DNA of 64,000 bases from Ceratorhiza oryzae-sativae (lineage: Eukaryota; Basidiomycota; Agaricomycetes; Cantharellales; Ceratobasidiaceae): positions 62,001 through 126,000 of the forward strand of contig JARWMV010000253.1 of NCBI GenBank assembly GCA_030998015.1, written 5' to 3'. A program made the position numbers and the translations under genes. The notes below the pieces were generated by a model. That model was not told where the DNA came from. It saw only the letters and a list, made by a program, of their open reading frames with translations, and did not search any database. Below, piece by piece: positions 1-64,000 of this stretch; the first letter of the stretch is position 1; the number at the start of each line of letters is the position of its first letter.

Positions 1-86
1 GCAAGTATGTTTTGAAGATGATCTCATAAAATGTAATAAATTGAGAAAATATTGTAGAGTGGATGTATGCGTGTCAGTTTGTGACA
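1..86 (-). repeat. 3' LTR of Chromo-A copy 1 (partial)
   Basis: These 86 bases match 6569-6654 with one mismatch and end in GTGACA next to the polypurine tract. The rest of the LTR lies left of the window. The natural pol stop codon (74-76) is inside this LTR. Confidence 0.92.
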
Positions 87-3000
87 CTTCCCCCCTTCAA
101 GGCACAGGGGTCCTGGGGTGCCTTTGGATGTGACTTGACATAGTCGGCGATGAGTTCTGGTGCGTTTACCAGGTCGTCATAGGTTAACCATTGTTGCTCG
201 TCATAGCGAGCCACTTGACATAGTATTCGACAACGTTAGATCTTTTGTTGTGTCGTGACTTTATGATCTGTTCCACTTCAAACTCTTCTTCCCCTTCAGG
301 AGTTACCACAGGTGGTGGTGGGGGAATCTGACGGCCATAGGGGTCGTCTTTATGTTTGGTCAGGAGCGAGACATGAAATACTGGATGTATTTTCATGGTT
401 ACTGGCAAGTCCAGTTTAAAGGCATGAGTGCCGTGTTGTGCTACCACCTTGAATGGTCCGACTCTCTTGTGGGCCAATTTCCTGGAGGCCTGTTGTGTGT
501 GTATGTTCTTGGTGTCAGGCCAGACTTTGTCTCCCACCTTGATGACTTCTGGGGTCCGGTGTTTCTGATCATAGTATTCTTTGGTCCTCTGGTTTGCTAG
601 TTCCAGAGCAGCCTTGAGTTTGTCATGGCCCTTTTGAAGCCATTCTGCATGATTATCTGCTACAGGGAATTCCTGTTCCTCCTTGTCTCCGACTGCCAGC
701 CTTGGATGGAACCCGTAGTTTGCAAAGAACGGTGTTTTGCCAGTTGAGGCATTGACGCCATTGTTGTAGGCAAATTCGGCCAGAGGTAAGAGTGAGACCC
801 AGTTGTCCTGCCGGTCTGATACATAGTGTCTCAGGTACCCTTCTACTACTTGGTTGGCCCTTTCTGACTGGCCATCTGTTTGTGGGTGATATGCTGTAGA
901 GTAGGAGGGTTTTATGTCTAGCCGTTTATACAGGTGCCTTAGGAATTTGGATGCAAAGTTGGGGCCACAGTCTGAAATGGTTTTCCGTGGTAGTCCATGA
1001 AGTTTCCATACGTAGGTTAGGAACAAGTTTGCGCAGTCCATGGCACTGGCCTCTGACTGACATGGAATAAAATGGACCATTTTTGTTAGTCTGTCGACTA
1101 CTGTGAATATAGCGTTGAACCCTTCTGACAGGGGTAGTCCTGTGATCAGATCGTAGGTGATTTCTTCCCAAGGTTTTTCTGGTGCTGGTATTGGGTTTAG
1201 GAGCCCTGGGGGAACCTGGTTGCTGTGCTTGTTCCTTATAGAAGATTCACAATGTGTGATGTATTTGTTGACTGATTTTCTCATTGATGACCATGTATAT
1301 TTGCGGTTTAACAATTTGTATGTTCTGAACTGTCCTGGGTGTCCTGCAGCTGGGTTGTCATGACGGCTTTCCATGATCAGCTTGCAAAGTTCTTTGTTGT
1401 TTGGGACATGGATTCTGCCCTTGTATCGTAAAAGTCCTTCATCCCATTCCCAATTTTTGACTTTTTCGTTGTCATCTAGGGCTTTTAGCACCTTTGACAG
1501 GTGCTCGTCCCCTGGGATAGCATCCCTAATGAGTTGTTCCAGGTCATGGTCTGGTGTGATTGCTTGTAGCTGCAGGGATTTTAATTCCAAAAATTGGTTT
1601 TGTGCCAGCAGAGCTTGGCTCTCACCCCCCTCTTTAGGGATGTGCCTTGACAGCCTAGAGAGTATGTCTGCCTGGCCATTCTTTGCCCCCTCAATGTATA
1701 GAATCTTGAATTCAAACCTGGACAGGAATTCATGCCATCGTGTGACTCAGCCATTCAGTGGCCGGTTTGTCTTCCAATATTCCAGATTCTTGTGGTCACA
1801 AACAATGTTTACCGGGTGTTCAGCCCCTTCTAGTAGGTGACGCCAGTGTTTGAGGGCTTTTATAATCGCCAGCATTTCTTTGTTGTAGATATTGTAGTTT
1901 CTTTCTGCTGGGACCATTGCTTTGGAATAGTAGGAGATTGGGTGAAGCATTCCGTCTTCTCCATATTGCAATAAAACAGCACCTGTGGCATAGCCTGAGG
2001 CGTCTGTTTCTAAGATAAATGGTTTGCTGGGTTCTGGCTGAATTAGGAGGGGTGCTTGTTTCAATTTCTGCTTTAGCAAATTCCATGCCTGATCCCTTTC
2101 TTCTGTCCATTCCCACTTTGTGTCCTTCTTGACAAGTTCGTAGAGGCTTTTTGTGATTTTTGAGAAGTCTTTTATGAAGTGCCTTAACCAGTTTGCAAAC
2201 CCCAACCCTTCCAGGACTTTGGTTGGGTTTGTAGGGGTTGGCCATTCAACAGCCTTTTCGACCTTGGCCGGGTCTACTGTAATCCCTTGGGGAGTTACTA
2301 CTATTCCCAGGTAGTCCACTTCAGTGACATCAAAAACGCATTTCTCCAGGGCGCAGTATAGACCAGCCTTTTGAAGCCGGCGCAGGACTTCTCTGACATG
2401 TTCATCGTGTTCTTCCTGGTTCTTTGAAAATACTAATATGTTGTCCATGTAAATTACAACATAAATGCCTTTGATGTCCTGGAATTCTTCTCGGATCATG
2501 GCCATGAAGGTTCCTGGTGCATTCTTTTGACCAAATTGCATGACTAGGGGCTCATACAGCCCATATTTGGTCTTGAAAGCAGCCTTCCATTCATCTCCTT
2601 CCCAAATTTGTATGAGGTTGAAGCCCCACTTTAGGTCAAACTTGGTGAATATCTTTGCCCCCCACAAAGTTTCCACAATATTGTTGATGCATGGGAGCAG
2701 GTACACATTGGAGACAGTCATTTCATTTAGCCGCTGGTAGTCGATGCACATGCGCAGCTTCCCATTCTTCTTTTTGACAAATATGACTGGAGATGCCATT
2801 GGTGACCTTGAGGGTCTGATATGCCCTGCTTTCAGTTGGCGATCCAAGGTTTTGCGCAATTCCGCATCTTCCTTGACACCCACACTATATATGGGACCAT
2901 GCCTTGGCTTGGCATCTGGTTTTAAATCTATTTCCATATCCCACTTTCTATGGGGTGGTAGTGGTTGGACGTCATCTTCTTCAGCGAATATTTTCTGGAA

Positions 3001-3603
3001 TTCTTTATATTTTGTTGGGAGGGAGTCTAGGGAGTCCAGCTGAAGCTCCTTAGGTTCATTTGCATGCACGTGCAAGGGTTTTGTGATGCAATGCTTCAGG
3101 CATATTGGCAAGTTGAACTTCATGTCTTTTCTGTCCCAATCAATGTTGGGGTTATGGAATTTGAGCCATGACATACCCAGGACTGAATCATTTTTGCCAA
3201 CGTTCACAACATAGGCACTGAGGATTTCTCGGTGCTCTTGGATGCACAGCTCAAAGGTGCAGTAGTGGGTCACAGACCCGGAGTCTATCTCCCTTCCATC
3301 GATTACCCTCAGTTTCTTGGGTGTTTTTAGGGCAACGGTAGGAATACGGTATTGTTTAACCAAATCTTCATGTATAAATACTGACATGGCCCCTGAGTCG
3401 ATCATGGCCCATCCGTTGAATTTTTTCATGTTATATGCAGACTTGTGTTCAGGGGTTATGCGCAGAGGGAATGCATGAAAGAAAAACTGTAGTTGTGATT
3501 GGTTTCCTAACGACATACATTCCATTTCCATTTTTTTATTTTCATTATGCGCATTTTGTAACATAGCGCCCAAGACCATCCCCCTGGCACGGTTTGAGCT
3601 CAT
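74..3603 (-). pseudogene. pol: Pol polyprotein (PR-RT-RNaseH-IN-chromodomain), Chromo-A copy 1
   Basis: The start at 3603 is an ATG overlapping the gag stop (ATGA). Domain order is typical of a chromovirus: aspartic protease (DSGA), reverse transcriptase, RNase H (ETDASG, later an intact E and D), integrase with D, D, E residues (YDLITGLP, SDCGPNF, HPQTDGQSERANQ), GPF motif and a C-terminal chromodomain. Three defects are visible. The RT box reads YMDN instead of YxDD. A TGA at 1747-1749 sits between RNase H and integrase. A missing base near 215 shifts the frame inside the chromodomain, so the in-frame reading stops at 184 while the conserved end continues in another frame to 74. The integrase zinc finger has Ser where copy 2 has its last Cys (HCESS against HCGSC). 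Otherwise it is open over about 1,150 codons. Confidence 0.93.
87..102 (-). other. Polypurine tract of Chromo-A copy 1
   Basis: On the minus strand this reads CCTTGAAGGGGGGAAG directly against the 3' LTR, the expected plus-strand primer position. The identical tract is at 12494-12509 in copy 2. Confidence 0.85.
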
Positions 3604-4991
3604 TCTTTTACCGACTCGTTGTCGGTTGTTTCTACCTCCTCGACTGCTGCCTCGTATCCTGACATCTTGGCTGAAGGGCATTTGGCAGCAATGTGGCCAC
3701 GCCCTCCACAGTTGTAGCAGGTGTTTGTACCCTTCCCTTTTCCTGCGCTATCCAGATCCATTGCATCTGGGTCCTTTGCCTTGGGGGCCACTGGTGGATG
3801 GTTATCCTTCTTTATGTCCTTGAAGGATTCTTGTACGTTGGTGTTACTGCCATTGTAACGAACAGTTGGGACTGTGAAGCCCTTTGCATTGGGGCCAATG
3901 GCTACAATTTGACCTTTTACAGCCCTGCCATCCTTAATCTTGTATACGCATTCCCCACTTTTGAATTTCTCCTTTTGGGGAGCGCTTTGGGGGTTATTTG
4001 TGGGCCTGCTGGTCGAGGCATTGTTGCTGCTGGACTTATTACCCCCATGAGATGTCCTTTTGCTACCAAAGGAAATGAGGTGGCGGTCAATTTCCAGGGC
4101 CTGCTGTGTGAGCTGGGCAAATGTCTTTGTGCGGGGATCATAGTTTTGGGCCACCATGCTATCTGTTACGTCTGACGACAGACCATCATAGAACTGATCA
4201 CGCATGGCAGCATTGTTGTAGTTGAGGCCTGTGGAATATAAATTGAATAGGGTGAGGTAGTCCTGAACTGTCTTGGATTGTTTCAACTTCCGCCACTTGT
4301 CACAGTTATTTTCGGTGCGATTCAGATCCCCATATCGGGTAGTGAATTCTTGCCAGAATAAATTGGCATCGTGAAGCCAGGGGATCGCAGTTCCAGGGTT
4401 GAGAATTTTGAATTCTTCATACGAGTTAACCCATTCAGCTGCCGACCCTTCAAGATAAGAGGTGATGAAGGTGACCACTTGGTCAGCCGAGTGCCCACTC
4501 ATGTTTGTATTGATATATCAGGCACATGCAATTCTGAATGAGATGGTGTCTTCCCGTTTTGTGCCATCAAACTTTTGAGGGGCGGCCATCTTAACTTTTG
4601 CGGTCGACCCACCAGAGGGGGCGAGTGCCATTGGTTGTGGTTGGGCTGCACTGGAGGGAGCTAGTGTTTGGGCAGCGCCTGAGCCTCCCATGGAAGTGTT
4701 GATTTGCACTTCGATACGCGTGATAGTGGTCTGGAGAATGGCTAACATCCCCACTAGATTGTTGACATTGGTGGCTAATCCAGCCATGTCTGCATCTAAT
4801 TTTGTTTGATTGGTGGTAAGTTTGGCCTCAAGTGAGTCTGTGTAGGTTTTGTTATTGTGTTCGACATCCCCAATATCATTTTGGAGGTTGTTGGTCTGCT
4901 CTCACAGTTCGTCCATTGACTGGAGCATATAGACAACTTTTTCCCCATCAGACATATTTGCCCAAGCAGGGGCAGGGGGTGGTGACGCCAT
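3600..4991 (-). pseudogene. gag: Gag polyprotein, Chromo-A copy 1
   Basis: A 464-codon frame starts at 4991 (MASPPP) and has the same length as in copy 2. An N-terminal coiled-coil-like stretch is followed by the capsid region (WLHDANLFWQEF, DYLTLFNLY) and a CCHC zinc knuckle (CYNCGGRGHIAAKC) near the C-terminus. Two in-frame TGA codons (about 4904 and 4518) correspond to CAA in copy 2; both are best explained by an ancestral CGA that lost its CpG in different ways. The stop TGA at 3600-3602 overlaps the pol ATG by two bases. Confidence 0.9.
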
Positions 4992-5015
4992 TTCAGAAAG
5001 GACTTGAATAAATTT

Positions 5016-5986
5016 TTACAGGCGACGGAGACGGTAAGGAAGTACAGGGAATTGAGAGTTGTTTTGATAATAGAGGATTTCCGTTCCCCTCACAAGTCTG
5101 TAGATTTCGAAGTTCCCAACTCCTGCGAACCTCAACCAAGTGTTGTCCAAGTCCCAACTTTTGGTGTCTTGGCAACGATATGGGCACCCCACCCTCTTTA
5201 GTTTAGTTTGATCCCGAAGGAGTGCTTCCTTGGGGAGGATTGATTTGGGCTGCCGGAAGGGGTGCTTCTTCCTGAATTGGCGAGCCCGTGCCACTTAGAA
5301 AGGTGGTGTGAGGAAGGTCTGATGGTGTTGAGAAGACAGGGAAGGCGTACTCTTGGGGTGCAATTGATTCTTGGACTATAGATTCTAGTCTGAGGTGGTC
5401 TTGGAGGAGGGATAGGTAGTCCTCCTGGTGTTCGCGCAACCGCTTGGTTAGGTATGCGCAACGGGCCTTGGCTTCGTGAAGTTTTTCACAGGTTTCTTCG
5501 TACTTATTCCGGTAGTAATGGTACCTGTCTTGGAAGTTTTCGATAGTGTTTAGCAGGTGACGAAGAAGCTGTTGGCCAAGGTTCTCCAGCTTATAGCTGG
5601 TTGCGGGGGATGGTGTAGTAATAAAGGAATTTGTCCTTCTTAGGACAGTAAGGGCAGCGTGCTGGGAAGGTGGCTCCATTTGCCTGATGGCAAATTCTGC
5701 ACTCAGGGGCACCTGGCTCGGTGACAAAGGCTTGTTGAGCGCGTCTGACTTTCTGGGGGCGGACTTTGATGATTACTACTCAGTTGAAGTCGATGTGCCC
5801 AGCTTCTTCAAGGATACTTTCGACTGAGTTGAGGGTGAAACAGTGGATCGATAGGTGTCCGAACCACCCACACAGACGGCAGCGCTGGTCTTCTGTAAAA
5901 GGTTGTGCCACTTGAGGGCCGTGCGTTCCATCAGAGACGTACTTGAGCAAGAGCAAGATAAAAGAGAAAAATAGACCCTTTCCCAA
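5016..5986 (-). pseudogene. Accessory ORF upstream of gag with zinc motifs and coiled coil
   Basis: An extra coding region lies between the 5' LTR and gag and ends 24 nt before the gag ATG. It opens with a CX2CX4HX4C zinc knuckle (CRLCGWFGHLSIHC), then a TGA at 5780-5782. The same frame then continues to a CX2C-X11-CX2C finger (CRIC then CPYC, around 5660-5701). A shifted frame (5203-5727) encodes a charged coiled-coil segment (RYHYYRNKYEETCEKLHEAK). A further frame ends in a conserved tail (QDTKSWDLDNTWLRF; YYQNNSQFPVLPY) that copy 2 encodes continuously with the coiled coil. Conservation of the tail between diverged copies argues that it is a real protein. I do not recognise the family. Introns rather than frameshifts could explain some frame changes. 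Confidence 0.6.
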
Positions 5987-6261
5987 GTCTATTGGAATAG
6001 GAAGGTGACCTCCGTTGCTCAGCTACTTAAGGGCAATGAGCGACCCCACCTCTTGTTGACGAAAGAGATTAGAGAACCAAAGCTTGTTACAACGTGTGAG
6101 GGACCTGACTATGCAAGGTTTCACAGAGGCGCGTATAGGGCAATGATATCTTGTGGCTGTGGGTAGGTGGAGTAGGATTGGGGAAGGCAACGGGGAGTTA
6201 TCTCAAGACGACGCCAACGGCGTTCCAAAAGTATCCCAGACGACACTGAGACTTACAATTG

Positions 6262-6278
6262 TCAAGAACTTGACCTGA
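6262..6278 (-). other. Self-priming primer binding site, Chromo-A copy 1
   Basis: Just inside the 5' LTR the minus strand reads AGGTCAAGTTCTTGA two bases after the LTR end. Its exact 15-nt complement, TCAAGAACTTGACCT, lies inside the LTR (6346-6360), 33 nt downstream of the TATA box, where the transcript should begin. No tRNA-iMet-like start was seen at the PBS. This is the arrangement known for Tf1, in which the folded mRNA 5' end primes reverse transcription. Confidence 0.75.
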
Positions 6279-6654
6279 TGTTGACGATGACAAGTCAGGC
6301 AACAAGGAAAATGGTAAGAAAATAAAAGAACTTGTATTCGACAAGAGGTCAAGTTCTTGAGGAGTCCTCTGCGAACTTGACCTGGTTTATATACATAGTA
6401 CAAGCCACATCATAACAAACAAGTCCGTACAGTGAGTCACGACAGATAAGAGATAGAAGCAGTAGAAGCGACTGCGGAACTGTGGAATTTCACATTGGAG
6501 TTGAAATACATCTCGGTTACCGGTCCGGAACATTCCCTGGGTCATGTGACACAGATATACCATAAAAGGCAAGTATGTTTTGAAGATGATCTCATAAAAT
6601 GTAATAAATTGAGAAAATATTGTAGAGTGGATGTATGCGTGTCAGTTCGTGACA
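6279..6654 (-). repeat. 5' LTR of Chromo-A copy 1
   Basis: This is a 376-bp LTR with TG...CA ends (plus strand TGTTGACGATGAC ... CAGTTCGTGACA). It contains the TATA box and the proposed transcript start. Homologous LTRs are at 10311-10681 (solo) and 12510-12871. Confidence 0.93.
6387..6394 (-). promoter_or_regulatory. TATA box of Chromo-A LTR
   Basis: TATATAAA on the minus strand, with the self-complementary transcript start about 33 nt downstream near 6361. Confidence 0.7.
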
Positions 6655-7064
6655 CCTGCTGGGCATACCTAACTGAGCAGTTGCACAAACACCAGGAGGA
6701 CTATCTATCCCTCCTCTGCAATCATCTTGAACTACAAGCATTAGTCCAAGAAACAACTAGACCCCATGAGTACACCTTCCCTGTCTTCTCAACACTGTCA
6801 GACCTCCCTCACCCTACCTTTCTAAGTGGCATGAGCTTGCCAATTCAGGAAGAAGCACTCCTGAGAGATCAAATTAAACTGAAGAGGGTGGAACCTCCAC
6901 ATTGTTGCCAGGACACCAAGAGTTGGGACTTGGATGATACATGGCTGAGATTTGGGGGAATCAAAAAATTTGAAATTCATAGACTTGTGCAGGGTACCAA
7001 GATCTTCTATTACCAAAACAACTCTCAATTCCCTGTAATCCCCTATCACCTCTGTTGTTCCTAG
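6655..7064 (+). pseudogene. Accessory ORF (3' part), Chromo-A copy 2
   Basis: This is the continuation of the pre-gag ORF: coiled-coil tail (HKHQEDYLSLL) followed without interruption by the conserved segment QDTKSWDLDDTWLRFGG and a tail ending at 7064, 23 nt before gag. Compared with copy 1 it lacks 40 bp bounded by GAAGCAC direct repeats near 6858, which keeps the two halves in one frame. The N-terminal zinc motifs are missing because copy 1 sits at 6654/6655. Confidence 0.6.
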
Positions 7065-7087
7065 AATGTATCTGAGATTTCCCTGAA

Positions 7088-8479
7088 ATGGCATCACAGC
7101 CCTCTACCCCTGCTTGAGCAAACATGTCTGATGGAGAAAAAGTCATTTACATGCTTCAGTCAATGGATGAATTGCAAGAACAAGCCAGCAACCTCCAAAA
7201 TGATATTGGAGATATTGAACATAATAATAAAACCTACACCAATTTGCTTGAAGCAAAACTTGCAACAAACCAGACAAAGATAGATGCCAATGTGGCCAGG
7301 CTGGCCACCAACGTTAACAACCTAGTTGGCATGTTAGCAATACTCCAAACTACTATCATGCACATTGAAGTGCAGATCAATACCTCCTTGGGTGGCTCAG
7401 GTGCTGCCCAAGTACAACCCTCCTCCAGCATGACCCAGCCACAACTGGCCACCACCACCACCTCTAGCAGATCAACTGCAATAGTTAAAATGGCTGCACC
7501 CCAAAAATTTGATGGCACAAAGCATGAAGACACCATTTCATTTAGAATTGCATGTGCTCAATACATCAACACAAACATGAGTGGGCACTCTGCTGATCAG
7601 GTGGTTGCCTTTATCATGTCCTATCTTGAGGGGTCTGCTGCCAAATGGGTCAACTCATATGAGGAGTTTGAAATCCTAAACCCTGGAACCACAATCCCAT
7701 GGCTCCACAATGCTAACCTGTTTTGGCAAGAATTTACTACCTGATATGGAGACTTGAACCACACCAAAAATAACTGCAATAAATGGTGGAAATTGAAACA
7801 ATCCAAGACGGTCCAAGACTATCTTACCTTATTCAACCTATACTCAACAGGGCTCAATTACAATGATGTGGCCATGCATGACCAATTCTATGATGGCTTA
7901 TCATCTAATGTAACAGACAGCATGGTAGCCCAAAACTATGATCCCCACACAAAAACCTTTGCCCAGCTCACTCAGCAGGCCCTGGAAATTGACTGCCACC
8001 TCATCTTGTTCAGTAGCAAAAGGAGATCCCATGGAGGCAACAAGTCTAGCAGCAATAACACCTTGTCCAGTAAACTGACAATGACCTCCCAAAGCAGCCC
8101 CCCAAAGGAAAAGTTCAGGAACAGGGAGCGGATATACAAAATCAAGGATGGCAGTGCAGTAAAGGGCCAAATTGTGGTTATTGGGCCCAATGCCAAAGGT
8201 TTCACAGTCCCTACTGTCTGTTATGATGGTAGCAACTCCAATGTCCAAGAGTCCTTCAAGGACATAAAGAAGGATAATCACATGCCAGCAGCCCCCAAGG
8301 CAAAGGACCCAGATGCAATGGACCTGGATAGTGCAGGAAAAGGGAAAGGGACAAATACCTGCTACAACTGTGGAGGGTGTGGTCATATTGCTGCCAAATG
8401 TCCCTCAGCCAAGATGTCAGGATACAAGGCAGTTGTAGAGGATGTAGTAATGACCAATGACAAGTTGGTAAAAGAATGA
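7088..8479 (+). pseudogene. gag: Gag polyprotein, Chromo-A copy 2
   Basis: A 464-codon frame collinear with copy 1. It keeps the capsid region and the CCHC knuckle (CYNCGGCGHIAAKC). TGA stops at 7115-7117 (Trp codon in copy 1) and 7742-7744 (CGA in copy 1) break it. The internal ATG at 7124 would give a shorter product. The stop at 8477-8479 overlaps the pol ATG at 8476. Confidence 0.9.
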
Positions 8480-10310
8480 GCTCAAACTGTGCCAGGGGGG
8501 TGGTCTTGGGTGCTATGTTACAAAGTGTGCAGAGCAAAAATAAGAATATGGTAATGGAATGTATGTTGTTAGGAAACCAATCACAACCTCAGTTTTTCTT
8601 TCATGCATTTCCCCTGCACACAACCCCCAAATGCAAGTCTGCATACAATATGAATAAGTTCAGAGGATGGGCCATGATTGATTCAGGGGCCACATCAGTA
8701 TTTATACATGAAGACCTTGTTAAACAATATTGTATCCCTATTGTTGCCCTAAAAACACCAAAGAAACTGTGAGTAATCAATGGAAGGGAGATTGACTCTG
8801 GGTCTGTGACCCACTATTGCACCTTTGAGTTGTGCATTCAGGAGCACCAAGAAATTCTCAGTGCTTACATTGTAAACATTGGCAAAAATGATCTAGTCCT
8901 GGGCATGTCACAGCTCAAATTCCATAATCCTGACATTGATTGGGAAGGAAAGGACATGAAATTCAACTTGTCAGTATGCCTAAAGCATTGTGTTACCAAA
9001 CCCCTACACCTGCAAGCGAACAAGCCCAAGGAGCTCCAGTTGGACACTTTAGACTTGCTTCCAGCAAAATACCAAGAATCCAAGAAAATATTTGCTGAAG
9101 AAGACAATGTCCAGCTGTTACCACCCCATAGAAAGTGGGATATGGAGATAGACCTAAAACTGGATGCTAAGCCAAGGCATGGCCCCATATATAGTGTGGG
9201 TGTCAAGGAAGATGCAGAATTGCACAAGACCTTAGATTGCCAGTTGAAAGCAGGGCATATTAGACCCTTGAGGTCACCAATGGCATCCCTGGTCATATTT
9301 GTTAAAAAGAAGAATGGGAAGCTGCACATGTGTATTGACTGCTGGCAGCTAAATGAGATGACTGTCTCCAATGTATACCCACTCCCATGCATCAATGATA
9401 TTGTGGAGACCTTGTGCAGGGCAAAGATATTCACCAAGTTTGACTTAAAGTGTGGTTTCAATCTTATACAGATTTGGGAAGGAGATGAATGGAAAGCTGC
9501 TTTCAAGACCAAGTATGGATTGTATGAGCCCTTAGTCACGCAATTTGGCCAGAAGAACACACCAGGGACCTTTATGGCTATGATCTGAGAGGAATTCCAA
9601 GACATTGAGGGCATCTATGTTGTAATTTACATGGACAACATACTAGTGTTCTCCAAAACCCAAGAAGTGCATGATGAACATGTCAGAGAAGTCTTACGTT
9701 GTCTCCAAAAGGCTGGCTTGTACTGCGCCCTGGAGAAATGTGTTTTTGATGTCACCAAAGTTGATTACCTGGGAATAGTAGTGACCCCCCAGGGGATTAA
9801 AGTAGACCCAGCCAAGGTTGAAAAGGCTATTGAGTGGCCAACCCCTACCAACCCAACTGAAGTCCTGGAAGGACTGGGATTTGCAAATTGGTTAAGGCAC
9901 TTCATAAAGGACTTTTCAAAAATTACAAAATGTCTTTATGAATTAGTCAAGAAGGACATAAAGTGGGAATGGACAGAAGAGAGGGATTGGGCATGGAACT
10001 TACTGAAGCAGAAATTAAAAGAAGCCCCCCTCCTAATTCAGCCAGAGCCTAGCAAACCATTTATTCTGGAAACAGATGCCTCAGGCTATGCCACAGGTGC
10101 TGTACTATTACAATATGGAGAAGATGGAATGCTCCACCCAGTCTCCTACTACTCCAGAGCTATGGTCCCAGCAGAAAGGAACTATGATATCTATAACAAA
10201 GAAATGCTGGCAATCATAAAGGCCCTCAAACACTGGTGTCACCTGCTAGAAGGGGCCAAACACCCAGTAAACATTGTTTGTGATCACAAAAATTTGGAGT
10301 ATTGGAAGAC

Positions 10311-10681
10311 TGTCAACAACAACAAGTCAGGCAACAAGAAAAATAGTAGAAAAGGAACTTGTATTCAATGAGAGGTCAAGTTCTTGAGGAGTCCTCTACG
10401 AACTTGACCCAGTTTATATACATGGTACAAGCCACATCATAACAAACAAGTCTGTACAGTGAGTCATGACCAATAAGAGATAGAAGCAATAGAAGCAACT
10501 GCAGAACTGTGGAATTTCACATCAAAGTTGAAATACATCTTGGTTATCAGTCTGGAACATCCCCTGAATCATATGACACAGATATACCATAAAAGGCAAG
10601 TATGTTTTGAAAATGACCTCATAAAATGTAATAAATCAAGAAAATAGTATAGAATGGATATATGCATGTCAGTTTGTGACA
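10311..10681 (-). repeat. Solo LTR of Chromo-A inside copy 2 pol
   Basis: A 371-bp LTR with TG...CA ends and a perfect 5-bp target duplication AAGAC (10306-10310 and 10682-10686). No internal sequence remains, so LTR-LTR recombination removed it. It shows the family jumped into its own older copy. Confidence 0.95.
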
Positions 10682-11390
10682 AAGACAAATCAGCCACTGA
10701 ATGGCTGAGTAATGTGATGGCATGAGTTCCTATCCAGATTTGAATTCAAGATTTTATACATTGAAGGAGCAAAGAATGGCTGGGCAGACATACTCTCTAG
10801 GCTGTCAAGGCACATCCCTAAAGAGGGGAGTGAGAGCCAAGCTCTGCTTGCACAAAACCAATTTTGGGAGCTAAAATCATTGTGGCTACAAGCAATCACA
10901 CCAGACCATGACCTTGAACAACTCATTAGGGATGCTATCCTGGGTGATGAGCATCTATCAAAAGTACTGAAAGCCCTAGATGGCAATGAGAAGGTCAAAA
11001 ATTGGGAATGGGATGAAGGACTTTTATGATACAAGGGCCAAATCTATGTCCCAAATAACAAGGAACTCTGCAAGCTGGTCATTGAAAGTTGTCATGATAA
11101 CCCAGTGGCAGGACACCCAGGGCAGTTCAGAACATACAAATTGCTAAACTGCAAATATGCATGGTCATCAATGAAAAAATCAGTCAACAAATATGTCACA
11201 CACTGTGGATCCTGTATCAGGAATAAGCACAGCAACCAAGTTCCCCCAGGGCTCTTAAACCCAATACCAGCACTGGAAAAGCCTTGGGAGGAGATTACCT
11301 ATGACCTGATCACTGGGCTACCCCTGTCAGAAGGGTTTGATGCCATATTTACAGTTGTTGACTGGCTGACAAAAATGGGCCACTTCATTC

Positions 11391-11522
11391 TAAGGATGTG
11401 ATGCTGATATTCTGGCATTCTGGCATCAAGGGTAACTGAATTGTAGAAGCACTGATTTATAAGCTGATGCAATTGAGTTACCCTTGATGCCAGAATGCCA
11501 GAATATCAGCATCACATCCTTA
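11391..11522. mobile_element. hAT-type MITE, 132 bp
   Basis: An almost complete hairpin: both ends read TAAGGATGTGATGCTGATAT inward and the arms match for about 47 bp with few differences. It is flanked by the 8-bp duplication CTTCATTC (11383-11390 and 11523-11530). The arms carry repeated ATTCTGGC motifs. It interrupts the integrase coding region. No coding capacity. Confidence 0.9.
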
Positions 11523-12493
11523 CTTCATTCCATGTTGATCAGAAGCCAGCACTATGGATTGCACAAACTTGTTCCTCACTTATGTATGGAAACTCCATGG
11601 ATTACCATGGAAAACAATTTCAGACCATGGCCCCAACTTTGCATCCAAATTCCTAAGGCACTTGTACAAACAGCTGGATATAAAACCTTCCTACTCTCCA
11701 GCATATCACCCCCAAACCGATGGCCAGTCTGAAAGGGCTAACCAAGTAGGAGAAGGGTACATCAGGCACTATGTATCAGATCAGCAGGACAACTGGGTCC
11801 CACTCTTACCCTTGGAAGAATTTGCCTACAATAATGGTGTCAATGCCTCAACTGGCAAATCACCATTCTTTGCAAACTATGGTTTTCACCCAAGGCTGGC
11901 AGTTGGGGACAGGGGAGGACAAGAACTCCCCTTAGCAGACAACCATGCAGAATGGCTCCAAAAGGGTCATGACAAACTTAAAGCCACTCTGGAAATAGCA
12001 AACCAGAGGGTCAAAGAATATTATGACCAGAAACATCAGGCCCCAGAAGCCATTAAAGTTGGAGACAAAGTCTGGCTTGACACCAAGAACATACAGACAC
12101 AACAGGCTTCCAAGAAACTGGCCCACAAGAGAGTTGGACCATTCAAGGTGGTAGCACAACACAGCACTCATGCCTTCAAACTGGATCTGCCGATGACCAT
12201 GAAAATACACCCAGTATTTCATGTTTCACTCCTGACCAAATATAAAGACAACCCCTATGGATGTCAGGTTTCCCCACCACCACCTGTGGTAACTCCTGAA
12301 GGGGAAGAAGAATTTGAAGTTGAACAGATCATAAAGTCATGATACAACAAAAGGTCTAACATCTTCAAATACTATATCAAATGGCTTGGTTATGACAAGC
12401 AACAATGGTTAACTTACAATGACCTGGCAAACACACTGGAACTCATAGCTGACTATGTCAAGTCACATCCAAAGGCACCCCACAACCCCTGTG

Positions 12494-12509
12494 CCTTGAA
12501 GGGGGGAAG
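12494..12509 (+). other. Polypurine tract of Chromo-A copy 2
   Basis: CCTTGAAGGGGGGAAG immediately before the 3' LTR, identical to copy 1. Confidence 0.85.
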
Positions 12510-12871
12510 TGTCATGAACTGACATGCATATATCCACTCTATAATATTTTCTTGATTTATTAAATTTTATGAGATCATTTTCAAAGCATACTAGCCTTTT
12601 ATGGTATATCTGTGTCATTTGACTCAAGGGATGCTCCAGATTGATAACCAAGATGTATTTCAACTCTGATGTGAAATTCTGCAGTTCCACAGTTGCTTCT
12701 ATCTCTTATTGGTCATGACTCACTGTACAGACTTGTTTGTTATGATGTGGCTTGTATCATGTATATAAACTGGGTCAAGTTTGCAGAGGACTCCTCAAGA
12801 ACTTGAACTCTTGTCAAATACAAGTTCTTTTCTTACTATTTTTCTTGTCACCTGACTTGCCATTGTTGACA
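12510..12871 (+). repeat. 3' LTR of Chromo-A copy 2
   Basis: A 362-bp LTR beginning TGTCATGAACTGACATG and ending CATTGTTGACA. It is more diverged than the copy 1 LTRs, mainly by C-to-T and G-to-A changes. It keeps the TATA box (GTATATAAAC) and the CTCAAGAACTTGA start region. Confidence 0.92.
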
Positions 12872-13543
12872 GCATGCATTGAAATTTACAAAGCTACAAA
12901 ATCCCTGCAGGATCAACTTGGTGTGGATGCCTACCTGCATGCCAGCACCACATCACCATACAGCTGCAATTACAACCTTGAAGACTGAACCCAATGTTAT
13001 GTAATGCAATTTAAGCTCTGGCTGGAGATTGACTACCACACATATTGCAAGAACAAATGGTGCATGTAAGTGATACATACCAAGTTCAGATAGTTGCTAA
13101 TTGAATTTTACAGGGTCAGGTGCAATACCCCAGATGATTGCAACAAGTGGGTGAGCTTAATGGTAGCAAAGACAGGTGTGGAATTCCTTGTCCTTTCTGC
13201 CTGGCACAATTATCAGGGTGACTTAATGCTTTCTAGGTCTGTGATTGTGAATTGACAATTCAACATCACTAATTATCAGTTTGGTGCATCATCACCCATG
13301 TTGAGAGGCTTTCTGATAGATGACACCTTCACTCACATGAAAGAAATGTGGGCAGAATACTAGTCCTTGCATAACAGTATGTTTTACAATGATATCACAG
13401 ATAGACCTCACTCCATGGAAACATATTTCAGACAATTTGTTGCCTTCATCAGTCTCCACTGCACCTCCACATTGCTATGGTGCCTTTGACAACTTGAACA
13501 AGCCTTGGTACCAAAAGGTCTTGCTTGACTCCACTGCAGTAGC

Positions 13544-14961
13544 TGTTATGGATTACTAACATTTTCTATTATTTTATTCTGCTCTGCCACCTCAAGTGAT
13601 GCCTCTGTAATTTTCTTGAAATTAAATCAATTTGTATGAGTGTGAATTTGTACTATTTGTGTCCCCTTATATAGTAAAGAATCATCTCTTTCCAACCCAT
13701 ATTTCATTGTCATTTTATCTTGAGAACTCAGAGAGATAAGAGGTTGCAATAATTCCTCTATCAGGAATTATTGATTATGACATTGCACTGCTCATATCTT
13801 GGCAGCTGCTTATGCTATCAATGCGATCTTATGCTCTATCAATAGCTAGTCTTTGGCAGTATCTCCTACCTGAAGATTGTTGGGATCTACCAGATCCTTG
13901 TGCTGGAATGGTCCAAGGATCATTAGAATCTTACTGGACCATCAATCAAGATCAAATGACTCCAGTGAGTCAGGAAAGCCTTCCAAACTGATCTGGAAGC
14001 TGCTCTGACTTACTTCATGATTCACTGAGATGTAGCCTCCATTCATTACATGTATATACTATGATAATATGATCTATGAGCCAATAGCAGGTCTCAGGTG
14101 CATCAATGCCTTTGATCCACACTAGGGATGCTGTGCCAGAATAGATTTTTGTAATAGTCTTCATTCCTGCAATTAGAATTTCTATATTCCTGCACCTGCC
14201 AGAATTTAGAATTCATTCTGGCACAGCATCCCTAATCCACACCCTGTCTTTACTCTTTATCATATACTGAGTTAGGGTGTACCCCAAGTATAGCAGTACC
14301 TGCTTTGGATGATTGTACTGGCATGCATGCATCTATTTGGCTCTGGAATGCCCTCCTCAGGGTATAAAAGGACTTCCTCTGAGGCCCTTCCAGACCAGCA
14401 CTCCTACTTACAACCCAGACCAGTTATTGGATGCTTTCTCTTTCTATTTCTCTTGTCTGTGCGTGATTTCTTAAATAACTAGTACTGAGGAATATAGTAC
14501 CATATTATTTATATACTGTCTGATTCATTGTATCTTATATACAGAGATATATAAGGATACAATATTGCCTGATTGAGTGTGACATTAAGTACTAGCTATT
14601 AGAGGAAATCTAAGTACTTGTAGCTGAGGAAGTACATGCATTAGGCAGCCCTCCATCTATCCTATAAGCTATTGCTTAAGTCTAGTATTAATATTAGTAT
14701 CAGTTAGTCCAATTGACTAGGGTTGAACTACATTTAAGATATCTAAGGGAACCTGACCATAGTAGTCTTGCTCTTTATACCTATAAATTAGTCAGTTTAC
14801 ACTGTGAAAGACAAAGACTATCCTGATTGTTACTTGATTGCATTGCAACTACTTTGAGCCTTCTTACTCTAGTCTAATCAGTATTAAGTATGATTAGTGT
14901 ATACTAACATATCTACATTTGCTTAAGCTCTAGATATTCAAGTGTACCCTGAACTGTAACA
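13544..14961 (+). repeat. LTR-L copy A, 1.3-kb solo LTR
   Basis: Starts TGTTATGGATTAC and ends CTGTAACA, flanked by GTAGC (13539-13543 and 14962-14966). Removing the nested MITE and its duplication gives 1,298 bp, matching copy C at 46189-47489. A TATAAAA box (about 14361) marks the plus strand as sense. Nearly all CpGs of copy C are lost. Confidence 0.93.
14123..14234. mobile_element. hAT-type MITE, 112 bp
   Basis: The termini TAGGGATGCTGTGCCAGAAT are perfectly inverted at the other end, with the 8-bp duplication ATCCACAC (14115-14122 and 14235-14242). It interrupts LTR-L copy A; copies B and C lack it, which confirms insertion. The interior has more GCCAGAAT and TTCCTGCA motifs. Confidence 0.92.
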
Positions 14962-15560
14962 GTAGCTCAGATTAATATTGATTACTTGAATTACTTATAT
15001 GATGAGTAATTTGTGAGCATATATGCCAGGTATTCATTGGTACATACTATCAGGACTTGGTGTGACCACTGCTCTGCAAAACCTCAGTGCATGCAGACAT
15101 AACAGAAGACTGGCTGGTTCACCCAGAGCTACTGTCGATGGGATCAGATTACCTACATGACCTGGATGAATGGACTGATAAGAGGCACATTAAGCATTTG
15201 TAGAAAGTGTACACTGATCAATCAGGAGTCACCCCACATGAGGAACATCTTTAATTCTTGGGTTTGCAGAAGCTACACAATGATGAGACCCTCATGGACA
15301 CAATTGCTGACACCCCAACCTTACAATGTGACCTATACTTGCATCTGTATGGGGCACAAATCAATAATGCAGACTCTGGTAACACTCATATCTTCCTTGA
15401 ACTCCTTAAAATGCTTCCCACAGAGATTGAGTCAAATAGATTCACTGCATTTACCCCTGCAGACCATGCCTTCCTCATATCAGAGATCTAGTCACACCAT
15501 AGTCTCTGCAGTGTCTTGGATGATCTAGATCACTATGAGGACATGTTGCCAATCCAGGTA

Positions 15561-16541
15561 CATCTGATATGTTTATGTCTCTCAATGACAGTAAGAAGAG
15601 GATTCTCACCAGCTGAAATCACTGTTGTGGTCTGGGTGTCACAACTGACAACTTGTAGATGGTTGGGGGAGGTCCTAGGAGTAAAAGGAGCAGTAAGGGG
15701 TCCCCTGGAATGGGGAGGAGATGTCACACAATGCTAGAGTGGGTAAAATGACAAGGTGAGGTGTTCTGCAGACAAGCAATGCTTCACAGACTTGGTTAAA
15801 AACAAGTTGGAGACAATATGACAAGCAACACATAGCTACAAGCAAGGGCTGGCTTACAACAAGCCAAATAAGCAATGGCAAGCACAGTATGTGTGACAGG
15901 AAGTGAAGATAAGTGAGAACAAGCAAAACAAGCAAGAACAAGCAAGAATGGAAGCACAAGCACAAGCATACATTGCACAGAGCAGGCAAAATCAAGGAAA
16001 TGAGAGAAAGATATTGCAAATGACATAAATGAGCATACCAGGAGCAAGGCTCATGACACTGGGGTCCTGGAGACAATGAGAGTGTTTTCCAAGGGCAAAG
16101 GTCTTCTTCCTAGCAAGGTAACACTGCATTACTGGGGAGACATGGTTTGGCCTGACAGGGAATGCTTCAACACTAACATGACCAACCACATTCATCTCCA
16201 CTGAACCAGTGTTGCAGAGTGGCTTCAGTCCAGTGCACTAACACACAAGCCAACCCAGACAGCATTTGGTGGTCCTTACAGGTTGAAAATGCTGTTCCTA
16301 GCTCTTGTTCAATTCCACCAAGTGTCTGTCTGGATCCAGGCAGGTGGAGTGGCTCTGTACAACAAGATTAATATTGTCATGGATGAGTACAGTCAATCAA
16401 TTTCTGCAGCTGCAGAATACATGTAATAGTGTATTGAGGCTTCTGAAAAACAATTGCTGGTATTGCATAAGTATGCAAACACCCAGCCACCCATGATCAA
16501 TGGGTGTGGTCAGTATCATAGAGTGCACCCCATGATGCATG
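15561..16541. other. Spacer with no supported gene
   Basis: I find no convincing coding region. 15895-15965 is a low-complexity AAGCAAGAACA-type stretch. A TG...CA-bounded block (15721-16058) has no target duplication, so it is not called as an LTR. Confidence 0.4.
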
Positions 16542-17542
16542 TATTATGACCTGCACAGACAGCCATAACATAACAAGAGAATTAGCCTATAGTGTATAGC
16601 ATTTTCTCATAATTCAAACAAGCTATAAACTTAGTCACATGACCTTGGTGCTGATCCAGGCACTTACAGTGGTTACCTAACTTGCTCCTGCAATTCTCTC
16701 AATTGTAACTTGGAGCAAGGAGCAAGTTATCACATGACCTCAGTGCTTAAATCACATGACCCTTGGACCTTGCATGGCTCTATAAGATTTGGAGCTGCAA
16801 CAACCCTAAGAGCAACTTGCTTAATACTTATTTACACCACACATGACCCATAATCTACTGCAGACTGTGGAATAGTCTGACTCATACCTTGAAGGGTATA
16901 TAACTCATTGAAAGCAAGCCTGTAGGCTCCAGCTTGCTTTATCTTGTCAACCACAGGGATGATCTGTACATACCACATAAATACTATCAATATATACTGC
17001 AAATTACCACTGACAACATAGCCACTACTTAAGGAATGAACAGAGACAAGGAGACAGAGGGGTCTTGACATTCTAAAGCAAGCTTCACACTTAACTAGTG
17101 GTGAGACAGAAATATCTAGCACAGATATGAAGGGCTGAGTACAAAAGATACCAACCAACCTCTGCATTACATAAGAGAACACTAAGAAACTATGGCACAG
17201 CAGAACACAGGAAGGATTACAAGATCCATGAGCTGAGCATGTAAGCAGACACAAACAGGCTCAATACAACCCCCACCACAGGATATGCCACAAGCTGATG
17301 AGCAACCAGATACCACCCTCACTGGAATGCCAGGGGCAATGCCCTGCATGAGGCCAGTACCACTGTTCCAACCCTCTCCCCAGAGGCCAATCAACACGAG
17401 GCAGGAAAACTGGAAATGAACCCTAATCCAATGCCACAAGTAACCTCACAACAAGACCCAGTGGATGAGTCAACTGATGAAGTTGAAAATATGACCTGTA
17501 TCATATATGAACAGGGGGCCAACCTACCCAATCCAGAAGTAC
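16542..17542 (+). mobile_element. Truncated chromovirus with 5' LTR-C, leader and gag start
   Basis: 16542-17070 is LTR-C (TG end mutated to TA) in sense orientation: TATATAA at 16897 and CAGCTTGCTTTATC at 16930, 33 nt apart. Directly inside it AAAGCAAGCT (17075-17084) complements the transcript start, giving a self-priming PBS. The following leader and the ATG near 17191 resemble the same region of Chromo-B (shared ACATAAGAGAACAC block and a gag N-terminus ending in an acidic stretch). The element stops at 17542, where LTR-L copy B begins. Confidence 0.8.
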
Positions 17543-18560
17543 TGTTATGGGTCAGTGTACACTTGAATATCTAGAGCTTAAGCAAATGTAGATATGTTAG
17601 TATACACTAATCATACTCAATACTTCTAAGACTAGGGTAAGAAGGCTCAAAGTAGTTGCAATGCAATCAAGTAATGTTCAAGGTAGTCTTAATCTTTCAC
17701 AGTGTAAACTCACTAATTTATAGGTATAAAGAGCAAGACTACTATGGTCAGGTTCCCTTAGATATCTTACATGTAGTTAAGCCCTAGTCACTTGGACTAA
17801 CTGATACTAATCTTAATACTAGGCTTGAGTGATAGCTTATTGGATAGATGGTGGGCTGCCTAATGTGTGTACTTCCTCAGCTACAGGTACTTAGATTTCC
17901 TCTAATAGCTGGTACTTAATGTCACACTCAATCAGGCAATATTGTATCCTTATATATCTCTGTATATAAGATACAATGAATCAGACAGTATATAACTAAT
18001 ATGGTACTATATTCCTCAGTTCTAGTTATATAAGAAATCACACACAGACAAGAGAAATAGAAAGGGAAAAGAAACCAATAACCAGTCTGGGTTGAGTAGA
18101 GTAGGAGGGTGGTCTGGAAGGGCCTCAGAGGAGGTCCTTTTATACCCTGAGGAGGGCATTCCAGAGCCAAATAGATACATGCATGCCAGTGCAATCATCA
18201 AAAGAGGGTACTGCTATACTTGGGGTACACTCTAGCCCAGTATAGGATAAGAGAGTAAAGACAGGGTGTGGATTGAAGGCATTGATGCATCTGAGACCTG
18301 CTATTGGCTTGTAGATCATATTATCATAGTATATACATGTAATGAATGGAGGCTACATCTCAGTGAGTCATAAAGTGAGTCAGAGAAGCTTCTGGATCAA
18401 TTTGGAAGGCTCTCCTGACTCACTAGAGTCATTAGATCTTGATTGATGGTCCAGTAAGATTCTAATGATCTTCAGACAATTCTGGCATGAGGATCTGGTG
18501 AATCACAACGATCTTCAGGCAGCAGATACTGCCAAAGATTAGCTATTGATAGAGCATAAC
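17543..18560 (-). repeat. LTR-L copy B, truncated
   Basis: Begins TGTTATGGGTCAG on the plus strand (the 3' end of the LTR) and runs parallel to copy C until about 18560, where similarity stops. Roughly 290 bp of the U3 end is missing. CpG sites of copy C are TG or CA here. Confidence 0.88.
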
Positions 18561-19346
18561 TTGTTGCTGTGGTTGTTGTTGAAACTGATGAATCATCTGT
18601 GTGAAGACAACATACAATCTTAGTAAGATAACTTAGTGACCCCTGAAATTTGATTCACAATTACCAGAGGAGCAAGATCCATCTGAGTGCACATCCCAAA
18701 CCTCAGTTTCCTTGTCCATCAAGTTGCCTGTCTCATTCTCCTCATCATTGTACAGACTTTCATCCTTGCTCCAGGTTTGCTGTGCAGCACTATTGGAAAA
18801 AGCAGCATGATGCTGCTCAGGTCTGTTGGGAATACAGGCAGGCACAGAAGATGATAGAGCAGCAGCACTTTGGGCCATGTTATGGCCAGAGTACAGGCAT
18901 GTGCTATCTTGAATTTATGTTGAGTATTTTGCAATAGCTACCAATTTCTACCTAACATTAGGGGGCTGCATTGGAGTGGGTGTAACACCTGATTTAGTTA
19001 CCTGTGCATATTGTTGGATGCTTCTAATTTTGTTGAAATGCTGGCAACATTTGACCAGGTCTGGTTGGAGGCGGTGTCAGTTTTGTTTTGGACAGAAACA
19101 TGGAATTGTTTTAGTTGGACACCCTCCAACCTAAGTGTTACTAGTATGTCATTGGGTCATGTTACTGGCCACTGAACTTACAAATGAATGACCTGCTGTA
19201 TTGAGCCTTTGTTTCTTGCTAGGCACATTTATCTTGTTGTCTTCACCCTAACAACAATGTAAGTGTGGTAAATGGGTAAATCTGTGGCAGCATACTGATC
19301 TCTTAGCCATTTCACAGGGCTCAAATTTTTTATCCTCCAACACTAA
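18561..19346. other. Spacer with weak minus-strand ORF
   Basis: An 81-codon minus ORF (18633-18878) is rich in Ser, Asn and acidic residues. Nothing identifies it and it may be the end of a decayed exon. No other feature was seen. Confidence 0.3.
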
Positions 19347-19903
19347 TGTCATGGCCCTCTGGATGCTTCCTTGCAAAGCACTTAAGTAGTGGCTACATTG
19401 ACAGTTTGGTGTTAGGCAGTATGTATTGAGTGTTCTAGTTACAGTGTTTGCTATGGTCTATGGTGGTTGACAAGATAAAGCAAGCTGAGGCATCCAGTCT
19501 TGCTTCATCCTCCTTATATACACCTGTGGCTGCAGTGGCTGCAGATGTGTTATTTAAACACAATCCACAGTAGGTACAGGTTGTATATAGTACCATGGGT
19601 TAGGTAATTGTTTATCTTAAGTTTGTGCAGCTCTGAATCTTATAGAGCTGTGCAAGGTCCAAGGGGTAAGTGCTGAGGTCACGTGATTCTGCTGTAAGCA
19701 CCAAGATCACGTGACAACTTGCTCCTTGCTCCAAGTAACAATGGAGAGAAATGCTGGAGCAAGTTCAGGGTAACCACTGTAAGTGCCAGTTAAGCACCAA
19801 GATCATGTGACCTTGTTTATGGCTTGTTCCGCTTAGGAAAAAATGCCATAAATCTGTAAACATATTTGGTTACTCTGTTATGTCTGTTTGATGGGTCATA
19901 ACA
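19347..19903 (-). repeat. LTR-B solo LTR, 557 bp
   Basis: TGTCATGGCCCTC ... GGGTCATAACA with the duplication ACTAA (19342-19346 and 19904-19908). It is about 100 bp shorter than the 653-bp LTRs of Chromo-B because it has one less copy of a U3 repeat. It retains two intact TCACGTGA boxes (about 19678 and 19706). Confidence 0.93.
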
Positions 19904-20738
19904 ACTAAAGCCAGATGCAATTGAACCCCAGAGGACAAGTAGTGGTTGTGAGTGAAAATGACTTGATTTGCATTGCAAGAAGCTATACACATCAGGTGTC
20001 ATGTTGTACAGGTTGGCCCAGCTTCACACAGCTGTGCTAGGCCACAAATTCTAGCCCTTTATTGCTTTCATAGTAAACACTAGTCATGTCCTAGGCTAAA
20101 TTTCCTGGAAGTGGTGGACAAGAAATGGCTCAGACAATGCATTGGTCATGCCTAGCACAGCCAGGCAGGTTGGAGCATCCCATATAGTGTGCAGGAAGGT
20201 ACCTCATGTAATTTACCTTGAGGTAATTTACACACATAAAATACCTGTAAATTAATGTAAATTACCAAGCTCCCAAGGTGGGAGGTTATTGACACTATGT
20301 AATCAAAACAAGTGCCTGTTCTTCACAAAAGAGGGCCCAATGCAACATTGTTGGGAAATTCTTGTATGCTCCTTGGGCCAACATGAACACATTAGTTGTT
20401 CTTCCATGTCCAGTTGGCTAGAATTTTGGCCACTGAAGAAAGGGCCAGCTTGAAAATCTGGGCTGCCCTGACTGTGCCAGGTTGTGTAAACCTATGAGAG
20501 AGCCCTTGTGACAGCAAAAGTATTGAGTAGACCCAGGTGCATGAGCATCTGCACTGACTCAAGTGCCATGCAGAATTGTAGTGGTACAACTAGTACACAT
20601 ATTTCAAGCAATATATAGCTGATCAAAAAGCAGCAATTGTCAAGTACTTAAGTTGGTAATATTGTTTGTAAAGATTCACCTTACACTGAGTGTACCAAGT
20701 GTGTACAATCCCCTTAACTACTGCATTATATCTTCAAC
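19904..20738. other. Spacer; cluster of GTAAWTTAC motifs
   Basis: No gene seen. 20214-20272 contains several GTAATTTAC/GTAAATTAC-type motifs in both orientations followed by CCAAGG. A similar cluster is at 35938-35990. Confidence 0.35.
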
Positions 20739-23420
20739 ATGTCTGAAACTGCTTTCTCACCTCTTAGAACGTTGGGTGAGGTGCTTTCACCAGCTGAGGT
20801 GTTCAATATGCTCATGCAACTTGAACATTTGCTCCAGAACTTGCCATCTTCCTTGCCCCTGCCTCTAAACAGCCAGTCTTGCTATGCTCAGTTGCTCTCA
20901 TTTCATCCTCTGCTGTCTGATTGGCTGGAGGATATTGGGCCTGTTGGAACCATCAACTGACAGCTTGAGATTGAATTTGGCACCCATGCATTTGGCTTCA
21001 AGCTGAAGGAGTGCAGGCTTATACTTCAAGTCTGTTGTCCCTATTCTTTGTCAGTATCTCTTCATGCACCAGGGTGCTATTATTATCCAGAAATGGCTTT
21101 GCAATCTTGTTCAAGCTGCCACTGATGCCTCCACATTGGCTGCAGAGTCATCTGGTCACAATGTGGGTACGTGCACTTTCATTACAATGTAACAATACTG
21201 AAATACATGGTAGAACTCAGTCACCAACCTCACTGGTGAAACAAGTGACAAAGATGGCCTTCCCAACAGCAAGGATCTGCTTGCAGGGTTTTGCCAAACC
21301 AAGCATGATTGTTCAATTAGCCCCATCCTGGAAGATTCTTCAAAGCCAAGTATGATAGTAATTGTCCATACCTAAACCTGCACATAGATGACTGCTAAGA
21401 CATCAATTTAGGAATCAGTCAAGAACAGGCATAAGACACACCTTAAGTGCAAAGGTCCCCTTCCTCCTCAAGACAATATCAAGGCTGTTCCATCCAAAGT
21501 TGACCCACAGGTGGTGGACTTAAGTGAGAAGATTCATGATCAAGGCAAAGGCAGAGCACCACCAAACCTACTTGTCCATAGATTAACTACACCATGTCAT
21601 TGCATAGGCATGCTGCCAAGCAAAGTCCTGTTTTGCTGTGTTGCAAGCTCTGCATGCCATCATCACCCTATTTCTACACATGTTGAGCAAGTTTACAAGC
21701 ATGCCTCTTGATGCAACTACCTCAAGTGCATGTACCCTGAGCTTTACCAGTCAGCAGTTCAGGCTCTAGCAGAGTATTCAATTACATCATCTCCATCTAG
21801 TTCAACTGTTTCCACAATGTCTAGTCAGCCTCTTACCCAACCTAGCTCTGAATCACTTGTGTCTTCTGCCCCTTTGGACATATTTGCATTGTTCAGGGAC
21901 CAGGGAGAGCTTGAGTTTGGATCTCATGCTACTCTTGCTGCTGTTTGCTTTGTCTGTGCCACTGGAGTTACACAACGCATCCTTGACTCACCTGAATGGC
22001 ATCATTACAACAATATTCTTCTTGCCAAAACATCTGGTCATTGTTACCATCCACCTTCAGCTACCACTATGTCTGACAAGCTTATTCCAGCCCAAGCTGC
22101 TCAGGTTATGCTTTTTTTTTCCATCATGTATATTATAGTTGTTTGAAGGCCAGGCCTCATGGTGCAACTGCTACAGACAAGAGACAGAGGGAGAGAGAAA
22201 TAGGAAAAAGAAGCAAATACTACTGACATTGAGCACAAAACACTATGCAACTATATGACTGGGTACTAGTTATGGATGCTACTCTAAAGTGACTATAACT
22301 AAGAGAGGGGAAAAGCAACAAACTAATGGAGATAGTTAGTGAGATGATTAGTGCACTGCACATATTCCAGAAGCACATTAAGACTGGAACAAGATGAGAA
22401 AAGGTGCAAAAGCAAAATAAAGTCCCTTCCACAGGAGATCAGAACATGCTGCTGTATGGCCATAAATTTTGGACAATGGAACAGGAAGTGTGTGACTGTT
22501 TCCCTAGCTTTGCCACACGCTGGGCAGGCTGGCAAATCAACAAGGCAGAGGAGGTTACACTTGATGTCCAGCAGATCCTTTCAACTCAGCACAACCTTAC
22601 ACTATCCTTTGATGGGCTTACCAAGGGAAACCAAACATTCTACACAGTACATGTCATCACACAAGACCATCATGTCTTCCTCTACACAGCTGATGTGTTC
22701 TGTGGGTCACATAACAATGAGTATATTCTTGATTTGCTGTGACAGGTAAGTGGTCTCATTGGCATGATGTATGCTTTGTATATGCGTTTTTCTCATATCT
22801 CTGTAGGTGGCACATGAAATTGGTATCTGGAGGGTTTCAGCAATTGTTTCAGATGACATCAATACCACTAAGAAGGCACAGCCTGACTTTACTGCTGAGT
22901 TTCTGTGGATACTCAATCTTGTGGACTCAATTAACAAACCATATCTCTTAACCAACTCTGTTTGCAAAAACCTTCCTGCTGTGCACATTGCCCATTGAAA
23001 GAACATGTTTTCCTCAGTTCCAGCTGTGGGTTTTGGCTAAAAGGAGTTTGATTATCTATTATACCGACAGCTTATGAGATTTAGCAACTTGAGCAAGTGT
23101 TTGACAAGTCCTTGATTCAAGCTATGAAGTTCAAAATGATTCTGATTCAATTCACACAAGTACTGGAGCCCATCAATTGAGTGTTAATTTGTCTTGAATT
23201 TTCTAACAGTACATTGGCTGATGTTTTTGCCTATTGGCATGCCACAGTGTCAAGTTGGTGTATTTGATCTAAGTGCACAGGACTTCCCTGCACTTAGTGA
23301 CATTCCGAAGCATAATTTAGCTAAGCTCTGTCAAAGTTGACATCCAGAAAGCCGATTTTTGGCATGTTGTATGTGAGTTTGACAGCATATTTGCACTTCT
23401 AGAAGTACATGTTCACACTT
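20739..23420 (+). pseudogene. hAT-superfamily transposase, DUF659 type
   Basis: The best part runs from 21730 to 23000. One segment carries DSPEWHHYNN, then a YHPPSATTMSDKLIPAQAA region typical of fungal DUF659 transposases. Next comes LTLSFDGLTKGNQTFYTVHV with the first acidic catalytic-region residues, ending in an AG|GTAAGT donor. A 61-nt intron (22746-22806) leads into VAHEIGIWRVSAIVSDDIN, which restores the expected protein. A TGA just before the donor and further stops downstream make it a pseudogene. 20739-21700 may hold the N-terminus but is unclear. The C-terminal dimerisation domain was not found here; a separate one lies at 34683-35782. Confidence 0.7.
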
Positions 23421-23732
23421 AGAAATGTCCTTATAGGGTCTAATTTGATATTCCAGCCCAAGGAGTTTAGAAAGTCCAGGCACATAGATTTCAAAAAGTC
23501 CAAGTCACACAAGAAGATTAGATGCGAAGATCAAGATAGATATGAGGTATGTGATCAACAAATGCATAATGATACATGAGGGATGATGAACTACAAGAAT
23601 CAAAAATGTGAGTGTTGAACTACAAATGAAGGGTATCAAACAAAAATGGGTAACCAGAGTGTAAAAAAGGGGCAAAAACAGGAAATTGAAGAGTAAAAAG
23701 TGCAAAGGAAAAAGAGAGGAGGCATATTTCAA

Positions 23733-26700
23733 TCATTCAAGTTTGGGATCAGGAACTCCTGCATTGTTGTTGAATTGTGTACATGCCCTGTTTGTCTGGT
23801 CAACAATTGCCCATGTGTTCCTCCTGCTGACCTGTATCCTCCCAATAGCAGCCTGTACCATACCCAAATTGATGATTTCTAGGCTCCCAAGTTGATTGTA
23901 CATAACAATGGGATTCTTGGGCTTTGAGGCATCAAGCCTGTTGGTGTTACAGTCCTGCACACAGGCAAGTAAGTACAGTATCTGTTCACTGAAATGTTGT
24001 TAGCATGTGTGAGGGTGAGCAAATGGGATCCACTTACCCCGGATTCCAAACAAACTCAATGTAATATATGTCATCTACCTGAGCATAGTATATCCAACAG
24101 ACTGCCTGATCCAGGTTGCAGGGGTGCTGAGTGTTGTGGTCCAGTAATCCCTCATACTAGCAAGAAATTTGTTAATGACAAATAGTGAACAGCCATGATA
24201 AACACACCTGTATGAATGAGTTGTCGCAGGCAATAGCACTCTTACTAATAAGATTGGATGTACAAATCCAATCTCCCATATTTGCCATATGAAATCGGCT
24301 GTGGTGCACCAATGTGGTGAAGTCAAGCTTGATGATGAGTTTGTTGAATGTTGGTTGTGGGGCCTCTCTGTGCACAGGGCCCTCTGCAACCCCAAAGTAT
24401 CAAGTCATCTGACACTGAAGCTTGATGGGCAGGTGTGGGATTTTTTTTCTGGTTGACCAACTATGAGGCTCCAATCTTGAAAGAGTCAACCAATGTCAAG
24501 CAAGTGTTGTGTACACACTCACCAAAGGACACGCGAACTCTTCCAATGACACCAGCCCACCACTATGAAGTACCAGGTTGGTGGGCTGCTTAAGGAGTTG
24601 TGGCATATTGTGTACCTTTGCCACAACCTGCATTTGCACATGTCATCAAATAAATTTGTCAAGAGCATCAAAAGGCTGATGTTGGTTTGAAGGTGCTGGT
24701 CAAAGCAGAAATCCACAGAATTGCTCCATCACAAACAACCAAGTCAATGTAAGTGGGCCAGTGTGCTGAATGTAATGCAGTATGTGTAGTAGCACATGTA
24801 TGGTCAGGATGCAAGCTGGCAGCTGATCATGATCATAACAGTAATACATTCTGATCATATAGCAAGTTAAACAGGGAAGAGTAGATAACAATTAACACAT
24901 GCTCACTCTTCATAATCTTGGTCCCATTTGCAAACCTTTCACTCAAGTGTGTTCATGTGCTCAAGCAATATTTTGAATTGGAGGTATCAGAGGACGATCT
25001 TGCACATGTCCAAGAAATGCCTAAGATAAATTGTTAGCAAATTGATCAGATGGCTAGCAAAAAATTGTACTGGTAATACTGGCAATTGAGTTTGCCATTG
25101 AGTAAGATCAGTGCAAGATACATGAACCAGAATGAGTAGGCCTTGGCCTTGTAGCAACCCATGTCCTTGTCAATATCTGGTAGGGTCCCAATGAACTGTG
25201 TCAGTATAGTACTCATTGCATCTGCTGTTAGTTTTCTGATTACCTTCCATGTGTTGCAAGGCACATGATAAGCCTCAGGTCCATCAAACCATTTGAACTG
25301 GTCCTTCCAGAGGCTGACCATATTCAGCACCAGGTTCTCAAAGATGAGATGCATCATCTTGTAGGTAGTGAAGCTTGCAAGGTCAAGTGAGCCAAGATCA
25401 GCAAGTAATGGTCAGCTGTTGATACCAGAGTTTTGCGCAATCAGACCTCATTGCCCAATGCGCAGCTCCCTCTCAAGCTCCTGGTAAGTCCTCAGAAACT
25501 TCATCTGGCTGTGTAGAGTCAAGCCAGCAGGGTCAGCTATGGCCGCACCCAGGGCAGTCAAAGGGACATAATACACTTGACCACCCTGTGGCAAGTGGCA
25601 AATTGTACCTTGAATCAAACAGGTTCAGCACAGAGAAATCCTGTTATGACCCTTGAGCATCAGTAGTTTTGAGATTGCAGGAATATCACAAAAAAGAATG
25701 ATAAGAAAAGTGCACAGCAGAAAGAATGTTCCATCACTGACAAGAACCTCTTTGTCAATGGCAACCCTGCTTGTCGCAACACCCTCAGTGAGCTCTAAGA
25801 GCTCTTCAATGAGGGGTGCTAGAAAGGAATTTCTATCCTTACATTCCTTCAGTCCAGGGATGACACCAATGCAGATGACGTTTTCAAGGAGGTACCAGAT
25901 TGAGGGGTGGAGGTTGTAGTTGACAAGGATCAGAGGCCACACATGTGAATCTATCTTTGCCTGATGCTTGAACAAAGAAAAGCTGTCAGTTCCCAATCCT
26001 AGTGCAATATCATTGGTGTTTTGAAAGAAGCAGTAGGGGTCCTCCTCAAATACCTTTGTGGCCTTCAAAGTTTGATAAATTTGGCCATCGAAGATATTTG
26101 AGATCTTGCCAGGGTTTTGACAGTGCCACTCCTTGTGCTTGGTGCAATGCCACATGTTCTTGATCAAGGTCACATTCTGACAAAGACCTATCAGCTGAGG
26201 AATAAGGGGTGTATAATGAAACAAGCAACAAGGTTTGCCTTGCATGTTGAATCAAGGTGCTTCATGCTCAGGGCAGTTGACCAGATCTTGGTATTTGCCA
26301 ATGAAGCAGACACAAGAGTTGATGCAACAGTCATATAGGCAAGATTCCAGTCCAGCCAAAGCCTTGAGACAACACCAAGCAACTTTGTCACTTGGAAGTC
26401 CCAATTCTTCACAGGCATGAAGGTGTAGGTCATCATACACTCTGCAAGAAAAGTGTGTACATTGACGAGCAGCCAGAAACATGAGGGTCTTCCTATTGCA
26501 GTCTGTCAGGTTCCAGACAGCTGTCAAATATTTAGTTAGTTTATGAAGAAAGGTATTTGAGAGGACTCACAAATATCACACCATTCGGCCTGAGCAAGCT
26601 TGCCAAGATGGTCCAGTAACATCTCCCAGAGCTCATCATTGTTCATTTCCAGTTCAGCCTCTGGATCCAATCCTTGCTGCCCATCGTCTTTGCAGAACTC

Positions 26701-27573
26701 AGGTTCAGTGCCACTGGCATTGGATGCACCATTGTCAGATCCTGGGGGAGTAACAGGGAGCTTGTTGGGGTCAAAGTCATCAAGCTCTGCAAGACCCTCC
26801 TTGCCAAGATCTGTGAGGTCCTTGACTGAGCTATTCCAATCCTTGATGACCACTGGATGCTGGTTCAGAGCTAAAACATGAGGAAGGGGTACGTCTAAGT
26901 GGGAAAAGTAAGTGCTAAAAGGCTTGAAACAACAATAAAATTTCTCACCAGGGTGTGGAGCAAACAGTTTGTCCTTGTCATCCAATTCCGTCTTGTCAAA
27001 ATCAACACCAGCAAAAGGATCTACACCTGGGTATGATTGTGAGCAAGCAACAACTATATGTAAGGGCATGTAATTACCATCATCATTGGCCTCCAACTCT
27101 TCAAATGCAATCAAGGCATCCAGATCAATAATGGGCTCCTGAGGTGTGCCATTGATAGGGAGTTCTGGGATGGGATGAGCCTGATTGGGGGTGGGGGCAG
27201 GCCCAGCATGATCAAGAGGCTTGGCATGATCAAATGCAGGTTCACCAAGGTTGAAAGCAGGCTTGATGTGGTCAAAGTTGGGCTTGACATTGTCAAAATT
27301 GGGCTGAGCAGGGTCAAAAGCAGGTTTGTCATGGTTGGGGGCAAGCTTGGCAACACCACATCCAACAGGAGCTGGACCAGTGTTGTAAAGGGCCATACCA
27401 TCCTCCCCATCTTCATCATCAGCTCCATAGTCTTCAAAGTTGACAAGATTGAGCTTGCTGGTGGTGTCCAGAGCATCAAGATACACCTGGGTTTCCTCCT
27501 GCAGTTTCACAAGGTGTTGACAGATCTGCTGTTCACCAAGGTCATTGCGATTACAGCAGGTGCAGATAGGCAT
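23733..27573 (-). pseudogene. tnp2: Tnp2-family (CACTA/En-Spm) transposase
   Basis: The start at 27573 gives an N-terminal CxxC zinc motif (CTCCNRNDLGEQQICQHL) and a long acidic Pro/Asp-rich linker to about 26540. The core 26527-25625 contains the Transposase_21 signature (TDSFSLFKHQAKIDSHVWPL, then NYNLHPSIWYLLENVICIGV and PGLKECKDRNSFLAPLIEEL). Downstream segments match the known C-terminal order: AYHVPCNTWKVIRKLTADAM (about 25240), YDHDQLPACILTIHVLLHI (about 24820) and NPIVMYNQLGSLEIINLGMV ... WAIVDQTNRA (about 23790). Stops at the core (TGA near 26252 and 25625) fall where Arg is expected, again CGA to TGA. Exons are separated by short introns whose limits I could not fix. Flanking CACTA terminal repeats were not located. 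Confidence 0.82.
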
Positions 27574-30500
27574 AAATAGCAGGGGGTGTGCAGAACAGTA
27601 AGCATAGGGGGGCCATTTTAAAGGGTGTTGTCAGGGGTAAGTCAAAGTCAGCTGGGTAGAGGAGAATGACTTAGCACCAAATTCCAGGGCAGCACAGCCA
27701 CAGCTCCTTGATCCACGCCTCATCCTCACCACCATCTTTGATGACAGCCACCACTGGCCCAAACCCCAACTGTCCCTTCCTTCAATCTGGTCCCATGAAC
27801 AGATCCATATGAACATAATATGTAGGTGAGTACAAAGCTGGAAATGAGTTAGCTGGTTGATAATCAAATTGTTAGCTCTGACCAAGGCAAAAAATTTGGG
27901 CTGCAGTAGATGGCCACTTGAATCCCCTAGTGTCGATGCAAACAAATCTGTATGAGCTTAACGCCCCCTTTGTCTCCAACGCTGCCTCTCTTTTTTCTTG
28001 CCTTGAGCACCTCAACATCATGTTGTTCACCACCACCCTCACTAGCACCTAGGGTGCTCACATCTGAATCTGCCCTCTTCCCCATACACTATGCCTGCAA
28101 CAAACCATTAATACTGCTGACAATTGCCTACTCTGCTATTTTCTGCTGTTCCAGTTCCTGTCTTACTGCTCCACCACTCTTCATCTCCTGTTTGGATCTG
28201 AAACCCTTGACTGTTCCCATTGTGCCCACCTTCAGGCTGATTTATTCATTTACTCCTTGAATTGCACCACCTGCTGGCATATGCCCACACCCTCTACTGC
28301 ATATCCAGTAGCTAAACCAAATCTTCCATATCTGGCACCCTGTCCATTCCCATTCCTCCCCTTTTGCAATCTCAACTTGGAGCTGAGATTTAATTTGCAG
28401 TGCATACAGTCTACCCCACCACCATGTGCCTAGCTCATGTATTTATTTAACTGAGGCGATGAGGCCACTACTTGGATATGGGTGTGGGGGTGTAGCATGG
28501 CTGCAGGATGTCTATTCCTAGTAAGTTCAATATTGTTCACTGTTTAGGTGTGATGAATGGTCCTTGTTAAATAACTTTGTTCCCCCAATCTAGTCCAGCT
28601 GCCGCATGGCTTCCCTGTTGTCTCAATTCATCCTCAACCCTGTTACCACAATGGAATATAACACACAGTACAAATTGTTTACCCCACCACCCTGTACCCA
28701 GCTAATGTATTTGATTTGTCACATATCCAACAGTGACAGTGCATCTGATAAAGATGGATGTGTTGTCTGCAATAGCTGCAATGACTGCAACAACTGCAAC
28801 AGTTGTCTTTACACTGGGTTGGATATGGAGGGGCAGCAAGGGTGTCACATGATTATATCCCTGGTGTATTGCAATGGCAGGTGGGTCCTGACAAGCTTGG
28901 TGTGATTGTGTTCTAGCTAAAGCAGAGCCCAGGTTAATCCTGTGCTACCTGGTGTTCTTCCTTTCCCCCTTGCTGCCTCATATCCACCAATACAGCAATT
29001 GGTTAATGGTCTCTCCTTCTGAAATGATGTCCACTAACAAAGCCACCCTATCTCCTGATGTTATTCACTTGGAAGGAGACTTTCATGTGGAGGGAAGTCT
29101 TAGGGGAGGAGGGGACCTTTGTCACAATGACAAGGTTCTTTTGGACATGGAACACAAGTGGTCTTGAGACATTCTGCTTGAAGGACCTGTTGTGCTCACA
29201 CTGAATTTTCTGATTGATAGCAAGACCAATCTAGGTGACTGGTTTGTCCACATCTCAGGTGATGTTTCCCTCACAGTCAATTTTGAGGACAGTGACAATA
29301 CATTGGACTCAAGCAATAGTTAGTAAGCAAAAACACTTTGTGACCATACATGCCACTTATTGACCTGATATTCAAGCTGATGCCTGTTGATTTTCCCCCT
29401 GTTGTTGGGCAAACCCCATTTGATTCTATCATGATTGTCTGATGCTCAACTGTAGTATCTTTGTCTTGTCAAGCATTCTTACTCTCTCATGATGTTCATT
29501 ATATTGTCAAAAATGATTTTGTTTTGCTCCAAGCTGCACAAGCAATTCTAAGTTAAATGCATAATATTAGAGAGAATTAAGTTGGAGGGTGAACACAATG
29601 CTAGCCATCAATCAGTGTCACATGACTAATTGGCTCTTGGTTCCAGCCCTCTCTGGTTCTGCCATCATTGCAACACCCGAATGGACAAGACACAGCCAGA
29701 ACTGTCCCCACAGCGTGCCTTTGCATCACATTCATCCCCGAGACCAAGAATTTTCCAGCACTAACAGCCTAAGTACGTATGTATGGTTTGTGTGTCTACG
29801 GCTGTTGGTTGCTAACATCCCAACTCCAGATAGACTAGACATCCCATGTTTGCCATTCAGCTATCTAGGCATATGTTATTCAACCCTATCATTACAAGGC
29901 TTGCTGACATGTAGCTAAAACCCATTGAATCATACTCCACCTGACAGGTCATCTCAAGCAGGCTTCAACTACATACAAGATACCCCAACCATTGGCCTGG
30001 TGGACTACCATGACCCCCTCAAAATACCTCTGCTTGATTTTTTCCCTTGGCCATGCAGCAAAAATAGGGACTAAGGTGCAAGTTCTGTACATCATATACC
30101 ATGCTAAACAGTCACTGATGCCTCACTGCCAACCCAGAATAGGTACACAACCTGTGTAGCTCCAATTGCTGACCATCTCCCATTTGATTTGTAGTGCAAA
30201 TCTTATACAGAAACCCATGGTTCCTGGAGTACTGTGTTGCTGGGACTTTGATGACATAACAGTAAGCCTTGTGCATCTCCCAGATTGCTATACAAAGCAT
30301 TCTAAATTACCTCATGTATTTAGCTGTCTGTGGGTGGCTGTGCCATGTGTTAGGGGGCATTTGCTACACATTCTCAAAGCATAGAAATCTGCTATGTGTT
30401 TCCATCAGTTAGCTTGCCAAATGCCCTACACTTTTGCAACCTGCTTTATCCCCCTTCTCCAATTGATTTACCAGCTTGTTCATATGCTTACAATCAGTCT

Positions 30501-30659
30501 ATTGTCAGGTTCCATAGGTGCAACGCTTCAACATTCATTCTAAAATACTATTCATGATGGAGCACTTGGCACAAACCAAGGATTCAAACACTCAGGTATG
30601 TACAGTGACAACTTGTTGCAACCACAATAATCAAGCTCACTTTTTTACCTTAGCAGGTT
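27574..30659. other. Long spacer without a supported gene
   Basis: Only isolated open stretches are visible. 28952-29330 reads as a possible decayed exon (SPDVIHLEGDFHVEGSL, then TLNFLIDSKTNLGDWFVHIS), with no family recognised. 28760-28805 is a TGCAAC-type simple repeat that happens to encode CxxC steps. No repeat ends with target duplications were found. Confidence 0.35.
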
Positions 30660-30935
30660 TCACATATGGGGAGCACTGGCTTGGATAATGTTATCCACTG
30701 TGATATCAAGCCAAATGATTCCATTATGGGTATTGGCAAGCATAGCAACCAGGTGTGTACAACATCATAAACACACCAACACATCTAACTTGCTGTTCAT
30801 AGGCCAACATGATTGATTTTGGTTTAGCTAAGCACCACAACCTCAAGACCCACTTGCATATCCCCTACAGGGAGAACAAGGACCTTGCAGGTATTGTATG
30901 TGGCACATTCGATAACACCCACTGCCAAACTGGTA
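30660..30935 (+). pseudogene. Casein kinase 1-like catalytic-loop fragment
   Basis: An exon ending at 30752 reads NVIHCDIKPNDSIMGIGKHS. A 50-nt intron (30753-30802, GTGTGT...CATAG with CTAAC before the acceptor) is followed by [13 protein letters not shown] and [14 protein letters not shown]. This is the CK1 block: catalytic loop (HRD expected, here HCD, a CpG change), DFG and the PYRENK substrate-recognition segment. The N-lobe and C-lobe are absent or unrecognisable, so this is a gene fragment, not a working kinase. Confidence 0.72.
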
Positions 30936-31690
30936 AGCTGTTATCACTTACATTTCTCTGAATTATTTACTTACTCTATGATACAGCCCAAATGCATCCT
31001 GGCTCCTCCAAGCCCCCTATGCACACCCTCATCCCTGGTGACTGCCAACGTCACTCTTATAACCTCCAAGAAGCCCTTGGGATGCCAGTGGAGCCAGCTT
31101 ACAACAAGGTGCACCAGGAGATCTACATGTGCTTCCCATGTACAACTCATTTGACTTTGGGTGGGGATGAGGATGAGTGGGATTACTAGATATGATGAGG
31201 GGGTGCAGTGCTCCAGGCTGCCAAGACACATTTTGAGACTTTTAATTTCATACAGTATATATGCAACACTTTCCCATTGTAGTTTTTTTTTGCCATACTC
31301 AATTCTCACTTGTTGTTCTACTTGTTGTCTTTTCTGCATGTACTGTACTGCAAAATCCACTTGTTCATCATCATCATCAGAAATGATCAGCAGTGTGCAC
31401 ATATATACTTGATCTGCAAACTTGAAATGATACACAACACCATGCACCACCCCTGGACTTTTAATAAATCCATGCACTTAAGTAATGTCTTGAGCAGGAC
31501 TTCTGGCTGTTCCAGACCCTAATTATTAATCAGTAATTAATTGAGTTCCCCAGCACTAAGGCCCTGACCTGTCTTGTTTAGTCTTACTTTGGGTCCTCTT
31601 TTTGTCCTCCTTTACTGCTGCCTCTGTGTTTGTTCTGCTCTCTCCACCCATCTTTGCTCTGCTCAACCTCTTGCTTTTGCTGTCCTCCCC
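30936..31690. other. Spacer downstream of kinase fragment
   Basis: No supported gene. Overlapping short ORFs on both strands at 30970-31480 show no recognisable domain. 31560-31690 is pyrimidine-rich and could be the promoter or 5' UTR of the following gene. Confidence 0.3.
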
Positions 31691-34037
31691 ATGCCTAAGG
31701 CCAACGTCATGCAGGATATCCAGGCCCAGCTCCGCAATGTTGGTGAGTTACCTTCTGCATAAGTGTGCACTTTGCCCCTAACTAACCAAACATACAGGTT
31801 ACAATATAATGGTGAAGGATGGCTGAGTACAATTGCACAGGTTGTCAATTGCGTCCAGTATCCGCAAGTTGGGAACCGTGGAGTTTGTTGTAGCTGCCAA
31901 GCCAGAGGGTTCACCTGGAAGGGGCTGGCCAGATGGCTACAACTTTCAAGAGAAGATGTGTATGTTCAGCTGTGACTACCAGCTGGTATATGTAAGTATT
32001 TCCTTATTCACCTTGTATGCTCATCTGCACTGACAATTGCTCTTGCAGGGCTCTGCTAAAACCATTGTCGACCAAACGCCAAGTATCGACAAGGATCAGG
32101 CAATTACTAACCAGCCTGACTCTACAGCTGTTGACAATTGCATGAACCAGGTATGGCATGTCTTCTCTATTAATCTTATTCTACTAATATATAACTTATA
32201 GTTGCTGGAAGTTCACCCTGAGCTACGCGCATACAACATGAATGGGCGTTGGGCACCTACCACATTCTTCCACCTAGTTCTCAAGTCGTCGTCCAGCAAA
32301 GCAAGGACTGTGGAGAGGGCTGAAAAGGAGGAGCAGGCAGCTTTGGCAGCTTTGGCGGGAGGTCAGCCAAACAACATGTCCGTTAGCCAACAGAAGAAAG
32401 CTCCTGGTCGCCGCTGGAAGAACGATGTACCTGTTGGCCAGGAGGGCAAAGTGAAAGTCCCTTGTCCAAGGGGTCAGCCAAGGAAGGTCAGGCCAGAAGG
32501 GCAACCAATACACCTGGACCAACCACCAATCCCCCAGCTACCTGTACCTCTAGAGCAGCCAGCGTTGGCCAATCCACCGGCCATGCCTCCTCAGTCCACC
32601 CCCCCGGCCGTGCCTCCTCAAGCTATTCCAGCTATCGCTGTCGAGCAGCCTGCTCTCGCTGCTCCTATCGAGCAGCCTGCTCCTGTTGCTCCTATCGAGC
32701 AGTCTGCTTCGACATTCATTGCCCCGCCTCCACCACCACCTCTACCCCAAACTTTGGGCCGCTGTGTTGGCGATGGCAACAACAATGGCGAATTCATCGA
32801 CATCAATATAGATGACAACGAGTTCGACTTAACAATGCATACAGCCCTCCACGAACTTAGCCGTATATCGATTGCTCTCGAGGACATAGGTAAGTCGTCT
32901 AATACAAGCATATATATACGTATTAATGCAAGCATACAGACAATGACGATGGAGGCCAATTTGATATGAACAAGGTGCGCAGACAACCGATGGCTCCTGC
33001 GGCTCCTGCTGCTCCTACGGCTCCTACAGCTCCTACGTCTGCTCCGGCTCCTCCTACAGCTCCTACGTGTCCCGCAGCTCCTGCAGCTCCAGCTCATGCA
33101 ACCCATGCAGCTCATATAGCTCCCTCATCTCCCCTTTCGAGTCCCCCACATGCTCTTCAGTCCTCCGTGCAAGCGGGCCACAAATGTCGTCCCCCCTCCG
33201 CCACCTGCTCCTAACGCCACCGCAAATACCGCTGCCCCAATCAATGGTTCTGCTACGACAGCCCGTCCCAAGCGCACACCTACTTCGCCATTTGCGCCCG
33301 CCCTGGACGCTACTTCTGGCTCGAGTACTGTGTGGCGCAGTATTCCCATCGGGTCTGACAAGTACAACACGATCAAGGTGGCTGCTGCTCAACAGGCCCG
33401 GGGCGATGCACCTATCATGTTGTGCTCCATTTTCAAGGATTTGGTGGACGAGCTTGCCGCCAATCCCATGCACAACCCATCTTCCGAGCCCGACCCCCTT
33501 CCCGAGCCCCCAGTCACCACTATTCGTGGTTGTGGTTGTGGTTGTGGTGGCCGTGGCACCCGTGGTGGTCACAGTGGTACTGCAGCCACTGTCACAACCA
33601 CAGCCAAAGCCGACACTCCACCGGTTGCAGAGAACCCAGCGGCGCAGCCTGCAGCCAAACCGAAGGCAAAGCCAAGGCCGAAGATGAAACCGGCACCCGA
33701 GCCTGAGCCAGAACCCGAGCCCGAACCCATCAATGACGTTCAGGTTTCAAACACTCTGGGCGAAGGCGCTTGCGGCGCTGCGCAGACGGATGATGTTATG
33801 AAGGAAGGCTCGGATTGCACCATCCCCAAGAACACCGAGGCTAAGCAGCTGGCAAAGAAGAGAGGCGCGAAAGCCAAGATTGTAGCCAGATCTGAGGTAC
33901 GTAGTCATCGGCTGTCACTCACATCCTATTAACGCACACCCGTTTTATAGGTTGATATTCCTGATGTTTCTAGTGCCCCCAGCGCTGAACCTTGTCGCTC
34001 TACTTGCGCTACTTGTGCGGCTGGTGCCAAACCGTAG
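31691..34037 (+). CDS. Unidentified multi-exon gene, Pro/Ala-rich protein
   Basis: The start ATG at 31691 begins PKANVMQDIQAQLRNVG. GT-AG introns are 31743-31797, 31992-32048, 32151-32201, 32890-32939 and 33897-33950, all keeping phase. 32975-33119 would be a sixth intron that skips a GCTCCT repeat and joins the next frame in phase. Exon 2 encodes RKLGTVEFVVAAKPEGSPGR and the DGYNFQEKMCMFSCDYQLVY segment; exon 4 has VHPELRAYNMNGRWAPTTFF followed by Lys-rich and long Pro/Ala-rich low complexity. The last part has GCGCGCGGRG, EPEPEPEP and basic KKRGAKAK stretches. One TGA in exon 2 (about 31827) breaks it, or marks a mis-set border. An acidic stretch at 34089-34180 may be one more exon. No family recognised. 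CpG is much higher than in flanking repeats. Confidence 0.5.
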
Positions 34038-34275
34038 GATGCCCGCATACAAACACTGTTTTCCTTTCATATCTCACTTTTACTCCAGAATGTTGATGAC
34101 GATGATGATTACGACGCTGACGTTTCTTACTCTGATGTTCCCGCTCCGATGTTTGATACAACCTTGTGGTCAAATACATAATATTACTCATGCATATCTA
34201 ATACACTAAGAGCTATGGACTACAAGCGAAATCCATAAATGGAATTGCCAGAAAGTACTTGAACGAGCGTGTATA

Positions 34276-34600
34276 AAGTCCTGAGAATGGAGATATATAA
34301 AGTGCCAAGGACGGACATATATAAAGTCCCCCGGACTTCACGATAATCCAAGAAACGGACTTATCTAAATTGTGTGACGGACAAACAAATGTCCTAAACC
34401 GGACTTCTTGCAAATCCGTTGCACTTTGCGGAAGTCCATCTACGGACTTAATTGGTCATTTCTGCACTTTATGGCCGTTTCTAGGCCACCTCCTGCTTAC
34501 GTAATAAGCGCCGAACCATTATTCTCGCTCCCGAAATTGCACTTCCAGTAGTTCCGGGAGGCACTAATTGGAAGTGCATATCAGGGTTTTTATTAAGTCC
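34276..34600. repeat. Array of AAGTCC/GGACTT hexamers
   Basis: Eight exact copies within 325 bp, in both orientations: starts at 34276, 34324, 34333, 34357, 34401, 34432, 34444 and 34595. Most are extended (CGGACTT, ATAAAGTCC). Chance would give well under one. Short bidirectional arrays of this kind are typical of subterminal transposase-binding repeats of hAT or CACTA elements; a promoter array is the alternative. Confidence 0.6.
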
Positions 34601-34682
34601 CCGCACGGAGTTAGGTTAACTCCACCAACTTACCACCGTGTGCGATGCTTGCCGCCTTGGAAAAACACTTTGCCTCTCCAGA

Positions 34683-35782
34683 ATGTACCTCCCACCAGCC
34701 GTTATTCCATGCTTGCATGCTACCATCAATGCTCGATATCTGGAAGCACTTTTGAAAGTGCCTACAGATGTATATATTATAGCTTTTTGCCTTCATCCAG
34801 GTATGTTTTCTCACTCAAAACCCATGGATATTTGCGCCTAACTGTCACGGTTGAACAAGGCTTCCGTGATGTGGATGTGTTTAAACGCATGAACACCATG
34901 TTGTCAAAGTTATACATTCGGATCCCGGCGTCAAGTCCTATCAGCCCGGTCTCACACATTCACGATTCAGTCTACACACGCATTCGTCAAGCAGGCAATC
35001 AGGTTCTTCGGCATTTGCTCAAAGTGGCCAAGTTGGACTCTGCACACCTGCTACACAGTTACAATGCTCAAGATGCAAAAACCGAGTTCGAAATGCAACT
35101 TCGTTCGTATGCGCTTGGAAATCACCCATTTCATCGACCTTTGGGTGACCAGGAATCGCCACTTGCTTACTGGCAGTCGCTCAAATCTATCAGCGGGTCT
35201 TTTATGGTTTCGGTAAGTTCTTTTTCCTCTCATCTATGTATCCACACAATAATCTACAGATTACATCGGCCAGACTATCACGGAGAAGCTGTTCTCCGTT
35301 CTCCCAAACTCAATGTGCAATGAGAGAACCAGATCCCGAATCAGCTTTCTCGATTCAGATCTGCAATCAAGTACGGATGTAAAAACCGTGATTGAGCAGA
35401 TGAAGGTGATGCAATGGTATAAGATGGTAAGCATTTGGTTGCATGCACTTTTGAATAAGTCAACTTACTTAATATTGGTATGCAATAGACGGAAGGCCGA
35501 GCTAAGCCCAAACCTCGAACGGCTGCGCATTTCTGGGACCTACCAGAGCGTGCTAAACTATCCCTTCCGAAACCAGAAGCGGTAGCTACAGAACCCGAGC
35601 TGGTAGACAACACAGATAATTGGCTTGAGGAAGATCCCAGTCAGCCCGACTCCGATCTATGCGATGAGTACGATATGGAGGAACTTACAGGTCAGTTGAG
35701 CATGCTACCTATCATCAACTTGCAGTCTCCTGTCTTTGCAGACATGTCATCTACGTCGCCGATTGCTCTGCCTGCTCCTTAA
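34683..35782 (+). CDS. hAT transposase C-terminal half (dimerisation region)
   Basis: First exon reads INARYLEALLKVPTDVY and ends at 34800 in AFCLHPG. A phase-1 intron 34801-34859 joins GFRDVDVFKRMNTMLSKLYI. The next exon ends at 35212 after SPLAYWQSLKSI; intron 35213-35273; then EKLFSVLPNSMCNERTRS and VKTVIEQMKVMQWYK, the hAT dimerisation signature. Introns 35427-35488 and about 35692-35741 follow, and the protein ends at TAA 35780-35782 after an acidic tail. No stops occur in this model and CpG is frequent, so it is either young or protected. The BED finger and catalytic half are missing upstream, so it is probably a truncated element or a domesticated fragment. Confidence 0.68.
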
Positions 35783-36598
35783 AGTACCGATCACGTAGAA
35801 TCTATTACACAGGCCAAGGAGGAGCAGAAGGAGTGTATTCGGACTGTCGACAAGGTAGAATGGGACGAATAGTCCGTTAACCGCCTTGATCTATCTTTGT
35901 CTACAGCCGATGTAAATGACATTCCATCAAAAACCCATGTAATTTATATGATTTGGTAATTTACTGTAAATTACATGTCAAGAACCTTGGAGGAGGTATG
36001 TTCCTGTACACTAGTCCCGTACCACCCAGCTCTTGCCTGCCCACCTGCGACGGCCCTAGGCGACACTGTTTCAAAATCTTGTCCAAGGCTCCTGGACTAT
36101 TTGCTGGAACTTTCCGCCCAGGTCTGGTAAAGGCCGGGAGTTTCTCGAGTGATTACATCACATAACATCTTATCTTATCTTGGGTTATTTACAGTTCATA
36201 ATTTCAAGTTAGCAGGGCGCCAAACCTCGGCATGTAAGTTACTGGTCAGTGAAAAACTCTGAAGGTTTTCCCCAAACACTAGCCTTGCTACAGTCTGGCG
36301 GTAACACTGCTAGGTCAGGGCGATGAATTTGTTGCACACATTCCAGGGGTCCCATATTACTCAAGGAACTTTCGTGTGGAAGGTTCACCCCGCTACATCT
36401 ATATCACATGCCTTGTAATAACTTGGAGATTCATGCTTAGCAGTTCACTCGTTTTTCGAAGCTCAAATATCATGATAGCATGGCAAGCAAATGCATTGCA
36501 AAAATACAAAAGACAAACAACCATGTCTTGATACTCATAGGAACCTATCCGATCATCAGGTTAGAGGGTAGCCATGGGCAGCTACAAGGAACAGGAGC
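35783..36598. other. Spacer; second GTAAWTTAC cluster
   Basis: 35938-35990 contains GTAATTTACTGTAAATTAC and a CCTTGG motif, like 20214-20275. No gene seen. Confidence 0.35.
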
Positions 36599-36958
36599 CT
36601 ACCTTACATCAGACTTCTTTAAAAACACCCACGTCAACTGTCCAGGAACTACTCCCAATTTCTCCGCCCCAATTTTGTATTTCAGATCCTCCTGTGTCTC
36701 CTCCCCGCTCCTGTGATCAGCTTCTGGTGGGACAAAGACATAGTAGAATTTGCCCTTCATGTTGATGGCTACGATCTCACAATTAAGCAAGTCAGACAGG
36801 ATGGCTAGGATGTTGGGTGCCGCCATTACGGAATGGAAAGTCTTTCTCCAATCTTTGCCAAGAAGTTTTACTGTCGTCTGCTCCGCAACTAGACTGTGCT
36901 CTTCGATCAGGTAACCAGCAAAGTGGGAATAATTGGACCTAATAATTTGCTTGAACTA
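36599..36958 (-). CDS. Unidentified ORF/exon, CpG-rich
   Basis: The minus frame is open from a plausible acceptor (TGTAG just above 36958) to the stop at 36599. It reads NYSHFAGYLIEEHSLVAEQT, KLLGKDWRKTFHSVMAAPNI and ILSDLLNCEIVAINMKGKFY. A GTAAGT donor 36 nt further upstream would join it to sequence that ends at the fold-back element at 37025, so the gene may be interrupted by that element. The stretch starting MAAPN (75 codons) could be a short protein by itself. No family recognised; absence of decay suggests recent function. Confidence 0.4.
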
Positions 36959-37024
36959 CAGCCCCCCTCAAAATAATAGGCCAGACTTACATTGTGGGAT
37001 GGGATGAGGAATGGGTTGAACGTA

Positions 37025-38360
37025 CACTGCCCTGCAAAATGATTGACCCACGTGACCCTAAAATGCACTTGTTGCCCATAACAGTACAAGAGACGCAGCT
37101 GCTGCTACAATAATAATAACATAGATTGTATAAATCTGTAGCTATCGAATAAAAAAAAACTACAGAAATCCATAAGCAGGATGCTGAGAAACAGGCAGAT
37201 AAGCGACAAGAGGTGGGTCAATCATTTTGCCTTAGAGCATCAGACCAAAAGTATCAATGAGATTTTAGGGCAAGGACTCGGACAAAAAATCTCATAAAAT
37301 TAGATCATTATGCACTATGGTAAGGGAGCGATATTACATATACCAGGAGTCTAGATGTTATGAATTGAATCTGTAATAGTGGTGACTGGTTATGCCAGGT
37401 GTTAGCTGATAACATTTTAACCTATTTGAAAAGTGCCCTATACACACTAAGAAAAGCTGTAGAGCGGTGCGGATTTAGTAGTTTTAGCCCTACTTTGAAG
37501 CGCTCTGAAAGGAATGAAGGCGTTTAGAGCCGAACAAAGAAAATGCGAGCAATACCCGCTCAGATGAACGCACTAAAGCGAAGCACCAATGCGGCACATG
37601 TGGACAAAACTTCGCGCGCAAGTGCGCTTTATGCCATAGTATAAGTGTGCCAAGTATCAGCCCGATATGCTCAAAACTGCAAGTGCTGCACACACGCCAT
37701 GCCGAAAATAGTGTTTCAGGACAGTGTGCTTCCATCAAACCAAGATCAAACCTCAACAACCAACCAAGCGGCCTGTTCAGCACTTGCAGTTTTGAGCGTA
37801 TCGGGCTGATACTCGGCACACATATACTATGGCATACAGCGCACTTGCAGGTGAAGTTTCGTCTGCATGTGCCACATTGGTGCCTCGCTTTAGTGTGTTC
37901 ATCTGAGCGGGTATTGCTCGCATTTTCTTTGTTCGGCTCTAAACGCCTTCATTCCTTTCAGAGTGCTTCAAAGTAGGGCTAAAACTACTAAATCCGCACC
38001 GCTCTACAGCTTTTCTTAGTGCGTATAGGGCACTTTTCAAATAGGTTAAAATGTTATCGGCTAACACCTGGCATAACCAGTCACCCCTATTACAGATTCA
38101 ATTCATAACATCTAGACTCCTGGCATATGTAATATCGCTCATTTACCATAGTGCATAATGATCTAATTTTATGAGATTTTTTGTCCAAGTCCTTGCCCTA
38201 AAATCTCATTGATACTTTTGGTCTGATGCTCTAAGGCAAAATGATTGACCCACCTCTTGTTGCTTATCTGCCTGTTTCTCAGCATCCTGCTTATGGATTT
38301 CTGCTATGGGCAACAAGCACATTTTAGGGTCACGTGGGTCAATCATTTTGCAGGGCAGTG
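37025..38360. mobile_element. Fold-back Tc1/mariner-like element, 1.34 kb palindrome
   Basis: Flanked by TA on both sides, with ends CACTGCCCTGCAAAATGATT perfectly inverted. Nearly the whole element is one inverted repeat: left arm 37025-37688, right arm 37778-38360, spacer about 89 bp. The left arm has about 80 bp extra near 37082-37163. Because of the palindrome, mirror-image ORFs appear on both strands (37490-37819 minus, 37647-37976 plus). These are not credible genes. Each arm holds an outer and an inverted inner copy of GCAAAATGATTGACCCAC (37034, 37213; 38236, 38334). There is no transposase, so it would need one from a relative such as the Tc1 at 57259. Confidence 0.85.
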
Positions 38361-38476
38361 TAGCTTCACACCTGCTGTTTTTTGTGCTGCCACGATCAAG
38401 GTGATCAAGGTGGCACCATAGCAACAGGTCTTTGACAGCATTCGGCAATTATGTGGCAATACATTTGCTCCCCTGA

Positions 38477-38790
38477 GTGGCAATGAATTTGCTCCCAAGG
38501 GTGGCAACCATAGGGCTGGTCACAGTTGGGAACACATGGGTTGAAGAACTGGTGCCACCTGAGGATGCAGATCAGGGGTTGTGTTTCTACCCTGTCCCTG
38601 AGATTCTCCTTGCTGCAACTCCCACCACCAGCTGTATTGCAATTAGTGATCTTGTTGAGCAGCAAGACATGCTTGACCTCCAGAGGTCTCTCAACTTGTA
38701 CATACAAAAAACCAACCCTGGGTGTTACCTCTCACTCCTTACTTGGCCTGGAAACTACTGTCATGACCTGGTCTTCATCAGCAAAATCAA
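38477..38790 (+). pseudogene. Unidentified exon-like ORF
   Basis: An open plus frame (LVTVGNTWVEELVPPEDADQ, later DLVEQQDMLDLQRSLNLY) ends near a GTATAC donor-like site. It is CpG-poor and no family is recognised. It lies between the fold-back element and Chromo-B. Confidence 0.3.
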
Positions 38791-39183
38791 GGTATACTAT
38801 AGTGTGCTACATAGTACAAAATAGTATGTTTAGTAGGAAATATTGAAATATAGATGCTCGTATTTGATGCTTGCCATGTATACATGCAGTTTCTACAGCT
38901 TACTATTTTTCTCATAGAAACATACTATTGGTTTACCTATGGGGTTACTACCCTCCACTTCTATTCTGCTTTTTACTTGTCTTCCAAGTACAATTTCCCA
39001 GTAGTTCTGTTTCTACTCCACTGTAGTATGTTCTTGCACTGTGGCTTAAAGTTATTGTTAAGCCATGGAATCATTGTGGGTGAGTGCTTGCTTGGTTGCT
39101 GTGGTTAGAATTAATCTCTTAGATTAGTGACATGTGTGTTTATGTGTCATATAATTTTATTATCTATCCACCACTGTGGTATA

Positions 39184-39836
39184 TGTTGTGACCCTCTGGA
39201 TGCTACCTTGCAAATCACTTAAGTAGTGGCTATGTTGACAGTTTGGTGTTAGGCAGTATATATTGAGTGTTCTAGTTACAGTGTTTGCTATGGTCTATGG
39301 TGGTTGACAAGATAAAGCAAGCTGACGTGTCCAGTCTTGCTTTATCCTCCTTATATATGCCTGTGGTTGTGGTGGCTGTGGATGTATTATTTAAGCACAA
39401 TCTGCAGTAGGTACAGGTTATGTATAGTACCATGGGTTAGGTAATTGTTTATCTTAAGTTTGTGCAGCTCTGAATCTTATTGAGCTGCACAAGGTCTGAG
39501 GGGTAAGCACTGAGGTCATGTGATCCTGCTGTAAGTGCCAAGATCATGTGACAACTTGCTCCTCGCTCCATGTAACAATGGAGAGAAATGCTGGAGCAAG
39601 TTCAGTGTAACCACCATAAGTGCTGGTTAAGTGCTGAGGTCATGTGACAACTTGCTCCTTGCTCCAAGTAACAATGGAGAGAAATGCTGGAGCAAGTTCA
39701 GGGTAACCACTGTAAGCACCAGTCAAGCACCAAGATCACATGACCTTGTTTATGGCTTGTTCTGCTTAGGAAAAAAGGCCATAAGTCCATAAACATATTT
39801 GGTTACTCTGTTATGTCTGTTTGATGGGTCATAACA
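39184..39836 (-). repeat. 3' LTR of Chromo-B
   Basis: 653 bp, TGTTGTGACCC ... GGGTCATAACA; the ends form an 11-bp imperfect inverted repeat. It contains duplicated U3 blocks with decayed TCACGTGA motifs. Confidence 0.93.
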
Positions 39837-39850
39837 TTATCCCCCCCTTT
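39837..39850 (-). other. Polypurine tract of Chromo-B
   Basis: AAAGGGGGGGATAA on the minus strand immediately before the 3' LTR. Confidence 0.8.
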
Positions 39851-39918
39851 GGACATGTCTTGGGGGACCTCAAGACATGATTTAGATCCTTTATGCAAAA
39901 GGAATCTCATGCACCAAG

Positions 39919-40013
39919 GAGGTTAAGGGTGCTGGACTCAAACCAACAACCTTTTGGCTGATTGAGTATTGTGCAATGTGGTGAGGCTGAGTCAGGCTAG
40001 ACCCCTTAACCTC
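39919..40013 (-). other. tRNA-like hairpin with B-box
   Basis: On the minus strand GAGGTTAAGGG and CCCTTAACCTC close a 95-nt unit. Near its 3' side lies GGTTTGAGTCC, a CpG-decayed match to the Pol III B box, preceded by an anticodon-arm-like stem. The A box is poor. It could be a tRNA pseudogene or a tRNA-derived SINE head. Confidence 0.3.
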
Positions 40014-40086
40014 TATGTTACATGAGATTGTTTTTCTTTCTTTTGTTATGGAGGTTATCCAGGGGTGAGGAGTCATCTGCTTCTTC

Positions 40087-41475
40087 TCAGAATGCCCCAA
40101 CTGTTTGGATGGGCATAGCAGGAGTTGTACAATATGATAAATTATTCTGAGGGAATACAAAGAATGGTTTTCCCCCTGAGTACACCCATTCTACATTTTT
40201 TGAAACCCATAAGTCCCCCTCTTCCCCCTCTATGTCTGACCAACACTTCATGATTGATGACTGGCTATCTCCCAGAATAACTGTTGGCTGTACCTTCATT
40301 GATTTCACATGTGTGCACCTGCCTGTGAAGTCCACCTCATACTGGCTCAGGGCCTTCAGCAAGTACTTCCTGTTTGACTGGACCATGTTGTCCAAGATCC
40401 AAATGTAAGCATCTTCTGACAAGTTCCCCACATTCCACACATTGCACATCTGGCTGTGGCAGCCTTTGGATCATGCATATGCTGTTTTCCCTGTTCCAGT
40501 CTCTCCTTCTATTACCAGGATGCAATGGTGCACACCTCTTCCCCTCTTCTCAACTTCCTCAGCAAACCATCTGTCTGCTTGGTCAATGTGCTCCCAGTCT
40601 CCCAGGACCTCTAACTCCACAGGAATTGCAGGCATGCAACCCTGGTCTTCCTTGTATGTGTACTCAGCATATGCTCATACCAAGTTCCACTATGTCACCA
40701 TCTGGAGGGGGTGGAGGTGCTTGAATGCCTGGTAGTACTCCTGTTTCGTCACCAAGGCGACAATCTCTGTCCCATCCTCCAAGTCTGCCTCCATCCTAGA
40801 CCGTTTTCTGCCCTTTCCCTTCACCAAGATCCCCTCTAACCTTTCCAAGGTCAGATCCCCTGCCATTGAATCCTCTATCTCCTCACCATTAGCTCTGACA
40901 TCCTTCCAGAGATAGTTGAAGGCATCCCTTGCCAGGTTGCCTCCTGGCCCATCCTTGAGGTCCTTGGGCAGAATGTTGGGGTGTTGCCCCTCAAAGTCCC
41001 AGAACCCCATGTTCTGGGTGTTCCACCTGGCCTTCTGTTCCTGACTGATGGAGAGGGTGTGGACATGCAGGGGCCAGGTCAGGTTGTAGTTCAGCTCTTC
41101 CAGGTTGTGCCATTCAACCATGGCTAAAGTCGCCCAGTGATTGGGCTGATGGCAGCAGAACGCCTCATATCAGGCGACAAGCCCACTTGAGGGCTGATCG
41201 CGTAGCTTCAACCAGGTCAGCAGCACTGCCCTGGTCTGGACACGGAATCGGGGGGCAGTGTGGTTTTGGTCAGCTCTTTGGACCCATGATCCATCAGCGT
41301 AGGCTGCATAGAAGCAGGTGAGGGGGCTTGGCTTGATCCCAAGGGTGCCAGCAATGGCAATGCTGACCTCCACCCTGCACTTAATTTGTTTGGCTGGGGT
41401 GTTCCCATGTTCAAGCCATCTTTGCTTAGCATTGTTGGTGTTTTTAGAGGTAGATGCGTCTTGTGGGGAGGGCAT
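40087..41475 (-). pseudogene. rep: Geminivirus/CRESS-type Rep protein fossil (HUH endonuclease + SF3 helicase)
   Basis: One continuous 463-codon frame has four stops (41170-41172 TGA, 40690-40692 TAG, 40675-40677 TGA, 40471-40473 TGA) and no frameshift. The N-terminal half has rolling-circle motif I (RFRVQTRAVLLTW), an HUH-like HVH (WPLHVHTL), the conserved FWDFEGQHPNI block and motif III (NYLWKD, Tyr and Lys three apart). The C-terminal half has Walker A GETGTGKT at 40483-40506, a Walker B-like YIWILDNM and a motif C-like PTVILGDS with Asp where Asn is usual. Order and spacing match geminivirus-like and genomovirus-like Reps, which are known as endogenous copies in fungi. The last TGA lies where Arg follows Walker A in relatives. 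It starts at ATG 41475 on the same strand as the retrotransposon. No functional protein is possible as it stands. Confidence 0.75.
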
Positions 41476-41896
41476 GAGATGATAGCCCCTTTTACCCCCA
41501 AAGGCATCCCCTAGATATACCTTCTCTGGTTGTTGTGGTCACGTGGTTTCCTGATGTAGGCTTGTGCTGGTTATGATGCATCTCCAAGGGGTGCCCTTCC
41601 TGCATTCCCCCATGTCAGCCTTGTTCCTTGCTACGCTCAGGGCCTCTGCTCCTCCATCTTCAGTCAGTGCCCCCTCTCTGACCCCTCTGGTAGTTAGGGG
41701 ATAGTGTATATTCACATGACTAGGCTAGGTCATGTGATTCCTGTGCTTTGTTGTTTGTTTTCTGGCAGATAGTCACATGTCCATTTGTGTCACCTGACCA
41801 GGCTTTGTTTTGATGTTTGTGCAAGTTATTGTGTTGCCCTGTGATTTTTTAATGTTTGTGGTTTTTGTTGTTTCCCTTCCTCATCCTGTCTTTACT
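41476..41896. other. Intergenic region between Rep and ORF-Y
   Basis: 421 bp between divergent ORFs. No TAATATTAC-type nonanucleotide on a hairpin was found. It has a CACGTG box near 41541 and two CACATG/CATGTG boxes near 41717-41740. It would be the place for a bidirectional promoter or replication origin if the cassette came from a circular ssDNA element. Confidence 0.35.
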
Positions 41897-42429
41897 ATGC
41901 ACATTATTTCCCTCAACTACAATCCCCTTGACTGCACCTGCTGGTCTCTCCCTGAGGGGGAGTACTGTGCCTATTGCAACACTGTGTGCAACACCTCCCT
42001 TGAGGACTTCTATGAAGGTGTTGGGGACTGGCACTTCCTTGGGGTGCCAGGTACATGTGCTTCTTCTCTGCCAGTCTCTTGTTACTTACTTGCTCTGTAG
42101 AAGAGTGCATGCTCCTCAATGGTTGGGCCCATGAGGCCACCCTTGAGTGTGTCTGGGCACTTGTAGATCAGGACTACAAGTCCTTTGAGGAGCAGTCTCA
42201 CCAGGCTGCTCTTGCCAAATTCTTTGAGGAGGGCTCTGCTCCCTTGTTTGATGAGGCTTCGCCCTTTGCAGCATCTGGTTCTGGGTGTTTCCAGAACTAC
42301 ATGGCTGACTTCCCAAGGGGGGAGGCCCCTTGGTTGCAACCCACCACCCAGTCAGTTGTTTGGTCTGATAAGAAGGATAAGAAGGACAAGAAGCCCTACA
42401 CCCAGCCCCTCAAGGGCAAGTGTAAATAG
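41897..42429 (+). CDS. ORF-Y, intron-containing gene antisense to Chromo-B
   Basis: Two exons, 41897-42050 and 42101-42429, joined in phase by a 50-nt intron (GTACAT...TCTGTAG). They give 160 codons without a stop, in contrast to its decayed neighbours. The N-terminus is Cys-rich (CTCWSLPEGEYCAYCNTVC); the middle is acidic and aromatic (LEDFYEGVGDWHFLGVP, FEEQSHQAALAKFFEEG); the C-terminus is very basic (KKDKKDKKPYTQPLKGK). The paired Cys could bind zinc. No family recognised. Its intron survives because it runs against the retrotransposon transcript. The orientation opposite to Rep recalls the ambisense layout of CRESS genomes, but a capsid relationship cannot be shown. Confidence 0.55.
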
Positions 42430-42500
42430 AGAGTAACATGTATTAGGCTTTGAAAAGAAATTCTTTTACATTTGAGAAAAATCTGTGAGAGGCAAAGTGG

Positions 42501-43463
42501 TCATATGGGGGCTGGTTCCAACAGTGGCACCTCTTCCAGAGCTTTGACAAGCTTGTTTTCCCACTGGTCCCAGTCCTGTTTGGCTCCTTCAATGGCTGGG
42601 TCTGGGGTGGGTTCCTTTATTTCCAGCTTTGCTTCTTCCTCAGCAACAACCAGTGATTCTAGGCTCAATGTAAGGCTTGTCATGTCTGTGTCATAGTTGG
42701 TGTTTTTGTTTGGGTGCACCTTCACCCAATTTCAGAAGTCGCTCATGTTTGCCTGCTTTGTCCTGATAGCAGTAAACATTTCATCAGTGGTGGTTGCTTT
42801 GAGCAGTCCCACATACAGTGTGGCTGGTGTCAACTTCCATTCTTCCAACAATGCCTTGGCCTGGTGCTCCACCTCCCAGTCCCCCCTGTCTGCCATTTGG
42901 CCTGAGGCCCTCCTCTGTTGTCTTGCTGCCTTGGCCACCATGTTGACTGTTGGTCCCACAATATTGTTGATGACATACATTGGTGTTCTTAGCAAGGTGT
43001 TTCTTGTTGTTGGCTTCTGGCTTCCATGCCATATCAGGACCCCTAACCTGGGATCCAGGTACTTGTCATTGTCAATCCAGTTCCTTTCATCCCTTAACTT
43101 CTTTGGGATGTACACTAGGTTAGCCCCTGGCAACAGTTGCTTGGCATACCTCTGGGTGTCTTCCACACTAGAGCAGTACATCCCTAGTTTAGGACAATTT
43201 CCCCTGCCATGGTAGGGTGCTGGCCACCTAGTGGTGGGTGGCTGCCAAAATGGGACCACCTGATTTTCAATGAGTGGCATGTAGCAGTTGGGATGTGCAA
43301 CTGGGTGAGTGATGAAAGGCATGTTTTGAGGTTTTTTGCAGGTGTGTTGTGGTGCAAGTGAGGTGGTAGAGCAGGCTCTGGCCTTTCTCAGGTATCCTGG
43401 ATAGCTCATTTTAAAGCCTTCTAGATCCTTGTTTGGTTCTCTTTGGTCTGCCTTTTGAGTCAT
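42501..43463 (-). pseudogene. ORF-X, extra ORF directly after pol in Chromo-B
   Basis: 321 codons from ATG 43463, with one TGA at 42732-42734. The ATG lies one base after the pol stop (TGA-G-ATG), so it could be reached by termination-reinitiation. Segments include PFWQPPTTRWPAPYHGRGNC, PRLGVLIWHGSQKPTTRN and a C-terminal acidic helix with WDQWENKLVKALEE. I recognise no enzyme motif. Chromoviruses normally end at the chromodomain, so this is an accessory gene of the element. Confidence 0.5.
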
Positions 43464-43464
43464 C

Positions 43465-43890
43465 TCAGGATTGACTTGTCTTGACTGGCATTGGTGCATC
43501 TGGTAAGCACCTTTGCAAGTCATTTAGAACCTCTTTCATGTCAGCAAACTTGCTGGCACATTCCATTGTGTCTTCTATTGGGTCATAGCCCTTCCATCTG
43601 ATTTGGTAAAACAGCTTGCCATTCTGCCATTCATAATTTGCAATGTGGTCCACCTTGTACTCCTCCTCTCCTTCTTCTGTTATGATTGGTGGTGGTTTGG
43701 CCTGCCTTCTTTGGAAGTCTTTATCTTCTGTGAATGGCAAGAGGAGATTCACATGGAATACATTATGTACATGTATGGTTTTAGGTAAGTCCAGGTGATA
43801 CACATGGGACAAGATCTTCTCTGTGATTTCAAAAGGGCCCCCTTTTTGGTTCCAATTTCTTGGAGGGTCTCTTGGACAAGAGGTTTGTTT
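43465..43890 (-). pseudogene. pol: Pol C-terminal remnant with chromodomain, Chromo-B
   Basis: From the GPFEITEKI stretch through HVYHLDLPKTIHVHNVFHVN (the typical post-integrase GPY/F region) to a chromodomain (EYKVDHIANYEWQNGKLFYQ, IRWKGYDP) ending at TGA 43465-43467. The expected aromatic of the TWEP motif is altered (DTMEC). Upstream it joins gag sequence directly, in a different frame, at about 43865-43900. Everything from the gag zinc knuckle to integrase is deleted. Confidence 0.8.
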
Positions 43891-45491
43891 CCCCCTTGTT
43901 TGTACCTTGCTGGTGCCCAGGTTGAATTTGATGAATTGCCAGTCTTTGCATTCATTTTCTGGTTTGCAAACTGCATGTCATCCATTTTGCAGGCAAAGTT
44001 GATTAGTTGATCTAGGGTATATGATGGTCCTTCAGCCTCATTTGCCAGTACTTCAATCCTCAAGATCTCTTGTTGTACTTCAGGTTTTAACCCTTCCCTG
44101 AATTGGTCCTTGAGGGCCTCCTGGTTCCAGTCTACCTCTTGGATCAGGATCTGGAATTGGGTAGCATAATCCAATGCACTCTTGGTTTGCATTAACTTCC
44201 TTAGCTTCCGGATGGTCTTTTCCTTTATGACTGTGTCATTAAAGGCATCCAGGAATCCCTTCCTGAAATCCTTCCAGGATGCAAGGATCCCTGTGCATTC
44301 GCCTGTTAGTAGTTTCCAGCAGTAAGGTTGTGCCCAGTTTGCTGCTTCCCTGTCCTCCATATTCATTAACACAGCAGATATCTTTTTTCAGATGTCAAAG
44401 GCTGATTCGTCATAGTTGGCAAAGAAAAGTTCCATGCCGATTATGAAGTTCTCTGCTTCCTTCCCTTTTTTCCTGTTAAATTTGCTGGGTCTTCCTAGTC
44501 GCACCTCCTTAGGAGTGTGGTTTGTGGCAAGGGTAGGTTGGTTTGCTTGAGATGGAGGTTCTGTTCAGGGTCTTATTGTGGACTCAGCCTGGGGGGTTCT
44601 TCCCAGAAAGGGTGTTCATACTGGGGAGGCTGAGGGGGATTGTGAGGCACTTCCTATGACCACCCTAGTGCTTCCCCTGGTCTCTTCTGTCCTTTCCCTT
44701 GGCCTTCCTGCTTCAGTTGTTTTCTGGAGCTCATTTCCTAGATTGGTTACCCATTGTTCTAGTGCAGTCAGGATCTCCCAAGTGTTTTCAGTTTTCTTCT
44801 CTAAGCTTTCAAGCTTTTGCTCTTGTGTTCCCAATACCTGGTTTATTTCCATGGAGATGTCCTTTAATTCTTTTATCAGGTTCCCCATTTCCACTTTTAG
44901 GTTGTCCTGGTTCTTTGCCACATAGAGGACATTTTTGTTGGATGTTTCCATTGAACTTACCATCCAGTCCATGTTTCCTTCTTGCCAAGTTAGTGACATT
45001 TGACACTGATTTATATTTGTGATTGCCTTTTCTAGTTCCCTATGGTTATTGTCTCTAAGTTCCTTGAGCCCTGCCCTGATGGCAGTGGCAATGGTGTGAA
45101 TAGGGTTGGCAGTGGTTATGGCTCTGGAACCTGGCTGGGGTTGTGTCCTTGCCTCTTCCACCAAGGCTGTGCCTTGTTTGTATATGGTTCAGGTCATATC
45201 TTCTACCTCATCCCTCTCTGGATTTGAGATATCTTCTGGGTCTGGATTTATCAGGAGAGTTGGCAGTTGAGGGCTGCAGAGTGTTATTCCCCCTATTTGC
45301 CCTCCCAGGGTGGGGGCCCAAGTGGGGTTAGGTTGAGCCACTGGTTGTGGATTTTGTGGCAACCCCCCCAGCATTCCTTGGAGGGTTTCATCTGGGTTAC
45401 CTTTGGCCTCTGGGGAAGTAACAGGCTTGGGTGATTGTGGTCTACTATTTGCCACTCTGCTTTGAGCTTGAGTTTGTGGTCTCTGTGACAT
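43866..45491 (-). pseudogene. gag: Gag, Chromo-B
   Basis: The frame starts at 45491 (MSQRPQTQ) with a Pro/Gln-rich N-terminus. A coiled-coil segment follows (about 44820-45000, EINQVLGTQEQKLESLEKK), then a Retrotrans_gag domain (44372-43950, WKDFRKGFLDAFND, LMQTKSALDYATQFQIL, LKDQFREGL). In-frame stops at 45189 and 44616 and at least one more before 44372 interrupt it. The C-terminal zinc knuckle is lost at the deletion junction. Confidence 0.85.
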
Positions 45492-45597
45492 AGTTTCTTT
45501 GTGTTCTCTTATGTATCACAGGAGTTAGCTTGTTTCTTGTGTACTCAGCCCTTGGTATCTGTGCAGTATACTTATGTTTGCCACTAGTTAAGTTAAG

Positions 45598-45609
45598 AGC
45601 TTGCTTTAT
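45598..45609 (-). other. Self-priming primer binding site, Chromo-B
   Basis: ATAAAGCAAGCT on the minus strand, two bases inside the 5' LTR. Its exact complement AGCTTGCTTTAT lies in the LTR at 45740-45751, 33 nt after the TATA box at 45777-45785. Confidence 0.7.
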
Positions 45610-45611
45610 AA

Positions 45612-47570
45612 TGTTGTGACCCTCTGGATGCTTCCTTGCAAAGCACTTAAGTAGTGGCTACATTGACAGTTTGGTGTTAGGCAGTATATATTGAGTGTTC
45701 TAGTTACAGTGTTTGCTATGGTCTATGGTGGTTGACAAGATAAAGCAAGCTGAGGTGTCCAGTCTTGCTTTATCCTCCTTATATACACCTGTGGCTGCAG
45801 TGGCTGCAGATGTGTTATTTAAGCACAATCTGCAGTAGGTACAGGTTATGTATAGTACCATGGGTTAGGTAATTGTTTATCTTAAGTTTGTGCAGCTCTG
45901 AATCTTATAGAGCCACACAAGGTCTGAGGGGTAAGTGCTGAGGTCACGTGATCCTGCTGTAAGTGCCAAGATCATGTAACAACTTGCTCCTCACTCCAAC
46001 TAACAATGGAGAGAAATGCTGGAGCAAGTTCAGGGTAACCACTGTAAGCACTGGTTAAGCACCAAGGTCATGTGACAACTTGCTCCTTGCTCCAAGTAAC
46101 AATTGAGAGAAATGCTGGAGCAAGTTCAGGGTAACCACCATAAGCACCAGTCAAGCACCAAGATCATGTGAACTTGTTTATGGCTTGTTGTTACGGGTCA
46201 GGGTACACTTGAATATCTAGAGCTTAAGCAAATGTAGATATGTTAGTATACACTAATCATACTCAATACTTCTTAGACTAGAGTAAGAAGGCTCAAAATA
46301 GTTGCAATGCGATCAAGTAACACTCAAGGTAGTCTTAATCTTTCACAGTGTAAACTGACTAATTTATAGGTATAAAGAGCAAGACTACTATGGTCAGGTT
46401 CCCTTAGATATCTTAAATGTAGTTCAGCCCTAGTCGCTTGGACTAACTGATACTAATCTTAATACTAGGCTTAAGCGATAGCTTATAGGATAGATGGTGG
46501 GCTGCCTAATGCGTGTACTTCCTCAGCTACAGGTACTTAGATTTCCTCTAATAGCTGGTACTTAATGTCATGCTCAATCAGGCAATATTGTATCCTTATA
46601 TATCTCTGTATATAAGATACAATGTCTCGGACAGTATATAACTAATATGGTACTTTATTCCTCAGTACTAGTTATATAAGAAATCACACACAGACAAGAG
46701 AAATAGAAAGAGAAAAGAAACCAATAACCAGTCTGGGTTGAGTAGAGAGAGGTGGTCTGGAAGGGCCTCAGAGGAGGTCCTTTTATACCCTGAGGAGGGC
46801 ATTCCAGAGCCAAATAGATACATGCATGCCAGTGCGATCATCAAAAGAGGGTACTGCTATACTTGGGGTACACCCTAGCCCAGTGTAGGATAAAAGAGTA
46901 AAGACAGGGTGTGGATCGAAGGCATTGATGCATCTGAGACCTGCTATTGGCTTGTAGATCATATTATCATAGTATATACATGTAATGAATGGAGGCTGCA
47001 TCTCAGTGAGTCATAAAGTGAGTCAGAGAAGCTTCTGGATCAATTTGGGAAGCTCTCCTGACTCACTGGAGTCATTAGATCTTGATTGATGGTCCAGTAA
47101 GATTCTAATGATCTTCGGGCCATTCCGGCGCGAGGATCCGGTGGATCGCGACGATCTTCGGGCAGCAGATACCGCCGAAGATTGGCTATCGATAGAGCAC
47201 AAGATCGCTTTGATAGCGTAAGCGGTTGCCGAGATATGAGCGGTGCGATGTTGCAATCAATATCTCCTGATAAGAAGAAATATCGCAACCTCTGTATCTC
47301 TCTGAGATCTTATCGTAAAAACTTAATAAAATATGCGTTGGAGAGCGGGAATTTTGTACTATTTAATGAAACAAAAAATAGTACAATTCAGAGCGCATAC
47401 AAATTCGAGTATTTCACAATTTAATTACAGAGGCATCGCTTGTTGGCAGAGCAGACTAAAATAATAGAAAATGTTAGTGATCCATAACACTTGTTCTGCT
47501 TAGGAAAAAAGGCCATAAATCCGTAAACATATTCAGTTACTCTGTTATGTCTGTTTGATGGGTCATAACA
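45612..47570 (-). repeat. 5' LTR of Chromo-B, split by LTR-L
   Basis: The two parts (45612-46188 and 47495-47570) together are 653 bp once the nested LTR-L and duplicated CTTGT are removed, the same length as the 3' LTR. Five differences are visible in the first 86 bases compared with the other LTR. Confidence 0.92.
46189..47489 (-). repeat. LTR-L copy C, complete 1.3-kb solo LTR
   Basis: TGTTACGGGTCAG ... GATCCATAACA, 1,301 bp, target duplication CTTGT (46184-46188 and 47490-47494). The U3 part (about 47110-47440) still has dense CpG, so this copy is young compared with copies A and B. It is the best consensus for the family. Confidence 0.94.
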
Positions 47571-47635
47571 GTATACTCATGAGTGTATGCTAGTATACTT
47601 TTGAGTACATGCTAGTATATTTATGAGTATACAGT
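47570..47635. repeat. 22-bp tandem repeat, three units
   Basis: Units begin AGTATACTCATGAGTGTATG (47570), AGTATACTTTTGAGTACATG (47592) and AGTATATTTATGAGTATACA (47614). They adjoin the Chromo-B target duplication. Confidence 0.6.
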
Positions 47636-48219
47636 AGTAATGTAGTTGTACATGCACTGCATTTTACTTGTCTGTATCAGTTGAGTAGTGACTTTTACTC
47701 CTCAACTACACTCATTTAGTTGAGTTTGACCCTGACCCAACTGTGTAGCTGAGTGGTAGTGATGATTTTAGTCAAATGGAGTGTTGTGTACTTGCACCCA
47801 GTGTATAGTAGTGGTGCACACTTTGCAGCTTAATGAGGTTGTTACTTTTTAGTCTTCTGGATGTGCAGGCATTGTCTAAGTATATAAATATATATAGCAC
47901 TGTAATTGTATTGGCAAATGACAATACTACCAACTGTATGCAGAAATAACAATGATCACAAGCCATCTCAAAAATAGTCAAATCGGGTAAGTGTGCAAGT
48001 GAAATTAGGGGTGGTGAGTACAAGAGGGGGAGTGGTCAAAATTAGAAAAAATTGTAACACACAAAAATCCAAATCATTAGCAAATAGAATAGAAAACACA
48101 GGTGCTGTGTATGAGAGCTGTGTGCAGATAAGGCTGCTAACTTGATTTCATCAGGACACTTACAATCATGTGAGCAGTGGGTACTCATGACAAACTGCCC
48201 TGTAGTGGCAATGTTCAGG
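47636..48219. other. Spacer
   Basis: 47680-47760 has GAGTAGTG/CTCAACTACAC-type inverted motifs that could belong to a decayed DNA transposon end. No gene seen. Confidence 0.3.
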
Positions 48220-49279
48220 TCCATTTACCCTTCTTCCTTCTCATCTTCCTTGGCCTGGTTGATTTTGCCTAGCTCTCATTGACAGGTTTGTTGGCAAGCA
48301 TTGTGCCAGGATCTATTGACTCTGCTGGTGTGTCCTGATGATTGGCTGGGGGCAGGGATGGTTTTGATGAGGTAGTGCTGCCAGAGACAGTCTTCCTGGC
48401 TGGCTCAAACAATGGAGGTGGGGAGGTTAAAGGCAGGTCAGGTCAGTGTTGTGGCTGAGGGGTAAGATGTTCACCAGTAGCTTGAGCTCCAAGCTGGTTG
48501 ATATTTGCTGGTGCATGTGATTTGGCCCCAACACCATCTCCTGCAGTCATCTCTTCTGTGTCCACCTCCATATCATGTGTGTTTGACACACTAGTTGCAT
48601 TGGTGCCAGTGCCTTCCACACCAACCATCTCCTTCTGCTTCAGTGCTACCCCAAAAAAGCTTTTGGACTTGTCCAAGCTATCAGCAATTTGATGCTGGGT
48701 TTGGGCTTGGGTTTTGCAGCCACATTGATGGATGTGTGAGAAGTTGGGACTGGTAGGGCCAGGGTGGGCTGGGTTGAAACTGGTGGGGTCAAGATAGGCA
48801 AGTGACAATGAACACCAGCATCTGCTGACTTCCCCTGTTTTCATACCCTATTTTCCTCCTCCTCTTCCTCCACTTCCTCCTTGTCCTTATCCTTATCATC
48901 CTCTTCATGTTCCTGATCACCTTCATTGATATCCTTTTGTTTATTGCCTGTTGCAGGACTAACAATCATTTATGCAGCTCCACAATGCTTTGGGTCAATG
49001 TTTGATTCATTGCTCTGTGGAAGAGCCTGAGGAGCTGGGTTGGCTGCTTGTTCCTGACCTGGTCAATGTCAACCAGTTTCTGGCACAGGGCCAAGGTCTT
49101 TCAAACAAGACAGCTGAGTCCAGGGTTTCATGTTGTCAATGACACTGGGAGATCAACAAAGGGAGTGCATAATTGGGTGTGGATGAAGCTGTGGTGGCTG
49201 ATGGGATGGAGTGAAGGAATGACTCATGTTTCTGATTTGTTTCCATTCCTCAAGCTCCTCCAGGGTAAAGTTGACCTCA

Positions 49280-49800
49280 TGTCATGGCCTAGACCATGAC
49301 ACAGATTTTATTATGATTTTCGTATATTTTATAAAATCTCTCCTTTTCATATTTTTGGACAAGTCCTGTTTAATCGGATATATGCATAGAATTACTTACA
49401 TGATCATGTGACCTTGTTGTTGTTTATGTTCTGTTTGTACCTTCTGGAATATTCCGTTACATGGCACCATTCTCACATTGTATGATAGTTGTCTTGCACC
49501 ATACGTGTATTTGATATAGCTCATTGTATGAATATATAAGGGAGAGGCTGAGAGCCTTAAGCCTCAGAACTCAACCTCCTGTCATATCCCCTCTACTACC
49601 TGTGTGACTTACCAGTCCATAGTCCCTGCCCAGTCCTCTTAAGGACAAGTGCACTTACTACTCTACCTCCTTGCGTCTTATTGCCCCTCACTGCACGTCC
49701 CACCTTAGACGTTGTCAGTAAAGCCTCTGGCATTGCTGCCCATAGGCTTGTCATCACCACTTAGGTGTTTGACGTTACTGTTCAGGTTGTAGCTCTGACA
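49280..49800 (+). repeat. LTR-D solo LTR, 521 bp
   Basis: TGTCATGGCCTAG ... GTAGCTCTGACA with duplication CCTCA (49275-49279 and 49801-49805). TATATAAGG near 49533 sets the sense strand. It keeps some CpG. A second copy, inverted, is at 59830-60345. Confidence 0.93.
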
Positions 49801-51849
49801 CCTCATCAGCAAAGTTGTCCTCCCCAAGGCACCTTTGACCTCCATGTAAGAGTTGTCAGAGTCATCATTCACCAAGGGTGTTTGGACAACATAAGCACTA
49901 ACAGATCAATTAGTTATTGAATTAAGGGAATATTGAGTACTCAAGTACTCACAGTGCCTTTGTATACATTGTCACCAGATAGTTGTTGAATCAACCAGGG
50001 ACTTTATTCCTAAAGGCCTCCAGCCCTTTCAAGTGGATGTCCATAAGGGGTTTGATGTCACTCATAGCATCCTGAGAATAGCTGTCCTGGACTTTCCCCT
50101 TGCTGTTGCCTTCCTTTGGCACTTTTGGCTTGGGCTTGGCCTCCCCTTTCCTTGCCTTTTCCTCCTGTACAATGTACCTGTCCTTAATGTATTGTAATAT
50201 AACATCTTCAGCCTTCAATGGGATCAGTGCTGTGAATGAACCCATCAAGCAGGAGTAACTTACCAAACTGCATATATATGCAATCATGTTGATTGGTTTT
50301 GGGTCCAAGACATTCCAATAGTTTAGGCCTATAGGTGCAGCTCCAGTCATCCAGAAGGCTGCAACCACTTGCAGGACAAAGTTGTGGTGGTAATGTCCTG
50401 CTTTCAGGCCCACTGTGTCAGGCTGCTTCAGGTTAGTACCTAGTATATTGCTCTGGGTGACTAACTTACATTGCAATGGAATTGTTAGGGGAGTAATTTG
50501 GCTGCTTGTGCTTTGACAACCTCAATGGTCTTCTCAGATGAGAGCTGCAAATCAAACTCCACAGCAAGAACATCTCCAATGAGCTTGCAGCCACAAGAAC
50601 ACCATGAGCTCAACAATATCTTGATCTAAAGACTGGACAATTAGTAGGTGTCACTAATATCAATACATACCAGAGTCTCACAATCATGAAGCATTGGATA
50701 GTCCTCAGCACAGACACCATAGTGCACAGCACCCTCTTCCCAGCCTTCTGCAATTGCAAGCTTGTTGTCTTCTGTACTCAGGCACATTTTGGGCACAAGG
50801 AGTGCTTGGATGTATATCACAGTGAAGTTGATAAGCTTCACCTGCACTGTGCCTTTGTACTGGCTTTTTGTTGGGCAGGACTTTTTGCTGTAAGAATTAG
50901 TCACAGGATCACAAAGGTATAAACAGAACAAAACTTAATTTACACCCACACCCACAACTGTGCCCAGAGCCTTTACTATGGGCACATCTGCCTTGTAATT
51001 TTTTATGTTGTCAAAGTCATCATAAACATCCTGTCTTGACTTGGTTGAGCTGGTTGGAGATTAAGGTGGATCAAGTTGGGATTGATGAGCCCACCTGAGA
51101 AGGGGCTACAGAGGGAGCTCTGGAGTCAGGCAGGCAGGCTTGGGAGTCCAACAGTAGGGCAGCTTGAGCAGAGCTGAAACCAGAAGACATAGCTGGTTGT
51201 GGAAGAGGACAAGTTTGTGATTGAACAGTTGGCTTCAAATTATGACCTGTGTAAAGTTCATTTATCATATAGTACATACAAATGACAACTAGCTTACCAT
51301 TTGTGTCAAGGTGAGGGCATTGAATGGGCTCCTTGTCTGACTCTTTGTCCAATTTGTTGCAAGCCTGTTTCCTGGGATTGGCCAGCATCCTGGCTGTGTG
51401 CACTGATGCTCTTGTGCCTGACTAAGCACAGATCATGGTGAGCCAATAATTTGAATCTACATAACTTGTGTTAGCAAACAATGGTGCAGCAGTAAGACAG
51501 ATGGCATCACCTTGGACATGTATGTTTTGGAAGCAGTCAGCTTCCTGGCAGGGGTTTTACTAGGCCCTGTGCCTGATCATTTAGTCTGAGCTTTTGAGAC
51601 TCAACTGGTGGTCTTGGGAGGGATTGTGTTTGCCAGCTTATTTGGTGCCACTTTCTTATGCCCAGCTTCCCTTATTGCTTGAAGGTCCTCCAGATCAAGC
51701 TTCAGAAGCTCCCTAAGTGGATGTTGGTCATGCCTGTGGATCTTGGTAACAAGCTTGTCAACCTGTGCATTGCACTTAAGGTCTGCAACATTTGCAGCCT
51801 CTGTTTTATCTGTATATTGTTTTACCTAGTTTTATAAAACAGTGGATTT

Positions 51850-52622
51850 TGTTGAGACCCCTGTTACTATCCTTTGGTCTTCCTTAAGTAGTGGCTACAT
51901 TGGTTGTATTGTCTATTTCTATCTATTGAGCGTCTCTATTCTACAGTGTATGGTTGAGGTCCCTGTGGTGGACAAGATAAAGCAAGCTGAGGTCCTCCCA
52001 CTTGCTCCCTATTTCTTATATACCCCACAAGGCATGAGTCATACCTTTCTGCAGTCTGCAGTGTTTACAGGTCACATGAGTAGTCTTGGTCATGAGTAAA
52101 TAGTGTGGGTACCTCATGTGATTGTCTATAACCCATATGTAAGTCACTCTTAGGGTTTTTGTGGCTCCAAATCCTATAGAGCCACACAAGGTCCCAGGGT
52201 CATGTGATTTAAGTGCTGAGGTTATGTGATAACTTGCTCCTTGCTCCAAGTTACAATGGAGAGAATTGCAGGTGTGAGTTAGGTAATCACCATAAGCACT
52301 GAAGTCATGTGATGTATTAAGCACCAGGGTCATGTGACAACTTGCTCCTTGCTCCAAGTTACAATAGAGAGAGTTGCAGGAGCAAGTTAGATAACCACAA
52401 TAAGTGCCAAGGTCATGTGACCATTGTAAGCACTGAGGTCATGTGATAACTTGCTCCTTGCTCCAAGTTACAATGGAGAGAATTGCAGGAGTGAGTTAGG
52501 TAACCACCATAAGCACTGAGGTCACATTTCCTTGTTCATAGCTTGTTCGACTTAGGAGAAAATGCTATAAACTATAGGCTAATTCTCTTGTTCCATTATG
52601 GCTGTCTGTGCAGGTCATAACA
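51850..52622 (-). repeat. LTR-C solo LTR with expanded U3 repeats, 773 bp
   Basis: TGTTGAGACCCC ... CAGGTCATAACA with duplication GATTT (51845-51849 and 52623-52627). It is about 240 bp longer than LTR-C at 59797 because the block around AACTTGCTCCTTGCTCCAAG is repeated (about 52229, 52341 and 52450). TATATAA and CAGCTTGC are 33 nt apart on the minus strand. Confidence 0.93.
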
Positions 52623-53056
52623 GATTTGATACTTACCTTCATCCCTAAGGTCTTCCATTTCCTTGTCTTCCTCCCAGAAAACCTTGTTTAGCTGATGACT
52701 CATGACAGTCTGTTTTGACTTAGCATGAGATTGTTCTAAAGGGAAAAAGGAAAACAAAACAAAAGCAAAGGAAATGAGTATAATTTAACTATCTGGGGGG
52801 TATGGTACTTACTGTATTCCTTCATCCCAGGTGTCTTCACAGTCTGGTGATGCCTGCACCTGAGTTGATCTGACATGGTGGTGGTGATGGACAGAAATGT
52901 TAATCAGGCTTGAAACAGAAAAGAGTATGTCAACACAGGTTCTTATTTATTTGCATGACAAATATGGTTATGTTACACTCTCACTAATAGATCAGACTAC
53001 AAGGCAAGTACAGTGCACTAGATCCCACTACAGCACCCAGATGCCTCTCAAAATTA

Positions 53057-53674
53057 TTGCTTGTAACTGATGTACAGCTCAGTTCTCAAATGACAATGCA
53101 CTTGCAATGCACTGGACAACTGCACATGGCAAGGCCAGTTCATCCAACCCTACACCTGCCATTGTTTTGTGGTGTTGACACTGCAGTAACAGTATCTGTA
53201 CCAAGTCTGGCATGTCACAACACATCCAGAAGGTGGCAATATGCAGTCAGCTCTGGTAAGTTCACTAAAAGTGATAACAATGCACCATCACAAGCCAATG
53301 CTGATAGTGATATAGTGGAGTCAGCTTGTGATGTAGATCTACAAGACATGGACATTACTGATGCTGCTGATATAGTGCTACATCATGAGGCAGAGGAGAT
53401 GGGTGATGTTTGACTGAACTCCCACAGTGATAGCAGGAGCCAGACAGATCCTGACAGTGCTGTTGATAACAATTCTGAGCATGGATTGGAACTGGACAAG
53501 CATGATCCAGATGAAGAATTTGATGTGATAGATGTGGATATGGACTCACTATTGGGTGACAATCCAACTACCAACTCCCCTGCCACACAGATTCCTGACT
53601 CTAACCCAGGCTCTGAGGAAAACAACAGGGAGACTGATGTTCTAGAAGAAGTAATTTGTGAGCACAGGAATTGA
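53057..53674 (+). pseudogene. Acidic ORF of unknown function
   Basis: One plus frame with a single TGA at 53411-53413. The last 140 residues are Asp/Glu/Ser/Asn-rich (DLQDMDITDAADIVLHHEAE; DKHDPDEEFDVIDVDMDSLL), like the acidic linkers of Tnp2 or KDZ-type transposase ORFs. No catalytic domain follows. It ends at a short GC-rich repeat. Confidence 0.35.
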
Positions 53675-53675
53675 G

Positions 53676-53840
53676 TAGTGCCAGATTTTGCAGGAGTCCA
53701 CCTCCTGCAGGAAAACTCCTTGCAATTTTCTTGATTCCTGCTCTGGCTCTGGCTCCAGCAGGCCAGGAGCCAGACTCCATATGGAATTCTGGCAGCTGCA
53801 GGAGCTTGCCAGAATTCCAGGGCTCCTGCACCTGATTATG
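53676..53840. repeat. CCTGCA/GCCAGAAT-rich repeat, MITE-like
   Basis: Short inverted motifs (GGAATTCTGGCA with TGCCAGAATTCC; TTGCAGGAGTCC with GGCTCCTGCA). It resembles 54918-55085 and the subterminal motifs of the two hAT MITEs. No target duplication found. Confidence 0.35.
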
Positions 53841-54917
53841 CTCAAATGTTGTCACATTGAGTTGTATGATAGCTCATTAGATGTGGGCTACTGAGAGCCT
53901 TCAAATGGTATACAGCAAATCTGGTAGAAAATTAAACCTGCTGAATTGCATGCAGTTTTCTGTTCTTGAGCCTTAAGGCCAATATTTCAGTCACCTTGAA
54001 ACCCACTACATTCACTTTATTAGTAGCTCATAAAATGCGCAGAATTCAGAGGATTCTAAATATGTAGTCTATATGGTGTACGAAAATTTTTCACATGTAT
54101 ATCACAGCAGATTAATGCTCAGAAAATATTGTTACAAGTGTGCAGATACTATTTCAGGTCTAAGACAGCATTTTGGAACCAAGGCAATGAGCTAGGCATG
54201 CTCCTGGACCAAAAAAACCCCTTAGTACATCCTATCCATTTAGTACATACATTGGATTGTAATAAACTGGTGTCTGTCCATGTGTTGCTGGTGACATCCA
54301 AGCTGAATTGTTGCACATGGTTTGAAAAATTTGTTAAAGTGCTGTTTTGGAGTACAACAAGCATATAGAATAGGGTAATAAATGCCTTTGAATCAATCCA
54401 TGAAGCTCAGAGCACCTGTAGTTAAGTTTGTGCTTGTGCAGAGGCAATTTAGGGGTATTTTGAGCATCAGGGGGGTATGTTCCCTGGACTTTGCCCACTA
54501 ATACAGCTCCAATCATGCTGTTTTTTTGGTAAAGAGCATAAATACAATGGTTTGCACCAATTTCTTACAGGGGAGCAAAGTTTCCATGGCTGGTTTCACT
54601 AGTGCCTGTGGCACTGCTCAGGGGCTAACCCCCTGTATATTGCTTATATCTTCTCAGAAATGAGTTGGATTAGGATGTGAGTGAGCTCATTCAATTCCCC
54701 TCAGCAAGACAAGTCAAATGGTATGTATATGCTCCTGTTCAACACTTAGTTAGGCAAGCGTGAGTGGTTGTGCTTACCTGTGATTATTTTCCCAAGACTA
54801 AAGTACATCAATCTCACTCCATTTCAACTTCTAATACATGATGTATACATTCATGAGATCTACTGAATTTCATGCATTTAATGGTGTATTGAATGCTACC
54901 AATGGTGGGGGTCATGC
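53841..54917. other. Spacer
   Basis: AT-rich, with scattered short ORFs and no recognisable feature. Confidence 0.35.
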
Positions 54918-55085
54918 AATGGTGCAGGAATGCCAGTCTGCAGGAATGCAGGAATGCAGGAGCTGCAGGACTCTGCCCAGGACTCTGGCACCCCTGGGGC
55001 AATTCCTGCACCATCTCCATCTCCTGCAGCACCAGAATATGCCAGAATTTCATATGGAATTCCTGCATGTTCTGTCTGCAGGAAC
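54918..55085. repeat. CCTGCA/GCCAGAAT-rich repeat, MITE-like
   Basis: Multiple GCAGGAATGC and TTCCTGCA motifs and a CATATGGAATTCC block shared with 53755-53790. Boundaries uncertain. Confidence 0.35.
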
Positions 55086-55106
55086 CTAGCACAGCACCCT
55101 TCAACA

Positions 55107-55449
55107 AGGTAGAGCAAGCTAGGGTGCACCAGCTTGCTCTCCTTGCTTTATACTATCCTAACCAAGGGAGTGACTAAGCATACATGCAGGATGAGTAAGA
55201 ATGAATGGCAGTGATCAGTCAGCCTGTTACTAATGATAGTATGTCCATCAGTCAGCAAGTAACAAATGACAGTAGGCTGAGTAAGGTAAATGGCAGTGAT
55301 CAGTGAGCAAGTGGCTAATAATAGGATGTGGCTCAGTAAGCAAGTGGAGGTGCTTACAGATGGGGGAGAGTGGTCAAGCCACAAGGCAGAAATAGTAAAC
55401 AAAGGAAAAAATGATGGTTAGCCAAAAGACCTTGATCATGGCTCATGAC
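55107..55449 (-). repeat. LTR-E fragment (U3 to promoter)
   Basis: In inverse orientation to 56562-57070. It starts TGTCATGAGCCATGATC at 55449 (minus), passes GGTTAGGATAGTATAAAG and ends at the AGCTTGCTC promoter region. The rest is missing. Confidence 0.75.
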
Positions 55450-55558
55450 AGCACCAGTGCAGTGATACAGTAAAGACAGAGCAGCTCAGGGAACTACCTG
55501 TAAATAATCAGTTGGGAGTGAGAAGAACTGAATGCAAGCAGGTACATGCTGGGGGTCA

Positions 55559-56353
55559 TCACCAGCAGCAGTTGGTGTGGTGTGCAAGCCACAACAGCCT
55601 TTTGGCCCTCCTCAATGTCTTGGGTGGCTTACTCTTAGACTTCACTGTCAGCTTTGTCACTGTATGTGTTCCATTGACACTGCACTCCAGCTCTGACACA
55701 GCTGCATTGCCATGCTTCCTCACCTCCTCCTTCTTCTGGATCATATGCTTGTGTTTCTCAACTTCAATCTTCTGGTGCTTTTCAAGTGCAGCTTGCATTT
55801 TCAACACTGCCATTGTAGTCAATGAGCAAGTGGTATGCTTTGGGAGACTGAGTGGCTCTTTGGGGGATTTGGAAAGAGACAACAGAATGGGCCCACTGTG
55901 CCTGGTGTTGGTCAAGGGTGAGTTGCAAGTAATCATGGGAGGGTCTTCGATGGCCAATGTTAATATCTTGCACTTGCCCACACCAACACCTTCCTGCACC
56001 TTGCCTTCATCTTCTTGATCAGAAGCAGCAACTTGAAGCACAGGTGCCTCATGCAGTCAGTGCTTCTTGACAGGTTGCTTGTCCCCAGGTGCTGGCAGGC
56101 TCTTGTTGCCCTACAAGTCACATTTGTCACTAAGATGGGCTTCCTCCAGGCCTGGCTTCCATTTCCTGGTGCCCAGGCTGGGGCACTTGTGTTCCTCTGC
56201 CTGCCCATGTTCCTCCAGCTCCCCCTCAACCAGACTGCAACTCTCTTTGTCTACAGTTGCAGCTGAAACACCTTGCTGGACTGGCTTGCCTGTAGGCACT
56301 TGGTTGCCATTACTCAATTTGTTGCTGCCAGGGGTTACAGCATCTTCACCCAT
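55559..56353 (-). pseudogene. Unidentified Lys-rich coiled-coil protein fragment
   Basis: One minus frame of about 265 codons has a single TAG near 56111. It starts with a low-complexity acidic part, then a coiled coil (LEKHQKIEVEKHKHMIQKKE) and a basic tail (KSKSKPPKTLRRAKRLL). Its 5' side ends two bases before LTR-L at 56356, so the upstream part may be cut off. No family recognised. Confidence 0.35.
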
Positions 56354-57258
56354 AGTGTTATGGATTACTAATATTTTCTATTATTTTAGTCTGCTCTGCC
56401 AACCTCAATCAATGGCTCTGTAATCAAATTGTGAAATACTTGAATTTGTATGCACTCCAAAGTGACTACTTTGTGTTCCATTAAATAGTACAACTCTCCA
56501 CTTTCCAACACATATTTTATGAAGATTTTACAATAAGATGTCAGAGAGATATAGAGGTTGCTGTCATGAGCTATGTCAAAGGACTTGTGGCTAACCATCA
56601 TTTCTGTCCATTGTGTGCCACTGCTTTCTTGTGGCTTGACCACTCTTCCTTCATGAGTAAGCATCTCCACCTGCTTACTGAGCCATGTTCTATTATTAGT
56701 CTCTTGCTTACTGATCTCTATCATTCTCCTTACTCATCTTACTGTCTTGCTGACTGATGGATGAACAATTATTAGTTACTGCTGACTGATGGACATACTG
56801 TTAAACTTGAGGTAGCAGGCAGGCTACATGGTGGTTAGGTGAAATCTCTCACTCATGTATAATTTTCTACTGCAATGCCTAAATACACTGATACAAATCA
56901 CATGACTTAATGTGTGCAGCCACATGTGACATCCAACACATACTATTATTAGTCACAGGCCAACTGATCTCTGCCATTCATTCTTACTCATCCTGCATGT
57001 ACACTTAGTCACTCCCTTGGTTAGAATAGTATAAAAGCAAGGAGAGCAAGCCAGTCTACCCCAGCTTGCTCTACCTTGTCAATTCCCCTCTAAAAATCCA
57101 GTGTATAGAACAGTCCCTAGCTGACTTACTAGCTTAAGTAACAGCTAGAAGGGCCTTGAGTCAAGGCCATGTTGCAAGCCTCAGCACTGAGCATCTGACT
57201 AAGCTGCTGTCCACAGTTGCATACTTGGCAATGGGTGTCCATCAGCCATGAACACATA

Positions 57259-58844
57259 CAGTGCACAGCAAAATGATTGCAGCACATGATGAAAAATCAA
57301 CCAATCTCAACTCTGAGGATAATTACAACACATGATGTATATACAGTAACACGATTCGAAAGAAGTATGAAATGCGCGCGTAGTGCAAAAACAATGAGAA
57401 AAATCGATAAGTGGGATCATGAGAAAAATAGGAAACAAGATCAGACTTGCTGCAATCATTTTGCATGAAGTAAGCAACATCAACCACCCACAGTCATCTG
57501 CAATAGTCTTCTCCTTGCCTACGTCAAATTTGTTCAATTTTTAAGCACTATGGTGGCCGCCATATCTCCCTTGAAGCGTGCCAACATCATCTTTCTCAAG
57601 CAGAAAGGTCTGACTGATCGTGCTGTGGCAAATAGGCTGGGTGGGGTACACAACACTACTGTTGGTCAAATCTGGTCTAGCTACCTCAGAGGCAACAACA
57701 TATTTACACCCAAAAAAAGTACTGGCTGGCCACACAAAATGGATGAATCTGAGGGTTGCTGGGCTGCATTGTTGATGTCTTGTGGCATGTTGAAGACTGC
57801 AGCTGACCTCAAGTGCAACTTTTTCCCCAATGTCAGCACCGATACACTCTGATGGTGATTACATGAGCTTGGTTTTTGCATCTATCATTGACACAGGGTC
57901 CCATTCCTCAACTGCAAGAAGCGTTGGAGGTGACTGTGCTGGGGGCAGCTGCATTTAACATGGGATGAGGTTGATTGGTTCAAGGTGTATTTTTCAGACA
58001 AGTCCAAATTCCTTGTTTTTGGAGCTGGCAGGCCAAATATCTATTATAAGAAGGTTGGCAACCCAGTGAAGCCAGAGCATGTCAAACAGGTTGTCAAACA
58101 TGGTGGTGGCCATGTTATGGTTTGGGGGTACATCACACCAGAGGGTGTTGGTCAATTGCACTGTATAGATGGCACACTGACAGCAGTCAAATACACCGAA
58201 ATCCTTTCTAATGAATTCTTCTGCCCCCTCAAATCCCATACTTGCCCTTCCTCAATAATCTTTCAGCAAGACAATGATCCAAAGCACACAGCTCAAGTGA
58301 TGAAAAAGTGGCTCCTTGATTACCAGCTTCAAGTCCTTCCCTGGCCATCGAATAGCCCAGATATGAACCCAATTGAGCATGTCTGGTCCTATCTTGACAC
58401 TGTGATTTGTGCTGAACACCCCCAGCCCACAAATTGGCAGGAACTTTGGGAGGCTCTGGAGCAGCAGTGGTACAAAATTCCATCTTGATATATTTGTGGT
58501 CTGTATAAGTCAATGCCTTGGCGTATTGCAGCGCTAGTGAGAGCTAAGGGAGGTCATACCAAGTACTAAATGGCTTGGTTGAAGGTGAGCTGCTTCAGTA
58601 TTTTTTTCTGGCAGTCAAGATGGTGTTGCTTACTTCATGCAAAATGATTGCAGCAAGTCTGATCTTGTTTCCTATTTTTCTCATGATCCCACTTATCGAT
58701 TTTTCTCATTGTTTTTGCGCTACATGCGCATTTCATACTTCTTTCGAATCACGTTACTGTATATACATCATGTGTCATAATTATCCTCAGAGTTGAGATT
58801 GGTCAATTTTTCATCACATGCTGCAATCATTTTGCTGTGCACTG
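57259..58844 (+). mobile_element. Tc1/mariner element, 1,586 bp
   Basis: Inserted at TA (57257-57258 and 58845-58846). Terminal inverted repeats of about 221 bp (57259-57479 and 58624-58844) begin CAGTGCACAGCAAAATGATT. Each repeat contains a 17-bp motif GCAAAATGATTGCAGCA at the outside and an inverted copy near the inside (57268 and 57448 on the left). Confidence 0.95.
57550..58569 (+). pseudogene. Tc1-family DD34E transposase
   Basis: A single 340-codon frame, the usual length. N-terminal helix-turn-helix region (RANIIFLKQKGLTDRAVANR; VGQIWSSYLRGNNIFTPK), then catalytic residues in FSDKSKF, FQQDNDPKHTA and SPDMNPIEHVW, with exactly 34 residues between the second Asp and Glu. The C-terminus is AALVRAKGGHTKY. 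In-frame TGA codons between 57850 and 57932 and at 58486-58488 occur where CGA is likely. All other positions are open, so the decay is purely point mutation. Confidence 0.93.
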
Positions 58845-59105
58845 TAAGTGCATATGGCATCAAGCCACAAGATAGTAGACACACACAAGGCATCCAGCCA
58901 ACACCAGCCACACATCAGCAGTAGTCAGGACATAGTCCAGACCCAGTAAGGGTATTAGCCACTTGTAAAGCAAAGTCCAACAACCACTTCTAGAGGTTGT
59001 GACAAGCTATAAATTAATCACTTTACACTGTGAAAGGTTAAGACTGCCTTGAGTGTTACTTGATCACATTGCAACTACTTTGAGCCTTCTTACTCTAGTC
59101 TAAGA

Positions 59106-59757
59106 TGTTGTGACCCTCTGGATGCTTCCTTGAAAAGCACTTAAGTAGTGGCTGCGTTGACAGTTTGGTGTTATGTGGTATGTATTGAGTGTTCTAGTTA
59201 CAGTGTTTGCTATGGTCTATGGTGGTTGACAAGATAAAGCAAGCTGAGGCATCCAGTCTTGCTTTATCCTCCTTATATATACCTGTGGCTGCGGTGGCTG
59301 CAGATGTATTATTTAAGCTCAATCCACAGTAGGTACAGGTTATATATAGTACCATGGGTTAGGTAATTGTTTATCTCAAGTTTGTGTGGCTCCAAATCTT
59401 ATAGAGCTGTGCAAGGTCTGAGGGGTGAGCGCTGAGGTCATGTGATCCTGCCATAAGCACTGAGATCATGTGACAACTTGCTCCTCACTCCAAGTAACAT
59501 GGGAGAGAAATGCTGGAGCAAGTTCAGGGTAACCACTGTAAGCACTGGTTAAGTGCCAAGATCATGTGACAACTTGCTCCTTGCTCCAAGTAACATGGGA
59601 GAGAAATGCTGGAGTAAGTTCAGGGTAACCACTGTAAGTGCTGGTTAAGCACCAAGATCACATGACCTTGTTTATGGCTTGTTCTGCTTAGGAAAAAATG
59701 CCATAAATCTGTAAAATATTTGGTTACTCTGTTATGTCTGTTTGATGTGTCATAACA
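59106..59757 (-). repeat. LTR-B solo LTR, 652 bp
   Basis: TGTTGTGACCCTC ... GTGTCATAACA with duplication TAAGA (59101-59105 and 59758-59762), inside the LTR-L remnant. Confidence 0.94.
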
Positions 59758-59796
59758 TAAGAGGTATTGAGTGTGGTTGGTGTATACTAACATATC

Positions 59797-60846
59797 TGTT
59801 ATGACCTGCACAGACAGCCATAACATGACTGTCAGAGCCAACAACCTGAACAGTGACACCTAATGCTTGTGAGGCAGTGGCAGATCCAAAGGCTGTAACA
59901 CTGAGGATCAAGGCTGCAATGTCTAAGGAGGGATGTGCAGTGAAGGCGAAGGTTGCAACAGCATGCAGAAGGGGTTCAGAGGTGTGCTTGCACTTAAGAG
60001 CACTGGGCAGAGACTATGTGGCTTGGTGACCAACTCAGGTAGAAGGGGACATTGACATGAGGTCATGTTCTGAATCTTAAGGCTCTCAGAATCTCCCTTA
60101 TACATTCATGAGAAGGCTGTACATATGAAATGAGAAGCTAGATGAAATTGTACAACACAAGGGATGGTGCCATGTCAACAGAATATTCCAGAATACATCA
60201 ACAATGGTCAACAACAACAAGGTCACATGACTCAGTCAATAATTCTATGCATATATCTGACTAAACAGGACTTGTCCAAAAAATAGAGATAAATGCAATC
60301 ATAATAAATCAGAGTAAATCCATGCTCACATTCTAGGCCATGACAGTGACAAGAGAATTAGCCTATAGTTTATAGCATTTTCTCCTGAGTCAAACAAGCT
60401 ATAAACATAGTCACATGACCTTGGTGCTTATCCTGGTGCTTACAGTGGTTATCTAACTTGCTCTTGCAATTCTCTCCATTGTAACTTGGAGCAAGGAGCA
60501 AATTATCATGTGACCTCAGTGCTTAAATCATGTGACCCTTGGACCTCATGTGGCTCTATAAGATTTGGAGCTGCAACAACCCTAAGAGCAACTTACTTAA
60601 TACTTGTTTATAACACATGTGACCTATAACATACTGCAGACTGCAGAACAGTCTGACTCATACCTTGAAGGGTATATAACTCATTAAAAGCAAGCCTGTG
60701 GACCCCAGCTTGCTTTATCTCATCAACCACAGGGACCATCCATACATACTACATAAATAGTTTCAATATACACTGCAAATTACCACTCACAACATAGCCA
60801 CTACTTAAGGAATCAATAGAGACAAGGAGATGGAGGGGTCTCCACA
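59797..60846 (+). repeat. LTR-C solo LTR, split by LTR-D
   Basis: TGTTATGACCTGCAC ... GGGGTCTCCACA with duplication ATATC (59792-59796 and 60847-60851). Net length about 529 bp after removing LTR-D. Confidence 0.93.
59830..60345 (-). repeat. LTR-D solo LTR, 516 bp
   Basis: TGTCAGAGCCAAC ... GGCCATGACA. Flanks ATGAC (59825-59829) and GTGAC (60346-60350) match at four of five bases. It is the inverted relative of 49280-49800. Confidence 0.9.
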
Positions 60847-60899
60847 ATATCTACATTTGCTTGAGCTCTAAATATTCAAGTGTACCCTGACCTGTAACA

Positions 60900-61665
60900 A
60901 GCACACTACAGAAGTACCACCAATATTATACAAGTTGATACAACTATTTGACAGCAGAAATTCAGGTGATATGACTGCAAATTAAGTAGCTAAACACAAC
61001 TGCACAGCAAGATACAACCTCCCAATAACACTGTAAAGTAACAACTTTGTACTGTAGGCACTACAGGTGTCTACAACATGTATGTGATTGGGCACTCAGG
61101 AGTCTTTGTTTTCTTTGTAGGCATGACTCTACACTGTGTTTCTTCAATAAAAGAATCTTGCTCAGTAATGCATGGGTCATATTTTATTGAATTCTGTTGA
61201 GGTGCACTACAGCAAATTGAAAAAGAATACAAAAATCATATTTGAAGCAACAAGAACCAAGACCCACTGCACCTCAAATACATGAGTACTGCAACTACCT
61301 AGGACATCAATACAGTAGTACTATGCACAATACAACAGCACATTACTCAAGAGAAATGCAAGGACCTCAGCAAAAGCAGCAGTTATCTGTAGTGATTAGT
61401 AGTGTTGTGGAATTTCAGCTGTAGTAGCTGCACTCTCTACTCAGTGGAGGGGGGGGGAACTGCAGGCACTATAGCACTACAGAGGTCATTTTTGCACTAT
61501 AACTGTCTGTGTAGTACCCTGTAGTGGTAGAGTGGTTTTGCTGATGTTCCTTGATTATAGAATCTGTAACTCAAATTCAAATTCTTTGGAACCTTGATTC
61601 AAACAGCAAGGGCTGACTTGTCTGTAGCATCCTAAGGAATACAGTGGACAATATGCCTTCAAGTC
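60900..61665. other. Spacer with repeated GCACTACAG motifs
   Basis: GCACTACAG-like motifs recur (about 61059, 61205 and 61480), with GTAGTG forms near 61530. They may be subterminal repeats of a lost CACTA element. No gene seen. Confidence 0.3.
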
Positions 61666-62110
61666 TTAGTGATAGAAAGAGGCAGGTGAGATACATAAAT
61701 GGGTTGAATGTAATATAAACCTACACAAATACATTAGTTCACATCCAATGCTGGCCTGATATTGTACTTTGGTGCACTCGGGGCACACCAGCGTGTTTGA
61801 GTCAGGTGGGATGGGGACAAGTGCCATGCCCAATGCCTGGAGCACAAATGTTGTCAGCAATTGGAACCTGAGAAGAGGTGCAAGGGGATGAGATGTTAAT
61901 GCAGGACAAAGGAATGGGGCTATTATTGTTATGGGCAAGGAGGCAGTAGATGAAAAAGCCAGGTGGGTAGGTTTCGATGTATAGCTCAGATGGGGTATGG
62001 GTGATGAACTCATGAGGGATGTAGCAGGCTTGTCGTACCTGTTGTATTAGCTTGGGAATGATTGAGAGATCAAGAGCACCGTTCTGTGAAATTCTGCCAA
62101 GCTACCTTTA
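61666..62110 (-). CDS. Unidentified minus-strand gene, partial model
   Basis: A frame near 62030-61950 reads RQACYIPHEFITHTPSELYI and then YPPGFFIYCLLA. A CTTCTCAG acceptor near 61870 opens an exon with LVPIPPDSNTLVCPECTKVQ (a CxxC pair). Several frames are possible and borders are not fixed. The upstream part (62110-62200) is CpG-rich, and the gene would be divergent from the Crinkler-like gene. No family recognised. Confidence 0.35.
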
Positions 62111-62412
62111 GGACGAGCGCATAGTCCTGGTCCAGCGCCAAGTCAACACGGAGCACCTGCTGGGTATTTCTTTCTCTCTTTCGATTAGGATGCGCGATTT
62201 GAGTCCTACAACAACACAAAATCGAACTGAACGTAAAAAATAACAAAAGTGGTGAAATACGTGACCGAACGGTTTGGCATTATTGTATTCATGAAGCTTG
62301 TTAAATATATGCATGCAAAAATAAACGTCAAACACGTGACCCTATTTTATTTTTATTTTTACTTGAAGAATTTATGAGACACGTGTCCGCCTTGAGCCTC
62401 CTTATGCCCACC

Positions 62413-64000
62413 ATGGCTCAAACAGTACAGCTTAATTATTATTACCTCGGTGCCAAGTCATATGAAGGGTTTTATATACGTGTATCGATGGATGACGCCA
62501 TGCTAGACGTGGTCGATAAAATCATTGACCGAAACCGGCAAATGAACCTCCCACAACTGCATTGGCAACTACCATCTCTGTACAAGACCGACCGTTCGCG
62601 TGAAGATTTGCCACTATCGGTTGGAAAACTAGATCGGCGTGACCTCGTCTTGATCATGGACCAAAAAGTCAGCGATTACTGGCCAGATGCAAGCCAGATT
62701 GATACAAGCCGCATCCAGCTATTAGTTAACGCCAAAGGTATGCAGTCGCTTGCCTCAGTATTCTAAATTCGATCTACGTTTTATCACTCGCATTTTTTCG
62801 TCCCCTTTTCTCTCCTTGTTCCCAAGCTTAATTATGTATTGAACCAGGTTGGCCAACTCAAGCAGAGCACCCGGACGAGGACCTGCGTGAATTACCCAGC
62901 ACTTTTCGGAAACTACAGCTCCGTGCGTGCGATTCTGTTTTTTTTTTTTCATCCGATCGGTTCAATGAATACATTGAATAACAGAGAACAAGGAAACCGC
63001 CAGATGGTTTAAACAACGCAAAGCACCTTCAAAAAGCGTTCGTCCCTCCCTCTACCTACTTCAGCAGAATCAAGAAACTGCCCCCATTTACAATGGACGC
63101 CCTGCGGAGCGTACAGGACTCCCGATCCAACTCTATCATCCCGTCTTTGATCATTTCTTGCAAACTCTAGAAGCCACCGACGAACTTACTGCAGCCGAAT
63201 ATAGAAACACTCAGGACCTCACATTTGTAGCTCAGGGAATATACCGTAAAGAAGCCAGTAGTTGGGAAGCACTCGTTCAATATTTCTATGTCTCGTTAAA
63301 TGCTACCATTAGTAGAGACGCTCCAGTCGCAAACTGCAAGCCTGATGGACTTATCCAATTCACCAACCCGGATTCAGGAATGTCCCTTTACTGCTCCATC
63401 ATCGAAGTCAAAAATGAAGTAGGAATAGGAGCATGCGACCCATCAATTCAGGCGGCAGAGGACTATGGAATATGCTGGAGCCAGGACAGAGTGAGTGCTT
63501 ATATCGGTGCGTTAGCTCAGTACATCAAACCCATGCTCCACAATAGGTGTCACCAATCCGCGAGAGTTGTTGTTGTCCATCACTCCTCATTGCCATCGCT
63601 GGCCCTTGGATGTGTATACTAGGGGCCGTATACCTGGACTATGTTACTGTGCAGCCTTTGACTGATTATATCTGGCTTGGGCATCACCCTCAGCAGGACA
63701 TGCACTTGAGGCTAATGACTCGCGTATTTCGTGCTGCCAAGGAATCTATCGCCGAACTGTCGAAATACTACAAATCTCTTTCCATTACTCCACCTAAAGT
63801 CGAGAACCTGATGCGATTCTTTCCCTACATCCGACAATACGAGAATGATGATGGCACCGTCACTCACTTTAACTACAACGAGCATATTGATCGGGCCACC
63901 AGAAGACCAGTATTTACTGCTACAACCGACTCCGGGCAAGATATAGTCGTCAAGTTCGCCGAGCAGTACAACATTGAAGCACATTGGCTCCTAGCACAAA
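62413..64000 (+). CDS. Crinkler-like protein: ubiquitin-like header, PD-(D/E)XK domain, kinase start (3' end outside window)
   Basis: ATG 62413 has a strong context (CCACCATGG). Exons 62413-62737, 62848-62922, 62985-63490 and 63547 onward join in phase through GT-AG introns of 110, 62 and 56 nt, giving about 453 residues with no stop. Residues 1-105 form a header-like domain (VQLNYYYLGAKSYEGFYIRV; then KVSDYWPDASQIDTSRIQLL), as in fungal Crinkler N-termini. Around residues 250-285 lies NCKPDG, then IIEVKNEVGIGACDPSIQA, the D...EVK core of PD-(D/E)XK nucleases. After a hydrophobic linker (LLIAIAGPWMCILGAVYLD) comes a kinase N-lobe with VVKF and a following AHWLLA helix. This header-nuclease-kinase order is described for eukaryotic Crinkler-type proteins. 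No signal peptide is seen. Base composition is CpG-rich and undecayed, so the gene looks active. Confidence 0.72.

What the first reader, a model, noticed from the sequence alone, without database searches (positions are those of the whole stretch)
40087..41475. Rep-like (HUH + SF3 helicase) fossil carried inside an LTR retrotransposon
Seen: a 463-codon frame with no frameshift on the retrotransposon's own strand, between pol and the 3' LTR. It carries RFRVQTRAVLLTW, HVH, FWDFEGQHPNI, NYLWKD, GETGTGKT and YIWILDNM in geminivirus/CRESS Rep order. Known: geminivirus-like Rep copies occur in fungal genomes. Inference: here the gene became cargo of an LTR element with matching TSDs, so it could have been spread by reverse transcription. 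I know of no described chromovirus carrying Rep.
Basis: partly seen in the sequence, partly recalled or inferred. Interest (0 to 1): 0.92.

Follow-up and report, generated by a model that had tools for sequence, protein, structure and literature searches.

The report
Viral-type replicase gene inside a retrotransposon
A fungal retrotransposon that copies itself through RNA also carries, in most of the copies examined, a conserved gene resembling the DNA-replication starter protein of small circular DNA viruses, which suggests an element that mixes two replication worlds; the copy in this window is a decayed one.

Summary
The finding holds, and the gene is more than a fossil. On the minus strand, a Ty3/Gypsy chromovirus (39184-47570, target-site duplication TATAC) carries a Rep-like frame between its pol remnant and 3' LTR. 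The genome search lists 150 Rep hits (capped), 31 with open frames of 429 codons or more. In 19 of 20 fetched copies homology starts at the chromodomain and reaches the LTR; 128 of 150 chromodomain hits have Rep downstream within 6 kb. The Rep frame is under purifying selection (dN/dS 0.17; 0.07 in the helicase part). All CRESS Rep motifs occur in order, including the geminivirus/genomovirus GRS motif; but Gemini_AL1_M matches only below its cut-off, and structure prediction failed. Organisms named for homologues are all Ceratobasidium. The cargo also includes a sense ORF and an antisense gene with a conserved 50-nt intron, seen too in a diverged subfamily. My paper searches listed no LTR element with Rep. 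Most likely it is a selected accessory gene; what Rep acts on is unproven.

The parts
39184..47570 (-). Whole LTR element (Ty3/Gypsy chromovirus), TSD TATAC at 47571-47575 and 39179-39183
   Evidence: LTR comparison and flanks
47490..47570 (-). 5' LTR, first part
   Evidence: 95% identical to the first 81 bp of the 3' LTR
46190..47489 (-). 1.3-kb solo-LTR-like insert (TGT...ACA) splitting the 5' LTR, TSD ACAAG; related copies elsewhere in the window
45612..46189 (-). 5' LTR, remainder
   Evidence: 93.4% identical to the 3' LTR over 578 bp
43752..44387 (-). gag piece
   Evidence: Pfam Retrotrans_gag 6.5e-11, Ty3_capsid 6.1e-6
43465..43889 (-). Remnant of pol: integrase C-terminal SH3 plus chromodomain; the rest of pol is missing here
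   Evidence: Pfam SH3_Tf2-1 and Chromo; other copies are homologous from 43889 on and have pol frames upstream (domains of L025)
42501..43523 (-). ORFX, sense accessory ORF downstream of pol, one internal stop here; open as 318 codons in several copies
   Evidence: homologue in subfamily C (L066), 42% identity, E 3e-56; no database homologue, no Pfam match
41897..42050 (+). Antisense gene, exon 1
   Evidence: frame present in 20 of 20 fetched loci, in part only in L026; pN/pS 0.40 in this frame, 0.72 and 1.53 in the others; 60% identity over 50 residues to subfamily C
42051..42100 (+). 50-nt intron of the antisense gene (GT...TAG)
   Evidence: splice signals kept in 20 of 21 aligned sequences; L026 is replaced there
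42101..42429 (+). Antisense gene, exon 2 with stop
   Evidence: pN/pS 0.49 in this frame, 0.86 and 0.87 in the others
41476..41896 (.). Intergenic region between the divergent antisense gene and Rep; holds an inverted pair of TCACGTGA-like sites also found in the LTRs
41251..41475 (-).
   Evidence: pN/pS 0.37 in this frame against 0.59 in the Rep frame over the first 180 nt of Rep; alignment
40150..41250 (-). Rep-like frame in this copy, from RFRVQ to the position where other copies stop; four internal stops
   Evidence: homologues
41212..41223 (-). Motif I, LLTW
   Evidence: sequence; T in 24 of 28 homologues that cover it
41059..41067 (-). Motif II, HVH
   Evidence: the two H in 35 of 35 and 34 of 35 homologues
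40972..41004 (-). GRS-like motif FWDFEGQHPNI
   Evidence: compare the Botrytis virus GRS passage in PMC8309985
40903..40914 (-). Motif III, YLWK
   Evidence: Y in 35 of 36, K in 37 of 40 homologues
40483..40506 (-). Walker A, GETGTGKT
   Evidence: K in 40 of 43 homologues
40384..40401 (-). Walker B, WILDNM in this copy (DD in most of the family)
   Evidence: D1 in 38 of 38, D2 in 35 of 38 homologues
39184..39836 (-). 3' LTR, preceded by a purine tract AAAGGGGGGGATAA

Best explanation
This is a decayed copy of a high-copy Ty3/Gypsy chromovirus lineage that long ago acquired, between pol and the 3' LTR, a cassette with a geminivirus/genomovirus-type Rep (HUH nuclease plus SF3 helicase) and an oppositely transcribed, intron-bearing gene; a further sense ORF lies between pol and the cassette. 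Shown here: the fixed position in most listed copies; purifying selection on the Rep frame; conservation of the catalytic motifs; the same gene order in a diverged subfamily; a sharp change in divergence at the end of pol. Inferred: Rep is expressed, probably from the intergenic region it shares with the antisense gene, and helps the element at the DNA stage. My preferred mechanism, about 0.35 on its own, is nicking and unwinding of the element's own nuclear DNA, most simply LTR circles made after reverse transcription, giving extra DNA copies before integration. The intron would persist because it is antisense to the genomic RNA and so is not spliced from the reverse-transcribed template (inference).
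For: 150 listed Rep hits, 31 with open frames of 429 codons or more (recounted by hand). In 19 of 20 fetched copies homology begins at the chromodomain, and all 20 reach LTR sequence. Chromodomain hits with Rep downstream on the same strand within 6 kb: 120 of 150, or 128 of 150 with hits to the Rep C-terminus (by eye); allowing 12 kb, where a neighbouring copy cannot be ruled out, 136 of 150. dN/dS is 0.17 over 153 pairs of 18 open ORFs, 0.07 in the helicase part, 1.30 and 1.06 in the wrong frames. In 19 loci picked mostly by rank plus the window, Rep dN/dS against L025 is 0.10-0.18 at dS 0.59-0.74; within subfamily A (20 sequences) pN/pS is 0.32, against 0.78 and 0.74 in the wrong frames. 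Motif residues conserved; motif order in 14 of 85 held proteins, many of the rest being fragments, and in 0 of 200,000 shuffles of P0011. Gemini_AL1_M in 14 of 58 homologues at E up to 5; it hit 5 of 10 proteins, and shuffled versions of those five gave 0 of 5. Subfamily C: chromodomain - ORFX - antisense gene - Rep in L065 and L066; the antisense homology was tested for L065 and the ORFX homology for L066, the converse read by eye.
Against: No Pfam Rep model reaches its cut-off: best Gemini_AL1_M 19.5 of 24 bits. Genome searches with Gemini_AL1_M, Gemini_AL1 and RNA_helicase did not pick out the family. No match to solved Rep structures by sequence; AlphaFold models of pLDDT 34 and 41 are useless. 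nSTAND3, a P-loop model, matches more homologues (28 of 58) than Gemini_AL1_M does. Motif I has Trp where genomoviruses have Tyr. No canonical origin nonanucleotide in the window element. No expression or biochemical data. The 18 ORFs were picked for being open, which lowers dN/dS somewhat. 22 of 150 chromodomain hits have no listed Rep within 6 kb and 14 none within 12 kb, and 612 of 762 chromodomain candidates were not scored, so Rep-less relatives may be more numerous than seen.
Confidence: 0.8

Rival explanations
1. Rep is kept for its effect on the host, not for copying element DNA: like geminivirus Rep and its overlapping C4-type proteins (recalled), the Rep, overlapping-frame and antisense proteins may push cells into DNA synthesis or counter silencing.
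For: The cassette carries several small conserved frames and no canonical replication origin was found in the window element.
Against: The nuclease and helicase catalytic residues themselves are conserved, which a pure host-binding role would not require.
Confidence: 0.3
2. A free-standing Rep transposon or integrated virus with its own ends inserted repeatedly into LTR elements.
For: A Rep-bearing transposon with terminal inverted repeats is described in Tuber (PMC3198968, section 8 read). 32 of 150 Rep hits have no listed chromodomain within 6 kb upstream.
Against: No ends appear around Rep: homology runs on into LTR sequence in 20 of 20 fetched copies and back to the chromodomain in 19 of 20; spacing is tight, 2.16-2.66 kb in 108 of the 120 pairs; both lists were capped at 150.
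Confidence: 0.04
3. A passenger: the cassette was captured once and is copied along without use.
For: Most listed copies do not have a full-length open frame (119 of 150 under 429 codons).
Against: dN/dS 0.10-0.18 in the Rep frame at dS 0.59-0.74 against L025, 0.17 among 18 open ORFs with wrong-frame values of 1.06-1.30; pN/pS 0.32 within subfamily A.
Confidence: 0.04
4. The protein is a P-loop ATPase of another kind and the HUH motifs are chance or convergence.
For: Pfam's most frequent weak match is nSTAND3 (28 of 58, best E 0.0014), a P-loop model; no Rep model is above cut-off.
Against: nSTAND3 aligned only about 20-40 residues at Walker A in the proteins shown. Seven motifs including GRS come in order, 0 of 200,000 shuffles; the AL1_M match spans about 97 residues ending at Walker A.
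Confidence: 0.06
5. The Rep cassette plus 3' LTR moves between pol backbones as its own unit, so the pol-Rep linkage is loose rather than one inherited element.
For: Divergence between L025 and six other copies jumps from 0-7% in pol to 24-35% in the first 600 bp past its end. In the same copies pol dS is 0.04-0.21 (L026, 0.95 over only 70 codons, is an exception) while Rep dS is 0.59-0.74.
Against: Ordinary template switching between co-packaged RNAs explains it; the gene order was the same in the subfamilies looked at.
Confidence: 0.15

Closest known systems
Genomovirus/geminivirus Rep, e.g. the Botrytis gemydayirivirus (PMC8309985, passages read)
   Same: Motif II LHxHA, GRS with HPNIL, YxxK, Walker A, Walker B uuDDu, motif C uxxN, same order; an oppositely oriented neighbouring gene (for genomoviruses: PMC11052389, passages).
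   Different: Encoded in a reverse-transcribing element; motif I has Trp for Tyr; no recognisable capsid gene and no canonical origin in the window element; no Pfam model over its cut-off.
Geminivirus-like transposon of Tuber melanosporum (PMC3198968, section 8 read)
   Same: Geminivirus-like Rep amplified in a fungal genome (42 genes or remnants there).
   Different: That element has 37-bp terminal inverted repeats and transposase ORFs; this one has LTRs, gag-pol and a 5-bp TSD, and its Rep frame shows purifying selection.
Plant Retand elements (PMC11963269, abstract and passages read)
   Different: Non-chromovirus lineage; most antisense ORFs there encode a TRP28 domain; no Rep mentioned in what I read.
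LTR elements with captured enzymes: bdelloid rotifer elements (PMC5408684, passages) and orchid Gypsy with AlkB (PMC9289625, abstract)
   Same: Extra enzyme ORF in an LTR element.
   Different: DEDDy exonuclease, GDSL esterase or AlkB, not a replication initiator; the rotifer authors report no significant departure from neutrality.

Membership tests
CRESS Rep of geminivirus/genomovirus type | RCR motifs I, II, III (uuTYxQ, xHxH, YxxK; PMC11052389 passage) | tested here: met
   II and III fully (LHVHA, YLWK); I only in part: uuTW with Trp for Tyr and no Q
CRESS Rep of geminivirus/genomovirus type | GRS motif between II and III | tested here: met
   RFWDFEGNHPNIL in the family against DFLDYCGHHPNILPIR in the Botrytis virus; compared by eye, and by the HPNI pattern
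CRESS Rep of geminivirus/genomovirus type | SF3 helicase: Walker A, Walker B, motif C | tested here: met
   altered in the window copy itself
CRESS Rep of geminivirus/genomovirus type | Pfam Gemini_AL1 / Gemini_AL1_M above the curated cut-off | tested here: not met
   AL1_M best 19.5 bits, cut-off 24, 14 of 58 members at E up to 5; AL1 best E 0.23, 1 of 25
CRESS Rep of geminivirus/genomovirus type | HUH + SF3 fold | tested here: inconclusive
   AlphaFold pLDDT 34 and 41; one Foldseek search of PDB, 0 matches at E 0.001
CRESS virus | Origin stem-loop with nonanucleotide | tested here: not met
   No NANTATTAY in the window element on either strand; other copies not scanned, and published fungal relatives have other nonanucleotides
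CRESS virus | Capsid gene | tested here: inconclusive
   No Pfam match for the antisense or ORFX proteins, which does not exclude a diverged capsid
CRESS virus | Circular ssDNA genome | not testable with these tools
   only integrated copies were seen
Ty3/Gypsy chromovirus | RT, RNase H, integrase and chromodomain in Gypsy order | tested here: met
   L025 963-codon frame: RVT_1, RT_RNaseH, Integrase_H2C2, SH3_Tf2-1 over cut-off; rve 28.2 of 32.6 bits and Chromo 23.4 of 25.1 bits just under
Ty3/Gypsy chromovirus | gag, LTRs, purine tract, 5-bp TSD | tested here: met
   window element
Ty3/Gypsy chromovirus | Primer binding site | not tested
   not examined
Rep-bearing TIR transposon (Tuber type) | Terminal inverted repeats around the Rep unit | tested here: not met
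   Homology continues to the LTR on one side and to pol on the other; no direct TIR search was made
Helitron | Two-tyrosine Rep joined to an SF1 Pif1-type helicase (recalled) | tested here: not met
   One YxxK and SF3-type motifs; no Pif1 match in Pfam

The most novel reading that the evidence does not exclude
A mobile element with two replication engines: reverse transcription moves it between loci, and its own HUH/SF3 Rep, an accessory gene under selection, amplifies its circular cDNA by rolling-circle replication in the nucleus. It would also carry a virus-like divergent gene pair, with an intron-bearing antisense gene and a frame overprinted on the Rep N-terminus, i.e. a lasting merger of a reverse-transcribing element with a CRESS-type replicon.
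Probability: 0.3. Interest if true: 0.95.

Novelty: new variant of a known kind. Interest (0 to 1): 0.85.

Why it matters
Extra ORFs in LTR retrotransposons are known, and so are Rep remnants and one Rep-bearing TIR transposon in fungi. A rolling-circle-type initiator held under selection inside a reverse-transcribing element turned up in none of my search listings. If Rep acts on the element, it links two replication strategies usually treated as separate. It also gives a many-copy natural system in one fungal family in which capture, exchange and overprinting of a virus-type gene can be followed. The antisense intron shows how a spliced gene could survive repeated reverse transcription.

Tried and rejected
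Pfam and PHROGs on window pieces and copies: no Rep model over cut-off. PDB by sequence, single protein and profile: chance hits only. AlphaFold twice (34.2 and 41.3 mean pLDDT) and one Foldseek search: nothing usable. Own-genome searches with three Pfam Rep/helicase families did not pick out the family. To get CRESS Reps for a profile-profile comparison I scanned viral contigs with short back-translated Walker A patterns: 0, 13, 0 and 33 loci, on contigs of 4.6 kb and more that I did not examine further; the comparison was not made. The search for related loci in viral contigs: none. ORFX in the protein database: none. I considered the LTR hairpin units (CTTGCTCC...GGAGCAAG) as a Rep origin: they also occur in a related LTR of the window, the folds vary and I ran no covariation test, so I make no claim. 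TCACATGA sites lie in the LTRs and the Rep/antisense intergenic region but 26 of 34 in the window lie outside this element, some in other LTRs, so they are probably transcription-factor sites rather than Rep iterons. A 5' LTR was sought for L025 in the next 3.6 kb and not found. Lists were capped: 150 of 197 candidates scored, 145 of 325, 150 of 762, 150 of 191; some contigs may be duplicate haplotypes (C143, C164 and C186 give identical scores), so copy counts are rough both ways. Two chromodomains are split into two hits each (C20, C8). In one search, 18 of 19 ORFs were compared; L062 has another length and was dropped. The 20 loci were picked from the 150, mostly by rank. The tree (32 rows, 189 columns) does not separate subfamilies A and B cleanly (support 39-63 at several nodes).

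Full report
What is in the window. The frame lies on the minus strand, 41475->40087, with four internal stops. It sits in an LTR element read on the same strand. The 3' LTR is 39836-39184. The 5' LTR starts at 47570 and is split by a 1.3-kb solo-LTR-like insert with its own TSD ACAAG. TATAC flanks both ends of the element, and the two LTRs are 93.4% identical over 578 bp. A gag piece (Pfam 6.5e-11) is followed almost directly by an integrase SH3/chromodomain remnant; most of pol is missing. A purine tract precedes the 3' LTR.

The family. A genome search with the 159-residue piece gave 150 scored hits (of 197 candidates), 31 of them with open frames of 429 codons or more (hand count). I fetched 20 of these places. 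All 20 have LTR sequence downstream of Rep (truncated in L021, and cut by the contig end in L028), and in 19 of 20 homology with the window begins at the chromodomain (43889); L026 starts only at 41976, and several copies have insertions or deletions in between. Of 150 chromodomain hits, 120 have Rep downstream on the same strand within 6 kb, 108 of them at 2.16-2.66 kb. Hits to the Rep C-terminus (by eye) raise this to 128 of 150. Allowing 12 kb gives 136 of 150, and 116 of 121 for chromodomain hits of 85% identity or more; at such distances a neighbouring copy cannot be excluded. Two copies at least have a 1147-codon frame that holds the chromodomain together with an open Rep frame. L025 has a 963-codon RT-RNase H-integrase-chromodomain frame and a 428-codon Rep frame.

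Selection. Eighteen 428-codon ORFs (153 pairs) give mean dN 0.042, dS 0.244, ratio 0.17; by part: N-terminus 0.55, HUH part 0.33, linker 0.12, helicase 0.07; reading the same DNA in the other two frames gives 1.30 and 1.06. These ORFs were chosen for being open. Nineteen loci picked mostly by rank, plus the window, give 0.10-0.18 against L025 at dS 0.59-0.74. Within subfamily A, 20 sequences give pN/pS 0.32, and the window against the others 0.25; wrong frames 0.74-0.93. So the gene was used while the family spread, and the window copy decayed afterwards. Internal stops in the searched piece are mostly TGA, and many differences between copies are CA/TG exchanges; I read this as CpG decay (inference).

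Is it a Rep? The homologues carry, in order, uuTW, LHVHA, RFWDFEGNHPNIL, YLWK, GxTGTGKT, WILDDM and ILGN. In a 58-row alignment the key residues are nearly fixed (for example motif II H 35 of 35 and 34 of 35, motif III Y 35 of 36, Walker A K 40 of 43). The published Botrytis gemydayirivirus Reps have MLTYAQ, LHIHA, a GRS of DFLDYCNHHPNILPIR or DFLDYCGHHPNILPIR, YVGK, GDTRLGKT, IFDDI, FISN (PMC8309985, passages). The GRS motif is described as particular to geminiviruses and genomoviruses (PMC11052389, passages). The ordered pattern occurs in 14 of 85 held proteins, many of the others being fragments, and in 0 of 200,000 shuffles of P0011. Pfam Gemini_AL1_M matches 14 of 58 homologues at E up to 5 (best E 0.001, 19.5 bits, cut-off 24). 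In the six whose ranges were shown it covers profile positions 10-12 to 106 of 107 and ends at Walker A. In one search it hit 5 of 10 proteins; shuffled versions of those five gave 0 of 5 at E up to 1. Against this, no model passes its cut-off, a P-loop model (nSTAND3) matches more members (28 of 58) though only around Walker A, no solved structure matches, and the AlphaFold models failed. I take Rep identity as very likely but not proven by profile or fold.

Distribution. Protein searches gave 50 and 82 proteins, with about 8,000 candidates scored each time; every organism named is a Ceratobasidium, the rest are metagenome or unnamed. The host of the window is therefore probably a member of Ceratobasidiaceae (inference). 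A diverged subfamily C in the window's own genome (L065, L066, L067) has Rep at 60-74% identity to three reference proteins. In L065 and L066 the chromodomain-bearing frame, ORFX, the antisense gene and Rep follow in the same order; the antisense homology was tested for L065 and the ORFX homology for L066, the rest read by eye. No purine tract plus LTR start of the pattern used was found in those two stretches; in L067 it follows Rep, with a chromodomain and ORFX-like frame upstream (chromodomain places). In a tree of 32 Rep sequences (189 columns) C groups with other species' Reps (support 84 and 94), apart from A and B (100). If so, Rep was in the chromovirus before these species split; this is inference from one short region.

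The cargo is more than Rep. Between ORFX and Rep lies an antisense gene (plus strand 41897-42429) whose 50-nt intron keeps its splice signals in 20 of 21 aligned sequences. Both exons show the lowest pN/pS in their own frame (0.40 and 0.49), and subfamily C has a homologue. The intergenic region (41476-41896) is about as conserved as the exons, though L025 carries extra sequence there, and has paired TCACGTGA-like sites. The first 180 nt of Rep are also read in a second frame with pN/pS 0.37, below Rep's own 0.59 there (in the 18 ORFs, some of which have stops in that frame).

Exchange. Between L025 and six other copies, divergence is 0-7% through pol and 24-35% in the first 600 bp past its end; it falls again to 1-15% in part of the intergenic/antisense stretch. 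Pol dS against L025 is 0.04-0.21 in the copies that cover it (L026, 0.95 over 70 codons, is the exception), Rep dS 0.59-0.74. Recombination by template switching is the simplest reading; strong constraint on the intergenic part is an alternative for the second drop.

How it may work. The element has the parts to move by reverse transcription and integration (gag, pol, LTRs, TSD). Selection on the nuclease and helicase residues suggests that the protein did something enzymatic for the element. The most direct substrate is the element's own nuclear DNA. LTR circles exist for yeast Ty (PMC4751563, search listing and start of abstract only), and a Rep could multiply them. No canonical origin was found in the window element, so the nick site is unknown. 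A host-directed role, or both, remains open.

Literature. Ten counted searches were made; bear on the question. No listed title or abstract start describes an LTR retrotransposon carrying Rep. Only the top of each list was shown, and the library is open-access only, so a paper elsewhere, or Repbase, could hold one.

Noticed in passing
window 37017-38368: Large inverted repeat: 530-nt arms (37163-37692 and 37774-38303, 96% complementary, 81 nt apart) inside a second pair of 68-nt arms; the two arms give near-identical 152-codon frames on opposite strands.
   Followed up: no
window 46190-47489: Solo-LTR-like insert (TGT...ACA, TSD ACAAG) in the 5' LTR; related sequence at 17543-18559, 14235-14961 and elsewhere in the window and in many fetched loci.
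   Followed up: partly
window 59106-59757, 19352-19903, 51880-52622: Further LTRs related to this element's LTR (about 74-94% identical over the aligned parts); the capped Rep list shows no second Rep in the window.
   Followed up: no
LTRs, e.g. window 39532-39723: Tandem 96-bp units, each with a CTTGCTCC...GGAGCAAG-like inverted repeat.
   Followed up: partly
L025 (element strand) positions 4700-5200: Low divergence (1-15%) from six other copies in a stretch flanked by about 20-34% divergence: gene conversion, recombination or strong constraint.
   Followed up: partly
window 41251-41475; L028; protein P0008: In these the overlapping frame runs on into the Rep frame as one open stretch; whether this is decay or a real N-terminal extension is unknown.
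   Followed up: no
window 33001-34000: G+C 58.5%, against 51.1% and 44.5% in the neighbouring kilobases.
   Followed up: no
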